From Candidatus Magnetocorallium paracelense (GTDB lineage Bacteria > Nitrospirota > Thermodesulfovibrionia > Thermodesulfovibrionales > Magnetobacteriaceae): DNA of 64,000 nt. Below are positions 1-64,000 of the stretch, one piece after another. The notes under the pieces were generated by a model. The model was not told the origin of the DNA, did no database searches, and saw only the letters and a list, made by a program, of their open reading frames with translations. Numbering within the stretch: the stretch's first letter is position 1; each line of letters begins with the position of its first letter. The stretch covers positions 1 through 64,000 of the forward strand of contig JAREWP010000078.1 of assembly GCA_029001845.1 (NCBI GenBank), written 5' to 3'. The position numbers and the translations under genes are program-made.

Positions 1-401
1 TTCATCATAAAGCAACCCTGATTCCAACATCCCCGGAACTGCTCCATTGTTATTATAAATTTAGTGTGTATTGTTTCTGCTTTGTTTATGTCTTGTGAGG
101 AAATGATGATGTATTAAGGCTTGTTTAAGGAAGCTATGCTTGTTTTACTATGATATGATATAAATTTTGTGCCGGGGCTGCTGCCTATATATGAACGCAG
201 ATTTTAGGGGATATTTATGATGCTTTTATTTGCTGTGAAAATCGGTGTTCAATGGAGCAAATAGCTGTATATAGACATTTCACGCAGTACCCATAACAAA
301 AAAAATCAGCAGATTTGGCGATTGGAATTATGTTGGATTTGGCATGACAGATTGGGCAAAACTCAGGAAAGAAAGGAAGCGCCTGCTTAAGGATTTTACC
401 T

Positions 402-436
402 TAAAAAACAGTAGTCAGCTATCAGCGTTCAGCTTT
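402..436. repeat. Partial copy of dispersed repeat family A (one terminus)
   Basis: An A-run followed by CAGTAGTCAGCTATCAGC matches the terminal inverted repeat of family A, the most frequent repeat in this window. Only one end is present. The rest of the stretch from 1 to 516 is AT-rich and shows no gene, tRNA or clear promoter that I can recognise. Confidence 0.65.
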
Positions 437-516
437 TGTTCAAGACCTTTTTGAATTGTATTTTAAAGAGAGCTATGCAGAATTTTAGTTTCAATAACGA
501 AACGATCTTTCCCCTC

Positions 517-741
517 CTATGAAAACCAGGTTATTAGAATGTCCGTCCTCATTCCGCCAAGCTCATACTCTCTTTCCACTCTTCCGCCTCCATTTACAAT
601 CCTCTGTAAAAACGCCTGTAAAAGAAGTTGCGGCCCGGCCTCCTTATAATCGAACCGCTCTACCCAATGCTCGGAGTTTTCACGGAAAAAAGACTGAATT
701 GAACGCGCTAAACATCTGACCTCATCGAGAACGTCATTCAT
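517..741 (-). pseudogene. C-terminal fragment of an AAA-ATPase/PD-(D/E)XK nuclease-like protein
   Basis: The 74-residue reading frame contains 'QLLLQAFLQRIVNGGGRVE' followed by an Arg-Thr-Asp-Ile/Leu-Leu-Ile-like ending. From memory, that block resembles the C-terminal nuclease-like part of large bacterial AAA-ATPase proteins of several hundred residues that often occur in many copies per genome. Neither the P-loop domain nor the rest of the nuclease domain is present upstream. A truncated remnant is the simplest reading. A short intact gene cannot be excluded because there is an ATG and an uninterrupted frame. It is followed on the same strand by the diguanylate cyclase operon, with no sign of functional linkage. 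Confidence 0.5.
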
Positions 742-766
742 ATGATCCTTTTGAATAATTGAGTTT

Positions 767-1672
767 TCACAAAAATTCTATTCTGTTTCTCCCTCTATCT
801 TTGGCCAGGTAGAGTGCTTTGTCTGCTGTTTCTATAAGAGACTCATGCCGATCGTCATGAGTCGGAATAACGGAAGCAACTCCAATACTCAATGTCAGAC
901 GATTCGATATTTTTGAATACTCATGCGCTATATCCTCCATACGAAGGACATCGAGTAAATTCTCCGCAACAGCCAAAGCGCCCTCTTTATCGGTTTCAGG
1001 CAGGATGCAAGCGAACTCCTCACCTCCAAAACGAGCCAGCAGATCGGAAGATCTTTTCATTTCGCTTTTTAAAGTGTCGGCAACACGTCTGAGGCACTCG
1101 TCTCCCTTTGCGTGACCGTAATTGTCATTGTAAAGCTTAAAAAAATCTACATCTATAAGGAGCAAAGAGAGTGAACTTTTCGATCTTTTTGCACGATTCC
1201 ACTCTATGAGAAGGACCTCGTTAAAACATCGTCGATTCGAAATGCCTGTCAATACATCCTCTCTGGCCAGCTCTTCCCACTGCTCCCGGTTTTGTTTCAA
1301 TGTAACATGCGTGTGAACCCTGGCCTTTACAATAGGGGGACTAAAGGGTTTGGTAATAAAATCCACGGCGCCGACATCGAATCCTCTCTTTTCTTCGTCT
1401 ACATCGCTTAATACCGTAAGAAAGATGACAGGGATATTTTGCGTTCTTCTGTTTTCTTTAATTATTTTACAAATTTCATAACCGTTCATTTGCGGCATCA
1501 TGATATCCAGAACGATTAAGTCGGGCAGTTCCGGGCTCTCAAGACGCTTTAATGCCTGCTCACCGCTTCTGGCGACGATAATCTTGTAATCCGACGCAAG
1601 CAGGTCCACAAGCACATCGATATTAATCTGTTCGTCATCAACAATAAGAATTTTAGGCGGCTTTTTATTCAT
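767..1672 (-). CDS. Response regulator diguanylate cyclase (REC-GGDEF)
   Basis: This 301-residue cytoplasmic protein should make cyclic di-GMP from two GTP when its receiver domain is phosphorylated. Residues 1-125 form a CheY-like receiver with acidic residues near 12-13, a phospho-acceptor Asp56 in 'VLDIMMP', and Lys108 in 'FITKPF'. A GGDEF domain covers about 140-300 with the active variant GGEEF at 216-220. An RxxD inhibitory I-site (207-210) sits exactly five residues before it, so product inhibition is expected. The architecture is that of the PleD/WspR group. Its start codon overlaps the stop of the upstream Memo-AMMECR1 fusion by four bases, so the two are translationally coupled. No EAL or PilZ protein is adjacent. 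Confidence 0.93.
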   Translation of the reverse strand: MNKKPPKILIVDDEQINIDVLVDLLASDYKIIVARSGEQALKRLESPELPDLIVLDIMMPQMNGYEICKIIKENRRTQNIPVIFLTVLSDVDEEKRGFDVGAVDFITKPFSPPIVKARVHTHVTLKQNREQWEELAREDVLTGISNRRCFNEVLLIEWNRAKRSKSSLSLLLIDVDFFKLYNDNYGHAKGDECLRRVADTLKSEMKRSSDLLARFGGEEFACILPETDKEGALAVAENLLDVLRMEDIAHEYSKISNRLTLSIGVASVIPTHDDRHESLIETADKALYLAKDRGRNRIEFL

Positions 1673-3177
1673 TCCGAAAAGACCTGAGCAGTATATACAA
1701 ATATCTCCGTGTCACTGTCCTTCCAACAGTTATTCTTCATTCCGCCCTTTTTACATAACGAAGAAAGAAAGTCATCTTTGTCGTTAAATGAACTCCAGAC
1801 TTGAGGCAGAAAGGTAGATCTTCGGTAGTCATTTCTCAATATGACGCCATGTTTCAAAGGGACAAGGAACGACAGTAATTTTTCAGGGTCCTTATATGAG
1901 AGTTTTTCAGGTCTGCTTAAAACTGAAATTTCGATCTTTATATCTTCCAGCTCATGTAATGTCACCGGTTTGAACCTGCCGTCATTAAGCGCCGCCTTTA
2001 CTGTGTTTACAGTAACGCATTGATGGAGTTCATCCTCAGGCGCCAGGCTGCCTATGCACCCTCTTAACCTGTGATTTTTCTCAAGTGTTACAAAGCAACC
2101 TCTTTTGAGCCTTGTTTCATCGGGAAGAGAGTCCGTGATAACTTCAGGCATTCTATTATTCGTAAGCGTATTTTTTATAGTCTTCCTTGCCAATGTTGTC
2201 AGGAATCGCCGGCTCTCTGTACTAATCTCTTCATTTTTTTCGGAAAAGAGAATCGATGTATACCCCACAACACTCTCCATTCCGCCGCCACTGTCGCCTG
2301 AATTCATATATCCCAGGATATCTCCTTTATAATCGTTACGCAGAGCAATATGGATCATAATTTTTACTGCGCTTAGGGCACAGGCCTCACAGAGAGCTGT
2401 CTTTTGTACATCGAGATTGGCAATTGCCTCGATACAGGGTATGTCAAGCTTCCCGGCCTTCTTATAGGGACGGTAATGGGACAGATCCGTACTGATCACA
2501 ATTAATGTGCTTTCGTCTATAAAATCGCTGACAACCGTTGCCGCCCTTTCTATATCTTTGCCGGTGACTGCACCTGTTATCATAGGTATGATCTCGAAGT
2601 CTGAGAGGCGGTACTGCAGAAAGGGAAGAACAGCTTCTATTATATGTGTCTTATGAGCATGCTCGTTTGTAGTATAGAGATCGGGGTGATCTTTTTTAAG
2701 TTTAACGGCAATTGGTGATAACGGGATTTCTCCCAGGGGAGTTTTGTAATGAGTAACATCGGGAATGGAGATACCGGGGAAAACGGCCTCTGAATTGTGG
2801 TTGCCCGAAATAATAAAAACCTTATCGTATTTCTCCTCGATATTAACAAATCCCTTTGCGGCCATTTGACCTGAAAACATATATCCTGCATGCGGTGCAA
2901 TGATGGCCTTGATTTTTCCATCATAAGGCTTTGCTTTATGGTTATCTAACATTTTGCCAAGCACTTCGGTCAACGTTTTTTTGTCTCCCGGATAAAATCG
3001 GCCTGCGACAAATGGTTGCCTGACAATTTTTTCATTTTTATCCACAACCGATTCCGCCGATACCTGCTTGTCTTCCGGCTTGAAGTAGTCATAGAGAAAA
3101 ACAACGGATAGACAAAAGACAAATATAAGCAAAGAAAAGAAAAAAATCCGTTTACCTCTGTTTGTTGCTCTTTTCAT
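1669..3177 (-). CDS. Membrane-anchored Memo (AmmeMemoRadiSam B) - AMMECR1 (A) fusion protein
   Basis: Residues 1-30 (from Met at 3177) are a basic N-terminus and one hydrophobic segment, so the rest is probably periplasmic or anchored to the inner membrane. A Memo/MEMO1-like domain follows, recognisable by 'IIAPHAGYMFSGQMAAKGF', 'ISGNHNSE' and 'STDLSHY'. The last 180 residues are an AMMECR1 domain with the signature 'LRGCIGSL'. These domains are usually separate proteins encoded near a radical-SAM enzyme (AmmeMemoRadiSam systems A, B and S); here A and B are fused and no radical-SAM gene is adjacent. The frame remains open upstream to 3249, but the extra residues look like non-coding sequence and neither start has a strong Shine-Dalgarno. 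The biochemical role of the family is not established. Confidence 0.85.
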   Translation of the reverse strand: MKRATNRGKRIFFFSLLIFVFCLSVVFLYDYFKPEDKQVSAESVVDKNEKIVRQPFVAGRFYPGDKKTLTEVLGKMLDNHKAKPYDGKIKAIIAPHAGYMFSGQMAAKGFVNIEEKYDKVFIISGNHNSEAVFPGISIPDVTHYKTPLGEIPLSPIAVKLKKDHPDLYTTNEHAHKTHIIEAVLPFLQYRLSDFEIIPMITGAVTGKDIERAATVVSDFIDESTLIVISTDLSHYRPYKKAGKLDIPCIEAIANLDVQKTALCEACALSAVKIMIHIALRNDYKGDILGYMNSGDSGGGMESVVGYTSILFSEKNEEISTESRRFLTTLARKTIKNTLTNNRMPEVITDSLPDETRLKRGCFVTLEKNHRLRGCIGSLAPEDELHQCVTVNTVKAALNDGRFKPVTLHELEDIKIEISVLSRPEKLSYKDPEKLLSFLVPLKHGVILRNDYRRSTFLPQVWSSFNDKDDFLSSLCKKGGMKNNCWKDSDTEIFVYTAQVFSE

Positions 3178-3283
3178 AAGATATTGACCCGGGAAACAAT
3201 AAAGTCTGAATTTTGGAAGTATGAAAATTATTATAACATACTTAAACAAAAGTCTCTCTGAGAAACAATAACTAAATATTTAA

Positions 3284-3411
3284 CAATGTCATTAACTTAA
3301 AGAGCAAAGCCCCTTCCGCCTTCACCGGCTGAACTCGAAGGCTTCGCTTCGCTGCGCCTTCTCAAACATGACCCGCTTCCGTCGGAAGGTGCTTCACCCC
3401 TTAAGTTAATG
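3284..3411. repeat. Palindromic repeat family C, copy 1
   Basis: This ~130-base element begins with CATTAACTTAA and ends with TTAAGTTAATG. It contains inner inverted segments (CCTTCCG/CGGAAGG and GAAGGC/GCCTTC). It is nearly identical to the reverse complement of 57879-58010. It carries no reading frame and has the shape of a MITE or REP-like element. It lies between the divergent Memo fusion and CsgG-like genes, immediately before the promoter of the latter. Confidence 0.9.
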
Positions 3412-3440
3412 GGATTGAAATATTTGGAATTTCAAAGAAA

Positions 3441-3469
3441 TTGACTTTAAACTCTCATTTTGCTATTCT
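3441..3469 (+). promoter_or_regulatory. Sigma-70-like promoter for the CsgG-like gene
   Basis: TTGACT and TATTCT are separated by 17 bases. The predicted transcription start is about 45 bases before the ATG at 3519. This also argues that translation cannot begin at the upstream in-frame codon at 3441. Confidence 0.5.
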
Positions 3470-3518
3470 TAATTCAGCTTGTAAAAGCAAATTATTAAAA
3501 TTTATGCAGGAGGTAATA

Positions 3519-4238
3519 ATGAAAAAAGTTATTATGGCGCTGGTTTTTTCTTTGGTCTTTGCTGCTTATTCACAATGTTTTGCCGAAAAAAAGCCAAGAC
3601 TCGGAGTCCTACGGTTTACAAACAATACATCAGCAGGCTGGTGGAGCGGTAATACAGGACGAGACCTTCAGGATATGCTCGTTGCCGAGTTGGCTTCTAC
3701 AAAATCTTTTAAAGTACTGGAAAGAAAAGAGCTTGACGCTGTAATCAAAGAGCAGGATTTGGGCGCTTCAGGCCGCATAAGTAAAAGCACAAGGTCAAAA
3801 GTAGGAAAGCTTACCGGAGCGAAGTATCTGGTTTCTGCTACGGTTTCCTCCTTTGAGGAAGGCGCATCCGGCAGTGGCGCCGGTATCTCCTTTGGAGGAT
3901 TCTCCCTGGGAGGAAAAAATCAAAGGGCATATATAGCAGTCGATCTAAAAGTCATAAATGTAGAGACCGGAGAAATTGCAGACGCCAGAACCGTGGAAGC
4001 CACATCCAAATCGGGCGGTATGAGCCTTGGAGTGTATAAATGGGGCCTTGGCGGCAGTCTGGCGAACGAAAAAAAGACCCCCACAGGCAAGGCCATCAGG
4101 GCCTGCATAATGGAGATCGCCGGATATCTTGAATGTTCCCTTATTGAAGGAGCCAATGCCGATTGTATGGATGAGTACAATGAGAAGGAAAGAAAGCGCA
4201 AAGCAAAAACAAAGGGATCTATCGATTTAGACGAATAG
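3519..4238 (+). CDS. CsgG/HfaB-family secreted protein
   Basis: The 239-residue product starts with a clear Sec signal peptide (MKKVIMALVFSLVFAAYSQC..). It then has the CsgG-family pattern: 'PRLGVLRFTNNT', an amphipathic helix with 'LQDMLVAELASTKSFKVLERKELDAV', and 'GAKYLVSATVSSFEE'. 'AYIAVDLKVINVETGEI' closes the fold. CsgG itself is an outer-membrane curli secretion pore. Relatives without curli genes are common, and no curli subunit gene is visible here, so an export or envelope role is inference. The Cys after 'AYSQ' could be a lipobox residue but the context is imperfect. The start at 3519 is preceded by CAGGAGGTAATA. The C-terminus is very basic and then acidic. Confidence 0.8.
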   Translation: MKKVIMALVFSLVFAAYSQCFAEKKPRLGVLRFTNNTSAGWWSGNTGRDLQDMLVAELASTKSFKVLERKELDAVIKEQDLGASGRISKSTRSKVGKLTGAKYLVSATVSSFEEGASGSGAGISFGGFSLGGKNQRAYIAVDLKVINVETGEIADARTVEATSKSGGMSLGVYKWGLGGSLANEKKTPTGKAIRACIMEIAGYLECSLIEGANADCMDEYNEKERKRKAKTKGSIDLDE

Positions 4239-4389
4239 TGGATCGTTAAGCAGGACACTCTGCATTCCCCCTTAGGGCCTGTCAAACGCTTTTTACCCAA
4301 AAGGAGGTAAATGTAAAGACAGAAAACGAATCGGGAAAATATACAGGTACATTGAAAGACTTCATTATTATTTTCCCGGACAACTCAAC

Positions 4390-4430
4390 AACCGAAAAGG
4401 GCGGGTTAAAGAAACCCGCCCTTTTCGGTT
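4390..4430. terminator. Strong hairpin, probable bidirectional terminator
   Basis: A 17-18 bp stem (ACCGAAAAGGGCGGGTT and its complement) with a small loop lies between convergent genes. A second, longer-loop hairpin (CGGGAAAATA/TATTTTCCCG) lies just before it at about 4331-4380. A run of T does not follow closely, so termination is inferred from position. Confidence 0.6.
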
Positions 4431-4533
4431 CGCCTTCCCATTCAACTGCCATTGTCAGCATTAAGCATTACATGGAAGTATGAATGATTCGGCAGGATCA
4501 GGATAAAAATGGCTTTAACTCAGTTGTTTACTT

Positions 4534-4570
4534 AGGGTCAGGTCATAAAACTTATTTCTGACCTGACCCT
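4534..4570 (-). terminator. Hairpin downstream of the barrel-protein gene
   Basis: AGGGTCAGGTCA and TGACCTGACCCT form a 12-bp stem just beyond the stop codon of the minus-strand gene ending at 4579. It could be a terminator or a small REP-type repeat. Confidence 0.5.
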
Positions 4571-4578
4571 TAATCTAT

Positions 4579-5304
4579 TTAAAAAGCAAGAGAGAAGGAA
4601 ACCCCTGCATACATGTAATCCTTTTCGCCGTCTTCGCTTATTTCCTCAATAGCGTCTTCCGACTCTTTACTCATCGAAAAACTGTATGCAATCATCGGCT
4701 CTATGGTTATGTCCCTGATTGCAAAGCTTAATGACGCCGAAAGCTCTGCATGATGGAAATCCGTATAATCTCCGAAACTGTAGTCATTATGCATGTTGTA
4801 GCTGCACAACGCTCCGAGATTTACACCGACATCGTCGGATAATGCGAATGAATGCCCTATTGTGGCCTCGAGATACCCTCCGTTGCCTTGATCCACATCC
4901 TGATATAATGTAATCGAGGGGCTCAGCAGCGTATCATAGGCAAGGGAAAGATATATCTCCTCTGTATCGTCTATGGCATCCAGAGCATAATAGATGTACC
5001 CCACATCGATTCCGACTTTGGCTACGTCAAAATGGTAGTTTAATGTCAAGTCTGTCTCTACATGTTCCTGATCATCGGTATTAAAGTCCGCCCAAAGATT
5101 TACACCGAAATTCCCATAGGTGAGATCCATCGTCGGTTGAATCGCCGCCCCTTCATGTATCTGAAATCCTCTCCACATATAGTGTGTAAAAAACCCGATA
5201 GATGCACTTGCCGACTTCTCGATCTCTTCGGCGTAAATACTGCCGGAGCTGAGAGTTAATAATAGTATTAAACAAAATACTCCTGCCTTAAAATGTTTTT
5301 TCAC
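4579..5304 (-). CDS. Small outer-membrane beta-barrel protein (TorF/Gcw_chp-like porin)
   Basis: The 241-residue precursor has a signal peptide ending near 'SIYA'. Alternating strands rich in aromatic residues follow, and the C-terminus ends in Phe, as expected for BAM-dependent barrels. The early 'GFFTHYMWRGF...AIQPTMDL' block resembles the TorF/Gcw_chp family of putative porins (family assignment from memory). The start codon is GTG at 5304; AAGGAGGTAGTACA precedes it at ideal spacing. Several acidic loops (for example DDTEE, ESEDAIEEISEDGE) would face the outside. Substrate is unknown, and no linked transporter or regulator is obvious. Confidence 0.7.
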   Translation of the reverse strand: MKKHFKAGVFCLILLLTLSSGSIYAEEIEKSASASIGFFTHYMWRGFQIHEGAAIQPTMDLTYGNFGVNLWADFNTDDQEHVETDLTLNYHFDVAKVGIDVGYIYYALDAIDDTEEIYLSLAYDTLLSPSITLYQDVDQGNGGYLEATIGHSFALSDDVGVNLGALCSYNMHNDYSFGDYTDFHHAELSASLSFAIRDITIEPMIAYSFSMSKESEDAIEEISEDGEKDYMYAGVSFSLAF

Positions 5305-5470
5305 TGTACTACCTCCTTATTATTAATTAGAATTGCGGTTATATGAAATTGGTGCGACAACCGGTTGGTTTCAATTATGCGGAGTCAGGTTAATTTTATA
5401 TAAATCAAATTACGTGCCAAACTGAAATCGGCTAAAATTGGGGAGTTAAGCTGCAAAACCGAAGACAAAA

Positions 5471-5500
5471 TTGTCATAATCAACGACATTTTTGTATGAT
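5471..5500 (+). promoter_or_regulatory. Sigma-70-like promoter for the PAS-LuxR gene
   Basis: TTGTCA and TATGAT are 18 bases apart. Transcription would start near 5507, downstream of an in-frame ATG at 5492, so the coding start must be a later codon (Met at 5540). Confidence 0.5.
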
Positions 5501-5539
5501 ATCTTTAGATTCAATTATTATTCTCCATTTCAGCACACA

Positions 5540-6790
5540 ATGGCGCGAAAACAAAGTATCGATAAGCTAAGTCAAAGCAAAGACCTGCTATTATCAATAA
5601 TAGACAACACAACAGCTGTTATATACGCAAAAGATCTGTCAGGCAGATATATCTTGATCAATAAACGATATGAAGACCTCTTTACAATTAGCAGAGAAGA
5701 GATAACCGGCAAAAAAGACATCGATATTTTCCCGGACAAAACGGCAAAAGCCTTTTTTGAAAACGATCAAAAAGTGATCCTCCATAAAAAACCAATTGAA
5801 TTTGAAGAAACCGTACCCCACGATGACGGACTGCATACGTACATTTCTTTGAAGTTCCCGATATATGATGAAAAAGAGGAAATTTATGCAGTATGCGGTA
5901 TATCCACGGATATAACAGAGAGAAAAGCAATAGAGGAGGAATTAAGAAAAAAAACAGCCAGATTAAGCGAGAGTGAGGAGAAGTACCGCCAGCTTTTTTC
6001 CACAGAATCGGACGCTATCATACTGATAGACGCCAAGAGTCGTCAAATCGTGGATGTCAACGATGCAGCTTTACATCTTTATGGTTATTCCAAAGAAGAA
6101 TTTCTGGAGCTCTCTCATAACGATATTACGGCGGAGCCCGAGAAATCCAATATTTCCGTTGACAAAACACTAAAAGGAGAAATGAAAAGAATTCCTCATC
6201 GATATCACAGGAAAAAGGATGGAACAATATTTTCCACAGAAATATCGGTCGGATATTTTAAATGGAAAGATCGTCATATTATATGCGGAATAATAAGGGA
6301 TACAACCGAACTTCGCCAGACATTGGAAGCTCTTGGCAGAAGAGAGAGCGAGTTAATGGAGAAGAGCAGCAGCCTGGAAGAAATAAACACGGCCCTGAAA
6401 GTTTTACTCTCCAAAAGAGACGACGATAAGAAAGAAGTACAAGAGAATATTGTTTCCAATGTGAGGAATCTCATCTTGCCATGCATTGAGAAATTAAAAA
6501 AGAGCGGACCGACGAATGAACAGATGACAACGATAGAGATAATGGAATCCTATATCAACGAGATAGCCTCTCCCTTTTACAAAGAGCTTTCTTCAAAATA
6601 TATAGGATTGACGCCAACAGAGATTAAAATCGCCAATCTAATCAGAGAGGGCAAAACGACGAAAGAGATATCTGAGATGTTATTCCTCTCTACAAATACC
6701 ATCATATTTCACAGGCATAATATCAGGAAGAAACTAAAAATAAAAAACAAAAAAATAAACCTGAGAGCCTATCTTACGACCATCTATTAA
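5540..6790 (+). CDS. PAS-PAS sensor transcription factor with LuxR-type HTH
   Basis: The 416-residue soluble protein has two PAS domains. The first is about 15-130, ending with 'GISTDITERKA'. The second is about 145-265, ending with 'GIIRDTTEL'. A coiled-coil linker of about 100 residues leads to a C-terminal LuxR/GerE-type helix-turn-helix ('LTPTEIKIANLIREGKTTKEISEML'). It should bind DNA directly, with activity set by a ligand, redox or light cue at the PAS domains; no kinase or receiver module is present. The start is placed at 5540 because a likely promoter overlaps the earlier ATG, though no strong Shine-Dalgarno is visible. It is transcribed alone; a hairpin follows the stop. Target genes are unknown. 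Confidence 0.85.
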   Translation: MARKQSIDKLSQSKDLLLSIIDNTTAVIYAKDLSGRYILINKRYEDLFTISREEITGKKDIDIFPDKTAKAFFENDQKVILHKKPIEFEETVPHDDGLHTYISLKFPIYDEKEEIYAVCGISTDITERKAIEEELRKKTARLSESEEKYRQLFSTESDAIILIDAKSRQIVDVNDAALHLYGYSKEEFLELSHNDITAEPEKSNISVDKTLKGEMKRIPHRYHRKKDGTIFSTEISVGYFKWKDRHIICGIIRDTTELRQTLEALGRRESELMEKSSSLEEINTALKVLLSKRDDDKKEVQENIVSNVRNLILPCIEKLKKSGPTNEQMTTIEIMESYINEIASPFYKELSSKYIGLTPTEIKIANLIREGKTTKEISEMLFLSTNTIIFHRHNIRKKLKIKNKKINLRAYLTTIY

Positions 6791-6811
6791 TAGTGGCATA
6801 ATACCACTATT
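6789..6811 (+). terminator. Hairpin after the PAS-LuxR gene
   Basis: AATAGTGG and CCACTATT form a short stem immediately over the stop codon. The trailing sequence has only a weak T-run, so this is a possible terminator. Confidence 0.4.
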
Positions 6812-7085
6812 ATCCAACTAAAAAAACTAAGTACAACTTCTTCTCCAATTTTGCTATACTACCATTGCTTTACTAATTATTTTCGTTTAAAGAGGAGGAG
6901 CGAGGCGCTTACTTATCTATATTTTTGATCATTTCAGGCAGAATTTACTTCCGCACACATAAGACAGACTGACGTTAATCCCCCCTTTGGAAAACAAAGC
7001 TGACAAAGACAGTACACTTTCATAAGCCTGAAAGATAATTCTCCTCCTCCTCGACCAAATAAAGCATGTTATCTATTACGTATAA

Positions 7086-7180
7086 ATGACAAAATCCAAA
7101 TGTCAAATCAAATCCAAATGAATAAATGTCAAAGGCTGCTCAAATCCCTTTTTTGACATTTGAGCTTTGGAATTTGTCAT
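7086..7180. repeat. Palindromic element with ATGACAAA / TTTGTCAT ends (family D)
   Basis: ATGACAAAATCCAAATGTCA at the left is complementary, with a few mismatches, to the right-hand TGACATTTGAGCTTTGGAATTTGTCAT. Similar TGTCAAAT/ATTTGACA palindromes are scattered in many bacterial genomes. It has no coding potential. It occupies the gap 6812-7266, where I see no gene. Confidence 0.7.
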
Positions 7181-7266
7181 TCATAAATATTGTTGCCTTT
7201 TTGTAGACAATTTTATTTATAAGGCCTAATGTAGTTACTAATCCGAAGCATTGAAACTCAAAGAGA

Positions 7267-7698
7267 ATGAGGTTTAAAGTGGAAGACAAATTCAAAACAT
7301 TTAATGAGCTGGTTCATCTTGGCGGTAGATTTGTGGCGGATCATAATGGAGTGTGGGATACCAAGGACTGGGTTAAGTTTTTATCGGATTTATACAATAA
7401 CGGAATCGATTTAACAGATGATATGCAATGCTATTTACGGCATGTTGTGGAATCGATGAGAGGATTTTACTTTAATTTGGGAGAAAATGAGGGTGTACTG
7501 AATGCGATGATGAATATGTCCGAACATACCGTTAGATTATTCAGAAATACAAATGGGATATGGACACAATCGGAGTGGGAGGAGTTTATAAATGGTTATC
7601 AACAAAATGCTTTAAGTATAAACCAAAGAGCCCTGTCACAATTTAACAACATACTGGACTCGTCAAAGGAACTGTTTGAGAGTATTGTAGGCGTATAA
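7267..7698 (+). CDS. Unknown 143-residue protein with an internal duplication
   Basis: I do not recognise a family. The protein is predicted soluble and helical with no signal peptide or Cys pair. Two similar segments are visible: 'LGGRFVADHNGVWDTKDWVKFL' split around residues 18-39, and 'RLFRNTNGIWTQSEWEEFI' around 89-107. Both have the pattern F-x(3-5)-N-G-(V/I)-W-x(4)-W-x-x-F. This suggests a duplicated helix-turn-helix-like bundle. A GTG at 7279 has GAGG seven bases upstream and may be the real start, since the ATG at 7267 has only a weak AAGAG. It stands alone between repeats. Confidence 0.65.
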   Translation: MRFKVEDKFKTFNELVHLGGRFVADHNGVWDTKDWVKFLSDLYNNGIDLTDDMQCYLRHVVESMRGFYFNLGENEGVLNAMMNMSEHTVRLFRNTNGIWTQSEWEEFINGYQQNALSINQRALSQFNNILDSSKELFESIVGV

Positions 7699-7728
7699 TA
7701 AATCCCAAAACTTTCTTTGACGATAAAA

Positions 7729-7872
7729 GTGGGGTAGTATAAGGCCGCTCATTAATACATCATGGATATCATATTTCACGCTCTCGCTCTTTCGCCAATC
7801 TGATATCTCCAAAAATCTTTCAGACAGCTTTGCTCTCAGACTTCCAAAGCTTACATGCTTCCTGATATGCAT
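7729..7872 (-). pseudogene. N-terminal remnant of a transposase
   Basis: The translation 'SFGSLRAKLSERFLEISDWR' followed by 'YDIHDVLMSGL' resembles, from memory, the extreme N-terminus of a DDE transposase group in which 'IpDhR...lsDalMSgLA' is typical. After 'LMSGL' the expected 'FSLKYPSLLQF'-like continuation is lost and the frame decays. No DDE domain or terminal inverted repeats can be found. It is best read as a fossil insertion. The next 230 bases hold a palindromic repeat instead. Confidence 0.55.
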
Positions 7873-7987
7873 TACTCAGGATAACATTTAAACATTTTAA
7901 AAATCTGGAAGTGATAAATTTTGTCACATGCCCGGCTCAGACTTCCTTCAAAAATGATCTTTACGAAAAATTATTCTTATTTATCCC

Positions 7988-8153
7988 GAAAATAACCGGC
8001 ATCGTGCCGGAAGGAGCAGCAATGTCCCGCCAAAACAAGCTGAAACTCGCAGACTCAAACATCACCTTGTTTTGGCAGGACATCACTGCTCCTTCTTAAC
8101 CATTTTCATTCTTTGTGGTGACTCGGAGAGTCATGGACGTTTTCTCTGAAAAT
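7988..8153. repeat. Long palindromic repeat family E, copy 1
   Basis: GGAAGGAGCAGCAATGTCC and AGGACATCACTGCTCCTTC form the arms of a ~100-base hairpin. A tail with TTTGTGGTGACTCGGAGAG follows. The whole unit matches the reverse complement of 50966-51146 over about 160 bases. A degenerate tail-only copy is at 29831-29894. Apparent reading frames across it (for example on the minus strand to 8374) are not convincing genes. Confidence 0.85.
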
Positions 8154-8420
8154 CCTTCCTGCCCATGCCCTCCCTTTTTCACCGGAATTTGCTGGCTTGA
8201 CAACCTCTTAATGGAGTAGGTACTATCCAGTCCCTTTTTTTTCGGTTCCTTTTTACTATTCGCTCTCTCATCGATTCTTCTTATATAACACCACAGCACC
8301 AAAAACAGCGGTACAGGACAAGATGTTTTAAAGATAGTGGTATAATAGGGACAAAGACGTTTGTAAGCACTCACTATGGAAGATTTAAGGATTACTTTAA
8401 ATCAAAGCATGAGAAAAAAC

Positions 8421-8550
8421 CTAAAAAAAACTGTCAGCAATCAGCTAAGAAAAAATTAAAGCGATACGTTAAGAACAGCGCTCACCCAAAAGTGATATGT
8501 AAATTATCATGCAACTTGTTGAAAACAGAGAGCTGACTGCTGTTTTTAGA
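8421..8550. repeat. Dispersed repeat family A copy (degenerate)
   Basis: The left end CTAAAAAAAACTGTCAGCAATCAGC and the right end GAGCTGACTGCTGTTTTTAG are inverted repeats of each other and match the family A termini. The centre is diverged. Confidence 0.75.
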
Positions 8551-8634
8551 TAAAATACCCTGGTAATTGGAGTCTATTTAAATTATACTTTTCGAAGTTA
8601 AAGTGAAATATATAATCATAGGAAGATATTTAGA

Positions 8635-9267
8635 ATGGAAAATAAGCAAAGTTATGATGGGAAAATAGAAACGAAAAACGGATGGCCCTTTTTTGATCCA
8701 AACCCATCAATAAATTTTGCTTTAGAATTACTATCGAAAGCCGGGCTCTCTCAGTATGCATTAATTGGCAAGCTTGCTATGTGGATACACATAGATGATG
8801 AAAGTCAACATGAGTTCACTAAGGATGTTGACTTTGCAGTACTGTTAAAGGACGCGAGTCACATTGAAGAGGAAGCCTCCAGGCAAGGGGTAAATTATAA
8901 ACACTTATATATTGGCGGTATCGCTATTAGAGATTTCGATGGAGAGACCCAAATTAACGTTGATTTTATTGATAGGCGCTTAGATCGAATCGATCCATTA
9001 TATGCGAAGGCGATTGAAGAGGCAGTTGAGATCCGGGGTAAATCCCTTTCAGTCGTTTCTCTGGAATATCTAATCGCAATGAAGGCTGTTTCAGGTGAAG
9101 AAAAAGATGATAAAGACCTAAAACTCCTGTTAAGTTTGAACAAAGCTAACTACCAAAAGGTAAGGGATATCGTAGAGAACTACCTTGGACCTGTTACCGC
9201 AAGGCGGCTGGATGTATTTGCCAGGGAAGCCGGGATATTACCAAGAAGGGGGCCTTATATTGATTAG
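8635..9267 (+). CDS. Nucleotidyltransferase-fold protein (AbiEii/MNT-like)
   Basis: The 210-residue protein has the pol-beta-type nucleotidyltransferase pattern. 'ALIGKLAMWIHIDD' is followed by 'FTKDVDFAVLL', giving the two catalytic Asp residues (DVD). A later 'INVDFID' can supply the third carboxylate. The rest is helical, with 'VVSLEYLIAMKA' as in AbiEii/AbiGii-type and related domains. Such proteins transfer nucleotides to RNA or protein targets, often as toxins of toxin-antitoxin or abortive-infection pairs. No antitoxin-sized partner is adjacent, so an orphan role is likely. A purine-rich AGGAAGAT lies 13 bases before the ATG. The flanking sequence is repeat-rich, consistent with an acquired gene. 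Confidence 0.72.
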   Translation: MENKQSYDGKIETKNGWPFFDPNPSINFALELLSKAGLSQYALIGKLAMWIHIDDESQHEFTKDVDFAVLLKDASHIEEEASRQGVNYKHLYIGGIAIRDFDGETQINVDFIDRRLDRIDPLYAKAIEEAVEIRGKSLSVVSLEYLIAMKAVSGEEKDDKDLKLLLSLNKANYQKVRDIVENYLGPVTARRLDVFAREAGILPRRGPYID

Positions 9268-9338
9268 TGAACATAAAAATGACGACGGGGTATTGATTTC
9301 TCTATCTTATCTTTTTTAAGCCAGCCATAAGTTCAAAA

Positions 9339-12300
9339 ATGAATAAACCGGTTATTTATATGTTTTCCGGACAGGGTTCCCATTATTATCGGATGGGACA
9401 GGAACTGTTTGAGAAGAATTCCACTTTTAAAAAATGGATGCAGTCGCTGGATCATATTGTAAAAGACCTGGTTGGGCTGTCGATTATCGATCGTTTATAC
9501 GATAAGAAAAATCGCAAGTCCGATCTGTTTAATAAGACAATAATCACTCATCCTGCAATTTTCATGACGGAGTATTCCCTGTACATGACTTTAAGCGAAA
9601 AGAGTATTTCTCCTGATTATGTTATTGGAGCCAGCATGGGTGAGTTTGCAGCGGCTGCTGTTTCCGGGATTCTCGATTACGAAGAGGCTCTCAAGGCAAT
9701 CATAAAACAGGCTGAACTTTTTGAAAATCTGTGTGAACGGGGAGGGATGACAACAATTGTTCATAAGCAGACTCTTCTCAATGAATCTCGTTTACATTTT
9801 AAATATCTAGAGCCGGCCTCTGACAATTATGACGGGCACTTTGTCGTTTCAGGCGGTAACGACCAGTTAAAAGAGATCGAGATGTTTCTGAAAGACAATG
9901 GAATCATATATCAAAACCTCCCTGTTTCTCAGGGATTTCATTCTTCTATGATCGATCCGGCTGAATCTGACTACTGCAAATATCTGTCAGCTATGAATTT
10001 TAAAACCCCTTTTATCCCCTTTGTATCCTGTGCAAAGACAGGAGTTGTCCCGTCAGTGAGCAAAACCCATTTCTGGGAAGTGGTAAGAAAACCGGTAGAG
10101 TTTCAAAAGACCATAAAGAAGTTCGAACAAAGTCAGAACAATATTTACATAGATCTGGGCCCGTCAGGCACTCTCGCTACCTTTGTCAAGTATAATCTGT
10201 CAAAGGATTCCGGATCTGAAATCTTCAGTATCATGACACCCTTCAGCAGGGATCTGAAAAACCTTAAAACAGTGGAAAGCTTCTTTTCTCCTTTAAAACA
10301 ATCGTATAATAGTGAACTTAGCAATAAAACAGCAACGAGAGGTAATGAAATGGAAAAATATGTATTACTCTTTCCCGGTCAGGGATCTCAGGTAAAAGGA
10401 ATGGGGAGAGTTCTGTTTGATAAATATCCTGATTTAACGAACCTGGCTTCTGAAATATTGGCGTACGATCTGAAAGAACTGTGCCTGAATGATCCCGATC
10501 AGAAACTCAATGAAACACAATATACCCAACCCGCTATATATGTTGTGAACGCCCTTGCCTTTTATCAGATGGAAGAGGAAGAGAGGAACACACCGGCCTT
10601 TGCCCTGGGGCACAGTCTGGGAGAGTATAACGCCCTGTTGGCTGCCGGAGCCTTTGATTTTGAGACAGGATTAAAACTGGTAAAAAAACGCGGGGAACTG
10701 ATGAGTGAAGCATCAGGTGGTGGTATGGCTGCTGTTATAGGGATTCCCCCGGAGGAGATAAGGGCGAAGTTGGAGGAAAACAGTCTGAGTGAAGTCTCTC
10801 TTGCCAATTACAATACCCCTACGCAAACGGTTATATCAGGGCCCGATGAAACCGTTAAAAGTGCTGTGTCTGTCCTTAAAGAGAGCGTGAAAAAAGTAAT
10901 GCCCTTAAAAGTGAGCGCTCCTTTTCACTCTCCATATATGGAAGATGCGTCAAAAACCTTTGGAGAGTTTTTGTCGGGCTTTACCTTTAATACTCATAAA
11001 TTCCCCGTAATTTCCAATGTAACGGCAAGACCCTATTTCCCTGAAAAGACAGGCGAATTGCTAACCAGACAGATTAACAGCTCCGTCCTGTGGATGGACA
11101 GCATTCGTTATCTCATGGGACGGGAAGGGGAGCTGAAGTTTACGGAACTGAACAGCAAGATACTGACTCGTATGGTGGATGAGATCAGAAAAAATTGTAC
11201 TCCCATAAGGGATGCTGAGATCACTGAAGAAACAAAAGAACCTGAATCCTCTGCTCCTGCATTTGCGGAAATATCTTCTAAAGAGAAAGAGGAGGATAAA
11301 GATAACCAGATGAAGAGTTCTGAAGAAAGTGTGTCGGAAATGAAAAAAGAGAAATCGTATCAATCACCTTTATCGGAAAGGGCCGTGAAAAAGATTACTC
11401 CCGAAATGCTGGGAAACGCCCGCTTTAGAGGGAAATACGGTTTAGAGTATGCTTACATAGCAGGTTCTATGTTTCGCGGAATCGGTTCCAAAGAGATAGT
11501 TGTAACAATGGCGAATACGGGCATGATCGGATTTCTGGGAACAGGCGGATTGTCGTTAAAGGAGATAGAAGAGAATATTCTGTGGATTCAGGAACAGCTA
11601 ACGGATAACCAACCCTATGGAATGAATCTGCTCCATAATATGATCGAGCCGAAGATAGAGGAGGATAGTGTCGATATCTTTTTAAAACACAATATACGAT
11701 TTGTCGAAGCGTCGGCTTATATGAGAATGTCACCGGCCCTTCTGCGGTATCGTATATCCGGTTTAAGGAGAAACGAAGAGGGTAAAGTGGTTTGTGACAA
11801 TCACATTATGGGCAAGTGCTCGCGGCCTGAAGTGGCGGAGCAGTTTTTGAGTCCCGCTCCTGAGAGGGAAGTGAAGAAGCTTTTTGATCAGGGGAAAATC
11901 ACAGGAGAACAGATGGAGATGGCTAAGGAAGCACCGGTGGCTAATGAAATATGTGTAGAAGCAGACTCCGGCGGCCATACGGATATGGGAATACCTACGG
12001 TGCTTCTTCCGGGAATGTTGAGTTTAAGAAAAAGAATGGAAGAGAAATATAAATATAGTGAGCCGATCTTTATGGGATTGGCCGGGGGGATAGGCTCGCC
12101 GCAGGCAGCTCTGGCGGCGTTTATTATGGGCGCCGATTTTATTCTGACCGGTTCCATCAACCAATGCACCGTTGAGGCGGGCAACAGCGATGCAGTGAAA
12201 GATATGCTTCAGGAGATCAATATCCAGGATACGGAGTATGCGCCGGCCGGAGATATGTTCGAATTGGGCGCTAAAGTCCAGGTATTAAAAAGGGGAGTGT

Positions 12301-12746
12301 TCTTCCCTGCGCGAGCCAACAAGCTCTATCAACTCTATACTCAATATAACAGTCTGGAAGAGATACCGGAAAAGACCAGAAAACAGATCGAGGAGAGATA
12401 CTTTAAAAAAAGTTTCGATCAGGTTTGGAGGGAAACGAGAGAGTATCTTACAGAGCAGAATATGACAGAAGATATAAAGAAGGCGGAAGTGAATCCGAAG
12501 CATAAAATGGCCCTGGTTTTTCGCTGGTATTTCAGCTATTCAACGAGAGTGGCCATGTCAGGCGACACCAACAACAGGGTTGATTATCAGGTTCACACAG
12601 GACCCGCATTGGGCGTATTTAACCAATGGGTAAAAGGGACAGACCTGGAAAGCTGGCGAAATCGTCACGTAGACAAAATCGCAAAAATGATTCTTACTGA
12701 AACAGCAAAATTGCTGGAAAAAGAGATTCATCAGTTTTTAACTTAA
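9339..12746 (+). CDS. AT-AT-enoylreductase tridomain protein (PksE/PfaD type, trans-AT family)
   Basis: The 1135-residue cytoplasmic protein has three domains. The first acyltransferase fold (1-300) has 'FSGQGSHYYRMG', nucleophile Ser99 in 'GASMGE' and a later 'QGFHS'. This is the variant linked to acyl-hydrolase (PedC-like) domains. The second (338-620) has 'FPGQGSQVKGMG', Ser426 in 'GHSLGE' and 'FHSPYM', as in malonyl-CoA:ACP transacylases. A charged Glu/Lys/Ser linker follows. Residues about 685-1130 are a PfaD-type FMN-dependent enoylreductase ('GLEYAYIAGSMFRGIGSKE', 'GGHTDMG', 'GLAGGIGSPQAA'). Such tridomain proteins serve trans-AT polyketide synthases and PUFA synthases, loading malonyl units, removing stalled acyl groups and reducing enoyl intermediates. 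No ketosynthase is in the window. An ATG at 10350 with a nearby AGAGG suggests a past or present internal start. Confidence 0.9.
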   Translation: MNKPVIYMFSGQGSHYYRMGQELFEKNSTFKKWMQSLDHIVKDLVGLSIIDRLYDKKNRKSDLFNKTIITHPAIFMTEYSLYMTLSEKSISPDYVIGASMGEFAAAAVSGILDYEEALKAIIKQAELFENLCERGGMTTIVHKQTLLNESRLHFKYLEPASDNYDGHFVVSGGNDQLKEIEMFLKDNGIIYQNLPVSQGFHSSMIDPAESDYCKYLSAMNFKTPFIPFVSCAKTGVVPSVSKTHFWEVVRKPVEFQKTIKKFEQSQNNIYIDLGPSGTLATFVKYNLSKDSGSEIFSIMTPFSRDLKNLKTVESFFSPLKQSYNSELSNKTATRGNEMEKYVLLFPGQGSQVKGMGRVLFDKYPDLTNLASEILAYDLKELCLNDPDQKLNETQYTQPAIYVVNALAFYQMEEEERNTPAFALGHSLGEYNALLAAGAFDFETGLKLVKKRGELMSEASGGGMAAVIGIPPEEIRAKLEENSLSEVSLANYNTPTQTVISGPDETVKSAVSVLKESVKKVMPLKVSAPFHSPYMEDASKTFGEFLSGFTFNTHKFPVISNVTARPYFPEKTGELLTRQINSSVLWMDSIRYLMGREGELKFTELNSKILTRMVDEIRKNCTPIRDAEITEETKEPESSAPAFAEISSKEKEEDKDNQMKSSEESVSEMKKEKSYQSPLSERAVKKITPEMLGNARFRGKYGLEYAYIAGSMFRGIGSKEIVVTMANTGMIGFLGTGGLSLKEIEENILWIQEQLTDNQPYGMNLLHNMIEPKIEEDSVDIFLKHNIRFVEASAYMRMSPALLRYRISGLRRNEEGKVVCDNHIMGKCSRPEVAEQFLSPAPEREVKKLFDQGKITGEQMEMAKEAPVANEICVEADSGGHTDMGIPTVLLPGMLSLRKRMEEKYKYSEPIFMGLAGGIGSPQAALAAFIMGADFILTGSINQCTVEAGNSDAVKDMLQEINIQDTEYAPAGDMFELGAKVQVLKRGVFFPARANKLYQLYTQYNSLEEIPEKTRKQIEERYFKKSFDQVWRETREYLTEQNMTEDIKKAEVNPKHKMALVFRWYFSYSTRVAMSGDTNNRVDYQVHTGPALGVFNQWVKGTDLESWRNRHVDKIAKMILTETAKLLEKEIHQFLT

Positions 12747-12780
12747 TTCATAAAACAAACCTGAAAAGGAGTCCTTTTCT

Positions 12781-12840
12781 ATGTCAAATTATAAAGGATT
12801 CAGAGGTGAGACTGATTTGAGCACGTTTTTAAACTCCTGA
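12781..12840 (+). CDS. Possible 19-codon leader or remnant ORF
   Basis: ATG at 12781 is preceded by AAAAGGAG at nine bases, the best ribosome-binding site in this locus. The frame encodes 'MSNYKGFRGETDLSTFLNS' and stops at 12840, only nine bases before the start of the acyl-AMP ligase gene. That large gene has no Shine-Dalgarno of its own. The peptide may therefore exist to couple translation, or may be the fused ends of a deleted gene. No homology is recognised. Confidence 0.35.
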   Translation: MSNYKGFRGETDLSTFLNS

Positions 12841-12849
12841 TCGAAAAAA

Positions 12850-15800
12850 ATGCATTCAATCGTAAAATCTCAATCAACCTTTCAACTTCAGACAATATTA
12901 CAAGTACTTGAAGAGCACTCAAAGGTTTCTTCTCAGGAAAAGGCTTACTACTATGTTAACCTTCCCGAAGGAAAACTCAGTTCGATAACATACCGGGAAC
13001 TCTTTTATAACTCTCTGATAACAGCTCATAAAATATCCCGTGTTTGCAAAAAAGAAAGTACGGCTGTTTTGATCTATCCCTCAGGTTTTGAGTTTATATA
13101 CACCTTTTTGGGTTGTCTTTATGCCGGAGTTATCGCGATTCCCATTGCCCTGCCCCGTAGAAACCAAAAGGTCGGACTCTTTGAGTCTATTCTTGATAAA
13201 ACAAAACCCTCTTTGTTACTGACATCCGAAAAAATCTATCACACCACAAAAAGAATAATCGATAACAGTGGTGTTTCCCCGATAACCTGGCTTGATACGA
13301 CTATATATCCACAGTCAAAGGAAAATTCTTTACCTTCCCAAATGAAGCTTCCTGAAATAAATGAAGGTGATCCTGCTTTTTTACAGTTTACATCAGGTTC
13401 TACAAGCTCTCCCAAAGGAGTCATGGTTTCTCATAAAAATATTATAAGTAACCAACAAGTCATCTATCAGGCCTTCAAACATAATAAAAATACTATAGGC
13501 GTAAGCTGGCTCCCCTTTTTTCATGATATGGGACTTATTGGCGGGGTACTACAGCCTTTATTCGGAGGATTTCCCGTATATTTGATGAGTCCGGAATCTT
13601 TTCTGCAATCCCCCATGTCCTGGCTGAAGCTCATTAGTTCGGTAAAAGCAACAACAAGTGTAGCGCCTAATTTTGCTTATGATCTGTGTGCAGACGCTAT
13701 CAGCGATGGAGAGATTGAAAATAATCTGGATCTCTCTTCATGGAATTTAGCTGCCAATGGAGCAGAGCCTGTTCGCTATAAAACCATGGAAAAGTTTTCA
13801 AAGAAGTTTGTTAATGTCGGTTTTAATAAGAGCGCTTTTTACCCTTGTTATGGAATGGCGGAGACCACTTTGCTTATAACAGGCCCTCGCCAACAGCCTT
13901 TTACACATATCACTGTAGACAAAAGTGTCTATTCAAAAGGAAAGCTTCTGAAAGACAAAAACAGTTCCTTTCCATTAGTGTCCTGTGGTTCGACCTGGAA
14001 TAGCCATAAGGTTGTCATTGTTCATCCCGATACCGGAGAAAAAATGCCTGAGGGAAATATAGGGGAGATTTGGTGTCAGGGAGATAGTATTGCAAAGGGG
14101 TACTACAAATCGGAACAGGAAACCAAAGAGACATTTGATTGTTATATTAAAGGTCAGGAAAGATCAGGCCCTTTTTTAAGAACAGGTGATCTCGGTGCTT
14201 TATTGGATGGAGAGCTTTATGTTACGGGACGCAGGAAGGACCTTCTTATTTTTAGAGGCGCCAATTATTATTCCCATGATATTGAGAGTGTCGTGTCATC
14301 ATCGCACGTTAGTTTTACAAAAATTTCCGTTGCATTCACTATATCAGATCCGGAACTTTCTGAAGAAAAATTGATTATACTTCAGGAAATCAAACGGGCT
14401 GACCTGAAAAAGATAAATTCCAATGAAATCTTTAGAAGAATCCTTGAGGAAGTTACCTTCCACTTTGGTATTCCTGTATATGATATTCTCCTTCTCAAGC
14501 CCGGTAAGATATTGCGAACATCGAGCGGCAAAGTAAAACGCCGGAGTAATCGTGAGAACTATTTATCAGGTAAACCGGATTTCATTGCCTCCCTGCTGAA
14601 TGAATCTCAACAAGAAATAACAGATAACCCCGATACTGCCTGTCCCACATCAATCGCCCCCTGGTTGAGCTGGTTAACAGGGGCTATCGCAAAACAAACC
14701 CCTCTTTCCGTTCGTCAGATCAAGCCGGAATCTTCTCTTGAAAGCCTTGGAATGGACTCGATTTCCATTTATAAATTAATTCAATATATAGATGATAACC
14801 TGGCAATAGCCATTCAGGTTGAACATATTTATGAGTTTTCTTCTGTCTATGACTTTGCGGTTTACTTATCAAACCAATATGAAGAAAAAGGAGATAAGAA
14901 TAATATCAGGTGGAGATTACCTGAAATCAACAAGCAGTTCTCTACAGGAAATAAAAGTCTGCAAAACCCTAAAAAAGTTGCTGAATTTTTGGCTAATGAG
15001 ATAGACCCTTTTCTAAGGAATTGGCAAAAAGGGATCATTGTAACTATAGCAACCATTGTTTTTAAAAGGGTATTCAATGCGATTCAAAAAAAGATGTCTA
15101 CCGAGCATATTCTGGAACGTTTACCTTCTTTGACGTCACTCCATTTTACCTCCTCCTCTATACCCTTTGCTCAGTCATTTTTCTTCTGCTCTTACAAAAA
15201 CAGCTATCAACCCTTGACGGAAAGTTTTACTTTTCTTTTATCTTCTCTTTCCTCGTTAATTCATTCCCTGAAGATAAACCGGGAAGACCCGCTGCATAAA
15301 AATGTAGATACGAAAAAGTTGTTTAACTCTTTTTTGTATCCGGCGGCTTCATGTTATGAATTGTGTGTTATTGAAGATGATAAGATTGAAAATCTGTACT
15401 TTTCAATTAATTTAAATGGAGATTTATATGAGTTAAAATTTGGGGAAAGCCTTGTATTAAACAATATAGAGAAGTTTATTGACCATCTTTCAGAGATTCC
15501 CCCTCTCTTTTCAGGCTTTAACCTGGGACGGCATTCACTTGGAAAGCATGGAGAGATCAAAGAGTTTTTGGAGCAAAACGGAGAATCCGGGAAAATGATA
15601 GAGTGGATTCAAAATTCTGTCTGTCACATCATACTTCTCCCTGAAATCACACCTGAAGATGTGAAGGGCGTATGTGAAAAATCCATTGAATTTCAGAGCT
15701 GTGGATGGGCGTTGAAAGGCATGCAGCTCTTTCTTTTTCAGGGCGGTTCTTATAGTTTTTGTGTTAATCACTTGGTAGCGGATGGATTTGATCTCAATCT

Positions 15801-16644
15801 TTTTCATACAAGATTTGCCCAAATCCTGAGTAACTATCAACAAGATGCAGGTCCGGCGTCTAAAAAGAAGCCTCCCCGGGAGATTATTTCCTGCCATGAT
15901 ATGACAAAAGAAAAAATCACCGCGCCATATTCATTTCATGATATCTCATTGCCGCACTTTTATAATCAGTTTCTGAAACCAAAGGACTTCCCCCACTTAA
16001 AGTGTTTTTTGCATTTATGTACTTTTGTTTCTACCTATAAAATGTGGGGAAAGAAACATACTATTCAGGAGTTTATTTCGTATAATAATTCTAAAGGAAG
16101 GGTAGGCGTTGTGTCTCTTAACTGTAAAACAGTAAATGATTTTGTTTCGGAACTGGATGGATTAAAAAGAACAGATCAGCTTTATAATCTCTATTGCAGC
16201 TTTTTTGACTTTTATACAGACAAAATAATGGATGAAAGATTAAACCACACTGCTGCATATTTACTCCTTCCCCTCCTTCTGTCAAGAGAGCACAACTCCT
16301 ATTTTGCCAGGAAATGGGAGCATAATCTTTGGCATCAACCCTATAAAGGGCAACTAAAAAATATCGATAATCTTTTTATCAATTTAGAGGAGGGCTCTTT
16401 TTTTTCGACACCTGAATCTTATTCCCCCATATTTATGGAAAAAGAGTATCAATTTAATGCTTTTAGAGCAGGGACAGGAAGCTCATTCTATTTTTATCTG
16501 AGTCAAAAAAAGAGTGTGATTCATGCAAGGCTTTTGAAGACATTAGGTGATTCGGCCAATTGTCTCATCTCCACTTTGGAATCTGTTCTTCATGATATGA
16601 CTTCAATATTAGAAACCTTTCATCATCTTAAAAAAAGCAGTTAG
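12850..16644 (+). CDS. Fatty-acyl-AMP ligase - ACP - acyltransferase-like protein
   Basis: The 1264-residue protein starts with an adenylate-forming domain of the FAAL type (about 1-590). It has the P-loop 'FTSGSTSSPKG' near 180, 'WLPFFHDMGLIGGVLQP', 'YGMAETTL' and 'RTGDLGAL'. The HDMGL pattern is characteristic of fatty-acyl-AMP ligases, which hand activated fatty acids to a carrier rather than to CoA. A carrier domain follows (about 600-680) with the phosphopantetheine serine Ser637 in 'LGMDSISIYKL'. The final ~550 residues are not a family I can name. They contain 'NHLVADGFD' (973-981), close to the HHxxxDG motif of condensation/CAT-fold acyltransferases, with His974 in the catalytic place. 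Inferred role: load a fatty acid and transfer it to an acceptor together with the AT-AT-ER neighbour. The last residues and stop codon lie within a family A repeat end. Confidence 0.87.
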   Translation: MHSIVKSQSTFQLQTILQVLEEHSKVSSQEKAYYYVNLPEGKLSSITYRELFYNSLITAHKISRVCKKESTAVLIYPSGFEFIYTFLGCLYAGVIAIPIALPRRNQKVGLFESILDKTKPSLLLTSEKIYHTTKRIIDNSGVSPITWLDTTIYPQSKENSLPSQMKLPEINEGDPAFLQFTSGSTSSPKGVMVSHKNIISNQQVIYQAFKHNKNTIGVSWLPFFHDMGLIGGVLQPLFGGFPVYLMSPESFLQSPMSWLKLISSVKATTSVAPNFAYDLCADAISDGEIENNLDLSSWNLAANGAEPVRYKTMEKFSKKFVNVGFNKSAFYPCYGMAETTLLITGPRQQPFTHITVDKSVYSKGKLLKDKNSSFPLVSCGSTWNSHKVVIVHPDTGEKMPEGNIGEIWCQGDSIAKGYYKSEQETKETFDCYIKGQERSGPFLRTGDLGALLDGELYVTGRRKDLLIFRGANYYSHDIESVVSSSHVSFTKISVAFTISDPELSEEKLIILQEIKRADLKKINSNEIFRRILEEVTFHFGIPVYDILLLKPGKILRTSSGKVKRRSNRENYLSGKPDFIASLLNESQQEITDNPDTACPTSIAPWLSWLTGAIAKQTPLSVRQIKPESSLESLGMDSISIYKLIQYIDDNLAIAIQVEHIYEFSSVYDFAVYLSNQYEEKGDKNNIRWRLPEINKQFSTGNKSLQNPKKVAEFLANEIDPFLRNWQKGIIVTIATIVFKRVFNAIQKKMSTEHILERLPSLTSLHFTSSSIPFAQSFFFCSYKNSYQPLTESFTFLLSSLSSLIHSLKINREDPLHKNVDTKKLFNSFLYPAASCYELCVIEDDKIENLYFSINLNGDLYELKFGESLVLNNIEKFIDHLSEIPPLFSGFNLGRHSLGKHGEIKEFLEQNGESGKMIEWIQNSVCHIILLPEITPEDVKGVCEKSIEFQSCGWALKGMQLFLFQGGSYSFCVNHLVADGFDLNLFHTRFAQILSNYQQDAGPASKKKPPREIISCHDMTKEKITAPYSFHDISLPHFYNQFLKPKDFPHLKCFLHLCTFVSTYKMWGKKHTIQEFISYNNSKGRVGVVSLNCKTVNDFVSELDGLKRTDQLYNLYCSFFDFYTDKIMDERLNHTAAYLLLPLLLSREHNSYFARKWEHNLWHQPYKGQLKNIDNLFINLEEGSFFSTPESYSPIFMEKEYQFNAFRAGTGSSFYFYLSQKKSVIHARLLKTLGDSANCLISTLESVLHDMTSILETFHHLKKSS

Positions 16645-16668
16645 CAATCGACTATCAGTAGTCAGCTC
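16628..16668. repeat. Partial family A repeat overlapping the end of the FAAL gene
   Basis: CTTAAAAAAAGCAGTTAGC and the following bases match a family A terminus. The stop codon of the preceding gene (16642-16644) lies inside it, so its C-terminal Lys-Lys-Ser-Ser is encoded by repeat sequence. Confidence 0.7.
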
Positions 16669-16726
16669 ACATTACAAATCATAACCACATATGATACAAA
16701 ACATTTCAGAGTGAAAGCATTTTTAT

Positions 16727-16893
16727 TGTAATTGTTCACAGGGGTCGGAGATCAGAGGTCTGTTATATATGTTAAAGTCTTATTCCGATCAAAACAACGG
16801 TCAATACAAGTAAATGATAACAAAACAAGCAATAGATTCGGAAATCATAGCAATAACTGACCTCTGATCCCTGCCCCCCGTGAACTGTTACTG
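16727..16893. repeat. Dispersed repeat family B, copy 1
   Basis: TTGTTCACAGGGGTCGGAG at the left and the complementary right end (CTGACCTCTGATCCCTG...GTGAACTGTTAC) form ~35-base inverted termini. Two further copies lie at 25729-25938 and 26547-26737. No gene is present in 16645-17084. After this repeat, 16960-17070 is a more GC-rich leader with small hairpins (CAACCGGTTG; GGGTTAGCAACCC), which I could not assign to a known RNA. Confidence 0.85.
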
Positions 16894-17084
16894 TTATTTT
16901 ATGATAAGCCGATCTCAGCGCATTATTGTGGCAGGTTAAAATACTTTTTTATGGTAAATTATACAAATAAGAAAGTTAACAGAATTGAAATCAACCGGTT
17001 GCAAGGAAAGCAAGGCCGGGAGCCGTTTTGTTGAAAATTAGTAAGTTGGGTTAGCAACCCTTAGCCTTTGAGGAGGATTGAGCA

Positions 17085-18554
17085 ATGAAAAGCAAGATGA
17101 GTAAAGGGCGTTTAATTCTGGCAGTGTTTGGAGGATTTTTAATTGCACACCTGCCGGGCGTTGCGTGTTTCGCTCATACTGTGGGCGGGCTCTACGATTT
17201 CGGATACCCGAAAGACGTATATGTCTCCGGCAGCTACGCCTATGCAGCGACTCCCAGCGGAGTCATCAATGTAAAAGGAGGTGTGTACGTTATTGACATA
17301 AGCAACCCCTTAAGCCCGACGTTAAAGACCAAGGTGGAGACACCCGGTTCCCCATGGGGTGTTGATATATCGGGCGTTTATGCCTATGTAGCGGATTACG
17401 ACAAAGGGTTACAGGTCATAGACATAGACCCCGGCAGTACGGATTATCTGACAGTTGTGGCTGATGCGGACACGCCGGGTAAGGCATGGGATGTAGAAGT
17501 ATCAGGCGGCTACGCCTATGTAGCGGATTATGACAAAGGGTTACAGGTCATAGGCATTGACCCCGACAGTGAGGATTACATGACCATCCTGGCCACTGTG
17601 GACACCCCGGGTAAAGCCCGGGATATCTCTGTCGCCGGCGGCTACGCCTACATAGCGGATTATGACAGGGGCTTGCAGGTGGTAGACATAAGCGACCCCT
17701 CAAGCCCTACAATAGCAGGTGAATGGGACTCGACAGAGGAGTCCTGGGGTGTTTATGTCTCCGGCGATTATGCGTATATTGCTGACGGGACCTATGTCTT
17801 ATTACGGGTGATCGATATAAGCAATCCGGCAAACCCATTGTTAAAGGTCACCGTGGAACATAACGATGATCACGGCTTTTATGTGGAAGGATTTGCCTTA
17901 CATGGTTTTGATGACTACATCTATGTGGCGTCGGGTAGTTTTTTGAGTGTCATAGATGTGAGCGATCCTTTGAACCCGGTGGTAAAATCCGGCGCGGACA
18001 CTGAGGGGTGGATAGACGGCATATATGCCACGGAAAACTATGTATACGTGGCTGCGAAAGGTTTGGAGGTATTTTCTACGGCAAGCGGAGGTATTTGCAA
18101 ACCAACTTCCGAGCCAGGCAACTTGCTGGCATTTACCGGCGGTAACCTTGAGATATTCAAGGGGATGACCAAAACCGCAGACCTTTCCGTCTTTGACGGG
18201 GAGATATACGTAGATGGTGAGTATCTCTATGCTGCAGATGGTGAACGGGGTGTTGCCGTGGTAGATGTACATGACCCCGCAAACATCGTGCAGGTCGGTG
18301 GTGTGGATACCCCCGGTTATGCCCACGATATCTACGTATTCGGAGATTACGCCCTTGTGGCTGACGGTTTTGCCGGTCTTCAACTCCTGGATGTGTCCGA
18401 GCGCCATAATCCGAGGATACTGCGTACGCTTGAGCCGGGGGGGAACGTCAAGCGTATCAGGGTGTTCGGAAAGCGTGCGTATATCCTCAATGACGGATAC
18501 ATGCAGATAGTGGATATAAGCACCGCCCGGCAGCCCCGCGCCGTCGGGCGGTGA
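17085..18554 (+). CDS. Secreted LVIVD-repeat beta-propeller protein
   Basis: The 489-residue precursor has a signal peptide (about 1-30) and then roughly ten repeats of about 40-45 residues. The pattern is 'G-x-Y-A-Y-V-A-D-Y-D-x-G-L-Q-V-I/V-D-I-x-x-P', the LVIVD motif of bacterial surface propellers. Two neighbouring repeats near residues 100-170 are almost identical, also at the DNA level, indicating recent duplication. These proteins are extracellular or cell-surface and their ligands are mostly unknown. AGGAGGATTGAGCA precedes the ATG. There is no obvious C-terminal sorting domain. It is convergent with the beta-helix protein gene downstream. Confidence 0.87.
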   Translation: MKSKMSKGRLILAVFGGFLIAHLPGVACFAHTVGGLYDFGYPKDVYVSGSYAYAATPSGVINVKGGVYVIDISNPLSPTLKTKVETPGSPWGVDISGVYAYVADYDKGLQVIDIDPGSTDYLTVVADADTPGKAWDVEVSGGYAYVADYDKGLQVIGIDPDSEDYMTILATVDTPGKARDISVAGGYAYIADYDRGLQVVDISDPSSPTIAGEWDSTEESWGVYVSGDYAYIADGTYVLLRVIDISNPANPLLKVTVEHNDDHGFYVEGFALHGFDDYIYVASGSFLSVIDVSDPLNPVVKSGADTEGWIDGIYATENYVYVAAKGLEVFSTASGGICKPTSEPGNLLAFTGGNLEIFKGMTKTADLSVFDGEIYVDGEYLYAADGERGVAVVDVHDPANIVQVGGVDTPGYAHDIYVFGDYALVADGFAGLQLLDVSERHNPRILRTLEPGGNVKRIRVFGKRAYILNDGYMQIVDISTARQPRAVGR

Positions 18555-18557
18555 CTG

Positions 18558-18620
18558 CTTTGAACTGTAAAGTGTTGAAATTAAAAAGCTGATGGCTGGC
18601 AGCTAAATGCTTTTTTTAGA
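18558..18620. repeat. Right half of a family A repeat
   Basis: ACTGTAAAGTGTTGAAATTA followed by AAAGCTGATGGCTGGCAGCT and a T-run matches the right half of complete copies such as 44669-44830. It lies between convergent genes. Confidence 0.75.
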
Positions 18621-18673
18621 TTGATATCATTCCATCTCTCACTAATACCCATAAAAACTTACATGAAAAATCA

Positions 18674-20815
18674 TCAATCTGCTTCATAAGCACCCAAAGT
18701 GCACGGCTCCGACCTCGGCATCCCTCTTTGATCCGTTGCCGGGCAATTCCACCCGGCTTTCAAAGCAGGGCTTCCCTCCATAGGCGCCATAGTCATTGTG
18801 GGGCCGCCGTTGTCGGCAAGGTCGTTTAAAAGAGGTTCGCCCGTCATAATTCCGTAAGTGCACTCCATATCGTCATACTGCTCAGCAGGATCGGGCCATT
18901 GAAGGTTGTATTCACCATTTCCCGGAGGTGTATTGAAATCCGTACCGGTACAATTAAAGGGCACCCAGATGTTTTCCACTTCATTGGCAATAATCGTGTT
19001 ATTGACTACCAGTGGCGTCACATTGATGATCCCGCTGGCGAACTGGGTGGAGTTGTTTAAAATTGTACAGTTTTGCACTGTACCCGTAACATCACCTTCA
19101 ATAATGATGCCTCCGCCTATGCCTCTCTCCGTATAAGTATCTTTTGGGTAGGCATAATTTCCCGTTATCGTTACATTCGTGAGATCCGCAATTCCAGGTG
19201 CATCCCCGTGGCTCAATATCCATACGCCTACATAAAAGTGAGCTGCGTTATTGGAAATCGTAGAATTTGTAAGAGTTACATGGTTGCCCTGCAGGTAGAG
19301 AGCACCGGCGCCGTTTGGCAACTCTGTGTCCTCATACAGAAGCGTTCTGTTCCCGTCTACCACAGTACGATCTATGATAGAAGGTTCCGTTTCATAACCG
19401 GTTCGAAACACAGCCCCTCCAAGAGCACCGCTTATATTATCTTTAATCGTTAAGCCGCAAAGATTAAGGGTGCGTCCGTTACCGTCCATAACAATGGCGC
19501 CGCCGTTTCCTCCATGGCCCTGTTGTTCGTTATTTTCATCCTGATAATTCGCCCCGTATCCCATTGCGATATTATCTGTAATCGTTGTGTTTACAATAGA
19601 CAACCCCGTATGTAAAGCGCCGACTGCACCGCCGTTTGCAGCCCTGTTACCGACTATCGTGCTGCCTACGATTATAGTCTCTCCCACTCCCACGCCATAA
19701 ACGGCGCCGCCGGCCGCATCAGGGCCTATCTCGGCGGCGACATTATTTATGAACACGGAGTCGATTACAGTAACCGATCCGCCATAGTAATAAATCGCTC
19801 CCCCTCCTCCGTCAATATCATAGCCCAGGCGTGTAAGAGTGCCGGTTGCTCTGGCGTCCTTGAATGTAAGTCGTTGCACTGTGAGATTTGGATATTGCAA
19901 TTCAAAATTACCATTATCCATATTCAGAATACGAGTAGTCCCTCCGCCGCTCAATGTAACCAGCCCTCCGCCGTCTATAACCATATTCTTTGTAATCTTC
20001 TTTTCAGAGGTGACAGTGATAGTTACCGGTTCGGTTCCGCAATTAAATGTGATTATCCCTCCATTCAGAATCGCCCTGTCCAGAGCAGCTTCCGTACAAC
20101 TGCCGGGCGAACCGTCTCCTACTATATAATCTGGAATACTCGTATCCACAAGGTCCACAGGACGCTCGCATATCTCGGCAGGCGGCTCCGGAATATCGTC
20201 TTCGTCCCAGGTCTCAATGGAAACCGCATCGAGCGTCATTGTCTCGTAGTTAAACTCCCACAAAACATTGTATGCCGTCGTAATGGCGTTTTCAGGCTCT
20301 CCCGGTCCGACAGAAACGATTATATTCTTCATCTTGTACTGGCCGGGATTTGAAACCGGCGCTTTGGTTGCACGCCTGAAATCCAAACTCAGATTGTCTC
20401 CAGATACTTTACCAAATGACTTCACAACTTTCGAAGTGTCATTCACCCCTGAACTCCCCTTTCCTTTATCGCACTTTAAACCATTACAGGCAAATATACG
20501 CTGCCCGTCAACAGGTAAAGGCGAAAGGGTTTTTGTACTCGCCACATCGAGAGTCAATGTATTGTAATTAAACTCCCAAACGACCCCATAGTTAACCGTT
20601 CTTAAAATCTCCTGAGTTGCGGGGTTCAGAAAAGAAACGGCAATATCGGCCATCTCATACTGTTCCGGACTAATTACCTGAACACCTCGGGCATCGCTAA
20701 AATCCACGAAAACATTACTCACGGCAATAGAGACGCCCGGCAGACCTGCAGTAAGAGAGATAAACAAAAAAATTACAATAACCACCTTGTTTGCAACTAA
20801 ATTTTTATGACTCAT
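18674..20815 (-). CDS. Secreted parallel beta-helix protein with choice-of-anchor Q-like end
   Basis: From Met at 20815 the product is 713 residues with a signal peptide. Two related N-terminal repeats contain 'QYEMADIAVSFLNP' and 'QYKMKNIIVSVGPG', each followed by 'WEFNYxTxTLDxxS'. A right-handed beta-helix follows (about 230-660), rich in 'GGAV', 'NNSTIxxN' and 'TNVTITGN' ladders. The C-terminus 'GSPALKAGWNCPATDQRGMP' with '..LGAYEAD' matches, from memory, the choice-of-anchor Q ending of large surface and polymorphic outer-membrane-type proteins. The frame extends four residues further, but GGAGGAAAAC directly precedes the 20815 ATG. The function is probably adhesion or glycan interaction, which is inference. 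No autotransporter barrel is present. Confidence 0.85.
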   Translation of the reverse strand: MSHKNLVANKVVIVIFLFISLTAGLPGVSIAVSNVFVDFSDARGVQVISPEQYEMADIAVSFLNPATQEILRTVNYGVVWEFNYNTLTLDVASTKTLSPLPVDGQRIFACNGLKCDKGKGSSGVNDTSKVVKSFGKVSGDNLSLDFRRATKAPVSNPGQYKMKNIIVSVGPGEPENAITTAYNVLWEFNYETMTLDAVSIETWDEDDIPEPPAEICERPVDLVDTSIPDYIVGDGSPGSCTEAALDRAILNGGIITFNCGTEPVTITVTSEKKITKNMVIDGGGLVTLSGGGTTRILNMDNGNFELQYPNLTVQRLTFKDARATGTLTRLGYDIDGGGGAIYYYGGSVTVIDSVFINNVAAEIGPDAAGGAVYGVGVGETIIVGSTIVGNRAANGGAVGALHTGLSIVNTTITDNIAMGYGANYQDENNEQQGHGGNGGAIVMDGNGRTLNLCGLTIKDNISGALGGAVFRTGYETEPSIIDRTVVDGNRTLLYEDTELPNGAGALYLQGNHVTLTNSTISNNAAHFYVGVWILSHGDAPGIADLTNVTITGNYAYPKDTYTERGIGGGIIIEGDVTGTVQNCTILNNSTQFASGIINVTPLVVNNTIIANEVENIWVPFNCTGTDFNTPPGNGEYNLQWPDPAEQYDDMECTYGIMTGEPLLNDLADNGGPTMTMAPMEGSPALKAGWNCPATDQRGMPRSEPCTLGAYEAD

Positions 20816-20994
20816 GTTTTCCTCCATTATGGAATCAGAATTCTTGGTCTGGCAAAGGATATTACTTACAGATTACTATATCTCTCAAAACATATCACGT
20901 TACGATAACTCATGTCAAATTTCAAATCTTCAATGCATAAGACCTGGTAACTGCAGTTGACTTTACCTTGATCACTATGTTTATCTAATTCACT

Positions 20995-21000
20995 TATAAT
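20995..21000 (+). promoter_or_regulatory. -10 box (TATAAT) before the cobalamin riboswitch
   Basis: A perfect TATAAT lies about 30 bases before the first conserved riboswitch element, placing transcription start near 21007. The -35 region is poor (TTGATC lies 21 bases away). Confidence 0.4.
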
Positions 21001-21027
21001 AAATTTTGTTAACAGATGGATTTGTGG

Positions 21028-21172
21028 AAGAGGGGTGCCCATTTTAATATGGTATTCCCCCGCTGCCCCGCAGCCGTAATGGGAACGAAAGCCCGATAGA
21101 CCACTGTTACAGGTAATACTGTGATGGGAAGGCGGGTAAGTAGGTTGCCCTAAGCCGGAATACCAATTTATC
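21028..21172 (+). promoter_or_regulatory. Cobalamin riboswitch
   Basis: The conserved order of elements is present. GGGTGCCC opens it, then CCCCGCTGCCCCGCAGCCGTAA (split here as GCTGCCCCGCAGC plus GTAA), AGACCACTG, GATGGGAAGGCGGG, and a Cbl-box-like AAGCCGGAATACC. GGTATTCC at 21051-21058 pairs with GGAATACC at 21157-21164 to close the fold. Such RNAs bind adenosyl- or methylcobalamin and usually turn off B12 synthesis or uptake genes. The nearest large gene is cbiK, which fits. Between the riboswitch and cbiK lie only a tiny frame and a truncated gene. Confidence 0.9.
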
Positions 21173-21198
21173 TGAAAATCCTCGAGGGAGGTGAAAAC

Positions 21199-21249
21199 AT
21201 GAAGATACCGACATTCCCACTCAGACTCTTCACTCTTTTTCCTACTTAA
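21199..21249 (+). CDS. 16-codon ORF with strong RBS after the riboswitch (remnant?)
   Basis: GGGAGGTGAAAAC places a very good Shine-Dalgarno before the ATG at 21199. The frame 'MKIPTFPLRLFTLFPT' stops at 21249. It resembles the start of a signal-peptide protein that has lost the rest of its gene. It may instead be a short regulatory leader. Confidence 0.3.
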   Translation: MKIPTFPLRLFTLFPT

Positions 21250-21362
21250 CCAATTTCCTTAGTAATTTCATTCTGTGATTTTAAAGCAAGTTACCTATTC
21301 ATACTATCTTTGTGTCTTGCTTATGAAGTAATAACTATTCTTTTTAAAGGAGGTAAATAGTA

Positions 21363-21626
21363 ATGCTTGTAATAGGAGACAAGATAAATATTTTGAATCC
21401 TGCTGTATATAAGGCCATATCAGCATCAAACATGTCGGAGATTATCAACCTTGCACTTCTGCAAAGTAAAGCAGGAGTGGATATGATCAGCATCAATTTG
21501 GGGGCCGACCTCAATCCACATATGATGGAGGAGGTTGTAAGGTCTATCCGGGATGTAGTGGATTTACCGATATGCCTGAGTGGAAGCATTGAAATGATTG
21601 AAGCGGGCCTGAAAGAGATGTCATGA
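21363..21626 (+). pseudogene. Truncated pterin-binding (DHPS-like) methyltransferase domain
   Basis: The 87 residues begin 'MLVIGDKINILNPAVYKAI' and continue 'LALLQSKAGVDMISINLGAD'. This is the opening of the pterin-binding TIM barrel found in corrinoid-dependent methyltransferases (MtgA/AcsE/MetH type), whose domains are about 260 residues. The frame stops after the second beta-alpha unit, and the usual 'L(D/S)S' strand reads 'CLSGS'. It has a good AAGGAGGTAAATAGTA before the ATG. Two thirds of the domain is missing and nothing in 21627-21755 continues it in another frame. A fragment left by deletion is most likely. The corrinoid link agrees with the B12 riboswitch upstream. Confidence 0.65.
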
Positions 21627-21755
21627 ATACAGTAAAAACAATGAAAGTACTTAATTCCGATGGAATTTACTGTGAGTCCTATCTCTGTTGATAAGGGCTC
21701 TAAATGTTGTTTGTACACAATTATTTTATATTGAAAAATAAAATGGAGGATAGTA

Positions 21756-22703
21756 ATGAAAAGAATTTTTTGTTTTATGTTGGTAATTTCAATGATTGCT
21801 GTGTTTACGGAAACATCATTTTCAATGTCAAGGACAATGAAAGAGGAGCCGGCCATTGTTATAGTGACGTTCGGTACGACGACTAATGCTCAGGCAACAT
21901 TTGATTTTTTCGATAAACAGCTCAGAAAGGAACTGCCCAATAAATATCAGCGCCTGAAAATCGAGTGGGCCTTTACTTCTGAGATCGTCAGGGAAAGGGC
22001 GAATAAGAAATTCAGGGAAGCAGGATCTAAAACCAGATACAGAAGCCTTTCCCAGGTACTCTCCAATCTGCAGGATGAAGGGTACAGCAAAATAGCTTTA
22101 CAATCACTCCATATATTTCCAGGCCAGGAGTATAATGAAATGACAAAAGTGATAAGTTCGTTTATTCATATGGGAATGAGGATTGTATATGGGGGCGCCC
22201 TCTTTCACTCCTGGGAGCAAATGTTTGAGGTGATCGATATCCTTGAAAAGGAATTCCTAAGTTCAAAGGAAGGTTGTAATGTGCTTGTGGCCCACGGCAC
22301 TCCTTTAAGTTTTGTGGCCTCCAATATAACCTATCTGGGGTTGGACAGATATCTAAACATGAAGTACAGTAATGTGTTCGTGGGATCGGTTGATGGAGTT
22401 CTCACTGCGGATCAGGTGCTGTCACAGGCAAAGGCATGTTCAGGAAAAAGAGTAAGGTTCGTACCGATGATGTATGTAGCGGGCGATCACATAATGAATG
22501 ACATAATGGGAAATGATCCGAAAGAGCCGTCATGGTCTATGGAAATGAAGAAGGCCGGCTTTAAGGTGGAAGCCGTTTATGAAAAATATAAAGGCAAGAG
22601 ATTATTCAAGGGGCTCGGATTCTACAAAAGGGTCAACACTATCTTGATTGATCATCTTGTGGAGTCGCTGAATCACCTTGAAGGGAAGACCAAGGAAGAC
22701 TGA
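21756..22703 (+). CDS. cbiK: Periplasmic-type sirohydrochlorin cobaltochelatase CbiK
   Basis: The 315-residue protein inserts Co2+ into sirohydrochlorin, the anaerobic-route metal insertion step of cobalamin synthesis; relatives can also insert Fe2+. The CbiK pattern is present: 'IVIVTFGTT' at the mature start, 'ALQSLHIFPGQEYNEM', 'NVLVAHGT' and 'MYVAGDHIMNDIMG'. The His of 'VAHGT' and of 'AGDH' match the metal-binding positions. A clear signal peptide (residues 1-23) precedes the domain, as in the periplasmic CbiK of sulfate reducers rather than the cytoplasmic enzyme. After 'HGTP' a Leu replaces the His found in many CbiKs. GGAGGATAGTA precedes the ATG. Control by the upstream cobalamin riboswitch is likely. 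Confidence 0.9.
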   Translation: MKRIFCFMLVISMIAVFTETSFSMSRTMKEEPAIVIVTFGTTTNAQATFDFFDKQLRKELPNKYQRLKIEWAFTSEIVRERANKKFREAGSKTRYRSLSQVLSNLQDEGYSKIALQSLHIFPGQEYNEMTKVISSFIHMGMRIVYGGALFHSWEQMFEVIDILEKEFLSSKEGCNVLVAHGTPLSFVASNITYLGLDRYLNMKYSNVFVGSVDGVLTADQVLSQAKACSGKRVRFVPMMYVAGDHIMNDIMGNDPKEPSWSMEMKKAGFKVEAVYEKYKGKRLFKGLGFYKRVNTILIDHLVESLNHLEGKTKED

Positions 22704-22721
22704 AACTAAAGAGGAGGTTTA

Positions 22722-22805
22722 AAGAGATTTATTACACTTTTTTTAGTTTTTTTGTTTGCCGCAACAGGGCCAAAGCGTGAGCATTCAGTTAAAGGCGTTA
22801 TATAA
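22722..22805 (+). pseudogene. Remnant of a signal-peptide gene lacking its start codon
   Basis: Nineteen bases after cbiK, GAGGAGG is followed by a frame encoding 'KRFITLFLVFLFAATGP', a textbook signal peptide. The codon expected to be ATG reads TTA. The frame ends after 27 codons where a family F repeat begins. This looks like the start of a third gene in the operon that lost both its start and its body. Confidence 0.5.
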
Positions 22806-22910
22806 CGCAGGGGCGAACCTGTGTGTTCGCTCTGACGGTGGCGAATATAAAAGAGGATTCGGTATACCGAACACTGCCGGGGGGCGAACAGACAGGTTCG
22901 CTCCCCCCCG
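22806..22910. repeat. Repeat family F, copy 1
   Basis: GGGGCGAACCTGTGTGTTCGC at the left and GGCGAACAGACAGGTTCGC at the right are inverted. The same pattern is at 29713-29813. Such GGGGCGAACCTGTGTGTTCGCC elements are widespread non-coding repeats in bacteria. Confidence 0.85.
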
Positions 22911-22933
22911 GCTTATTGCATATGCCCTATCCC

Positions 22934-24277
22934 TTACACCTGCTCGCCGGCGCACCCCTTTAAATAGGCATGGATATACAAAACAGCCATTTCCCGCGTT
23001 CTCTCGCTTTCAGGGAGTAAAGTCGTTGTATCGTCCAGAAATTTATCATCAATATCTTCAATTAACGCATCTATGTCGTCATAGGCATCTATTTCCGGCT
23101 TTAAAGATTCTATCTCCGGTAACTTGTCAGCTATAAAATCAGCAATAGAGGGGAAATCGTTATTCAGCATTTCTGTTGTCTCGTCTATACTTTCATCATC
23201 GGACTGACCAAGTATCTCGGTAAAGATTCCCTCCTTTACATCACAAAAGTTTACAATCCTCCTGTCCTCCAAAACAGCACTCGATACAGCGATTCGAGCA
23301 GCTCGGATAGTTGACCTCGGGCCGAGAAATACAGAAATGTTATTGAGCACTCTGATTGAGTCAACTATAAAGCTCAACAGAAATTCAGGAAACAATATAT
23401 CTCCTTCATCATTGTAAAGCTCTTTTTTCACGATTTTTACTTCATCGTCATGGTCCACCCGATCGATCCTGATACTGACAAGCCGATTCTGAATAGCCCT
23501 GTGAATCTGAAACTCATTGATACTGTTGGTTGTAGAGATAAAAAGAAAATCAACGGGAAAGGTCATCCTGCTGTTTGTGGGAGTAAAGTGTTTCTCCTGA
23601 AGTCCCTGGATAAAAGCATACTGGGCCTCCTTATTTAAAAGGCCCAATTCATCCACAAAAATGACACCTCCGGCCCCCTGAGCGATCTTCCCCGGCTCAA
23701 GGACCCTTGGATCGAAAGGATCTCCGATTTCGGCATATCGAGTGAGGTGGTACATGCCAAGAATCCTCTCTGGTTCAATATCCTCATTGCCCTGAATTCT
23801 GGCGAATCCGCTTCCCTCATCGAGATAAACTCTCTGAATTTCTATTTCCGACATTGAAACTCCGCCGGTAATATAATTTTGTCTGCAAACAGGGCATAAT
23901 TCGGATAACGACAAAGCATCACCATCCGTAAGAGCACGATAGAGATGCACAGCATTCTCCCGAACCGGGCAGCCGGCAGGCGCGTATATCCGGTGATTGG
24001 CATAATACTCCTTTAAAACGTCGAAAACAGCCTTTGCCAGTTCCGTCTTGCCTACACCGAAATCCCCCTTAAGAAGTACTCCGCTGCCTGTCATAAGCAC
24101 CTCTGTCAAACGTCTTTTAACATGGTTCAATCCGTACATACGGGGGAAGATGTCCTTACCTTTCTTCAGATTCTCCTTTATCTGTATAATAAAACGATGG
24201 TGTACACTATTCGTACAAACCTCAATTTTAGGAAGTTCACTTAATAAAACACTATCCTTGTCATGTAGAAAACTCAC
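22934..24277 (-). CDS. ChlI/MoxR-like AAA+ ATPase with a Cys-rich insert
   Basis: The 447-residue protein has an AAA+ domain of the magnesium-chelatase I/MoxR clade. Walker A is 'GDFGVGKTELAKAV', Walker B is 'GGVIFVDELGLL', and sensor-1 Asn is in 'ISTTNSINEF'. Between Walker A and B lies 'CPVRENAVHLY' and then 'CPVCRQNY', giving three or more Cys that could bind zinc. The C-terminus is strongly acidic. ChlI proteins drive metal insertion into tetrapyrroles, while MoxR relatives assemble or activate enzymes with a VWA partner. No VWA gene is adjacent. The nearby cbiK is suggestive but is on the opposite strand. The start is GTG at 24277 with AAGGAG six bases upstream. Confidence 0.75.
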   Translation of the reverse strand: MSFLHDKDSVLLSELPKIEVCTNSVHHRFIIQIKENLKKGKDIFPRMYGLNHVKRRLTEVLMTGSGVLLKGDFGVGKTELAKAVFDVLKEYYANHRIYAPAGCPVRENAVHLYRALTDGDALSLSELCPVCRQNYITGGVSMSEIEIQRVYLDEGSGFARIQGNEDIEPERILGMYHLTRYAEIGDPFDPRVLEPGKIAQGAGGVIFVDELGLLNKEAQYAFIQGLQEKHFTPTNSRMTFPVDFLFISTTNSINEFQIHRAIQNRLVSIRIDRVDHDDEVKIVKKELYNDEGDILFPEFLLSFIVDSIRVLNNISVFLGPRSTIRAARIAVSSAVLEDRRIVNFCDVKEGIFTEILGQSDDESIDETTEMLNNDFPSIADFIADKLPEIESLKPEIDAYDDIDALIEDIDDKFLDDTTTLLPESERTREMAVLYIHAYLKGCAGEQV

Positions 24278-24457
24278 AAAATACTCCTTATACAACAGGG
24301 TTTAGCCATACTACTATGGCAGGATGACACACTATCCATTAAGCATATCGCTCTGTTTTTTATGAATGTGGAACAACGAATATCGAATAAGGATCATGGC
24401 TGTTTGATTCTTTAACACCATACCGAATGCAATGGCTCCTGAATATTCAACAAAGCC

Positions 24458-24637
24458 TTAATGCTCTTTTTTATGGTCCGGCCCGCTTCTTCTCCACTCC
24501 AAAAACCTCTCTTCATAATCGCCGATAAATGACCTTACCTTCGAAGCAATGGCATATAGAATGCCAAAAAGGAGAAGAGGAATGGAAAGTAAATTCCCCA
24601 AGAAAGAAAGCTTATCACCTGAGTTGCCTGATATCAT
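24458..24637 (-). CDS. Small single-pass membrane protein, unknown
   Basis: The frame encodes about 59 residues from Met at 24637. One hydrophobic segment ('FLGNLLSIPLLLFGILYAIA') is followed by a basic, charged tail. The frame also remains open upstream into a family A repeat. No Shine-Dalgarno is visible and no family is recognised, so this may be a real short protein or a chance frame. Confidence 0.4.
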   Translation of the reverse strand: MISGNSGDKLSFLGNLLSIPLLLFGILYAIASKVRSFIGDYEERFLEWRRSGPDHKKEH

Positions 24638-24650
24638 AAGAGTATTGAAC

Positions 24651-24812
24651 CTAAAAAACATTTAGCAGTCAGCTATCAGCTGTCAGCTTTTTAATTGCAA
24701 CAACTCACAGCTTACATTACACTCACCTGCGGGGTGATATTTAATCTTTGGCATAATGCCTGGTATTCCCTTAGCTGAAGGCTGACCGCTGATAGCTGAC
24801 TGCTGTTTTTAC
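24651..24812. repeat. Dispersed repeat family A, complete copy
   Basis: The ends AAAACATTTAGCAGTCAGC and GCTGACTGCTGTTTTTA are inverted repeats. The interior has a small hairpin around CACCTGCGGGGTG. The hydrolase gene upstream ends inside it at 24771. Confidence 0.9.
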
Positions 24813-25709
24813 ATTCATCGCCATCTCTTTGACAATGTCTATAAGTTCGTCTTCATGTTCCTCCCAGGCGCCGGGATAAAACAGTGGCGGTTCGTCCATA
24901 TTGTATTGTTTATTGATCGGATTCCTCACGGACGATCCGTTAACCCTTGTCCATGGCGAATGACCTTTCGTCGCCGCATTTATAAGATCCACGGCATGCT
25001 TCCCGCGATACCACAAAGGCGTATTTATTAAATCAGGGAGTTCTTCGTTAGGCGGCTGAGCATGATCCTCTTCAGCCTGTATTCTCAAATAGGGGCATCC
25101 AACCTTGCCTATAAAACCAAGGGCTTCGCGTTCTGACCACCAAAGTCTGTTTTCCGGCGAAGGATCTCTATAAATGCTGTAATGATCGAATATCTCTTTA
25201 CCGGTCTCGATGTAATCTGAGAAACTCTCTCCTCCCAAAACCCAGGGTTCGAAAGAGATAACAAAACTGTCCGAAGGTCCTTCAATATCGATAAGATAGC
25301 TCACATTGAGATGGGGATGGCGCGCTAAACAGCCTGCTGCTATTGAAATTCCATAACTGAATGCAATAAGACCGAGTGAGGAATTATCGATGTTAGAGCG
25401 TGAATGAACGAAATCGATTACTGCCTTAAGGCCGTCCTGATGAATATGGCCGTTGTAATCCTCATTACCTTCAGAGGGATGTATTACTCCTCTACCTTGC
25501 GGATTGAAGTGTACTTCAACAAACCCCATTTCAGCTAAATGGAGATCGTTATTTTCACCACTCCCCAGCCCTCCCGGTATACTGATGACAACAGGGAAAG
25601 AGTTACCTTGATAAAGGTTCTCATCGGGTTGGATTATTTTTACCCAAAGTCTGCTTCCGTCAGATGCCGTAACAAAATAGCCCTCAATAAGCTCAGTATT
25701 ATATCTCAT
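24771..25709 (-). CDS. Alpha/beta-hydrolase
   Basis: The 312-residue protein has 'VVISIPGGLGSG' at the oxyanion strand and nucleophile Ser in 'LIAFSYGISIAAG' (G-x-S-x-G variant AFSYG). Asp/His candidates come later ('EEDHAQPP' and 'GKHAVDL'). It lacks a signal peptide and is probably cytoplasmic. It resembles S9/acyl-aminoacyl-peptidase-like or esterase hydrolases, but the substrate cannot be told. The last dozen residues (KTAVSYQRSAFS) and the stop codon come from the terminal repeat of a family A element, so the original C-terminus has been replaced. No clear Shine-Dalgarno precedes the ATG. Confidence 0.8.
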   Translation of the reverse strand: MRYNTELIEGYFVTASDGSRLWVKIIQPDENLYQGNSFPVVISIPGGLGSGENNDLHLAEMGFVEVHFNPQGRGVIHPSEGNEDYNGHIHQDGLKAVIDFVHSRSNIDNSSLGLIAFSYGISIAAGCLARHPHLNVSYLIDIEGPSDSFVISFEPWVLGGESFSDYIETGKEIFDHYSIYRDPSPENRLWWSEREALGFIGKVGCPYLRIQAEEDHAQPPNEELPDLINTPLWYRGKHAVDLINAATKGHSPWTRVNGSSVRNPINKQYNMDEPPLFYPGAWEEHEDELIDIVKEMAMNVKTAVSYQRSAFS

Positions 25710-25728
25710 GTCATGTAAGAGTCAAATA

Positions 25729-25938
25729 TCGTAACTGTTCACAGAACCCGTGGATCGATAGTCTGTTTAAAGAGATTTTGCAGAATGAACTCCACTTAAC
25801 CGTTGCCTGTTCATCATGATAGGGAAGAGAAGTAATTAAACGGTTTTTATCTTTAACTGACCTCTAACCTCAGATCACTGTGAACAGTTACCTTTATCTT
25901 TAACTGACCTCTGACCTCCGATTACAGTGAACAGTTTC
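25729..25938. repeat. Dispersed repeat family B, copy 2, with doubled right end
   Basis: AACTGTTCACAGAACCCGTG begins the element. Its right terminus occurs twice in tandem: CTGACCTCTAACCTCAGATC..GTGAACAGTTAC, then CTGACCTCTGACCTCCGATT..GTGAACAGTTTC. The second ends at the stop codon of the minus-strand gene at 25938. Confidence 0.85.
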
Positions 25939-26423
25939 TAAATATCTTTTATAGCAAAACAAAGGATTACCAGCACAATACCTTCCGCCAGAACGATCAG
26001 GTTCAGCAGAGCGGAAATTCCGTGAAGTTTGCCAAAAGATCGCCTTAGTGACTGCTGCACCGGATTATCGGCCTCCAATTGATCGAAGGAGTGTATTTTA
26101 GCCTTTACAGCCCTTACTTTCGGATGAATGACAAAGTAACTTACAATATTTATCAACAGAGCGGAAACGAGAAGAGCCAATACAACCATGTGGATGCGTT
26201 TTATCGGACCGGACAGTAGTAATCCATAGGTTGTAAGACAAACCCCGGACACAACCAGATTAAAAGGAAAATAGGCAGGAAAAAGGAAACCAACGATCGA
26301 GCCTGCCGCGTCCCTGGTGTGATACTTAAAAATAATGGGAGTAACAATAGCGGTAAACATAAACATCCCGCCAACCCACATGGAAAGGGATATCGAATAA
26401 AGGGATATAAACAGACTTTTCAT
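25938..26423 (-). CDS. DUF4149/TMEM205-like integral membrane protein
   Basis: The ~161-residue protein has four hydrophobic segments. It starts 'LYSISLSMWVGGMFMFTAIVTPIIF', typical of DUF4149-like proteins (recognised from memory), and 'QSLRRSFGKLHGISALLNLIVL' opens the last helix. Function is unknown in the family. AGAGGTGA lies nine bases before Met at 26423 and only two before an ATG at 26429, so the later codon is preferred. The stop codon abuts a family B repeat. It appears monocistronic. Confidence 0.75.
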   Translation of the reverse strand: MKSLFISLYSISLSMWVGGMFMFTAIVTPIIFKYHTRDAAGSIVGFLFPAYFPFNLVVSGVCLTTYGLLLSGPIKRIHMVVLALLVSALLINIVSYFVIHPKVRAVKAKIHSFDQLEADNPVQQSLRRSFGKLHGISALLNLIVLAEGIVLVILCFAIKDI

Positions 26424-26546
26424 TGTCATTTCACCTCTGATAAAAAGAACTCATTCTCTGTCGCCAGACAAACCAGAATAACATAAAACACTCAATCCGG
26501 GCCACTAAATCTACAATCCTTCGCCTGTTTTCAGGGTTTAAAAACT

Positions 26547-26737
26547 CGCAACTGTTCACAGTGATCTGAGGTCAGAGATCAGTTGCCAGAGATCAGTTGA
26601 AAGTAAAAGGGATTTTTTTATTGAATTTCATGAGCATAATCGGCATCTCTACCCTTTTCGAAGTTCTTACCATGAAAAATAAGGTAAATCTCTTTATACA
26701 GACCACCGATCCCTGAACTCTGTGAACAGTGACAATA
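26547..26737. repeat. Dispersed repeat family B, copy 3
   Basis: AACTGTTCACAGTGATCTGA at the left and GATCCCTGAACTCTGTGAAC at the right are the inverted ends. AGAGATCAGTTG is tandemly repeated near the left end. Confidence 0.85.
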
Positions 26738-26889
26738 ACTCAAGAAGGTGAGGGGTTATAAAAAAGATGAGCCATCACCTCTCTTTTACAAAAAAAACAC
26801 ACCTCTTTACGACAACTTTACTTTCATATCTGACAAAAAGAAAGTAGAATATAAGATCGATGTAATCAGCAGGGGAAATACATTTATCC

Positions 26890-27038
26890 CAAAAAACAGC
26901 AGTCAGCTATCAGCGGTCAGCCTTCAGCTAAGGAAAGAATTGATGTTATGCCAATAATAAGCTTCACCTTACGGTCGAGTCTGTTTTGAACCATAAAGTG
27001 TTGCAATTAAACAGCTGACAGCTAAATGCTGTTTTTAG
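26890..27038. repeat. Dispersed repeat family A, complete copy
   Basis: The ends are AAAAAACAGCAGTCAGCTATC and CAGCTAAATGCTGTTTTTAG. The interior 'TTGATGTTATGCCAATAATA' is shared with copies at 44669 and 59622. Together with the family B copy it fills 26430-27212, where no convincing gene is seen. A TATAAT at 27084 may be the -10 box of the next gene. Confidence 0.9.
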
Positions 27039-27212
27039 TTTTTTCCCCCTGCTGATTGCATCTAATATAAAGCAATAAAGGCATATAATGTTTGCTCCTG
27101 ACCAATGCAAAATAATTCTCTCGAGAGTTACTTTACACATCTCTATAGAAACACCTTATACGGATTTGCCTGCCAATGACACGACTCATTTAAAAATTAA
27201 AGGAAAATTTTT

Positions 27213-29642
27213 ATGTTGAAAGGCAGCTATAGAAAAAACATTTTACTTCTCTCCTTTGTCATACTTCTAATGTTTCCTCTGTATAACATCTTCGTAATAT
27301 ACCCCTCTTTTCATCGATTAATCGTTAATAAAACCGAGAATGAGGCTGTGCGACTGGCAAGTTATCTGGCGACAAAAATAATTGTCGGTGAAGATGTAAT
27401 AGACAAAGAACACCTCCCGGCCACTCTCTCTGCCGATGTAAATAAAATCCAAAAGGACTTTGAATTAATCAAATTGAAAATCTTCATGCCCGACGGAGAA
27501 ATCGCTTACTCAACGACTCCCGAAGAGGTTGGTCAGGTGAATGAAAAGAGCTACTTTCATAATATTGTCGCCACAGGAGACGTCTATACTAAAATCGTAC
27601 ATAAACAAACAAAGTCTTTAGAGGATCAGGTCGTAGTAGCAGACGTCGTAGAAACCTATGTGCCCGTAATGAGAGGAGACAACTTTCTCGGCGCCTTTGA
27701 AATATATTATGACATCACCAAAAGCAAAGCAGAGATGGACAGGCTGACAACGCATATTACAGTGATGCTTTTTATTGTTTCATCAGGACTGTTACTGGCT
27801 ATCGTTTTGTTTTTTTTCAAAACAAGCGAACATGTTGCTGACTCCATAAAAATCGGACAACAAAAAAAACGGGCCTATCAATTTACAATACTTCTGTCTG
27901 CTGCCGTCTTTTTCGCCGAGCTCATGATCATGCTTGCCCTGGATTTTTTTACTCCCCAAGTTACCGCCTTTGTCGAGAGTTTAATTGACAGTTTTTTTCT
28001 TGTTTGCATACTTTTTCCTGTGCTCTACCTGCTCACGTTCCGTCCCATGATGTTACAAATAACAAACCTTGAACAAAAGGAGAGATCATTAAGGAAGTCC
28101 GAAAGAGAGTGGTACAACACCTTTAATTCTATATCGGATTTTGTCTCCGTCCATGACAAAGACTTTAAAATTTTAAGGGCCAACAGATCATTGGCCGATT
28201 TTTTGGGCGCCACAATGGAGGATATTACAGGGAAACACTGTTATGAAGTCTTTCATAATACAAGTGTTCACCTGCACAACTGTCCCCATTTCGATACACT
28301 AAAAAGCAGAGAAACCATTGTCAGAGAAGTTGACGATACAGAAAGCGGTCTTTATATGCTTGTAACGACTTCTCCTGTTCACGACGATTCGGGGGAGCTA
28401 ATCGGTTCCGTTCACGTTGCAAGAGATATCAGCGAACTCAAGAAAAAGGAAGAGGAATTGAGGCTGTTCAGGTTTTTAATAGACAACTCCAATGACGCCA
28501 TTTTGATCATCGATCCGACAACAGGAGTTTTCCTCGATGTCAACGAAAAAACATACGATTCATTCGGTTATACTCGCGAACAGCTTTCTTCGATGCGTTT
28601 CACTGATATTGAAGCCGATGACTCTGAAGGAGCGGAGTGGGAGACCCTGGTCGCAAGAGTCAGAGACCGGGAACATATGCTCTTTGAAAGAAAATACAAG
28701 CGCAATGACGGCTCACTTTTTGACGTTGAAGTGAATATCAAATATATCTCCTATATAAAAAGCGACTATATGATTGCCGTTGTAAGAGATATAACGGAAA
28801 AGAAACAATCAGAGATGAATCTTAAAAGAAAATCCGAGGAACTGGAAGAGATGAACCGTAATCTTGAAAATATGGTTGCCAAAGAAACTCGTAAAAGACT
28901 GGACCAGGAACGTCTTTTAATCCAACAATCCAAGATCGCCTCCATGGGAGAGATGATCGGCGCCATCGCCCACCAATGGAGACAGCCTCTAAACGCGTTA
29001 AGCATAATGGTTCAGGAGATTCAGGACGCCTATGAATTTGGAGATCTCGACGAAAAATACATTGATGAAACAGTAAAAAACGCAATGTCTCAAGTACAGT
29101 ATATGTCCAAAACAATCGACGATTTCAGAAATTTCTACAGACATTCTACGGATAAAGAGACTTTCAGTGTTATTAAAGCAGTAAAAAGCGCCGTATCTCT
29201 TCAGGAGGCGCAGCTTAAGCAGAGTCAAATAAATGTAATAATAAACACCGACATCATCGGAAGTTATCGTGTATACGGATATGCCAATGAATTTAAGCAG
29301 GTTTTATTGAACATAATAAGTAATGCCAGAGGAGCAATCATAGAGGCAAGGGAAGAGGGGCTGATAGATAAAGAGAACGGTGAAATATCTATAGACCTCA
29401 CTCAACTTGAGAATCAGATAACCATAAGCATAACCAACAACGGCAAAATAATCCCTGAAGGTATTTTCGACAGAATTTTCGAGCCCTATTTCACGACTAA
29501 AAAAGGTGTTGAAGGCACGGGCATAGGTCTTTACATGTCAAAAACAATCATAGAAAAACACATGGGCGGAAAAATCTACGCAGCCAATGTGGAAGAGGGC
29601 GTAACATTCACAATAGAGCTGGCCGCCAATGAATCCCCGTAA
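27213..29642 (+). CDS. Membrane sensor histidine kinase, PAS-PAS, 'HQWRQPLN' type
   Basis: The 809-residue kinase has a first membrane segment (about 9-31) and a ~150-residue periplasmic sensor. Three further hydrophobic segments between 187 and 275 follow. Two PAS domains (about 300-410 and 420-540) then lead through a coiled coil. The dimerisation/phosphoacceptor helix contains His587 in 'GAIAHQWRQPLNAL', and the HATPase domain ends with 'FEPYFTTKKGVEGTGIGLYMSK'. The 'HQWRQPLN' H-box defines a subfamily also used by the kinases at 35394 and 39365. AAGGAAAATTTTT precedes the ATG. No response regulator directly follows, although the next operon holds receivers. Confidence 0.92.
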   Translation: MLKGSYRKNILLLSFVILLMFPLYNIFVIYPSFHRLIVNKTENEAVRLASYLATKIIVGEDVIDKEHLPATLSADVNKIQKDFELIKLKIFMPDGEIAYSTTPEEVGQVNEKSYFHNIVATGDVYTKIVHKQTKSLEDQVVVADVVETYVPVMRGDNFLGAFEIYYDITKSKAEMDRLTTHITVMLFIVSSGLLLAIVLFFFKTSEHVADSIKIGQQKKRAYQFTILLSAAVFFAELMIMLALDFFTPQVTAFVESLIDSFFLVCILFPVLYLLTFRPMMLQITNLEQKERSLRKSEREWYNTFNSISDFVSVHDKDFKILRANRSLADFLGATMEDITGKHCYEVFHNTSVHLHNCPHFDTLKSRETIVREVDDTESGLYMLVTTSPVHDDSGELIGSVHVARDISELKKKEEELRLFRFLIDNSNDAILIIDPTTGVFLDVNEKTYDSFGYTREQLSSMRFTDIEADDSEGAEWETLVARVRDREHMLFERKYKRNDGSLFDVEVNIKYISYIKSDYMIAVVRDITEKKQSEMNLKRKSEELEEMNRNLENMVAKETRKRLDQERLLIQQSKIASMGEMIGAIAHQWRQPLNALSIMVQEIQDAYEFGDLDEKYIDETVKNAMSQVQYMSKTIDDFRNFYRHSTDKETFSVIKAVKSAVSLQEAQLKQSQINVIINTDIIGSYRVYGYANEFKQVLLNIISNARGAIIEAREEGLIDKENGEISIDLTQLENQITISITNNGKIIPEGIFDRIFEPYFTTKKGVEGTGIGLYMSKTIIEKHMGGKIYAANVEEGVTFTIELAANESP

Positions 29643-29712
29643 AGTGAGAGTATATGGAACAGCTAATCATAGAGCTCAATATTCACTCCCAATAATTAAC
29701 GACCATAAAAAA

Positions 29713-29813
29713 TGTAGGGGCAGACCTGCGTGCCTGCACCGGCGGCAGCTAACGAACAAACGCACCGGAGCAGCGGCACGCGGCCGGGGCGAACACACAG
29801 GTTCGCCCCTACG
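29713..29813. repeat. Repeat family F, copy 2
   Basis: GTAGGGGCAGACCTGCGTGC and GGGGCGAACACACAGGTTCG (continuing CCCCTAC) are the inverted ends. It is the partner of 22806-22910. Confidence 0.85.
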
Positions 29814-29830
29814 AATCATCATAAATAATC

Positions 29831-29894
29831 TTCATACTTTGTGGTGATCCCGAGAATCAAGAATATTTATCTTGCAATCCTCTCTGAAAATTGC
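29831..29894. repeat. Degenerate family E tail
   Basis: TTCATACTTTGTGGTGATCC and a later TCTCTGAAAAT match the tail of the element at 7988-8153. The palindromic core is absent. Confidence 0.45.
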
Positions 29895-30028
29895 CTTTTT
29901 ATCAAGTCGCTACCTGGCGCCCTATGTTACCATCGGGTGAAACAGTTTCATGCTCACTAAAAATCATGTTATTAAAGTGTCTCTTTTGTTAAAATAAAAG
30001 GACTACATTTTTAACAGCAAACCGGATT

Positions 30029-31300
30029 ATGAATAAAACAAATCGTCGCACATTTCTCAGAAAAAGCGCCTCCTTTGGTCTCGGTGTCACTGCTGCGCTT
30101 TCATTCCCCAATATTGTATCGGGCCTGAACAAAAAACCGACCATAAAAGTAGTAGGCACCCACGTTACATTACAGGAGAAACTGAGAAAGAAAGCGGAAA
30201 AGGATTTAGGCATTATAATAGAATTCTACCCGGGCGGAAGCGCTGAAGTTATTCTGAAAGCTACGACAAACCCCTCTTCCTTCGATATCTACGAGCAGTG
30301 GTCCAACAGTATTAAGGTGCTGTGGCAGGCAAACGCCATCCAACCGATTGAAACGAAAAAACTGAAGTATTGGAGCGAAATTAACGATTTAACAAAAAAA
30401 GGAAGAATTTCCCCAAAAGCGAATATAGGACTGGGAGATGCACCATATAAACTACTCTATGTACAGGACAACGAAACCTTGGGTGCAGGTGCAACAGATC
30501 GAATCAGCTTTATGCCATATGTACATAACACGGATTCATTCGGATATAATTCGTCGATTATTGAAAGAGGCGTTCCCTATGAAACCGAAAGCTGGTCATG
30601 GCTCCTGGACACACGATATCAGGGAAAAGTCGCTCTTGTCAACGCCCCCACAATAGGCCTCTTCGATGCCGCTCTGGCAGCAAAATCGCTTGGATTGATC
30701 GATTTTGACAATATGGGAAATATGACCAGAAAAGAAGTTGATGAACTATTTAAAATCATGATCGATTTTAAAAGAAGGGGCCATTTCAGAGGAGTATGGT
30801 CTTCCGTTCCACACTCCGTCGAGCTTATGGAAACCGGGCAGGTCGTTATTCAGAGTATGTTCTCACCCGGTGTTTCGGCATTAAAGGGAAAAGGGATTCC
30901 CTGTATATATGCAGCGCCCAAAGAGGGCTACCGTGCATGGCACGGAGTGATGTGCCTCTCTGCCAAATCCGCCGGAGAACAGAGAGAGGCTGCTTACATG
31001 TTCATGAACTGGTGGTTGTCGGGCTGGCCCGGAGCTTTTATTGCCAGGCAGGGATATTATATTTCCAATCCAGAACGTTCCAGGCCCTTTATGTCAAAAG
31101 CCGAGTGGGATTACTGGTATGAGGGGAAGGAGGCGACCGAGCCGCTTAAGGGTACGGATGGAAAGGTTTCCGTTAATCCCGGAGAGATCAGAACAGGGGG
31201 CTCCTATTCAAAGCGTTTTGAAAACGTGGCCATATGGAATACCGTTATGGATACATATGAGTATACATTATTAAAATGGAACGAATTCGTATTAACCTGA
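30029..31300 (+). CDS. Tat-exported extracellular solute-binding protein (family 1-like)
   Basis: The 423-residue precursor begins 'NRRTFLRKSASFGLGVTAAL', a twin-arginine signal (RRTFLRK). The mature part has the two-lobed substrate-binding pattern of ABC-type family 1/PotD-like proteins: 'KVVGTHVTLQEKLRKKAEKD', 'FDIYEQWSN', 'YVHNTDSFGYN' and 'AAKEGYRAWHGVMCL'-like segments. No permease or ATPase gene is nearby. It instead heads an operon with a histidine kinase 44 bases downstream, so ligand sensing is at least as likely as transport. The ligand is unknown; polyamine-like or carboxylate compounds would be a guess. No strong Shine-Dalgarno precedes the ATG. A lipobox is absent. Confidence 0.85.
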   Translation: MNKTNRRTFLRKSASFGLGVTAALSFPNIVSGLNKKPTIKVVGTHVTLQEKLRKKAEKDLGIIIEFYPGGSAEVILKATTNPSSFDIYEQWSNSIKVLWQANAIQPIETKKLKYWSEINDLTKKGRISPKANIGLGDAPYKLLYVQDNETLGAGATDRISFMPYVHNTDSFGYNSSIIERGVPYETESWSWLLDTRYQGKVALVNAPTIGLFDAALAAKSLGLIDFDNMGNMTRKEVDELFKIMIDFKRRGHFRGVWSSVPHSVELMETGQVVIQSMFSPGVSALKGKGIPCIYAAPKEGYRAWHGVMCLSAKSAGEQREAAYMFMNWWLSGWPGAFIARQGYYISNPERSRPFMSKAEWDYWYEGKEATEPLKGTDGKVSVNPGEIRTGGSYSKRFENVAIWNTVMDTYEYTLLKWNEFVLT

Positions 31301-31344
31301 CAGAGAATGCCTGAAAAAGGGAGGTAAAAAAAATCAAAACCTAT

Positions 31345-33186
31345 TTGAGTCAGAGAGTCAAGCTGAAAAAAAGAATCTATATGGGTTTCATCGCCTCCGC
31401 CCTCTTTTCACTGACTATTATACTTGTCGCTTTCGTTACGTTCAACGGAACGACAAAAGACTTTATCGATTTTGTTGCTTTTAGCAAACACTCTCAAAAC
31501 GACATGGCTATTATAAAAAACATTTCCGAGATACAGAGGCAGGCTCTTGTTTTTACCTATGAAGGATACCTCTCCGCAGCAGAGGCTGTCCACAACATTC
31601 ACTCCGATATGCTGGAGCAAATCAGTAGTGTAAAAGATAGGGACAATAGGAGAGTTGGTGTCATCGAGAGACATCTGAATGCCTATTTTGAGACATTTCA
31701 GCAGGTTGAAAAGGAGAGGCAGCTAAGGACCGAACTGGTAAACCTCGGCTTTCGGAATGCCGCAACAAGAGTTGAAAACAATATTGTCACCTATATGAAG
31801 CAATTGCCGGGCGCCGATGTATCGACAAAAAAGTTTGAGTCCCAAAGAGTATTAAACAGACTTTTACAAGTTGAGAAAAACGTTATCCGATACTTCGATA
31901 CTCTTGACGCATCCAATATCTCCATTGCAAAAGAGAGTATTACAGAGGTAAAGAGAGGATTGGACAGTTTTCTCGACAGGGAAGAGGAGAGTGACTCCGT
32001 GGAGCTTTTAAGACAAACAAAACATTCTCTCGACACCTATGAATCTATTTTTATTGAAGCTGTTCAGCGCACAAGGGGATATCTCTTTCTTGTCAACGTC
32101 GTAATGGCTGCAGAGGCCTATGAGATATTATATAACGCAAAAAAGATGATCGAAGAATCAAACCGGGAAATGGAAACGATCGAAGATGAAATTATATCGA
32201 CTATATATAATGTTACGAAATTTCTTTTGGTAACAGGAAGTGTAATGATAATACTCTTTGTCTTCTTCTCCTATAACATCGTACGAAGTATTACCGAACC
32301 TGTTTTAAAACTGGCCAATACTTTTCATGAGCTTACACAGGGAAGCAAAGAGGCTGAAATTCCCCTTTATGAATTATCAGATGAAATCGGCTCTTTGACC
32401 AAAGCGGCTTCCGTTTTTAAAGAAAAAAACCGGGAGACAGAGGAGTTGCTCAATAAATCGCTGATGTTGACAAAGGAACTGGAGAAAAACAAAGCCGAGC
32501 TTGAACGCTCCAACGATGAATTGGAACAGTTTGTTTACACAGTATCCCACGATCTGAAATCTCCTCTTGTAACAAGCATGGGCTTTATTGGAATTATCAG
32601 AAAACTGGCAGACCAGGGCAAAATGAACCAGGCAGTGGAAAAACTGGATCGTGTCGTTAAGTCGAACGAGAGAATGAGTCAGCTCATTAATGATTTGCTG
32701 GAGCTGAGCCGTGTCGGGCGTATAGATAAGGATAAAAAGCCGGTCGATTTGAATGAGATGTTAACGACATTTAAAGATAATCAACAGACCCGGCTGGAGA
32801 GAGTCGGTCTTACTCTCACCATAAAACCGCAACTGCCTGTCATATATGCAAATGAAAGTCGTATACTACAGGTTTTTGAAAACATTTTAAGTAACACCGT
32901 CAAATATGCCGTCCAGTCGGATTCCCCTTTTCTTGAAATCGGCTCAAAGGAGGAGGAGGATCATTATCTGATTTACTGCAAAGACAACGGGCCCGGCATA
33001 CCGGTGCAGTATCATAAAAAAATATTCGGGCTTTTTTACAGACTCGGAAGTAAACAGGAAGGCACCGGCATTGGCCTGACAGTTGTCAAAAAGGTGATGA
33101 ATTTTCATAACGGAGAAGTGCAGGTAGAATCGGAGGAAGGAAAGGGCGCAACATTCTGGTTGAAATTTCCAAAAAAGAAGGAGTGA
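31345..33186 (+). CDS. Membrane sensor histidine kinase with periplasmic helical domain and HAMP
   Basis: The ~613-residue kinase has a membrane segment near 10-30, about 250 periplasmic mostly helical residues and a second membrane segment near 290-315. A HAMP region, a coiled coil, a HisKA helix with His402 in 'YTVSHDLKSPL' and an HATPase domain ('FENILSNTVKYA', 'GPGIPVQYHKKIFGLFYRLG', 'GTGIGLTVVKK') complete it. It follows the solute-binding protein gene, which it could sense. GGGAGG at 31319-31324 is ideally spaced for a start at 31333, but that codon is ATC; the first conventional start is TTG at 31345. A start-codon change or an unusual AUC start is possible. The stop overlaps the Shine-Dalgarno of the next gene. 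Confidence 0.9.
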   Translation: MSQRVKLKKRIYMGFIASALFSLTIILVAFVTFNGTTKDFIDFVAFSKHSQNDMAIIKNISEIQRQALVFTYEGYLSAAEAVHNIHSDMLEQISSVKDRDNRRVGVIERHLNAYFETFQQVEKERQLRTELVNLGFRNAATRVENNIVTYMKQLPGADVSTKKFESQRVLNRLLQVEKNVIRYFDTLDASNISIAKESITEVKRGLDSFLDREEESDSVELLRQTKHSLDTYESIFIEAVQRTRGYLFLVNVVMAAEAYEILYNAKKMIEESNREMETIEDEIISTIYNVTKFLLVTGSVMIILFVFFSYNIVRSITEPVLKLANTFHELTQGSKEAEIPLYELSDEIGSLTKAASVFKEKNRETEELLNKSLMLTKELEKNKAELERSNDELEQFVYTVSHDLKSPLVTSMGFIGIIRKLADQGKMNQAVEKLDRVVKSNERMSQLINDLLELSRVGRIDKDKKPVDLNEMLTTFKDNQQTRLERVGLTLTIKPQLPVIYANESRILQVFENILSNTVKYAVQSDSPFLEIGSKEEEDHYLIYCKDNGPGIPVQYHKKIFGLFYRLGSKQEGTGIGLTVVKKVMNFHNGEVQVESEEGKGATFWLKFPKKKE

Positions 33187-33190
33187 TTCG

Positions 33191-33646
33191 ATGTCAGAAA
33201 AAGAAGTACAAAGACTTTTACTGCTTGTTGAGGATGACGACGATCATGCAGAAATCGCAGGGTATTATATCACTGAAAACTATAGAGACATAAATCTGAT
33301 GCGATTTTCCGATGGAGATATAGCGATGAAATATCTTGAGAAAATCGGTGAAGATGAGGATAAAAAATATCCCTGGCTGATTTTCCTTGACCTGAAGGTG
33401 CCTAAATACAGCGGTTTTGAAATATTGTCTTTTTTAAAATCCCACAGAATGTTAAAAAGGGTCCCTGTCGTAATATTCACAACATCCAGCGCCAATAAGG
33501 ATATAACAGAGGCCTTTGACAAAGGCGCGAACAGCTATATATCCAAACCGATCGAGCCGGAAGGCTTTGAGACGACAATCAGGCAGATTGTGGATTATTG
33601 GCAGACAAATCAGCATATGCATCTGATAAGCAGTATGAATCAATAA
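33191..33646 (+). CDS. Stand-alone receiver protein (Rcp1-like response regulator)
   Basis: The 151-residue protein is a single receiver domain. Acidic residues are in 'LLVEDDDDH', the phospho-Asp is in 'IFLDLKVPKYSG', and 'VVIFTTSS' and 'SYISKP' supply the Thr and Lys. The length, insertion and 'LKVPKxSGFEIL' wording resemble Rcp1-type regulators that pair with phytochrome-class kinases. It has no output domain and so would relay phosphate or act by binding. AAGGAGTGATTCG overlaps the kinase stop codon, so the two are translationally coupled. Confidence 0.93.
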   Translation: MSEKEVQRLLLLVEDDDDHAEIAGYYITENYRDINLMRFSDGDIAMKYLEKIGEDEDKKYPWLIFLDLKVPKYSGFEILSFLKSHRMLKRVPVVIFTTSSANKDITEAFDKGANSYISKPIEPEGFETTIRQIVDYWQTNQHMHLISSMNQ

Positions 33647-33682
33647 CATTGACGTAAGACCTCTTACCCCTGACGTAATGAC

Positions 33683-35344
33683 ATGAACAGCATGAATCAC
33701 ATTACCCATGTCAAAATACTTCTCATAGAAGATAATACAGATCATATCGATCTGTTCAAAGATAATCTGGAGATGACCTCTTTCTATCACACCAAGCCGG
33801 ACATTACCGCTTCTCTGGCCCACGGCATTAAACTCCTGACAGATAAGAAGTATGATCTGCTGTTTCTGGACCTGGAGCTAATCGACAGCGGTATCGGTAA
33901 CACATTAGGCACAATTAAGAATTTAACGAAAATATGCCCCGTTGTAGTCCTTACATCACTGGATGACAGAGAAACCATTCTCAATGTTATACGTAAAGGC
34001 GCAGATGACTGTTTGCCGAAATCGGATTTGTCTCCCAGTTTGCTGGAACGGTGTATTCAATTTAATATCGACCGCAGGAGGGAGAGGGAAAAACTCCTTA
34101 AAAGCGAAGCTTCCCTTGCCGAAGCGCAGCGTATCGCCGGTATTGGTAACTGGGATTGGGAGATTTCCACGAATGAACTCTCATGGTCTGACGAAGTCTA
34201 TCGTATATTCGGCCTGAAGCCTCAGGAATTTAGAGCAAATAATGACTTCTTTTTCGGAATTCTTCATAAAGACGACAGAAACTATGTGCAGGCAACAGTG
34301 AGTAAGTCATTACAGGGAAAAAAACCCTACAATTTTTACTATCGTATCGTAACACCGGAGGGGTCGGAAAAGATTATACACGAACAGGCAGGTGTCTCAT
34401 TCGATGTTGAAGGCAAGCCTCTGAGGATGACGGGAACGATACAGGATGTTACAAGCAGAAGGAAAACCGAAGAGGAACTAAACAGATACAGAAATAACCT
34501 CGAAGCAATGGTGGAGGAGAGGACTGTCGAATTAAAAAAAATAAACGATCAACTGAAAACAGAGATAACCAACCGTAAGGAGATCGAAAAGATACTGAAA
34601 ACCAAAACCTGTGAGCTCACTCAATCGAACGAGGAGCTTGGTCGCTTTGCATATGTGGCGTCCCATGACTTGCAGGAGCCTTTAAGAAAAGTAGTGAGTT
34701 ATACGGAACTTTTCGAAAGTAAATATAAAGGTTTCCTGGACAAAAAAGCCGATAAATATATCGATTATATAATAGATGGCGCGAAAAGAATGCAGGAGTT
34801 GATTTCCGATCTCCTTCGCTTTTCTCAGGTTGGCAACCATAAAAAAGAATTCGAGCCGGTGGACTGCAACAATGTACTTGACACCGTTCTTTTTAATTTG
34901 CAATTAATGATAAACGAAAATCATGCCACTGTACATTATGAGACATTACCGGAGATAATAGCGGACAGAGTGCAGATTATACAGTTGTTCCAAAATCTGA
35001 TTGGCAATGCCATTAAATACAGAACCAAAGAGGCGCCTGTGATTAAAGTACTGGCAAGTCCTATAGAAAACAGCTCTAAAGACAATGGAGAATCGGCAGC
35101 CGGAGACAAAAATATACCTTCAAGATGGTTGTTTTCAGTCAGTGACAATGGCATTGGGATAGATGAGCAACATAAAGAAAGAATATTCTTAATGTTTCAT
35201 CGCCTTCATGGAAGGCTTGAGTATTCAGGCACAGGAATAGGTCTTGCCATATCTAAGAAAATAGTTGAAAGGCATGGCGGTCATATCTGGGTTGAATCGG
35301 AATCCGGGAAGGGGAGCACCTTTTACTTTTTCCTCTCTCCATGA
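33683..35344 (+). CDS. REC-PAS-histidine kinase (soluble)
   Basis: The 553-residue cytoplasmic protein has an N-terminal receiver (about 10-130, phospho-Asp in 'LLFLDLELID', Lys in 'CLPKSD') and a PAS domain (about 150-265). After a coiled coil come a HisKA helix with His328 in 'YVASHDLQEPLRKV' and an HATPase domain ('FQNLIGNAIKYRT', 'GIGIDEQHKERIFLMFHRLH'). The H-box and 'FxxFHRLHG' wording are typical of phytochrome-like kinases. The receiver is a close duplicate of the one in the next gene. It lacks a good Shine-Dalgarno and starts 36 bases after the receiver gene, so it is likely co-transcribed. It should accept phosphate and pass it on. Confidence 0.92.
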   Translation: MNSMNHITHVKILLIEDNTDHIDLFKDNLEMTSFYHTKPDITASLAHGIKLLTDKKYDLLFLDLELIDSGIGNTLGTIKNLTKICPVVVLTSLDDRETILNVIRKGADDCLPKSDLSPSLLERCIQFNIDRRREREKLLKSEASLAEAQRIAGIGNWDWEISTNELSWSDEVYRIFGLKPQEFRANNDFFFGILHKDDRNYVQATVSKSLQGKKPYNFYYRIVTPEGSEKIIHEQAGVSFDVEGKPLRMTGTIQDVTSRRKTEEELNRYRNNLEAMVEERTVELKKINDQLKTEITNRKEIEKILKTKTCELTQSNEELGRFAYVASHDLQEPLRKVVSYTELFESKYKGFLDKKADKYIDYIIDGAKRMQELISDLLRFSQVGNHKKEFEPVDCNNVLDTVLFNLQLMINENHATVHYETLPEIIADRVQIIQLFQNLIGNAIKYRTKEAPVIKVLASPIENSSKDNGESAAGDKNIPSRWLFSVSDNGIGIDEQHKERIFLMFHRLHGRLEYSGTGIGLAISKKIVERHGGHIWVESESGKGSTFYFFLSP

Positions 35345-35393
35345 TTCCCGACACTTTTTTAGAACACTGATTGTGAAGACGATGCGGATTTAA

Positions 35394-37355
35394 ATGGATA
35401 ATAAAATCACAATACTTCTAATAGAAGACAACGAAGACCATGTCGACCTCTTTAAAGATAACCTGGAGATGACATCCTTCTACAACGCTACCCTGGAAAT
35501 ATCCGAATCGATGGCCCAAGGCGTCAATCTGCTTCAAAAACAAAAATATGACATTCTCTTTCTTGACCTCACATTAAAAGACAGCGATATTGGCGAAACA
35601 TTGGAGAAAGTGAATGATTTGACAACATTTTGCCCTGTTGTCGTTCTCACCTCTTTGGATGACAGAAAAACAATTCTCGATGTTATACAAAAAGGCGCAG
35701 ATGACTGCTTACCAAAATCCGATTTATCTCCAAGCTTATTGGAAAGAAGTATTCAGTTTAATATAGATCGTCGAAAGGACAAACAGAAATTAATCGAAAG
35801 CGAACAAAGGTTCTCGGACCTTTATAATAATTCTCCCGATATGTATGTATCCGTGGACGCAGAAACTGCCGAAATTATCGAATGCAACCAGACATTGGCA
35901 GGTAAATTAAAGTATTCAAAAGAGGAAATTCATGGAAGAAAAATATTTGAACTCTACCATCCCGACTGCCTGGATGAGGTAAAGAGAGCCTTTAACTTAT
36001 TTGTTACAACCGGTGAAGTCCATGACGCTGAGCTGCATCTTATGCGAAAGGATGGCGGGAAACTGGACGTTCTGCTCAATGTCGCCGCCGTTAGGAATAA
36101 GGAAGGGAAAATATTACACAGTCGCTCCTGCTGGATAGATATTTCGGAAAAGAAAGCTGCAGAAAGAGAGAAACAGCGTGCATTCGAGAGTATGAGGCTT
36201 ATCCTGGATGGTCTGGAAGCACTCGTTTATGTCGCTGACATGGAGACTTACAGATTACTTTTTGTTAATAAAAGCATAAGGGATTATTATGGAGATATCG
36301 AAGGGAGTATTTGCTGGCAGGCATTACAAGATGATCTGACCGGCCCTTGCTCTTTTTGCACGAACGACAAACTTTTAGATCACAAAGGAAACTCTAAAGG
36401 GGTATATACTTGGGAATACTACAACAAAAAAGCGAAAAAATGTTTTTTAGTTCATGACAGGGCGATAGAGTGGGTTACAGGTAAAATCGTTAAACTCGAA
36501 ATTGCCACCGATATTACCGAAAAAATGTTAATGGAGAAAAAGCTTAAAGAGCTGAATGAGAATCTTGAAAAACAAGTAGCAATAGAAGTAACCTCTCGCC
36601 TGAAAGCGGAAGAGGAGAAAAAAGCGCATGAAGCGATTTTAATACAGCAATCCAAGATAGCGGCAATGGGTGAAATGATCGGAGCGATAGCCCACCAGTG
36701 GAGGCAGCCCTTAAATGCACTGGGGATCATGATACAGGATATTCAGGACGCCTATGAATATGGAGAGTTAAGCGAAAAATATATAAACGACATCGTAAGA
36801 AAATCGGTAAATCAAATACAGTTTATGTCAGGAACAATAAACGATTTCAGGAACTTTTATAAGACTTCTAAAATCAGAGAGACCTTCAATGTAGTGAAGG
36901 CCATAACCTCAGCCACCTCTCTCCTGGAAGCCCAATTTAGCTTCCATACCATAAGCATAAATATGAAATCCTCAAAGAACGGAACTCTTGCCGTGACAGG
37001 TTACTTAAATGAGTTTAAACAGGCAGTTCTGAATATTGTAAGTAACGCGGGAAGTGCGATTATTGAAGCACGGCAAGAGGGGATGTCAGTCGAAGAAACA
37101 GGCGAGATTTTAATAGATATCTCTCAGGAAAAGGAGATAATTATCATAAATATTTGCAATAGAGGCAAACACATTCCGGAAGAGATAATAGGCAGGATTT
37201 TCGAACCCTATTTTACGACAAAAAATCCTGCCGAGGGAACCGGTATCGGTCTCTATATGTCAAAAATGATTATCGAAAAAAATATGGGCGGTAAATTGTA
37301 TGCAAAAAATATTGTAAATGGAGTGAAGTTTACAATAGAGCTGTTAGGAAACTAA
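35394..37355 (+). CDS. REC-PAS-PAS-histidine kinase, 'HQWRQPLN' type
   Basis: The 653-residue soluble kinase joins a receiver (1-125, phospho-Asp in 'ILFLDLTLKD'), a PAS domain and a second PAS-like domain. That second domain has a Cys cluster in 'SICWQALQDDLTGPCSFCTND'. The core has His434 in 'GAIAHQWRQPLNAL' and an HATPase ending 'FEPYFTTKNPAEGTGIGLYMSK'. The receiver matches the preceding kinase (shared 'LFKDNLEMTSFY' and 'KGADDCLPKSDLSPSLLER'). The catalytic core matches the kinase at 27213. The gene therefore looks like a recombination of its neighbours. It is the last member of the operon beginning at 30029. Confidence 0.92.
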   Translation: MDNKITILLIEDNEDHVDLFKDNLEMTSFYNATLEISESMAQGVNLLQKQKYDILFLDLTLKDSDIGETLEKVNDLTTFCPVVVLTSLDDRKTILDVIQKGADDCLPKSDLSPSLLERSIQFNIDRRKDKQKLIESEQRFSDLYNNSPDMYVSVDAETAEIIECNQTLAGKLKYSKEEIHGRKIFELYHPDCLDEVKRAFNLFVTTGEVHDAELHLMRKDGGKLDVLLNVAAVRNKEGKILHSRSCWIDISEKKAAEREKQRAFESMRLILDGLEALVYVADMETYRLLFVNKSIRDYYGDIEGSICWQALQDDLTGPCSFCTNDKLLDHKGNSKGVYTWEYYNKKAKKCFLVHDRAIEWVTGKIVKLEIATDITEKMLMEKKLKELNENLEKQVAIEVTSRLKAEEEKKAHEAILIQQSKIAAMGEMIGAIAHQWRQPLNALGIMIQDIQDAYEYGELSEKYINDIVRKSVNQIQFMSGTINDFRNFYKTSKIRETFNVVKAITSATSLLEAQFSFHTISINMKSSKNGTLAVTGYLNEFKQAVLNIVSNAGSAIIEARQEGMSVEETGEILIDISQEKEIIIINICNRGKHIPEEIIGRIFEPYFTTKNPAEGTGIGLYMSKMIIEKNMGGKLYAKNIVNGVKFTIELLGN

Positions 37356-37369
37356 ATGATTTAATCAAA

Positions 37370-38122
37370 CTACAACATCTTTACAAGCAAAGCGACTATA
37401 ACAATGCCTGTCGCTACGACAGCTCCCAATTTTACTGTAAGACGAAGTTCCAGAGTATCGATTCTGTTTTCAAGCTTTGAAGTCTCGCTATCGATTTTCT
37501 CCTCAAGTTCTGATTTGAGATTCCTGATCTCGCCTTCAAGTCGCGCAGCTTCCGACTCTATCTTGCCTTCAAGCCGTGCAGTTTCCGACTTTATCTCGCC
37601 CTCAAGCAGTGCGGACTTCGACTCTATCTTGCCTTCAAGCCGTGCAGCTTCCGACTCTATCTTGCCTTCAAGTCGTGCAGCTTCCGACTCTATCTTGCCT
37701 TCAAGCCGTGCAGCTTCCGACTCTATTTTGCCTTCAAGCCGTGCAGCTTCCGACTCTATCTTGCCTTCAAGCCGTGCAGCTTCCGACTCTATCTTGCCTT
37801 CAAGTCGTGCAGCTTCCGACTCTATTTTGCCTTCAAGCTGTGCAGCTTCCGACTCTATCTTGCCTTCAAGCCGTGCAGCTTCCGACTCTATCTTGCCTTC
37901 AAGCCGTGCGGACTCCGACTCTATTTTACCTTCAATCCCGGTAAGTCTTTCATTAACCTTGCCTATTTCCTCGCTAAGCCTTCTTTCAAGACGTTCTTCA
38001 GCAATAAGAATCGCTTCATGCCTGGCTTTCACGTCTACTTCACTTATTATATCGACCAGGGACTCGGCAGCCCTGTCACCAAGCCTGTCTCTCAATGGTT
38101 CCGGAATTGTTATTACAGCCAT
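37370..38122 (-). CDS. Coiled-coil membrane protein with 11-residue tandem repeats (DUF1640/CCDC90-like)
   Basis: The 250-residue protein has an N-terminal 'IPEPLRDRLGDRAAESLVDI' segment and 'AILIAEERLERRLSEEIGKV', shared with the paralogue at 44840. About fourteen 11-residue units of the type G-K-I-E-S-E-A-A-R-L-E form a long coiled coil. One C-terminal membrane helix ('KLGAVVATGIVIVALLVKML') ends it. The layout matches small DUF1640-like proteins, but the coil is roughly doubled in length. Function is unknown; tethering or oligomerisation at the membrane is inferred. Start 38122 is chosen by alignment to the paralogue, since an ATG fifteen bases upstream is equally unsupported by a Shine-Dalgarno. 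Confidence 0.75.
   Translation of the reverse strand: MAVITIPEPLRDRLGDRAAESLVDIISEVDVKARHEAILIAEERLERRLSEEIGKVNERLTGIEGKIESESARLEGKIESEAARLEGKIESEAAQLEGKIESEAARLEGKIESEAARLEGKIESEAARLEGKIESEAARLEGKIESEAARLEGKIESEAARLEGKIESKSALLEGEIKSETARLEGKIESEAARLEGEIRNLKSELEEKIDSETSKLENRIDTLELRLTVKLGAVVATGIVIVALLVKML
37530..37932. repeat. 33-bp tandem repeat (minisatellite) inside the coiled-coil gene
   Basis: About twelve copies of a 33-base unit beginning TTGCCTTCAAGCCGTGCAGC lie head to tail and in frame. Copies differ by only one to three bases, mostly C/T changes, so the array is recent or homogenised and probably variable in length between strains. Confidence 0.95.
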
Positions 38123-38215
38123 GTATTTAGTATACATACTTTATACTCAAAAAACAACAGGGAAAGCCGAAACCGGCACAGGAATTATCAATGGAGTATA
38201 GCACAACGCTATTTA

Positions 38216-38374
38216 ACTAAAAACAGCATTTAGCTGTTAGCCATCAGTTATCAGCTTTTTAATTGCAACACTTTTAGGTTCAAAACAGATTCACCCACAA
38301 GGTGAAGCTTATTATTGACATAACATCAATTCTTTCCTTAGCTGAAGGCTGACAGCTGATTACTGTTTTAGGTT
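38216..38374. repeat. Dispersed repeat family A, complete copy (reverse orientation)
   Basis: CTAAAAACAGCATTTAGCTG and GCTGACAGCTGATTACTGTTTTAG are the ends. Compared with 26890-27038 the interior reads as its reverse complement (ATTATTGACATAACATCAAT). Confidence 0.9.
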
Positions 38375-38575
38375 AAAAAGACTCACTGATCCTATTGCAA
38401 TATTGCAATCAGTTGCCTGCAAATAATTGCATTTTTATAAAAGTAACTTCAGGCGGCAACCTTTATAAATATAAAGAGAATCAAACTATCGACGTTCAAA
38501 AAACTTTTTAGCGCTCATTTCCTAAATGAGCTAAACAGTGGCCAGAGTTACGATGCACTTTTTAATCCTGCCGAC

Positions 38576-38596
38576 GGACTGTTTGGGAAACAGTCC
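38576..38596. repeat. Small palindrome shared with 59391
   Basis: GGACTGTTT-GGG-AAACAGTCC is a perfect short hairpin. It is followed by CCTGCATTTTGGC, which recurs after the second copy near 59391-59411. Confidence 0.65.
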
Positions 38597-38634
38597 CTGC
38601 ATTTTGGCTTATTTTATGCATATACTGAAATTGA

Positions 38635-38757
38635 TATCAGCTATCAGCCTTCAGCTTAAGAAATACTTGACATTATGCGAAAAAACACCATCCGGCAGGC
38701 GAGTATAATGTAGGCTGTAAGTTGTTGAAACTGAAAAGCTGACAGCTGACTGCTAAA
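38635..38757. repeat. Dispersed repeat family A copy
   Basis: GATATCAGCTATCAGCCTTC and GAAAAGCTGACAGCTGACTG are its inverted ends. The middle is diverged. It lies directly upstream of the haem-protein gene and contains a TATAAT at 38704. Confidence 0.8.
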
Positions 38758-38810
38758 GGCTTATCTTTTGGAACAAAATAGTTATAAAAATGACAAAGGG
38801 AGGTAGAATT

Positions 38811-39380
38811 ATGAGACTGTTTGTAATTTTAGTCATGGTATGCATGCTCTTTACAAGTATGGCTTCTGCAAATACGCTTGAGGAGAGGGCGCAGGCGAGC
38901 CGGGATGCGATCAAGGAATTTATTGCTGAGCTAAAAGGAGAACTGATGAAAAGCATGAGCAAAGAAGGACCTGCAGAATCGATACCTCTTTGCCGGGAAA
39001 AAGCGCCTGAAATTGCCGCCTCCATTTCTAAAGAAAAGGGCTGGACCATTGGCAGGACGACCCTGAAGCTCAGAAACACAGCAAATGCGCCTGACTGGTG
39101 GGAGTTCAAATACTTGTTGAAATTCGAAGAGCAGAGAAAGAAAGGAAAAGGAGTATCAACACTGGAACATTACGAGATAACCGATAGAGGGGGGGAAAAG
39201 GTTTTTAGATACATCAAAGCAATCCCCATAATGCAAAAGCCCTGTCTAATGTGTCACGGAGTCACTCTGCCAAAAGATGTGAAAGATGCAATGGACAAAA
39301 ACTACCCATATGACAACGCCACAGGGTACAATGCAGGTGAAATTCGAGGCGCATTTACGATAATTCAGCCTTTGGAGTGA
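38811..39380 (+). CDS. Secreted c-type haem protein, DUF3365/Tll0287-like
   Basis: The 189-residue precursor has a signal peptide ending 'MASANT'. A helical PAS-like domain follows, with one c-type haem motif 'CLMCHG' near residue 150. Family-typical text includes 'IPLCREKAPEIAASISKEKGWTIGRTTLKLRN' (split here by residue numbers 55-90), 'NAPDWWEF' and 'GEIRGAFTI'. Tll0287-like proteins are periplasmic single-haem proteins thought to act in redox or gas sensing. GGGAGGTAGAATT precedes the ATG at 38811. Its 3' end overlaps that of the giant kinase gene by 16 bases on the opposite strand. Confidence 0.87.
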   Translation: MRLFVILVMVCMLFTSMASANTLEERAQASRDAIKEFIAELKGELMKSMSKEGPAESIPLCREKAPEIAASISKEKGWTIGRTTLKLRNTANAPDWWEFKYLLKFEEQRKKGKGVSTLEHYEITDRGGEKVFRYIKAIPIMQKPCLMCHGVTLPKDVKDAMDKNYPYDNATGYNAGEIRGAFTIIQPLE

Positions 39381-42300
39381 TTTACATCATATCGATCTTG
39401 TACATCTTCAATTTCAATCTTAAACTCAGCGCCGGATTGAACGTTTCTGACACTCAATCCGGCGCCCATTTCATTTTCTATGATTGATTTTGCCATGAAC
39501 AGCCCGATACCTGTTCCCTGTTTCATATGTTTTGTGCTGAAATAGGGATCGAACACTCTGTCAACAGGCTCTTCATATATACCGCCTCCGTTGTCGGAAA
39601 TGGTTATAATGCCATTATTTGTAAATTCCTCCCTATAAAGGCGTACTTTTATTTGACTATTTTTAACATTTCTCTCTCTCAGAATTTCCACGGCATTAAC
39701 AAGAATCTTGATGACAGCCTGAGAGAAGTCATTGGGATACCCTGTGATCGTTAAATCCTCCCTGATGTCCAGCTCTATGGTAATGTTGTAGCTTGCAATA
39801 AAGTCGTTTGTAATGGCTATACTCTTTCTCAGCGCATCTGCCAGATTGAATTTTTCCTTCTTTTTATTGGAGCAATAAACCTTTCTGAAATTATTGATTG
39901 TACCGGAGAGATGATTCAATTGGTTCATCGTTTTTTTTACCGTTTCTTTGAGATACCTTTCATTCAACTCGCCGTATTTATAAGCGTCTTCTATACCCTG
40001 CACCATAATACCTGCCGCATTAAGAGGTTGCCTCCAGTGATGAGAAATATTCACCAATATTTCTCCCATCGTTGCCTGTCGTGACTGTTTCAACACCAAA
40101 AGATCTTTCTCCCTGTTTCTTTCCACCTCTTCAGCGACTTTCCGCTTCAGATTTTTGTTTAACTCTTCAAGCTTTGTCGAGCTTTTATATAACCGATCAT
40201 AGAGTAGTGAGTTTTCAAGAGAAATTGCAATTTGGGATAACAGCATTTTTAACAGTTCCACATTCTCCATAGTAAACGCATTGGTTGTCAGATTGTTTTC
40301 CAGATAAAGCACTGCAATTAACCTTTCAAGATAAAAAACAGGAGTACACAGGATCGATCTCGGCTCTTTCCGAATGATATAAGAATCATGACGAAATAAT
40401 TCATCTTTCAGTGCATCCTCCATTATGACATCCTTCTTTGTGCGAATAACATAACGAACCACAGATTCGGACAGTTCGTGGCATTGACTCAATGGCTGAG
40501 ACTGAAGAACGGCAATATCATCAATGTCAACGGCAGCCTTACACTCGATGACAGGATCGTTTTCAGGATTCAGTATTAGAAATCCTCTGCCGGCCCCGGC
40601 ATTCTCAATGATAATCCTCATAATTTTCAGCATGAGTCGCCCAGTGTTTACTTCACCGGAGATGGCCTGAGAGGCCTTTATTACAGTAATCAAATCGAGT
40701 GATTTGAAGGGGATTTTATTTTCCATTCGTGAAAATCCGATGATAGCCTCCCCCAGAAGAGATTGAAACCTCATTGTCAGTTGAACGCTCTTGGCCTTGG
40801 CCTTCAATTTTTCGTACAATCTAAGCGCCTGACTCAAATAAAGACCGGCAAATCGCTTCTTTCCCCTTTTTAACCAGTATATGGCAGCCAATTCATTACC
40901 CAGGGCTTCATATTGTGGAAATCCGTATTTTTTGGCATTGTCGATTGCCTGGTCGTAAATATCCATTGACCCAAGAACATCTCCCTTTAAAGCCGTGATC
41001 TCGGCGAAAAATATCCTTTCAGGAGAGCTGAAATTAACATATGAAGCAGCAGCGCATTTACGGATAAATGAATAATATTTTTCAATATACTCCCCAAATT
41101 TCTCTTTCTCTTTTTCATTGGAGTTCTCATAAAGAGAAATCAACATAAGGCCGGCGTAAAAACGAATTTCCATGCCCTCCATCATAACGTCGAGTGGAGA
41201 GTTGTCAATAAAAGCCCTTTCAGGGGCGGCAGTGCAATCTTTTAACAGATAATCGTTTTGCAACTTATAAAGGTCGAACTGCGCCAAAAACATAGGAGAC
41301 GAAGAAAAAGTCCGGATAAAATCTTTCTCCGAAAATCCGTTATAATCGAAATCGGTCGATATCGTGCTGTCTCCCGACAAATTCAGGAGAAAACCTTTAT
41401 ACATTTGATTTAACAAATACATAGGGCTCATATGAAGTTTATCTACACAGGCAAGCACTTCTTCTACTCTTTCCAGACAGGCAGTGAAATTTTGTCCTGC
41501 CGAAATGTATCTTCTAATACTGTTCGTCACGCAATAGGAAGTATATATAAGCTCCCCCGATTCCAAACCGGCCTCATAGGCCTTCGCCAAAAGTCGGGGA
41601 CTCTCTTTGACATGCATTTTCCAGTGGCTCACAAAGCTTCCAAAGGCGTTATACAATCTGCATGTAAGTTCCCGATTATGCATTATTTCTTCATGTATCT
41701 TTAATCCTGTGTCTCCAAATTTATAGGCTCTTTCATAATCCTGAAACTCGCTTATAAGAGTAAGCGCGTAAGCCATGCATCCCCAACCGGTATATGCAGA
41801 AATACCATGCTCTAAGGAAAGATTCACCATCTTAACGGCAATTACCTTAAAATAAGAGGGGGCTGCATGAAAAACACATTCCACGATTGAGCTGAATATC
41901 TTCATGATCAGATTATAAACCCTCTCTTTATTGATAGTAAGCAGTAAAAGATCGGACGGTTCCTTATTGCCCGTTCTTTTTTTGAGAAGATCGAGCTCTC
42001 TGTTAAAGTATTGATCTACAGCGCCCTCGTTATCGGGTGAAGGTAACATTATATTAAATGCGGCAAGCGCTTTTATACCCGATTGTATTGCATCCATGTA
42101 TTCTCCGCGAGCCGAACATTGGACAATACGGATAATATAGAGTTGTCCCCGATCAAAATCGGAGCGACAGAACCGGAAAGCGTTTTCCAAAACGTCCAAC
42201 GTCTTTTGAAAATTTCCATGTAAAAAAAGAGATTCACCATATTCTTTATGAATTCTGAAAGTTAAATCATAGTGATCGTCCCATTTATTTTCAGGTAAGA

Positions 42301-44584
42301 GCATCAAGGTCATTTCGAAGTACTCCCCTGCCGCTTTGCAGGCGTTGGACTCTTTAATTTTAAATCCCGCTTTGGCGTTGAGTTCGGCCAGCTTCAGGCG
42401 CTCCTGCTTATCTGTTATTAACCTGCTGCCTGCATTGAATTGTTCGACGATTTCAAACAATCCTTCCGTCTCTATATAGTCAGGCAAATTCTTTAACAGC
42501 ATCCGTCCTGTCATAAGATGAAAGGACTCTCGTTGATTGTCGGGAATTAACGAGTAGGCCGACTCCCGTACTCTATCGTGTATGAACCTGTAAGTATTAA
42601 GGGATTGAATATATATGATCATTCCTGCATCCAATAAGGGCCGGAGATCGTTCGATACCTCCTTAATGGTTTTACCGACAACAGCCGAGACAGAGAGGGA
42701 TGTAAAAGAGTTGCCAATACATGAAGCGGGCTTTATTAGTTTCAGTGAAGATTCCGGCAATGTTTTCATTCTGTCAACCATCAGATCGACCACATTTTCA
42801 CCGGCTCTGGCCTTATAAATTTGTTCCATATCCCACTGCCAGCCGCCTATGCTTTTAAATGTTATGGAACGTTCATCATACAATCCCTGCAGAAAGGCTT
42901 TCGCAAAGAATGGATTTCCCTCTGTCCTGTCATAGACTAAATCGGAGAGACCTTCTACACTTTCTTGCGGATAATGCAGAATGTCGGCAATCAGATTGTT
43001 CACATCTTCCCTGTTAAGCGGAGAAAGTATGATTTTATGTATAACGACCCCTTCATCTGAGATTCGATCGAGAGCAATCACAGCAGGGTGCAGGTTGTCC
43101 ACTTCATTGTCGCGATAGGCGCAAATCATAAAAAAGTGATTCAGCTCCTTATCGGACATTATCAGCTTTATCAGATCCAGGCTGGCGGAATCAGCCCATT
43201 GCAAATCGTCCAGAAAGAGAACAAGCGGATGCTCCCTGGCTGTAAAAAGCTTGACAAAATTGAGAAAAACGAGATTAAATCGGTTTTGCCTCTCGACCGG
43301 GCCGACTTCCGGTAAGAGAGGCTGCTCTCCAATTATCAGCTTTATCTCCTCTATGACATCGGTAATTATTCTCCCGTTTACTCCAATGGCTGACAATATT
43401 CGTGTTTTCCAGACAGAAAGATTCTCTTCGCTCTCTCCAAGAAGTTGTTTTATCAAATTGCGAAATGCCTGTACAATAGCGCTATAGGCGATATTTCTTT
43501 TAAATTGGTCAAACTTGCCAGATATGAAAAAACCCTTTCTAAGGGTAATGGGCTTACTGATTTCATGTACGAGAGTAGACTTTCCGACACCGGAATAACC
43601 TGTCACAGCAAGAACTTCGACAGCGCCTTTTCCCGTGTTCTCAAAGACTTCCAGTAATTTCTCTATCTCGGTTTCTCTGCCATACAATTTTTCCGGGATA
43701 TTGAATTTTTCAGCAATATCGCAACCGGCGACGGGAAAATCGTTGATACAATTTTGTGTTAAAATATCGTCACGACATTTCTCAAGGTCCCTCCGTAATC
43801 CCTCTGCGCTCTGATAACGTTCTTCAGGCGACTTCGCCAGCAGCTTCATTATTATATTAGAAATTTGAATAGGGATTTTATCTGTAACTTCCGAAACAAG
43901 GGGAGGGCGCCTGGCTATATGGCTGTGTACAAGCTCCAGGGTATTCTTGCTGTCAAAGGGACGCTTTTCGGCAAAGCACTCATAAAGAAAGACTCCCAAA
44001 GAGTAGAGATCGGTGCGGTAATCGATTGAACGATTAATTCTTCCGCTTTGTTCCGGTGAGATGTAGTAAATGAAATCAATTGGCGCGTTATAGCTTACAC
44101 TTTCCGGTTTTTCACGTTTTAATGTTGTGGAAATACTGAAATCGGTAATCTTGAGTTTCCCGGATTCAGGGTTAAATATAAAAGCCGAAGGCCTTATGCT
44201 TTTGTGAATGACATTGTTATTATGAATGTCTCTTACAAGAGCGGCGGCTTTTTCCGCTAAGAAGAGTATTTCTTCAATGGCAAAAACTCTACTCGACAAA
44301 TAGTTTTCTACAAAAGAACCGCCTGGGTCTTCATATACAAGCTGCGGAAGGTCACCATATTTTTCAAGTGCATATGGTTTAACAATGCTGTCGTTGTTAA
44401 GAGAAAGAGCAATATTAAATTCATGTTCATACAGAGCATCATGGGACTCTGTATAAGACGCCTGTTTCGGGATTTTTAATAAAACCGGAAGATTGTCGTA
44501 ATCCCTTATTGCCCTATAAATGTCATAGTAAGAGCAATCACAAATTGACGTCAATGCAGTATATCCCGCTTGAGGTGTAGACAT
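39365..44584 (-). CDS. Trifunctional Ser/Thr-kinase-like / AAA ATPase / GAF / histidine kinase
   Basis: The 1739-residue protein begins with a eukaryotic-type kinase fold (about 1-275). The catalytic loop reads 'HNNNVIHKSIRPSAF' (HKS for HRD) and the metal motif 'ITDFSIST' (DFS for DFG), so catalysis is doubtful. A STAND-type ATPase follows (P-loop 'GYSGVGKSTLVHEI', 'LVLFLDDLQWAD'). A long helical TPR-like region runs to about 1220. A GAF domain (about 1265-1430) and a histidine-kinase core with His1515 in 'ISHHWRQPLNAAG' end in an HATPase ('FDPYFSTKHMKQGTGIGLFMAK'). This architecture is known in cyanobacteria, Leptospira and deltaproteobacteria; inputs are rarely known. AGGAA precedes the ATG. 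No regulator gene is attached. Two coiled-coil paralogues flank it. Confidence 0.92.
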   Translation of the reverse strand: MSTPQAGYTALTSICDCSYYDIYRAIRDYDNLPVLLKIPKQASYTESHDALYEHEFNIALSLNNDSIVKPYALEKYGDLPQLVYEDPGGSFVENYLSSRVFAIEEILFLAEKAAALVRDIHNNNVIHKSIRPSAFIFNPESGKLKITDFSISTTLKREKPESVSYNAPIDFIYYISPEQSGRINRSIDYRTDLYSLGVFLYECFAEKRPFDSKNTLELVHSHIARRPPLVSEVTDKIPIQISNIIMKLLAKSPEERYQSAEGLRRDLEKCRDDILTQNCINDFPVAGCDIAEKFNIPEKLYGRETEIEKLLEVFENTGKGAVEVLAVTGYSGVGKSTLVHEISKPITLRKGFFISGKFDQFKRNIAYSAIVQAFRNLIKQLLGESEENLSVWKTRILSAIGVNGRIITDVIEEIKLIIGEQPLLPEVGPVERQNRFNLVFLNFVKLFTAREHPLVLFLDDLQWADSASLDLIKLIMSDKELNHFFMICAYRDNEVDNLHPAVIALDRISDEGVVIHKIILSPLNREDVNNLIADILHYPQESVEGLSDLVYDRTEGNPFFAKAFLQGLYDERSITFKSIGGWQWDMEQIYKARAGENVVDLMVDRMKTLPESSLKLIKPASCIGNSFTSLSVSAVVGKTIKEVSNDLRPLLDAGMIIYIQSLNTYRFIHDRVRESAYSLIPDNQRESFHLMTGRMLLKNLPDYIETEGLFEIVEQFNAGSRLITDKQERLKLAELNAKAGFKIKESNACKAAGEYFEMTLMLLPENKWDDHYDLTFRIHKEYGESLFLHGNFQKTLDVLENAFRFCRSDFDRGQLYIIRIVQCSARGEYMDAIQSGIKALAAFNIMLPSPDNEGAVDQYFNRELDLLKKRTGNKEPSDLLLLTINKERVYNLIMKIFSSIVECVFHAAPSYFKVIAVKMVNLSLEHGISAYTGWGCMAYALTLISEFQDYERAYKFGDTGLKIHEEIMHNRELTCRLYNAFGSFVSHWKMHVKESPRLLAKAYEAGLESGELIYTSYCVTNSIRRYISAGQNFTACLERVEEVLACVDKLHMSPMYLLNQMYKGFLLNLSGDSTISTDFDYNGFSEKDFIRTFSSSPMFLAQFDLYKLQNDYLLKDCTAAPERAFIDNSPLDVMMEGMEIRFYAGLMLISLYENSNEKEKEKFGEYIEKYYSFIRKCAAASYVNFSSPERIFFAEITALKGDVLGSMDIYDQAIDNAKKYGFPQYEALGNELAAIYWLKRGKKRFAGLYLSQALRLYEKLKAKAKSVQLTMRFQSLLGEAIIGFSRMENKIPFKSLDLITVIKASQAISGEVNTGRLMLKIMRIIIENAGAGRGFLILNPENDPVIECKAAVDIDDIAVLQSQPLSQCHELSESVVRYVIRTKKDVIMEDALKDELFRHDSYIIRKEPRSILCTPVFYLERLIAVLYLENNLTTNAFTMENVELLKMLLSQIAISLENSLLYDRLYKSSTKLEELNKNLKRKVAEEVERNREKDLLVLKQSRQATMGEILVNISHHWRQPLNAAGIMVQGIEDAYKYGELNERYLKETVKKTMNQLNHLSGTINNFRKVYCSNKKKEKFNLADALRKSIAITNDFIASYNITIELDIREDLTITGYPNDFSQAVIKILVNAVEILRERNVKNSQIKVRLYREEFTNNGIITISDNGGGIYEEPVDRVFDPYFSTKHMKQGTGIGLFMAKSIIENEMGAGLSVRNVQSGAEFKIEIEDVQDRYDVNHSKG

Positions 44585-44604
44585 TTCCTGGTATTCAGAA
44601 TACT

Positions 44605-44642
44605 ATTTGTAACGGCTTAGGTGAACAAACTGAAGACTTTCA
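44605..44642. repeat. Fragment related to repeat family H
   Basis: ATTTGTAACGGCTTAGGTGA and the following CTGAAGACTTTCAG resemble the left end of the element at 58226-58385. Confidence 0.5.
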
Positions 44643-44668
44643 GTTAACAACAGGCAGGATCTATAATC

Positions 44669-44830
44669 CTAAAAAAAGCAGTCAACTATCAGCGGTCAGC
44701 CTTCAGCTAAAGAAAAAATTGATGTTATGCCAAAATAAGCTTCACCTTATGGGTGAACCTGTTTTGAACGATAACGTGTTGCAATTAAAAAGCTGATAGC
44801 TGATGGCTGACAGCTAAGTGCTTTTTTTAG
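44669..44830. repeat. Dispersed repeat family A, complete copy
   Basis: CTAAAAAAAGCAGTCAACTATC and GACAGCTAAGTGCTTTTTTTAG are the ends. The interior hairpin reads CTTCACCTTATGGGTGAA. It lies between the giant kinase and the coiled-coil paralogue. Confidence 0.92.
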
Positions 44831-44839
44831 ATAATTTAA

Positions 44840-45385
44840 TTATATAAATATCTTTAGAAAAGCAAACATAGCACCTAACTGTGAAGCCCAAAAAATAAAC
44901 ATCCACTTGATGATTTCTCCCTTTGACTGAACGATTTTCTCATTCACTTTGCCGATTTCGGAGCTCATCCGCTCATTGATCCTGCCGACTTCGGAGGTCA
45001 TCCGCTCATTGATCCTGGCGACTTCGGAGCTCATCCGCTCATTGATCTTGCCGACTTCAGAGGTCATCCGCTCATTGACATTTCCGATTTCCGATGTAAT
45101 CCGCTCGTTTACTTTACCTATTTCGATATTGACCTTCCCGATTTCCAATGTAATCCGTTCATTGACTTTATTGATCTCAACATTAACCTTTCCAATTTCC
45201 GATGTAATTCGCTCATTGACTTTACCAATCTCTTCGGTAAGCCGCCTTTCGAGACGCTCTTCGGCTATAAGAATGGCGTCCTGCCTGGCGTTCAGGTCTA
45301 TATCTTTAACAATATGGACAAAGGCGTCAGTAGCTTCTTCACCCAATTTGTCTCTCAATGGTTTTGGAATCTCAAGTACAGCCAT
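44840..45385 (-). CDS. Coiled-coil membrane protein, paralogue of the 37370 gene
   Basis: The 181-residue protein has the same N-terminal module as its paralogue ('IPKPLRDKLGEEATDAFVHI', 'AILIAEERLERRLTEEIGKV'). Its coil is built of 'EIGKVNERITS'-type 11-residue units, about nine of them. The C-terminus 'GEIIKWMFIFWASQLGAMFA' is one membrane helix, as in DUF1640-like proteins. It lies directly upstream of the giant kinase gene on the same strand, separated by a family A repeat. The start is ATG at 45385 with AAGGA immediately before. Function is unknown. Confidence 0.78.
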   Translation of the reverse strand: MAVLEIPKPLRDKLGEEATDAFVHIVKDIDLNARQDAILIAEERLERRLTEEIGKVNERITSEIGKVNVEINKVNERITLEIGKVNIEIGKVNERITSEIGNVNERMTSEVGKINERMSSEVARINERMTSEVGRINERMSSEIGKVNEKIVQSKGEIIKWMFIFWASQLGAMFAFLKIFI

Positions 45386-45510
45386 TCCTTATTATATCTT
45401 CCAAGGAGTCTAAAAGACAAGGAGCGATTATCCGGCAAAAATCGCAATTTCTCATACTTTTCTATCAGGTGTGGCGGCCCGGATAAACTCATTATAAAAC
45501 ACCGTAACGT

Positions 45511-46722
45511 TCATGTTTTTAAAGGAATATTTACAATAAAAGTCGCGCCCTCTCCTTCTGTGCTCTCACATTGAATACTCCCCTTCATGCTCTGTGTCAC
45601 AATATTATATACAATATGTAAACCCAGACCTGTGTTTCCCTGAGATCGCTTTGTCGTGAAAAAGGGATCGAATATCTTCTTAATGGCAGATGGAGGTATT
45701 CCCTTGCCATTGTCACTATGCCTTATTTGCAGCTCCGATCCGCTATCTACAATATCTATCGTTATCGTTCCCTCTTCATTATCGTTGTATCCATGAGTCA
45801 GGGAATTTGTTATAAGATTTGTAAGAATCTGGCCAAAGGCGCCGGGGAAACTCTCCAACTCAATATTGTCAGGGCAACGTAACGTTACTTTATGAGTTGT
45901 CTCTTCCAATCTTATACTAAGACTGTGAATGATATCTTCTACATAAGACTTGACATTAAATATTCTTTTGTCCTTACTTACCTGATCGATTGAAACCTGC
46001 TTAAAACTCGACACCAAGTCGGATGTGCGATTCAGGTGCAATAATATAATATCGCTTATTTCCTTTGTATCTGAAATATACTCTTCCAGGTCGGATTTTG
46101 TCATTTCATTATTTTCATAGGAAGACTGAATTGTATGTGCTAACTTTTTCAAATGTGAAGCAGCCGTTACACCTATACCGATAGGAGTATTCATCTCATG
46201 GGCGATCCCTGCTACCAATAATCCAAGGGAGGCCATCTTCTCCGATTGAATTAATTGCTGCTGAGTCTTTATTAGATTTTCGTTTGTAGTTCTTAAATCC
46301 TCAACAAGTTGAGACTGTTTCATAATATTCTGCTCCAAAGTATCTCGATGCCACTTCAGGGATATATGATTTTTTATTCTCGCCTCAACAATATCTAAAT
46401 TAAAGGGTTTGGTAAGATAGTCAACGGCGCCTGAGGTAAGCCCCTTGGTTTCGTCCTGCTCATTATCCTTGGATGTAATAAAGATAACAGGTATATGCCT
46501 TGTCTTGGTTCCTAATTTCAGCTCTCTGCATACCTCATACCCGTCCATTTCAGGCATCACAATATCCAGCAGGATCAAATCTGGAGACTGTGATTCTGCA
46601 ATCTCAAGGGCCTTTTTACCGCTATTGGCAATTAGCGTATTGTATTTATCGTAAAGTCCCTCTGCGAGGATATTAATATTTATAGGCGTATCGTCAACTA
46701 TTAATATTGTAAATTTTTTCAT
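45511..46722 (-). CDS. REC-histidine kinase
   Basis: The 403-residue soluble protein has a receiver (1-120, phospho-Asp in '[15 protein letters not shown]', Lys in 'YLTKPF'). A coiled coil leads to a kinase core with '[15 protein letters not shown]' (His in AHEMN) and an HATPase domain ('[17 protein letters not shown]', '[21 protein letters not shown]', 'NTGLGLHIV'). It overlaps the hybrid kinase upstream by four bases, so it is a direct partner. It probably receives phosphate from the hybrid kinase's HPt domain. There is no DNA-binding output. The short gap downstream to 45385 shows no terminator that I can identify. Confidence 0.92.
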
Positions 46723-49700
46723 AAATAATCCTCTTTAAGAAGCCTCTCTCTGATACGAGCCAAAGAGACTCCGGCGCTGTCGAAATCGAATACAGTAAGG
46801 GAGGATTCCAGGTCATCGATTTCTTTTTGGTATTCACTTCCTGTAAGCAGATTTTTAAGGGAATTAAAGCTCATTTTTGCAGTAAAATCACCTTCTTTAA
46901 GGAGGTGCGACAACTCCTCTGCAAGTGCTCTTATTTCAGAGATATCCCTACATCGCTTATCGCCTGTTTCCCCTGCTTTTTTCTCAATGGAGAACTCACT
47001 CCCTTTCAGAGAATGAGATGATTCTAAAATCTGATTTAAATTCCTTTCAAAATTATCCAGGAGCAGGGGTAAATCATTTTGCCTGCCCTCATTAATTCCT
47101 CTATCCAGATCATGTACAGCCTTTTGCAGGGCCGTGGCGGATATATTCCCTGATACTCCTTTAAGTGTATGAGTCAGATTCAAGGCTTTTTCCTCATCAT
47201 TACGATCCAAGGCTGCTCTGATTTCACGGGCTGTATCTGCATAAGAGCGATTGAATCCGATTAGCAGTTTTTTGAACAACTGTTTATTGCCTTTCAGACG
47301 TCTCAGGACAGTCTCGATTTCAATACCCGGAACAACCATATCCGGTGTTTCTTCGATATCCTCCTCTGTCATCTGTTTAGCGGAAGTATCTCCTTTCCGT
47401 TCAGATCGTTCTCTCGGTTTAATCCATTTCATAAGAGCTCCAAGTAAGCTCTCTTCGTCAACAGGCTTGCTTAAATAGTCATTCATCCCTGCTTCAAGGC
47501 ATTTTTTACGATCACCTGTCATTGCATGAGCAGTCATGGCGATGATTGGCAAGTCCCTGAACCTCTCTTCCATATGTATGAGTCGGGAAGCTGTATAACC
47601 ATCCATTTCAGGCATCTGTATGTCCATCAGCACGACGTCATAGGTGTTTTTTTCCACCATCTCAATCGCTTCTTTCCCGTTCTCTGCGATATCCACAATA
47701 ATCTCAAAATACTCTATCATCTCTTTGGTAATCTGTTGATTGATCTCATTATCCTCAACCAAAAGCACCCTGGCCCCTCTGATCCGATGAACGGCATCTC
47801 CGGCGACAGGTGATTCAACGGCAGATTTGTGCGTTTTGGAAATATTTCGGTCAAAAAGGTTCATTATGGCATCAAACAGTAAAGAGGGGTTCACAGGTTT
47901 AACAAGAAAGGAATCCACACCGGCTTCACCGGCCTTTTGCATGACATCATCTTTACCAAAGGCGCTCAACATGATGATCTTTGGCAAAGCTGTTGCCACA
48001 GACAACGAGTTGGTTGCACCGATTATTCCCCTTGCCGTTTCGATGCCGTCCATTCCGGGCATCTTCCAGTCGATTAAAACTAACGTAAACGGTTCGCCGG
48101 CTTTTGCACTCGCCTTGAATTTAGCGAGACCCTCTTCACCGGAATCGGCAGTAACCGATGAGATGCCGAACCGGCTCAGAGTCTCCCGTAAGATACTCAG
48201 TGAAGTCAAATTATCGTCGACGATCAAAGCCTTTACAGCAGTGATATCTTCAGGAGTATTTATTTCATGCTCAACTTCATGGTGAACTTTAAATTCTGCA
48301 GTAAAATAAAAAACGCTCCCTCTTCCTTGCAGGCTTTCCACCCAAATCCTTCCGTTCATCATGGCGACGATACGTTTACAGATGGCAAGTCCTAAACCTG
48401 TGCCGCCGAATTCCCTGGTTGTCGAACCGTCTGCCTGGATAAAGGGATCGAATATGTTTTGTACCTGACTCTCTGACATACCGATTCCTGTATCCAGCAC
48501 TGAAAATTCGACACACACCCGTTCCTCTATATACTCCTGAAGAGCCGCTTTGAGTAAAATCTCGCCTTTGGATGTAAACTTAACGGCATTATTAATAAGA
48601 TTTGTCAGTACCTGATCCAGTCGCAGGGGATCGCCCACGAGAAAATCAGGGATTTCCGAGGATATTGAGACGAGCAGTTCTATGTCTTTTTCGGCAGTCC
48701 TGATCCTGAATAAATCCACAACCCTGTCTATAACCTCAGGGAGGTTAAAAGGTATGGACTCAAAGACCATCTTATCGGCCTCTATCTTTGAAAAGTCCAA
48801 AATATCATCAATAATTCTCAGAAGCGCAAATGAGGAAGTTTTGACTTTATTCAGGGAGTCCCGGAGCTTTGGTTCCAAATCGTTTCTTAGCACCAAATCC
48901 GTAAGACCAACAATCGCGTTTAAGGGGGTACGAATCTCATGGCTCATATTGGCGAGGAATTCGCTTTTTGCTTTATTGGCCGCTTCAGCCTCTTCTTTGG
49001 CAAGATTTAAGGCGCTTGTCCGCTCCTTTACACGATCCTCTAAGAGCAATCTTTCATTCTCCAGTTTTATTAAAAGATCGTTTATGGTAATTCCGACCTG
49101 GAGGATTTCATTACTTACCCACCTCTTCATATCCGGTAATTGCTGTCCATCTATCCCCGGCGTCCAGTTCTTCAGGTTGGAAACCAGGAGAATCAATGGT
49201 CTTATTAACCAGACAAGCAATAGCCATAAAAGAAACATCAGACCCAGGACAATACTGACTAAATTCACAAATTTCTGTTTCGATTCTTTCTGTAAGTATT
49301 CGAAAAACGCCCCGCTGTAGTACAAGCGAAGAAGACCTGTCGGTGTATACGTTCGATTGGAAATCATCAGTGCTTCGCTTTGAAAACCTGAAAAATCAGG
49401 CCCCGGCGCCTTATTTACAATCTTTTCACCGTTCTCCAGCTCAACCTCCACGCCTTCGAACAAGTTTTGCTTTGAAGTTGAGTCCACTGAGAGCATGATA
49501 CTGCTAATCAGTCCTTCCAGTCGCGCCTGCCGTTTAATACGATCGGGGATGTCGAGGACCGTTGACATTTGTTTGGCATAAAGGGTGACTAGTAAATCTA
49601 TTTTGGTCTGTTCTTCATGCTCTATTTGGTTAACCATCATTTGTTGCCAATACCAGAAAAGGCTTAGGATCAGTATTACCATCAATAAAAAAGCCAGAGA

Positions 49701-49751
49701 AATGCGAGGCACCAGCCTCCCTCGGGGAATATCTTTATAAAGGCTATTCAA
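46719..49751 (-). CDS. Hybrid sensor kinase: TM sensor - HisKA - HATPase - REC - REC - HPt
   Basis: The 1010-residue inner-membrane kinase has membrane segments near 15-36 and 163-187 flanking a periplasmic sensor. A HAMP-like linker and HisKA helix follow ('[19 protein letters not shown]'), then HATPase ('[15 protein letters not shown]'). Two receivers come next ('[12 protein letters not shown]' near 570; '[13 protein letters not shown]' near 725). The C-terminal HPt domain contains '[12 protein letters not shown]' (phospho-His). This is the BarA/TorS-like tripartite phosphorelay with an extra receiver. It lies between a YfiR-like gene (8-base overlap upstream) and the REC-kinase gene (4-base overlap downstream). 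The three genes should form one translationally coupled operon. Confidence 0.94.
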
Positions 49752-50346
49752 AAGTTTTCGCCACCTTTAAAAAAAGATTACTGAATCGAATCTCCGAACG
49801 TCTCAAGGTGTTCAGATTCAGAGCAGGTAATATTTGAGCAGAAACATGAATACCTGCCAAAACACCTGCTTTAACATCTCCTTTAAAAGGGGAAAAGACA
49901 ATCACATGTCTGGCGATTCCGTACCTGATAACCTGCTTACGCTGAGAAGCTGACAGCGGTTCGGCTAAAAAAATCCCCCCGATTGAGGTATCGATGTACT
50001 TCTCGAAGGTTAAGTCCTTCGTTATTTCGACTTTTACAGGATAGCCTTTAATATTTTTTGCCGTGGCAATGAGAAGTTCCGCTGTTTTTTCTGCTTCCCT
50101 TTGGTCCTCCTGGTAAACGATCAACAAAAGAATCTCTCCTTTTGTATTACGCTTTGCATTTAAACCTTTGTCTCCGCCGGCAAGGGCGGGAAACATCTGC
50201 AATCCCAATAATAACAATTGCCGGTTCTGCGAATTGATCATCCCGCCTAAGGAGGCGTCTATATTCACGAACAGGCAAAGTAAAAGCACTGTTGTTAAAA
50301 TCCGGTATATTTTCGAATTAAGGAGTTGTCCTCTTATCCCATACAT
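49744..50346 (-). CDS. YfiR/DUF4154-like periplasmic protein
   Basis: The ~200-residue precursor has a hydrophobic signal segment ('[20 protein letters not shown]'). A compact domain ends with '[19 protein letters not shown]' and '..[20 protein letters not shown]'. That resembles the closing part of YfiR/DUF4154 proteins, small periplasmic partners that control membrane sensors by direct contact (weak, from memory). Its gene overlaps the hybrid kinase by eight bases, matching such a role. Start 50346 has GAGG nine bases upstream; an in-frame ATG at 50376 lacks one. The two Cys typical of YfiR are not obvious, so the assignment is tentative. Confidence 0.65.
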
Positions 50347-50528
50347 CTTATCGTTCCTCATTAGGTATCTGTTCATAATGATCCGACAATTCCCTCACCT
50401 GAGAACAAAAACTATATCCAATACCCAATGCGTGTCCTTTTCTTTTTTTTTTATCATTCATTTCTTATTAGTAATCTATCATTTTATTATAGATTTTTAC
50501 AACAACATGATTATCGTCTTACCATCCC

Positions 50529-50590
50529 CAAAAAGCATTTAGCAGTCAGCTATCAGCTTTTTATTTGCAAAGCTTTGCTGTTCAAAACAC
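50529..50590. repeat. Half copy of repeat family A
   Basis: AAAAAGCATTTAGCAGTCAGC and the following TATCAGCTTTTTATTTGCAA match one half of complete copies. Confidence 0.75.
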
Positions 50591-50597
50591 TTTCTTT

Positions 50598-50845
50598 TTT
50601 AGGCCCTTAGGGCATCTGGATCGACAAAAAATTGTCTATGTTGATATAAAAAAAATGGGTCAACCGGAAGGAATGTGGAACTTTTCAGGCCATTATAAGT
50701 AAAATCGTGCGCAAAAGGGTCACAATATTTTTCTTACTTATGCCTTAAACCGTGTTTGGTGACCGTTTGCCGGGATAGGTATGATTTTAACGCAGAGGGC
50801 GCAGAGACAGCGCAGAGGACACAGAGAGGATTATTTTTTCATTAA
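50598..50845. repeat. Composite repeat family G, copy 1
   Basis: TTTAGGCCCTTAGGGC, then ACAAAAAATTGTCTATGTTG, AAAATGGGTCAACCGGAAGG and TGTGGAACTTTT match, in order, the reverse complement of 59520-59607. Further right, TTTAACGCAGAGGGCGCAGA and GCAGAGGACACAGAGAGGA match the reverse complement of 59460-59515. Copy 1 has about 90 extra bases between the two blocks. The AACGCAGAGGCGCAGAGG motif is a very common bacterial repeat. No gene lies in 50377-51134. Confidence 0.85.
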
Positions 50846-50965
50846 TTCCGGAACTCAGTAATTTGGCCAAATTTTACTAAAACAATCGCAAGAAAAAATT
50901 AACCGGTGCACGAAGTTTTTAATTTTTTCTTATTTCTTCGTGTTCGTGGTTATTTAAACATAGTC

Positions 50966-51146
50966 TCTAAGGGCTTATTTTCGGGACAAACGCCCATGAC
51001 CCTCCGGGCCACCACAAAGCATGAAAATGGTTAAGAAGGAGCAGTGATGTCCTGATGAAACAAGGTGGTGTTTGAGTCTGCGAGTTTCAGCTTGTTTCAG
51101 CAGGACATTGCTGCTCCTTCCGGTACGTATCAGTTTATTTTCGGAG
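50966..51146. repeat. Long palindromic repeat family E, copy 2 (inverted)
   Basis: It is the reverse complement of 7988-8153, with arms GAAGGAGCAGTGATGTCCTG and CAGGACATTGCTGCTCCTTC. TTATTTTCGGG occurs at both edges in the same orientation. The stop codon of the kinase at 51135 lies inside its right edge. Confidence 0.85.
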
Positions 51147-52397
51147 TAAAGGCAATATTATTGTAAAGACCGTTCCCTTGCCGCATTGGCTTTCAACGTT
51201 TAACGATCCCCTGTGCTTTTCAATTATATCTTTCACTATTGCCAATCCAAAACCTGTACCCCTTTTCCTGGTTGTAAATAAAGGATCGAAAACTCTTTTT
51301 AAATGTTCCTTTTTAATACCGCTTCCCGTATCTGCAATATCAATAGTAACAGCTTCTGTTTCCATATTTACTTCATCCAGCCTGCTGCTTATTGTAAGCC
51401 TTCCGCCATTTTCCATTGCCATACAGGCATTGGAAATTATATTGTTAAACATCCTTTCAATCTGAGTTTTATCCAGCAGCACCTCCGGCAGACCTTCGTC
51501 CATGATCGTTTCCACAACAATTTCTTCAGGTTTTTCGATATGAGAAAGGACCTCCATGATGATCTTATTTAGATCATGTTTTTTAAGAGATAAAGGTTTC
51601 AACTTTGAAAAATCCAGCAGATCGTTTACAATATTTTTTGTCCTCTCTACTGCTCTGAGGATAATATCGATTTGATTTTGAACCTTCTCATTATTATCTG
51701 TCAGTAATTCGCTCAAAAAGGAAGCGGAATTATCGATAATACTAAGTGGATTTCTGAGGTCATGGCTGATACTGCCTGCCACCCTCCCCAGTATAGCCAG
51801 TTTTTCCGACTTGATTAGTTTCTCTTGCAGTTTTTTTCGTTTTGTAATATCTCTGATAACACCGATGGTGCCTGTGAATTCCTTACCCTGTCGATTGATT
51901 TCATACATTCCAAAGCTGTTGACTTCATAAAAAAAGGATTCTCTCTCTTTATAATCGATGACTTGTCCCCTTTCGCCCTCATTGGCGCTTCCTTTTATTG
52001 CCTGATTTTCATTTTTCGGCAGAAGTCTCACTTCAAGGTCCGAAGACATTCTGTCGGAACTTCTTCTTTCGTCAAAGAGTTTATAATCAGCTTTTTTAGT
52101 TCCCTTTTTGTCCCTTTGATTGGATAATATTCTGTCTCTGCTTATACTCTCAATATAATCGGGATGTATGATCACGCTGAAATGTTCGCCAATAAGATCT
52201 TCAGGACAATAACCAAGATTTTTAATACTGTTATTTATAAAAACGAACTTCCCCTTGGAATCCAGACAGTAAACAATATCAGGTGCTATTGTGATGAGAG
52301 TCCGAAATCTTTTTTCCGAAATCCTTAATTCCTGAATCTCTTTTGTAAGCTCTTTATTTAAGTCTGACAGTTTTTCGTTCGTTTGCCTGTTATCCAT
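51135..52397 (-). CDS. PAS-domain histidine kinase (soluble)
   Basis: The 420-residue protein has an N-terminal coiled coil and one PAS domain (about 25-195). The PAS domain contains a basic insertion around 'DERRSSDRMSSDLE' and ends 'GTIGVIRDITKRKKL'. The HisKA helix has His in 'GSISHDLRNPLSII', and the HATPase domain follows ('FNNIISNACMAMENGG', 'GSGIKKEHLKRVFDPLFTTRK', 'GTGFGLAIVKDI'). The core resembles NtrB-type kinases. No response regulator is adjacent. Its last codons and stop overlap a family E repeat, whose hairpin may act as the terminator. No good Shine-Dalgarno was seen. Confidence 0.9.
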   Translation of the reverse strand: MDNRQTNEKLSDLNKELTKEIQELRISEKRFRTLITIAPDIVYCLDSKGKFVFINNSIKNLGYCPEDLIGEHFSVIIHPDYIESISRDRILSNQRDKKGTKKADYKLFDERRSSDRMSSDLEVRLLPKNENQAIKGSANEGERGQVIDYKERESFFYEVNSFGMYEINRQGKEFTGTIGVIRDITKRKKLQEKLIKSEKLAILGRVAGSISHDLRNPLSIIDNSASFLSELLTDNNEKVQNQIDIILRAVERTKNIVNDLLDFSKLKPLSLKKHDLNKIIMEVLSHIEKPEEIVVETIMDEGLPEVLLDKTQIERMFNNIISNACMAMENGGRLTISSRLDEVNMETEAVTIDIADTGSGIKKEHLKRVFDPLFTTRKRGTGFGLAIVKDIIEKHRGSLNVESQCGKGTVFTIILPLLRK

Positions 52398-52750
52398 AAA
52401 ACATCACGGCTGCTTCCTTTCTGTATATTAAACGGAAAAATCTATAATAGCACACCTTTTCTCATTTTTTGTTGGTTTTGTACGGAAGCCATTTTGTTTG
52501 TGCCGGTTCAGACCTGTGAAGCTCTGAAATCGGCGCAAACAAAACACTTTCTTTGGGATAACTACCTGGTGTATGAACTGAAGGGCGAAGACTATGCACT
52601 TTGCTTTCACTCACGCACCCGGAAACCAGCCTGCTTTTATCCTCGATTCAACCTTACATAACAAACCAAATCAGCCTGAACAACACGACAATTATAATTT
52701 TTTGCAATACTATTCTATTTTTTTAGAATAGTCATCACATAATTTTTATA

Positions 52751-52897
52751 TTGACATACGGTTCCCACCCCGGCGGGCTCCATATAGGGGAGTACATCTT
52801 CTACTTTGCCGTGGACCTGAAAATGAACGGAATGATGGATGATGAGGAAGAGGGCGTCTTCTATATGGACTCCATTGTAGTGGATGTTGTAAACTAG
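52751..52897 (+). pseudogene. C-terminal fragment of a secreted protein
   Basis: The 49-codon frame reads 'SHPGGLHIGEYIFYFAVDL' and then 'KMNGMMD...YMDSIVVDVVN'. Patterns like 'G-x-Y-x-F-Y-F-(A/G)-V-D-x-x-M-N-G', ending in a 'DSVVV' strand, close many extracellular beta-rich proteins in deltaproteobacteria-like genomes (from memory). The rest of the gene is absent; upstream there are frame-breaking AT-rich bases. It is a gene tail left after deletion. Confidence 0.55.
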
Positions 52898-52931
52898 CCG
52901 GATCACCTCCCTCTTTCTTTCTTCAAAAGAG

Positions 52932-52993
52932 ATAGGACAAAAAGAAACACAATTTCGAGCACGTACACCCGGTCGTGGACGTGCTCGAAATTG
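52932..52993 (-). terminator. Rho-independent-like terminator of the yhaO-yhaN operon
   Basis: CAATTTCGAGCACGT (52950-52964) and its exact complement (52979-52993) form a 15-bp stem. Read on the minus strand, it follows the stop of the ATPase gene by about 35 bases, and TGTTTCTTTTTG comes directly after the hairpin. Confidence 0.75.
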
Positions 52994-53029
52994 TCCATAG
53001 CTCTCCATCTCCTCACCTTCGCAGTACAG

Positions 53030-56000
53030 TCAAAGGAGTTCATGGGAAAAAATTCCCGCCTTTGCCTCGATTCTGTCCGCCAGCTCGACAACCCGCCGGT
53101 GGTGAGTGAAAAGCAGCACCTGTGTAACGGCTGCCAGTTCCGCCAAAACCTCAAGGCAGGCCCTTGTACGGTTGTCGTCAAAGCCTATGAGAATATCGTC
53201 TACAACAAAGGGCATCGGCTCTCCCCTGCTTATATGTTGTTCAATGGTAGCAAGACGGAGGGAGAGATAGAGCTGATCTCTCGTGCCGTCACTCATTCCG
53301 TGGACAGGCACCTCATCATCGTTTGGACGAACACCAAGTAAAAGGGGCTTACCGTTATCGTCCAGCTCATCACGAAGATTCGCATAAGAACCGAGGGTAA
53401 GTCTGGAAAAGAGCTCACCGGCCCTGGCCAGAAGGGGAGCCTGGTTTTTCTTTCGATAATCTTCAATTCTCTGTTCAAGTATAAGCGCAGCGATTTGCAG
53501 GCGAAGGTATTGTTCAACACCGGAAATCATGGCGGCAAGTTGTTGCTCTGCTTCTTCCGATGCATTGGCTGCCGTGGCCTTGCCGTCTTTGGCCCTGATC
53601 TCATTTTGAATCGTTTGGCGTTGATCGCGAAGGGCGTCCCGACTCTCTTGGAGCTCAGACAACTCCGACGAGACTCTCTCCAACTCACCTTCAATGGCGT
53701 CGATATCCGACGCTTCCGCCTCTTTTTCCAACTCCTCGACGCTCAGGCCGTCTCCGTTGCGGGAGAGCTCCTGTTCGAGCCTGTCGAGTTTCTGCTGTAG
53801 TTCACGTTTCATCCTCGATTTTTCACCTGCCCTTTCCAGCTTGTCGTCACTCTCGACACCGGCCAGGATTCTCAACTGAGCAAGTTGTTCCAGTGCTGTC
53901 CGAATCGTAATGTCAGCGTTCCTGATTTCTTCCATTATATCTTTTTCCAGAGCCTTGATTTTTTTAAGACTTGCCCGATTTTCTCGCGTCTCATTCAGAT
54001 CCCTGTTAAGTTGAGCAGCAATTGTCTTCGCTTCCAGGCAATCTGTTTTAAAGCCAATGCCATCGACAAACTGTAACACCCTTTTTTCAAATTTTTCTGC
54101 AACCTGGTCCATGCCGTATATGCGTTTGCGCAGTTCTTCCGATTTATCAAACTTGTCAAAAAACGCTGCCAAACGATCGAATGTCTCTGTTGCATACTCA
54201 GGATGAACATCGGATTTCAATCCCAGGCCGTCGATTGCCTGTCCCCACTCCTCCAACCAGGCGGCGCGATCGTCCTCAATAGATGAAAGCTCTTCAAGCG
54301 TTCTCTTGAGGCGGGTGTCCGCCTCGTCCAGTGAATGCTCCAGTTGATGTTTCAAAAGGAGCGCCGATTCCTCCTGTTCGACTCGCTGCTCGCAGAGATT
54401 TATCATCGCCTCGAGGGTCATTCCCCGTATATCTGTGGCATCGTCGAAACGGGATATCTGAAATGATATACTTTCCTTTTGCGATTTACACTCCCTGGCG
54501 AGTTCGTTCGCTTCACTAAACGCAGTATTTGCGGACCGAATATTCGCCAAAAGCCTGTCTACCCTCAGGAGCCATTGTTTCATTTCTCCGGGAGTTCCGG
54601 GATCGATCTCCAAAGGTTTCCAAACAGCGCGCCATCTCCTTTCGAGGATTTCCCTGGCTTCATTCGCCTTTCCGGCCTCTTCCTGTAAGTTACTCACAGA
54701 TAATGCAAAGCCTTCGATCTTCGCCTCGAGCTCTGCTCGTTTTACCACTTGGTCCGCATCCAGGCGGAGCCTGTCAGACACATGATCTGCGGCGTTTACT
54801 TTGTGCTCATAAAGCGACGGGAGGTCGGAATCGGAGGCAAACTCCCTGATCTCCTCTTCAACGTCAATATGATCGATGTATTTACTTTTAATCAGATTCC
54901 ATCCCTTGTTTCGTACAGTTCTCGATGCTTCCAGTTCGGCAATTGCAGGGACGTCGCTTTTTAATAAAAGCGCTTTTAAGTCCTGCTCTGCCTGCTTTTG
55001 CTCTTCGTCAAGTTCCTTCTGTTTACGGTTGATATCTTTTATGTGACCTGCGATTTCATCGAGCTCTCTCTCAAAGGTATCTAACGTTTCGAACACGGGC
55101 ATGGCGGTCTTTAAAAGAGCTTCCATTGTTCCTGAAAATCTTCCAAGCCTGGCAAGCTCGTTTTCGCAAGCACCTCTCTCGTCAGATGCGCGCTTTTGTG
55201 AATCTGACAACCGCTGATCGAGATTACCGGTTTTACGCGCCGCCGCAATGGCCGCCTTCAATTCGGTTATGTCCAAATTCGATCGAGACATCTCGGCAAG
55301 TCTCTTTTTTATAGACTTACGCACATCTTTGACATCCCGCAGAGCGGCCTCCGCCTTATCCCTCTTTTGAATCAGAAGGCCCTGTTTTTGCGCTAAACGG
55401 GATATCCATTTTTTGTTATTCAGAAGCGGTCGTAATCGGCCGGAATCGGCCGGATCGATATCAGGACGTACGCCCTTTAACAGTGTCTCTGCCTCATTGA
55501 GCAAAAGACGACGTTTACCATCCTGTTGTGGTCGATCTTTGATCGTCTTTTCAACAGCCCCCAACTCTTTGTAAATGTCCAAAATTGCCTCTTCGTTGTC
55601 GAGCAATTCATAACGAACATTCAGGGATTCCGATTCTTCCTTTAGACGGGCAAGTTTTGCTTTGGCTCTCTCTTTGGCCTCACCGGCTCTTTGCAGGCTC
55701 CCGGCAGCGGATTTATATTTTTCACTAAAGTCTTCCGGCAGAAGTACAATCTCTCCCGGTTGTTCGATTTGAGCGATCACGGCGCGACGCTCCGCCAGGG
55801 CGCCTTTTACACGATTCAGACGCTCCAGACGGCTCCTTTCCCTGCTCTTTCCATTGATATTGACTTCAACATCTCTGATGTCCGACAGAGTATCTGCAAG
55901 CTCTTTTTGCAATCTTTTCCATTCGGCAACAGGAAGACTCAAATCCCTGATTTGCTTTTGGGCCTCTTTAAAACCCGAAATAGCCCGGTTCACGGGTTTT

Positions 56001-56542
56001 GTGGAAGCTCTGGGCTTGAAAAGTTCTTCAGCACCATTTTTCAGATCAGATAATATTTCGCGGAGACCTGCTGTTCCGACGGCCGCACTGAAGAGGGCCT
56101 GTCCGAGATCGCCTGACTGATTCAGCAGTTCCCGGCCCCCTGCTTCCAGTCTTTCATGATCGATTCCATAGAGTTTTGTGAAGAGAGCCTCATCAATGGC
56201 GCCTGGTAAAAAGGGCGATAAAATCAAATCCTCCAAAACGGACTCCCCGTCAGGTCCCAGGAGAGTGCCCTTTGTTCCCTTTCTCCGAAGGAATTCAAGC
56301 TCCTTGCCCTTTGAAAGCCTGAGCTTCCCGCCAATCCGAAGCTGCGGGTTGTAGTGAAGATAATTATCGCTGGTACGGGCCGGAATACCAAACAACCACG
56401 CAATGAGCGCTCTCAATGAGGTGCTCTTGCCGGCTTCGTTGTTCCCGTATATCAGATGTAATCCGGCGTCTCCCTCTGATAAATCCAAAGATCTATTGGT
56501 AAAAGGACCATAGGCAATCAGGTCCAGGCGATCGATTCTCAT
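53030..56542 (-). CDS. yhaN: YhaN-type SMC/SbcC-like DNA repair ATPase
   Basis: The 1170-residue protein begins 'MRIDRLDLIAYGPFTNRSLDL' with the AAA_27-type opening and Walker A 'GNNEAGKSTSLRALIAWLFG'. 'GIDHERLEAGGRELL' follows, which is characteristic of YhaN. Long heptad-repeat coiled coils run from about 190 to 1000. The C-terminus carries the ABC signature-like 'MSDGTRDQLYLSLRLA', Walker B 'PFVVDDILIGFDDNR' and a final His switch in 'LLFTHHRRV'. With the nuclease encoded upstream it should form an SbcCD/Rad50-Mre11-like complex acting on DNA ends. The start overlaps the nuclease stop by four bases. A strong hairpin terminates the operon. Confidence 0.93.
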   Translation of the reverse strand: MRIDRLDLIAYGPFTNRSLDLSEGDAGLHLIYGNNEAGKSTSLRALIAWLFGIPARTSDNYLHYNPQLRIGGKLRLSKGKELEFLRRKGTKGTLLGPDGESVLEDLILSPFLPGAIDEALFTKLYGIDHERLEAGGRELLNQSGDLGQALFSAAVGTAGLREILSDLKNGAEELFKPRASTKPVNRAISGFKEAQKQIRDLSLPVAEWKRLQKELADTLSDIRDVEVNINGKSRERSRLERLNRVKGALAERRAVIAQIEQPGEIVLLPEDFSEKYKSAAGSLQRAGEAKERAKAKLARLKEESESLNVRYELLDNEEAILDIYKELGAVEKTIKDRPQQDGKRRLLLNEAETLLKGVRPDIDPADSGRLRPLLNNKKWISRLAQKQGLLIQKRDKAEAALRDVKDVRKSIKKRLAEMSRSNLDITELKAAIAAARKTGNLDQRLSDSQKRASDERGACENELARLGRFSGTMEALLKTAMPVFETLDTFERELDEIAGHIKDINRKQKELDEEQKQAEQDLKALLLKSDVPAIAELEASRTVRNKGWNLIKSKYIDHIDVEEEIREFASDSDLPSLYEHKVNAADHVSDRLRLDADQVVKRAELEAKIEGFALSVSNLQEEAGKANEAREILERRWRAVWKPLEIDPGTPGEMKQWLLRVDRLLANIRSANTAFSEANELARECKSQKESISFQISRFDDATDIRGMTLEAMINLCEQRVEQEESALLLKHQLEHSLDEADTRLKRTLEELSSIEDDRAAWLEEWGQAIDGLGLKSDVHPEYATETFDRLAAFFDKFDKSEELRKRIYGMDQVAEKFEKRVLQFVDGIGFKTDCLEAKTIAAQLNRDLNETRENRASLKKIKALEKDIMEEIRNADITIRTALEQLAQLRILAGVESDDKLERAGEKSRMKRELQQKLDRLEQELSRNGDGLSVEELEKEAEASDIDAIEGELERVSSELSELQESRDALRDQRQTIQNEIRAKDGKATAANASEEAEQQLAAMISGVEQYLRLQIAALILEQRIEDYRKKNQAPLLARAGELFSRLTLGSYANLRDELDDNGKPLLLGVRPNDDEVPVHGMSDGTRDQLYLSLRLATIEQHISRGEPMPFVVDDILIGFDDNRTRACLEVLAELAAVTQVLLFTHHRRVVELADRIEAKAGIFSHELL

Positions 56543-57804
56543 TTTGCGCTATCCACAGTCAACAACCTGCCGACCAACATCTGTTTGGCCTCCTCAAGCA
56601 GACGCTCGATCGTTTGATTTTCATTGAGGTTCAAGAGGGAGTCGGCGCCAAAGGCTTCTGACGGAACTTTCCGCCTGATATCGGCAATCACTTCTCCAAG
56701 ACCGATAACTTCGTCAGAATCACCGGATGTCGACAATATCTCCTTGAGCAACTGACCGAAGGCACTGTTGTCAGACAACATCGAATCCAAATCGAGCTTA
56801 CCTGTAACTGCATTTTCGACACGCTCTATCCATAAATCATCACCTGCAATCTCAGCGGCAAGGGCTTTGATTTGCTGTTCAAATTGTTCCGGATAGGCAG
56901 CAGGCTCATCTGATATCCGGGTTGCTCCTTCAAAACGGATGCGCATTGAAACAGGACGCCCCTCCGCCAATACCAGCTCCTTGTCGATGGCTTTTCGCGC
57001 ACGTTCCAGCATCTCTCTCATTTCAACAACATCTGTTACATCGACAGGGCAAAGTACCCAGCGCAAAACATCGAGAGGAATTTTTTCTACTTTCTTTACA
57101 GCGTTGTCTTCGACAGAGACAAGCATGCAACCCTTGGCGCCGGTTTCTCTGATATGGCGTCCCTGAATACAGCCTGGGAACACGATCCAGGGAGATTTCG
57201 AGACAAACTCCTCCTTGTGAATATGACCCAATGCCCAATATTGATATCCCTTGGAATATAAATCATCTATTGTGCAGGGAGCATACGCAGCATGTCCCTC
57301 TCTGCCATTAAGAGAGGTATGAAGAAGGCCGATATTGAATACGCCTTTATCAGCGAAAGGAAATCCTGCGGCAAGGTTTTCATCGACATGCTGCGTCCCG
57401 AAACTTCGCCCGTGAATGGCGACAGACAGATCGTCAAGCTTTACCGTTTCAACCTTCCGAGATGAGAAAATTTTCATGTTGGCAGGGATATCCAACGCTT
57501 TCGTCATTCGATTGGAAGCGTCATGGTTTCCCAAAACAGTGAAAACCGGAATATTGTGTCTGCCTAATCGGCCCATTTGTTGACTGAGGAAAATACCGGT
57601 GCTGTAATCCTTCCAATCGCCGTCATAGAGGTCGCCTGCCAACAAAACAAATGCGACCTTCTCCTCGATGGCCAGTTCCACCATGTTCTCAAAAGCCCTT
57701 CGGCATGCATCTCTAATGGATTCCGCCGGTGCTGACTCATAACGGGACAGTCCGCGCAAGGGGCTGTCTAAATGAACATCAGCCCCATGAATAAACGTAA
57801 ACAT
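56539..57804 (-). CDS. yhaO: YhaO-type metallophosphoesterase (SbcD/Mre11-like nuclease)
   Basis: The 421-residue nuclease starts 'MFTFIHGADVHLDSPL', with the metal-binding D-x-H, then 'LLAGDLYDGDW', 'VLGNHDASNR' and 'YWALGHIHKEE'. This is the full metallophosphoesterase motif set of SbcD/Mre11. Its C-terminal part ends with the linker that contacts the ATPase partner. The frame is open to 57912, but the start at 57804 has GGGAGGTGTC directly upstream and matches the family N-terminus. It is the first gene of a two-gene operon with yhaN. A family C palindromic repeat lies upstream at 57879. Confidence 0.94.
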   Translation of the reverse strand: MFTFIHGADVHLDSPLRGLSRYESAPAESIRDACRRAFENMVELAIEEKVAFVLLAGDLYDGDWKDYSTGIFLSQQMGRLGRHNIPVFTVLGNHDASNRMTKALDIPANMKIFSSRKVETVKLDDLSVAIHGRSFGTQHVDENLAAGFPFADKGVFNIGLLHTSLNGREGHAAYAPCTIDDLYSKGYQYWALGHIHKEEFVSKSPWIVFPGCIQGRHIRETGAKGCMLVSVEDNAVKKVEKIPLDVLRWVLCPVDVTDVVEMREMLERARKAIDKELVLAEGRPVSMRIRFEGATRISDEPAAYPEQFEQQIKALAAEIAGDDLWIERVENAVTGKLDLDSMLSDNSAFGQLLKEILSTSGDSDEVIGLGEVIADIRRKVPSEAFGADSLLNLNENQTIERLLEEAKQMLVGRLLTVDSAK

Positions 57805-57878
57805 GACACCTCCCTGTAAACCATTATAAAACATCAAGAGGACAATATCAAGGTACTTATTATAGGGCAAAATTAATA

Positions 57879-58010
57879 CCATTAACTTAAGGGGTGAAAC
57901 ACCTTCCGACAAAAGCGAGTCATGTTTGAGAAGGCGCAGCGAAGCGGAGCCTTCGAGTTTAGCCGCTGAAGGCGGATGGTGCTTTGCTCCTTTAAGTTAA
58001 TGACATTGAG
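57879..58010. repeat. Palindromic repeat family C, copy 2 (inverted)
   Basis: CCATTAACTTAAGGGGTGAA to TTTAAGTTAATGACATTGAG corresponds to the reverse complement of 3284-3411, with about ten differences. Confidence 0.92.
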
Positions 58011-58072
58011 GGTAAAATACTGACCTGATTTGTAATTTAAATGCATGAAATTCATCGATTGAAAACATTAAT

Positions 58073-58101
58073 TTGACAATCGATTACTATTAGGATATAA
58101 T
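58073..58101 (+). promoter_or_regulatory. Consensus sigma-70 promoter upstream of the flagellin gene
   Basis: TTGACA and TATAAT match the consensus in all twelve positions with a 17-base spacer. Transcription should start near 58108, about 295 bases before the flagellin ATG. The long leader contains a family H repeat and no visible reading frame of note. The promoter could serve the flagellin or an unrecognised small RNA. Confidence 0.7.
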
Positions 58102-58225
58102 TATCTAAAGGGTCGAGTTGAATTAAACTTAATTGCTATGATTTACATTAGACTATATTGAACCGACATCCCCTGCCCTTTTTAAATTTACAATTACAGT
58201 AATCTGTTTTTCAATACCTTTGCAA

Positions 58226-58385
58226 ATTAAGATTTTTTGTAACGACTTAGGTGTCCGGACTGAAGGCTGAAGACTGTTAGGTAAAACATGAGTTATCGAT
58301 AAAACTTTATGTTTTTTGTTGGTCACACCCCCAAGTCATTTGATTTTTTGCTTCAGCCTTCAGTCTTCAGCCTAAATACCTGTGT
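58226..58385. repeat. Repeat family H with CTGAAGGCTGAAGACTG ends
   Basis: TTGTAACGACTTAGGTGTCC plus ACTGAAGGCTGAAGACTG at the left pairs with CTTCAGCCTTCAGTCTTCAGCCTAAATACC at the right (given here as two halves of one arm). The right end lies a few bases before the flagellin Shine-Dalgarno, so the hairpin is within the leader mRNA. Confidence 0.75.
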
Positions 58386-58403
58386 AGTAAGGAGGTGACT
58401 CTT

Positions 58404-59285
58404 ATGGGACTTAGTATTAATACAAATATTCCTTCCATCAGATCGGGAAACGAGATCAATCAGATACACAACAATCTTAACAGCAATATGGCAAAACTCT
58501 CTTCCGCCCTGAGAATCAATTCAGCCAAGGACGACGCCGCAGGACTTGCCATAGCAACACGAATGACCTCTGAGGAGAGATCACTGATGACTGCCGTTCG
58601 AAACGCAAATGACGGCATGTCGATAACACAAACCGCAGAGGGCGCAATGAACGAAATGACGAATAATCTGCAAAGAATACGAGAGCTTTCCATCGCAGCA
58701 AGAAGCGGACAGTACAGCGAAAGCGACATAAACAACATGCAGCAGGAGGTCGACGCCCTTGTCGGGGAAATCAACAGAATATCGGAGCAAACGACTTTTA
58801 ATAATCGTCAGTTGCTTAACGGCTCATTTTCTGCTTCCATAAGCCTTAGCGACGATCCCGGCGAGGGCGGAATCGATATAAATGTCGACAATCTTGGAGT
58901 TGGCAGTCTTGGCGCCGACGGCGGAAGAACTCTCGATACCATCATGTCCTCCGAGGGTGCTCAATCAATCGGATTATCCACCGGAGGCGGAGAAACTCTT
59001 ACATCAAATCCCGCAGGCGCAGTGGAAATAGTAGACAGTGCTCTAAACCAAATAATGAGCACCAAATCGTCATTGGGAGCCATCACCAACAGGTTTGAGG
59101 CTGCCGCAAGAAATATCGACAATAATCTTGTATCCACAACAGCCTCCAAATCAAGAATTATGGACGCCGACATGGCAACGGAAACTGCGAACAATACAAA
59201 GAACCTTATTCTCCAGCAGGCCGCTGTTTCAGTACATGCTCAGGCAGGCAGACTGCCGCAGAACATACTTTCATTGTTACAATAG
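58404..59285 (+). CDS. fliC: Flagellin (short type)
   Basis: The 293-residue protein is the filament subunit, exported without a signal peptide. The N-terminal D0/D1 region is canonical ('LSINTNIPSI', 'LSSALRINSAKDDAAGLAIATRM', 'ANDGMSITQTAEGAMNEM', each well under the full domain). So is the C-terminal part ('SLGAITNRFEAAARNIDN', 'ILQQAAVSVHAQAGRLPQNI'). The variable centre is only about 70 residues and Gly-rich, giving a minimal filament. AAGGAGGTGACTCTT precedes the ATG at 58404. No chaperone, cap or other flagellar gene is nearby, so it is a stand-alone locus. Expression may come from the consensus sigma-70 promoter at 58073 rather than a sigma-28 site, which I could not find. Confidence 0.95.
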   Translation: MGLSINTNIPSIRSGNEINQIHNNLNSNMAKLSSALRINSAKDDAAGLAIATRMTSEERSLMTAVRNANDGMSITQTAEGAMNEMTNNLQRIRELSIAARSGQYSESDINNMQQEVDALVGEINRISEQTTFNNRQLLNGSFSASISLSDDPGEGGIDINVDNLGVGSLGADGGRTLDTIMSSEGAQSIGLSTGGGETLTSNPAGAVEIVDSALNQIMSTKSSLGAITNRFEAAARNIDNNLVSTTASKSRIMDADMATETANNTKNLILQQAAVSVHAQAGRLPQNILSLLQ

Positions 59286-59390
59286 GGAAAGCAATCCGAG
59301 GTTGGACCTGAGTAGAACTTGATTCCAAATGAGCAAAAGGTTGACTCTCCTAACCTCGTTCCGCTCTTCCCGTAACCACTGACAGAGTGT

Positions 59391-59411
59391 TTGGGAAACA
59401 GTCCCTACATT
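59391..59411. repeat. Second copy of the GTTTGGGAAAC palindrome
   Basis: AGTGTTTGGGAAACAGTCCC followed by TACATTTTGGC matches the element at 38576. Confidence 0.6.
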
Positions 59412-59459
59412 TTGGCGCCTTATTGAAATGCCTTAACGCCAACTTAAGCTGCCCCTGGC

Positions 59460-59607
59460 AGCGACTTTCCTCTTACTCCCTCTCTGTGTCCTCTGCGCCC
59501 TCTGCGTTAAAATAATACCCAAAAAGTTCCACATCCCTTCCGGTTTCCCCATTTTTTAAATACAACATCGACAATTTTTTGAGTCAACCCTAAGGGCCTA
59601 AGTAGTT
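59460..59607. repeat. Composite repeat family G, copy 2 (inverted)
   Basis: CTCTGTGTCCTCTGCGCCCTC and GCGTTAAAAT are followed by AAAAAGTTCCACATCCCTTCC and a CCTAAGGGCCTAAG end. This is the reverse complement of 50598-50845 without the ~90-base middle part. With the neighbouring family A copy it fills the gap 59286-59838. Confidence 0.85.
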
Positions 59608-59621
59608 ACAAACCATTAATT

Positions 59622-59769
59622 CTAAAAACAGCAGTCAGCTATCAGCCTTCAGCAAAAGAAAGTATTGATCTTATGCCAATAATAAGTTTCACCTTAACGG
59701 TGAATGTATTTAGAACCGTAAGTGTTGCCATTTAAAAGCTGATAGCTGACAGTTAAATGCTTTTTTTAG
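59622..59769. repeat. Dispersed repeat family A, complete copy
   Basis: CTAAAAACAGCAGTCAGCTATC and GACAGTTAAATGCTTTTTTTAG are the ends. The interior has 'TTGATCTTATGCCAATAATA' and a CACCTTAACGGTG hairpin. It ends 60 bases before the gatA Shine-Dalgarno. Confidence 0.92.
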
Positions 59770-59838
59770 GTTAATAAATGGTAGAATATCCCACTCACAC
59801 ACTAAACTCGCCCGAGTCCGAAACAACAGGAGGTTTCA

Positions 59839-61284
59839 TTGGAATTACACGAACTTGATATAACGGAGGCATGTAACATGATTACCGGGAAGGAAGTTTC
59901 ACTGAAGGAACTTTCCAGCGCTTTTTTTGAACGTATAGATAAAGTTGACGATAAAACATGCGCCTTTGTTACTGTAAGCAAAGATTATGCTTTTAAAAGA
60001 ATAGATGTTCTCTCAAAGGAGAGAAGTGAAAACCCCTTATACGGAATACCCCTTGCCGTTAAAGACAACATTTGCACAAAAGGGATAAAGACTACCTGCT
60101 CATCGAAGATACTGGAAGATTTCATTCCCCCCTATGAAAGCACGGTAACGGAGAAGCTCCTTAATGCAGGTTACGTGCTGCTGGGTAAGACAAACCTTGA
60201 TGAATTCGCAATGGGCTCTTCAACAGAGAGTTCGGCCTTTAGAATCACAAAAAATCCCTGGTCTCCGGACAGAACCCCCGGGGGCAGCAGCGGCGGTTCG
60301 GCAGCGGCGGTGGCTGCCGATGAATGTATTGCCGCACTGGGCTCCGACACCGGAGGATCGATAAGGCAGCCTGCTTCCTATTGCGGAGTTGTGGGACTTA
60401 AACCCACATATGGCAGAGTCTCCAGATACGGTCTTGTGGCCTTTGCATCGTCTCTCGATCAAATCGGACCAATCACAAAAAATGTAAGAGATTCCGCTCT
60501 CCTCTTACAGGTCATTTCGGGCCATGACAAACGGGACAGCACCTCTGCATTGGAGAGTTTACCCGATTTTACCGGGTCTCTTACAGGTGATATAAAGGGA
60601 GTTAAATTTGGCATACCTGAAGAGTACTTTACCGAAGGGATAGATTCCGAAGTGAAAGAGTGCGTTAAAAATGCCGTTAAAAAAATAGAATCCCTTGGCG
60701 CCGAAATAGTGGAAATAAACCTTCCCCACACGGAATACGCAGTAGCCACCTATTACATACTGGCGACATCGGAGGCTTCTTCCAATCTGGCAAGATACGA
60801 CGGGGTAAAATACGGGCTCAGAGTGTCGGGAAAGGAGCTGTCGGATATGTATCTGAATACCAGAGCCCGGGGGTTCGGCACGGAAGTAAAGAGGAGGATC
60901 ATGCTTGGTACATACGCTCTCTCATCGGGCTATTACGACGCCTACTATAAAAAAGCACAACAGGCAAGGACACTCTTTATAAAGGATTTTAAAGAAGCCT
61001 TTAAAAAAGTAGATATCATAATTACTCCCACCACCCCTGATACGGCATTTAAAATCGGCGAAAAAACAGAAGATCCCCTTCTTATGTATCTTAATGACAT
61101 ATGCACACTCTCTGTAAACCTTGCAGGCGTACCGGCCATTTCAATTCCCTGCGGCTTCGATTCCGCAGGAATGCCTGTTGGTCTTCAGATAATAGGAAAT
61201 TATTTTGCCGAAGACAGGATACTCAATGCAGCATATGCTTACGAACAATCTGTCGAATGGAGCAAAAGGAGGCCTGCCATATGA
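59839..61284 (+). CDS. gatA: Glu-tRNA(Gln)/Asp-tRNA(Asn) amidotransferase subunit A
   Basis: The 481-residue amidase releases ammonia from Gln or Asn for the GatCAB transamidation of misacylated tRNA. The amidase-signature triad is visible: Lys in '[10 protein letters not shown]', cis-Ser in '[14 protein letters not shown]' and the nucleophile Ser in '[12 protein letters not shown]'. Length is normal for GatA. The start codon is TTG at 59839, with AGGAGGTTTCA at good spacing and no alternative ATG nearby. It overlaps gatB by four bases (ATGA). gatC, usually upstream, is not in the preceding sequence, which is filled by repeats. Confidence 0.97.
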
Positions 61285-62723
61285 AAAGGAAACTCGAAGC
61301 AGTTATAGGACTTGAGATACATGCACAGATGAAAACAGACACAAAGATATTCTGCGGCTGTTCTACTGAATTCGGATCAAAACCCAACACACAGACCTGT
61401 CCTGTATGCACCGGACTTCCGGGCGTACTTCCCGTATTAAACAAAAAGGCATTGGAATTTATAATAAAAGCAGGTTTGGCAATGAATTGCAATATTGCCC
61501 GTAACAGCCGTTTTGCAAGAAAAAACTACTTTTATCCCGATCTGCCTAAGGGATATCAGATAAGTCAGTATGAATTACCGATATGCGAATATGGCTATGT
61601 GACTATAGAGAGTGAGACAGGGGAAAAGAGGATCGGCATTACAAGAATACATATGGAAGAGGACGCCGGAAAAAACATCCACGAAGGCGCGCATGAATAC
61701 AGCTTTGTCGATCTGAACAGGACCGGCGTGCCTCTTATGGAGATCGTAACGGAGCCTGAAATTGCTACATCCGGGGAAGCTGCCGATTTTATGCGCAAAC
61801 TGCGAAGTATTCTGAGATACCTTGATGTTTGCGACGGTAATCTCGAGCAGGGCTCCCTGCGATGCGACGCCAATGTCTCTGTCAGACCGGAAGGATCAAA
61901 CCAATTGGGAGTTAAGGCGGAGATAAAAAATATCAACTCTTTCCGTTTTGTCGAAAGGGCGATTGAGTATGAAATCAAGAGGCAGATCGATCTGGTCGAA
62001 TCCGGAGGCGCCGTTATTCAGGAAACGAGGCTCTGGAATTCCGTTACCAATACAACGGAATCAATGAGGTCCAAGGAAGAAGCCCATGACTACAGATATT
62101 TCCCCGATCCCGACCTGGTACCTGTGATGATGGCTGATGAAGAGGTGGAAAGAATAAGACAATCCATACCGGAGCTACCGGATGAAAAGAGAACCCGCTT
62201 TATTAGTGAATACGCTCTGTCCGAGCAGGATGCAGATATGATCGTCGCTGAAAAACGCACGTCCCAATGGTTCGAAGAGGCTGTTAAACTGGGAGGAAAA
62301 CCAAAGGTGCTGTGCAACTGGATGACAGGTGAATTTACAAGGTTGCTTAACGATAAAAGTATCGATATAGACGATTCCAAAGTGAAACCGCATCACCTTT
62401 GCGACCTCTTAACCCTTATAGATAAAGGCACGATAAGTGTTAAAATCGCAAAAACGGTTTTTGAAGAGATATTCGAAATCGGCAGAATGGCTGAAGAGAT
62501 CATAAAAGACAAGGGTCTTATTCAAATCAGTGACTCAGAAGAGATAGAAGCACTTATTGACGAAATTATTTCAAAGAATCCCGATGAAGTAAACAGGTTC
62601 AAAGCAGGCGAAAATAAACTCATGGGATTTTTCGTGGGTCAGGCGATGAAAGCCACAAAAGGAAAGGCCAATCCAAAAGTGGTTAATGAAATCATAGGGA
62701 AGAAATTGTCATCTCAGGCATAA
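61281..62723 (+). CDS. gatB: Asp/Glu-tRNA amidotransferase subunit B
   Basis: The 480-residue GatB subunit binds the misacylated tRNA, activates the acyl group with ATP and receives ammonia from GatA. It begins '[20 protein letters not shown]' and has the zinc cluster 'FCGC' and 'CPVCTGLPG'. '[10 protein letters not shown]', '[13 protein letters not shown]' and '[15 protein letters not shown]' follow. The C-terminal tail is of the YqeY/GatB type ('[19 protein letters not shown]', then '[13 protein letters not shown]'). The ATG at 61281 overlaps the gatA stop, and AGGAGGCC lies upstream within gatA. The frame is open further upstream but those residues belong to the gatA coding region read in another frame. 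Confidence 0.97.
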
Positions 62724-62818
62724 TAAAAATTGCTACTTACCCATGTTGAGCCACACAGGATCGAGTCAAAGAAAAGTTGTAAATTTATTTCTAACTCGCC
62801 CCATAGTTCAGGAAATTC

Positions 62819-64000
62819 GTGGAAACAACAGATAAAGATATTATAGACCATATAAAATCCATCCCCTCTTCCATTATCTATACTTTTGCTGACAAAGATA
62901 CCATCAAAGAGGCTTTTTCACTTTACAACAGGGACATTGTGAAAGATATCCAACGCAGCGCCGGCGGAAATCTGATCTCCGTTGAAGTGGGCTCACATTT
63001 TGGCCGACTCGTCAATATGTACGTAGCCGACAATAAGCTGCAATTCGATTGCGAATGTAGAGGCGCCGGTGAATCGAAAATGTGTTCCCATACCGTATGC
63101 GCCTTTATGACAGTAAAGAACGTTCTTCAGCCTGAAGTATTCAGAATCCGGAGAAATGGGCCTGACAAGAGAAACCGGTTTCTGAAAATTCTTTTACAAA
63201 AAGAAAAATCCCTCTCCTCACCTGCTCCGAAATACGCTTTTTCTATTGAAAGGGAAGAAGACAAAACAACCGTCTTCTTTAAAGTAAACGGAGAGAAAAT
63301 AACCTCCCCTTTGTACTACTACAGGGTACCGTTAAAATTAAAAAACTTTTTCAAAAGCGCCTATTCAAGCACCTTATGGAAAGATTCTTTTATCGCTTTT
63401 CTCAAGGAAGGGAATCCTGTGGTTCCTGTTTTTTTTAAAGATTCCGATTCCGAAGTTCCCGTAACACTGGACACTTCTATGGAAACCGAAACATTTACGG
63501 AAATCAAAATGACAAAAGAGAGTGTCACTGTCAGTAAAGCCTGTCATTTAAAAAACAACGACAGTAAAGAATTAACAATCGCCGGTGACTTCATCGTTGA
63601 TAAGGAATCAGGGAAATTCAGTGTAATCAGGAATAAAACAGGATGGAATATTTGGGAGCTCATACACCGCGCCTGTGACTATTCGATTTACTATAACGCC
63701 TATACACCCTTTTACATCGGAGGGAAAAAATCTTTTACAATTTCAACCGAAGTTTTTAACAACTCTCAAGTCAGATTTTCCATGAGTACAAAAAAGAAGG
63801 CTCTGGACTCCATAAAATTTACAGTGGAAGGTACGGAGTATCTTGTAAAGAACGTCATGCCCCTGTCATATACAATGAACATTCAGGAGAGGGGCGAATT
63901 TTTCCTTTTAAAACCTCAGGGCAAAGCCGGAGATTGTGAGATATCCGCATCCAGGATCCCTTACGCTCTCTTATCCTCCAATCTGCCCCATGGAATTAAC
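62819..64000 (+). CDS. SWIM zinc-finger protein, probable N-terminus of an SNF2-type helicase (runs off the window)
   Basis: The frame is open for 394 codons to the window end. GTG at 62819 is the only start after an in-frame TAG (near 62807), and AGGA lies upstream. Residues about 80-100 contain 'FDCECRGAGESKMCSHTVC', i.e. the C-x-C-x(n)-C-x-H SWIM zinc-binding pattern. A long beta-rich segment with no recognised motif follows ('YYYRVPLKLKNFF', 'GWNIWELIHRACDY'). SWIM domains at this position are typical of large bacterial SWI2/SNF2 ATPases related to RapA, where the helicase motors come after about 500 residues. The helicase part is not in view, so the full identity is inferred. It starts 95 bases after gatB on the same strand. 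Confidence 0.8.
   Translation, partial: METTDKDIIDHIKSIPSSIIYTFADKDTIKEAFSLYNRDIVKDIQRSAGGNLISVEVGSHFGRLVNMYVADNKLQFDCECRGAGESKMCSHTVCAFMTVKNVLQPEVFRIRRNGPDKRNRFLKILLQKEKSLSSPAPKYAFSIEREEDKTTVFFKVNGEKITSPLYYYRVPLKLKNFFKSAYSSTLWKDSFIAFLKEGNPVVPVFFKDSDSEVPVTLDTSMETETFTEIKMTKESVTVSKACHLKNNDSKELTIAGDFIVDKESGKFSVIRNKTGWNIWELIHRACDYSIYYNAYTPFYIGGKKSFTISTEVFNNSQVRFSMSTKKKALDSIKFTVEGTEYLVKNVMPLSYTMNIQERGEFFLLKPQGKAGDCEISASRIPYALLSSNLPHGIN

Follow-up and report, generated by a model that had tools for sequence, protein, structure and literature searches.

Two adjacent genes encode a fused acyl hydrolase-malonyl acyltransferase-enoylreductase (AH-AT-ER; gene 1) and a fatty acyl-AMP ligase-acyl carrier protein with a long C-terminal region (FAAL-ACP; gene 2), and the first of them is very probably the remote supplier of acyltransferase (AT) and enoylreductase (ER) activities for the polyketide synthase (PKS) assembly lines encoded on three other contigs of the same assembly (C40, C58 and C73). 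We infer this role by elimination, the main caveat being the gaps in the assembly. The whole model, in which gene 1 would be a remote trans-acting unit for these lines and gene 2 would activate a fatty acid, load it and pass it on, is considered highly probable. The original prediction had recognized an acyl-AMP ligase-ACP and AT-AT-ER pair; both open reading frames were correctly located and their domains essentially well read, and the new chemistry proposed for them is not needed.

General features and genomic setting of the gene pair

The window, i.e. the whole stretch of DNA analysed, corresponds to bases 1-64000 of contig C15 (98,304 bases), in an assembly of 6.0 Mb distributed over 103 contigs and 99.6% complete. 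The two open reading frames follow each other on the forward strand with a gap of 103 bp (Table 1), in which no terminator clearly above background was found on that strand. Promoter-like and terminator-like patterns around the pair are not clearly above those of shuffled sequence, so that co-transcription of the two genes is plausible only.

The surroundings of the pair are made of regulatory and surface-protein genes, without other biosynthetic gene nearby. Directly downstream are encoded an LVIVD-repeat protein (17085-18554) and a beta-helix protein with a choice-of-anchor Q domain (18674-20827), both likely surface proteins, and genes for PAS histidine kinases, for hybrid receiver-kinases and for a solute-binding protein follow one another at positions 27213-37355 of the window.

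Table 1. Coordinates of the two genes, their domains and the AT-like regions of the starter modules
Feature	Position	Strand	Evidence or size
Gene 1, AH-AT-ER fusion	9339..12746	+	1135 aa
Acyl hydrolase domain (PksD/PedC-like), residues 1-319	9339..10298	+	PksD 8avz, E 2.4e-93
Malonyl acyltransferase domain	10323..11207	+	PksE 5dz7, DisD 3rgi; TIGR00128 above cut-off
PfaD/DfnA-type FMN enoylreductase	11397..12725	+	TIGR02814, 671 bits; DfnA 4cw5, E 3.6e-171
Gene 2, FAAL-ACP with C-terminal region	12850..16644	+	1264 aa
Fatty acyl-AMP ligase (FAAL) domain, residues 12-575	12883..14574	+	PRK05850 and other FAAL models; 7r7e, E 2.3e-121
Acyl carrier domain	14671..14865	+	PF00550, E 4.3e-9
C-terminal region of 575 aa, possible carnitine-acyltransferase-like (CAT-fold) domain	14917..16641	+	PF00755, E 0.011, below cut-off
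AT-like regions of starter modules (contigs C40, C58)	L124 aa 536-965; L125 aa 507-963; L128 aa 470-958		

Gene 1 is an intact AH-AT-ER protein

The best solved relatives of gene 1 differ from one domain to the next, being PksD for the first, PksE and DisD for the second and DfnA for the reductase. The first domain aligns end-to-end with PksD of B. subtilis and keeps the catalytic Ser99 in a GASMGE motif. Its Gln124, aligned with Gln124 of PksD, sits where malonyl ATs carry the malonyl-binding Arg. The lack of this Arg is the diagnostic sign of an acyl hydrolase, a Gln or His usually taking its place (PMC11775670). Because of this replacement the domain is, by its residues, assigned as an acyl hydrolase rather than an AT, which amends the PedC-like AT formerly proposed at this place; the malonyl AT and the ER proposed for the rest of the protein stand. 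The second domain (residues ~334-623) has kept both Ser426, in the GHSLGE motif starting at 424, and Arg451, in KKRGELM. The third (residues 688-1129) aligns with the trans-enoylreductase DfnA, scores above the cut-off of TIGR02814 and retains His880 in GGHT (at 878), the motif of the catalytic His in PfaD-type ERs (PMC10921412). Gene 1 displays the full set of sequence features expected of an AH-AT-ER, namely the AH Ser without Arg, the AT GHSxGE with its Arg and the ER GGHT. A loss of conserved catalytic residues after alignment had been put forward as a possible argument against the original prediction; the alignments revealed that those of the AH, AT, ER and ACP domains are all kept.

The AH-AT-ER architecture itself is already known, being documented as a trans-acting component of trans-AT PKSs with OzmM and GdsB (PMC11775670, PMC10921412). 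As compared by description, OzmM and the gladiostatin protein GdsB have the same three domains as gene 1, in the same order and with the same diagnostic residues (PMC11775670, PMC10921412, PMC7756379). Gene 1 differs from them by its location on a contig without synthase and as apparently the sole dedicated AT/ER for several lines, and it is this remote and apparently common position that makes it notable. PksD and PksE of B. subtilis and DfnA each align over their full length with one domain of gene 1; in their own clusters these occur as separate or two-domain proteins, whereas in gene 1 all these domains are fused and remote.

Ketosynthases, acyltransferases and enoylreductases across the genome

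No ketosynthase (KS) had been noticed within the window, and a search with PF00109 found none there or on the remainder of the 98-kb contig. The genome search for KS, KR and DH genes suggested with the original prediction returned 33 KS matches, of which 21 are distributed over seven genes of C40, C58 and C73. These genes combine KS, DH, KR, methyltransferase, enoyl-CoA hydratase and carrier domains, and domain scans revealed no AT or ER match in any of the seven. KS linkers of the trans-AT type (RhiE-like or CurL-like) are present in most of their modules, the RhiE-like ones following most of the KS domains. Genes for an HMG-CoA synthase and an enoyl-CoA hydratase adjoin the synthase of C58, where no AT is present; such a cassette for beta-branching is common in trans-AT clusters. 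In the phylogenetic tree, the KS of the AT-less genes are set apart from those of C13, C71 and C80.

Searches with PF00698 and TIGR00128 identified complete ATs in gene 1, in FabD (C79) and in cis-AT hybrid genes on C13 and C42, the remaining matches being fragments at or near contig ends. Gene 1 is the only complete stand-alone malonyl AT besides FabD, and it also harbours the one PfaD-type ER found in the genome (TIGR02814). With KS genes devoid of both AT and ER on the one side and this single candidate on the other, the earlier suggestion that the pair might work for a distant synthase has good support.

Several points temper the idea of gene 1 as sole supplier. PKS genes are broken at contig ends, one of them (C58b) running off its contig, and another AT could be missing; moreover, FabD could act as malonyl loader of the AT-less lines. 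An AT-like stretch in three starter modules speaks against reading these lines as AT-less, though its catalytic Ser is replaced. As to the distance, cases of ATs encoded away from their trans-AT cluster exist. KS or AT fragments were also observed at or near the ends of contigs C66, C71, C72, C80, C93, C94 and C97, from which it follows that more PKS genes exist than were assembled.

The three AT-less genes with these starter modules (C40:25434, C40:80595 and C58:37008) begin with a KS, a stretch of about 430 aa and a DH. Their starter KS share the active site NAACAAS, keep the Cys and His, form a tight clade and have no loading domain in front. The stretch of ~430 aa displays a local likeness to acyltransferases (E 3e-5 against gene 1 in the case of one copy) and an identity of 33-64% among the three copies; GEGDG or GERDG replaces GHSxG, and the catalytic Ser appears to be lost. 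The starter KS would need a starter provided in trans, and gene 2 may be one candidate loader. This stays a guess because these KS do not cluster, in the tree, with the KS that are linked to FAALs in other genomes. Two further KS, from L126 (aa 332) and L128 (aa 1769), are almost identical in the tree (branch lengths 0.008 and 0.03) despite their location on different contigs (C40 and C58). As the starter KS are close to each other too, this suggests that the AT-less lines were recently duplicated or are recombining.

Gene 2 combines an ordinary FAAL-ACP with a C-terminal region of its own

The FAAL and carrier domains of gene 2 are ordinary and intact, the former matching the solved FAAL 7r7e and the latter presenting LGMDSI at residue 633 with the phosphopantetheine Ser637 (14758-14760); both carry the sequence features expected of a FAAL-ACP. 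They agree with the activation and loading of a fatty acid previously proposed for this protein, a proposal which missed the 575-aa C-terminal region. Domain-profile scans detected neither a KS nor a recognised C domain in gene 2, and nothing in its own genome resembles it beyond the generic level of adenylation domains (best other match E 6e-11, 26% identity).

Relatives of gene 2 were found at 517 places in other genomes, the best 80 of which were analysed. FAAL-ACP loaders such as 7r7e and those of Calothrix (L043) and Prolixibacteraceae (L044) share with gene 2 the FAAL and ACP, at ~40% identity over 640-660 residues, and relatives of this kind continue into aminotransferase, Condensation, KS or other domains, whereas none of them has the 575-aa tail, no open reading frame resembling it being present at the best 80 of the 517 loci. 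Among seven relatives scanned with Pfam, six run on into aminotransferase, Condensation, acyl-CoA dehydrogenase or luciferase-like domains and one stops after the carrier domain. A KS follows the FAAL in 17 proteins (FAAL-ACP-KS) from the best 80 of the 517 loci. FAAL-ACP proteins commonly load PKSs. A search for the same pair in other genomes had been suggested, and no PfaD-type reductase was found in the flanks of these best 80 of 517 FAAL loci.

The only Pfam lead for the tail is PF00755, with 14.8 bits for a curated cut-off of 22.3, and a genome search with this family gave no match at E 0.001. The tail recalls the carnitine/choline acyltransferases of PF00755 by an HxxxDG motif (HLVADG, residues 974-979, 15769-15786), its flanking register and a similar length, at a score below the Pfam cut-off. 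HLVADG aligns, in a weak alignment, with EHVGLDG and EHCLLDG of two genuine bacterial PF00755 proteins, and the STS motif of the family is not recognisable in the tail. A hidden Markov model built on four carnitine acyltransferases did not retrieve the tail significantly. Scoring with a home-made profile, a second attempt made after this negative result and hence counted as weak, gave a z of 4.1, a score reached by none of 300 shuffles, and placed the tail first among 234 decoys, with one tie which is the same protein and with the next decoys close. A single-sequence AlphaFold model, obtained with no alignment, was unusable (mean pLDDT 35). No credible relative of the tail was found across about 1,100 sampled genomes, which included 230 genomes of the class and 395 of the phylum (overlapping sets) searched together with a plasmid collection, as well as the phyla to which two FAAL relatives belong (345 and 195 genomes), searched without positive control. 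The sole match in these genome and plasmid sets is marginal, covering 73 residues with two stops (E 1.6e-4; G284). Judged from its sequence, the tail has about even chances of being an acyltransferase of the CAT superfamily. The release of a polyketide by a cAT domain has a fungal PKS precedent (PMC10901484).

Stand-alone carnitine/choline acyltransferases of bacteria were observed in Calothrix rhizosoleniae (L148, G458) and Actinosynnema (L149, G486), with E values below 1e-150 for PF00755; none was found in 291 further genomes belonging to the same phylum as the former.

Proposed role and alternative explanations

According to the proposed model, the AT of gene 1 would load malonyl units on the carrier domains of the AT-less PKSs of C40, C58 and C73, its acyl hydrolase would clear carrier domains that are stalled or mis-primed and its ER would reduce enoyl intermediates in chosen modules. 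This last activity is assigned to distant modules because no scanned module has its own reductase. The ER of GdsB has similarly been considered able to complement another synthase of the same cell (PMC10921412). Gene 2 would activate a fatty acid as acyl-AMP and bring it onto the carrier domain of the same protein; a starter KS or, through the C-terminal region, an amine or hydroxyl group of a product would then receive the acyl group.

A possibility of some weight, even if on balance doubtful, is that gene 1 serves the distant synthases while gene 2 is a mere neighbour belonging to a separate pathway, such as the acylation of a lipid, a sugar or a peptide. Such a separation would fit with the lack of PfaD-type reductases beside the relatives of gene 2 at the best 80 of the 517 loci, with the dissimilarity between the starter KS of the AT-less lines and FAAL-linked KS, and with a tail unlike the known partners of FAALs. 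It is less easily reconciled with the organization of the two genes, on the same strand, 103 bp apart and without clear terminator, or with the frequent loading of PKSs by FAAL-ACP proteins, which the 17 FAAL-ACP-KS proteins among the best 80 of 517 loci illustrate.

The original prediction had also envisaged the reduction and transfer of an unsaturated acyl chain without elongation, in which gene 2 would load the unsaturated fatty acid, the ER of gene 1 would saturate it and an acyltransferase would pass it on. The adjacency of the genes on one strand of a contig without KS, the carrier domain of gene 2 and its possible acyltransferase-like tail are all compatible with a self-contained route. 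A complete PksE-type malonyl AT with its malonyl-binding Arg would however be needless without elongation, and AT-less, ER-less synthases needing exactly the activities of gene 1 are present in the genome. No positive support was obtained for this undescribed route, and the absence of KS on which it rests holds for the window and the contig only and not for the genome; we give it very little credence. It is also very improbable that the pair was left behind when a cluster was lost or rearranged and now serves nothing: its isolation among regulatory and surface-protein genes could suggest so, but both frames are long and intact, the catalytic residues are kept and synthases needing an AT persist in the genome.

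Conclusions

The remote supply of the AT-less lines by gene 1, with gene 2 as a fatty acid loader, is the reading that we retain. We consider it unlikely that the pair represents both one remote two-gene supply unit for several paralogous trans-AT lines, in charge of activating the starter, loading extender units, proofreading and reducing enoyl groups, and a new bacterial carnitine-acyltransferase-like domain on a FAAL-ACP, passing the fatty acyl chain to the polyketide or another acceptor. What may be new is smaller, and consists of one remote AH-AT-ER apparently common to paralogous lines and of a loader tail without credible relative in the genomes sampled. Within the pair, only this tail could harbour new biochemistry. 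When the synthases are located elsewhere in the genome, as here, a window without KS does not argue for new chemistry. If several lines depend on one distant AH-AT-ER, genome mining based on clusters would miss the link between them, and several products should be lost together in a single knock-out.
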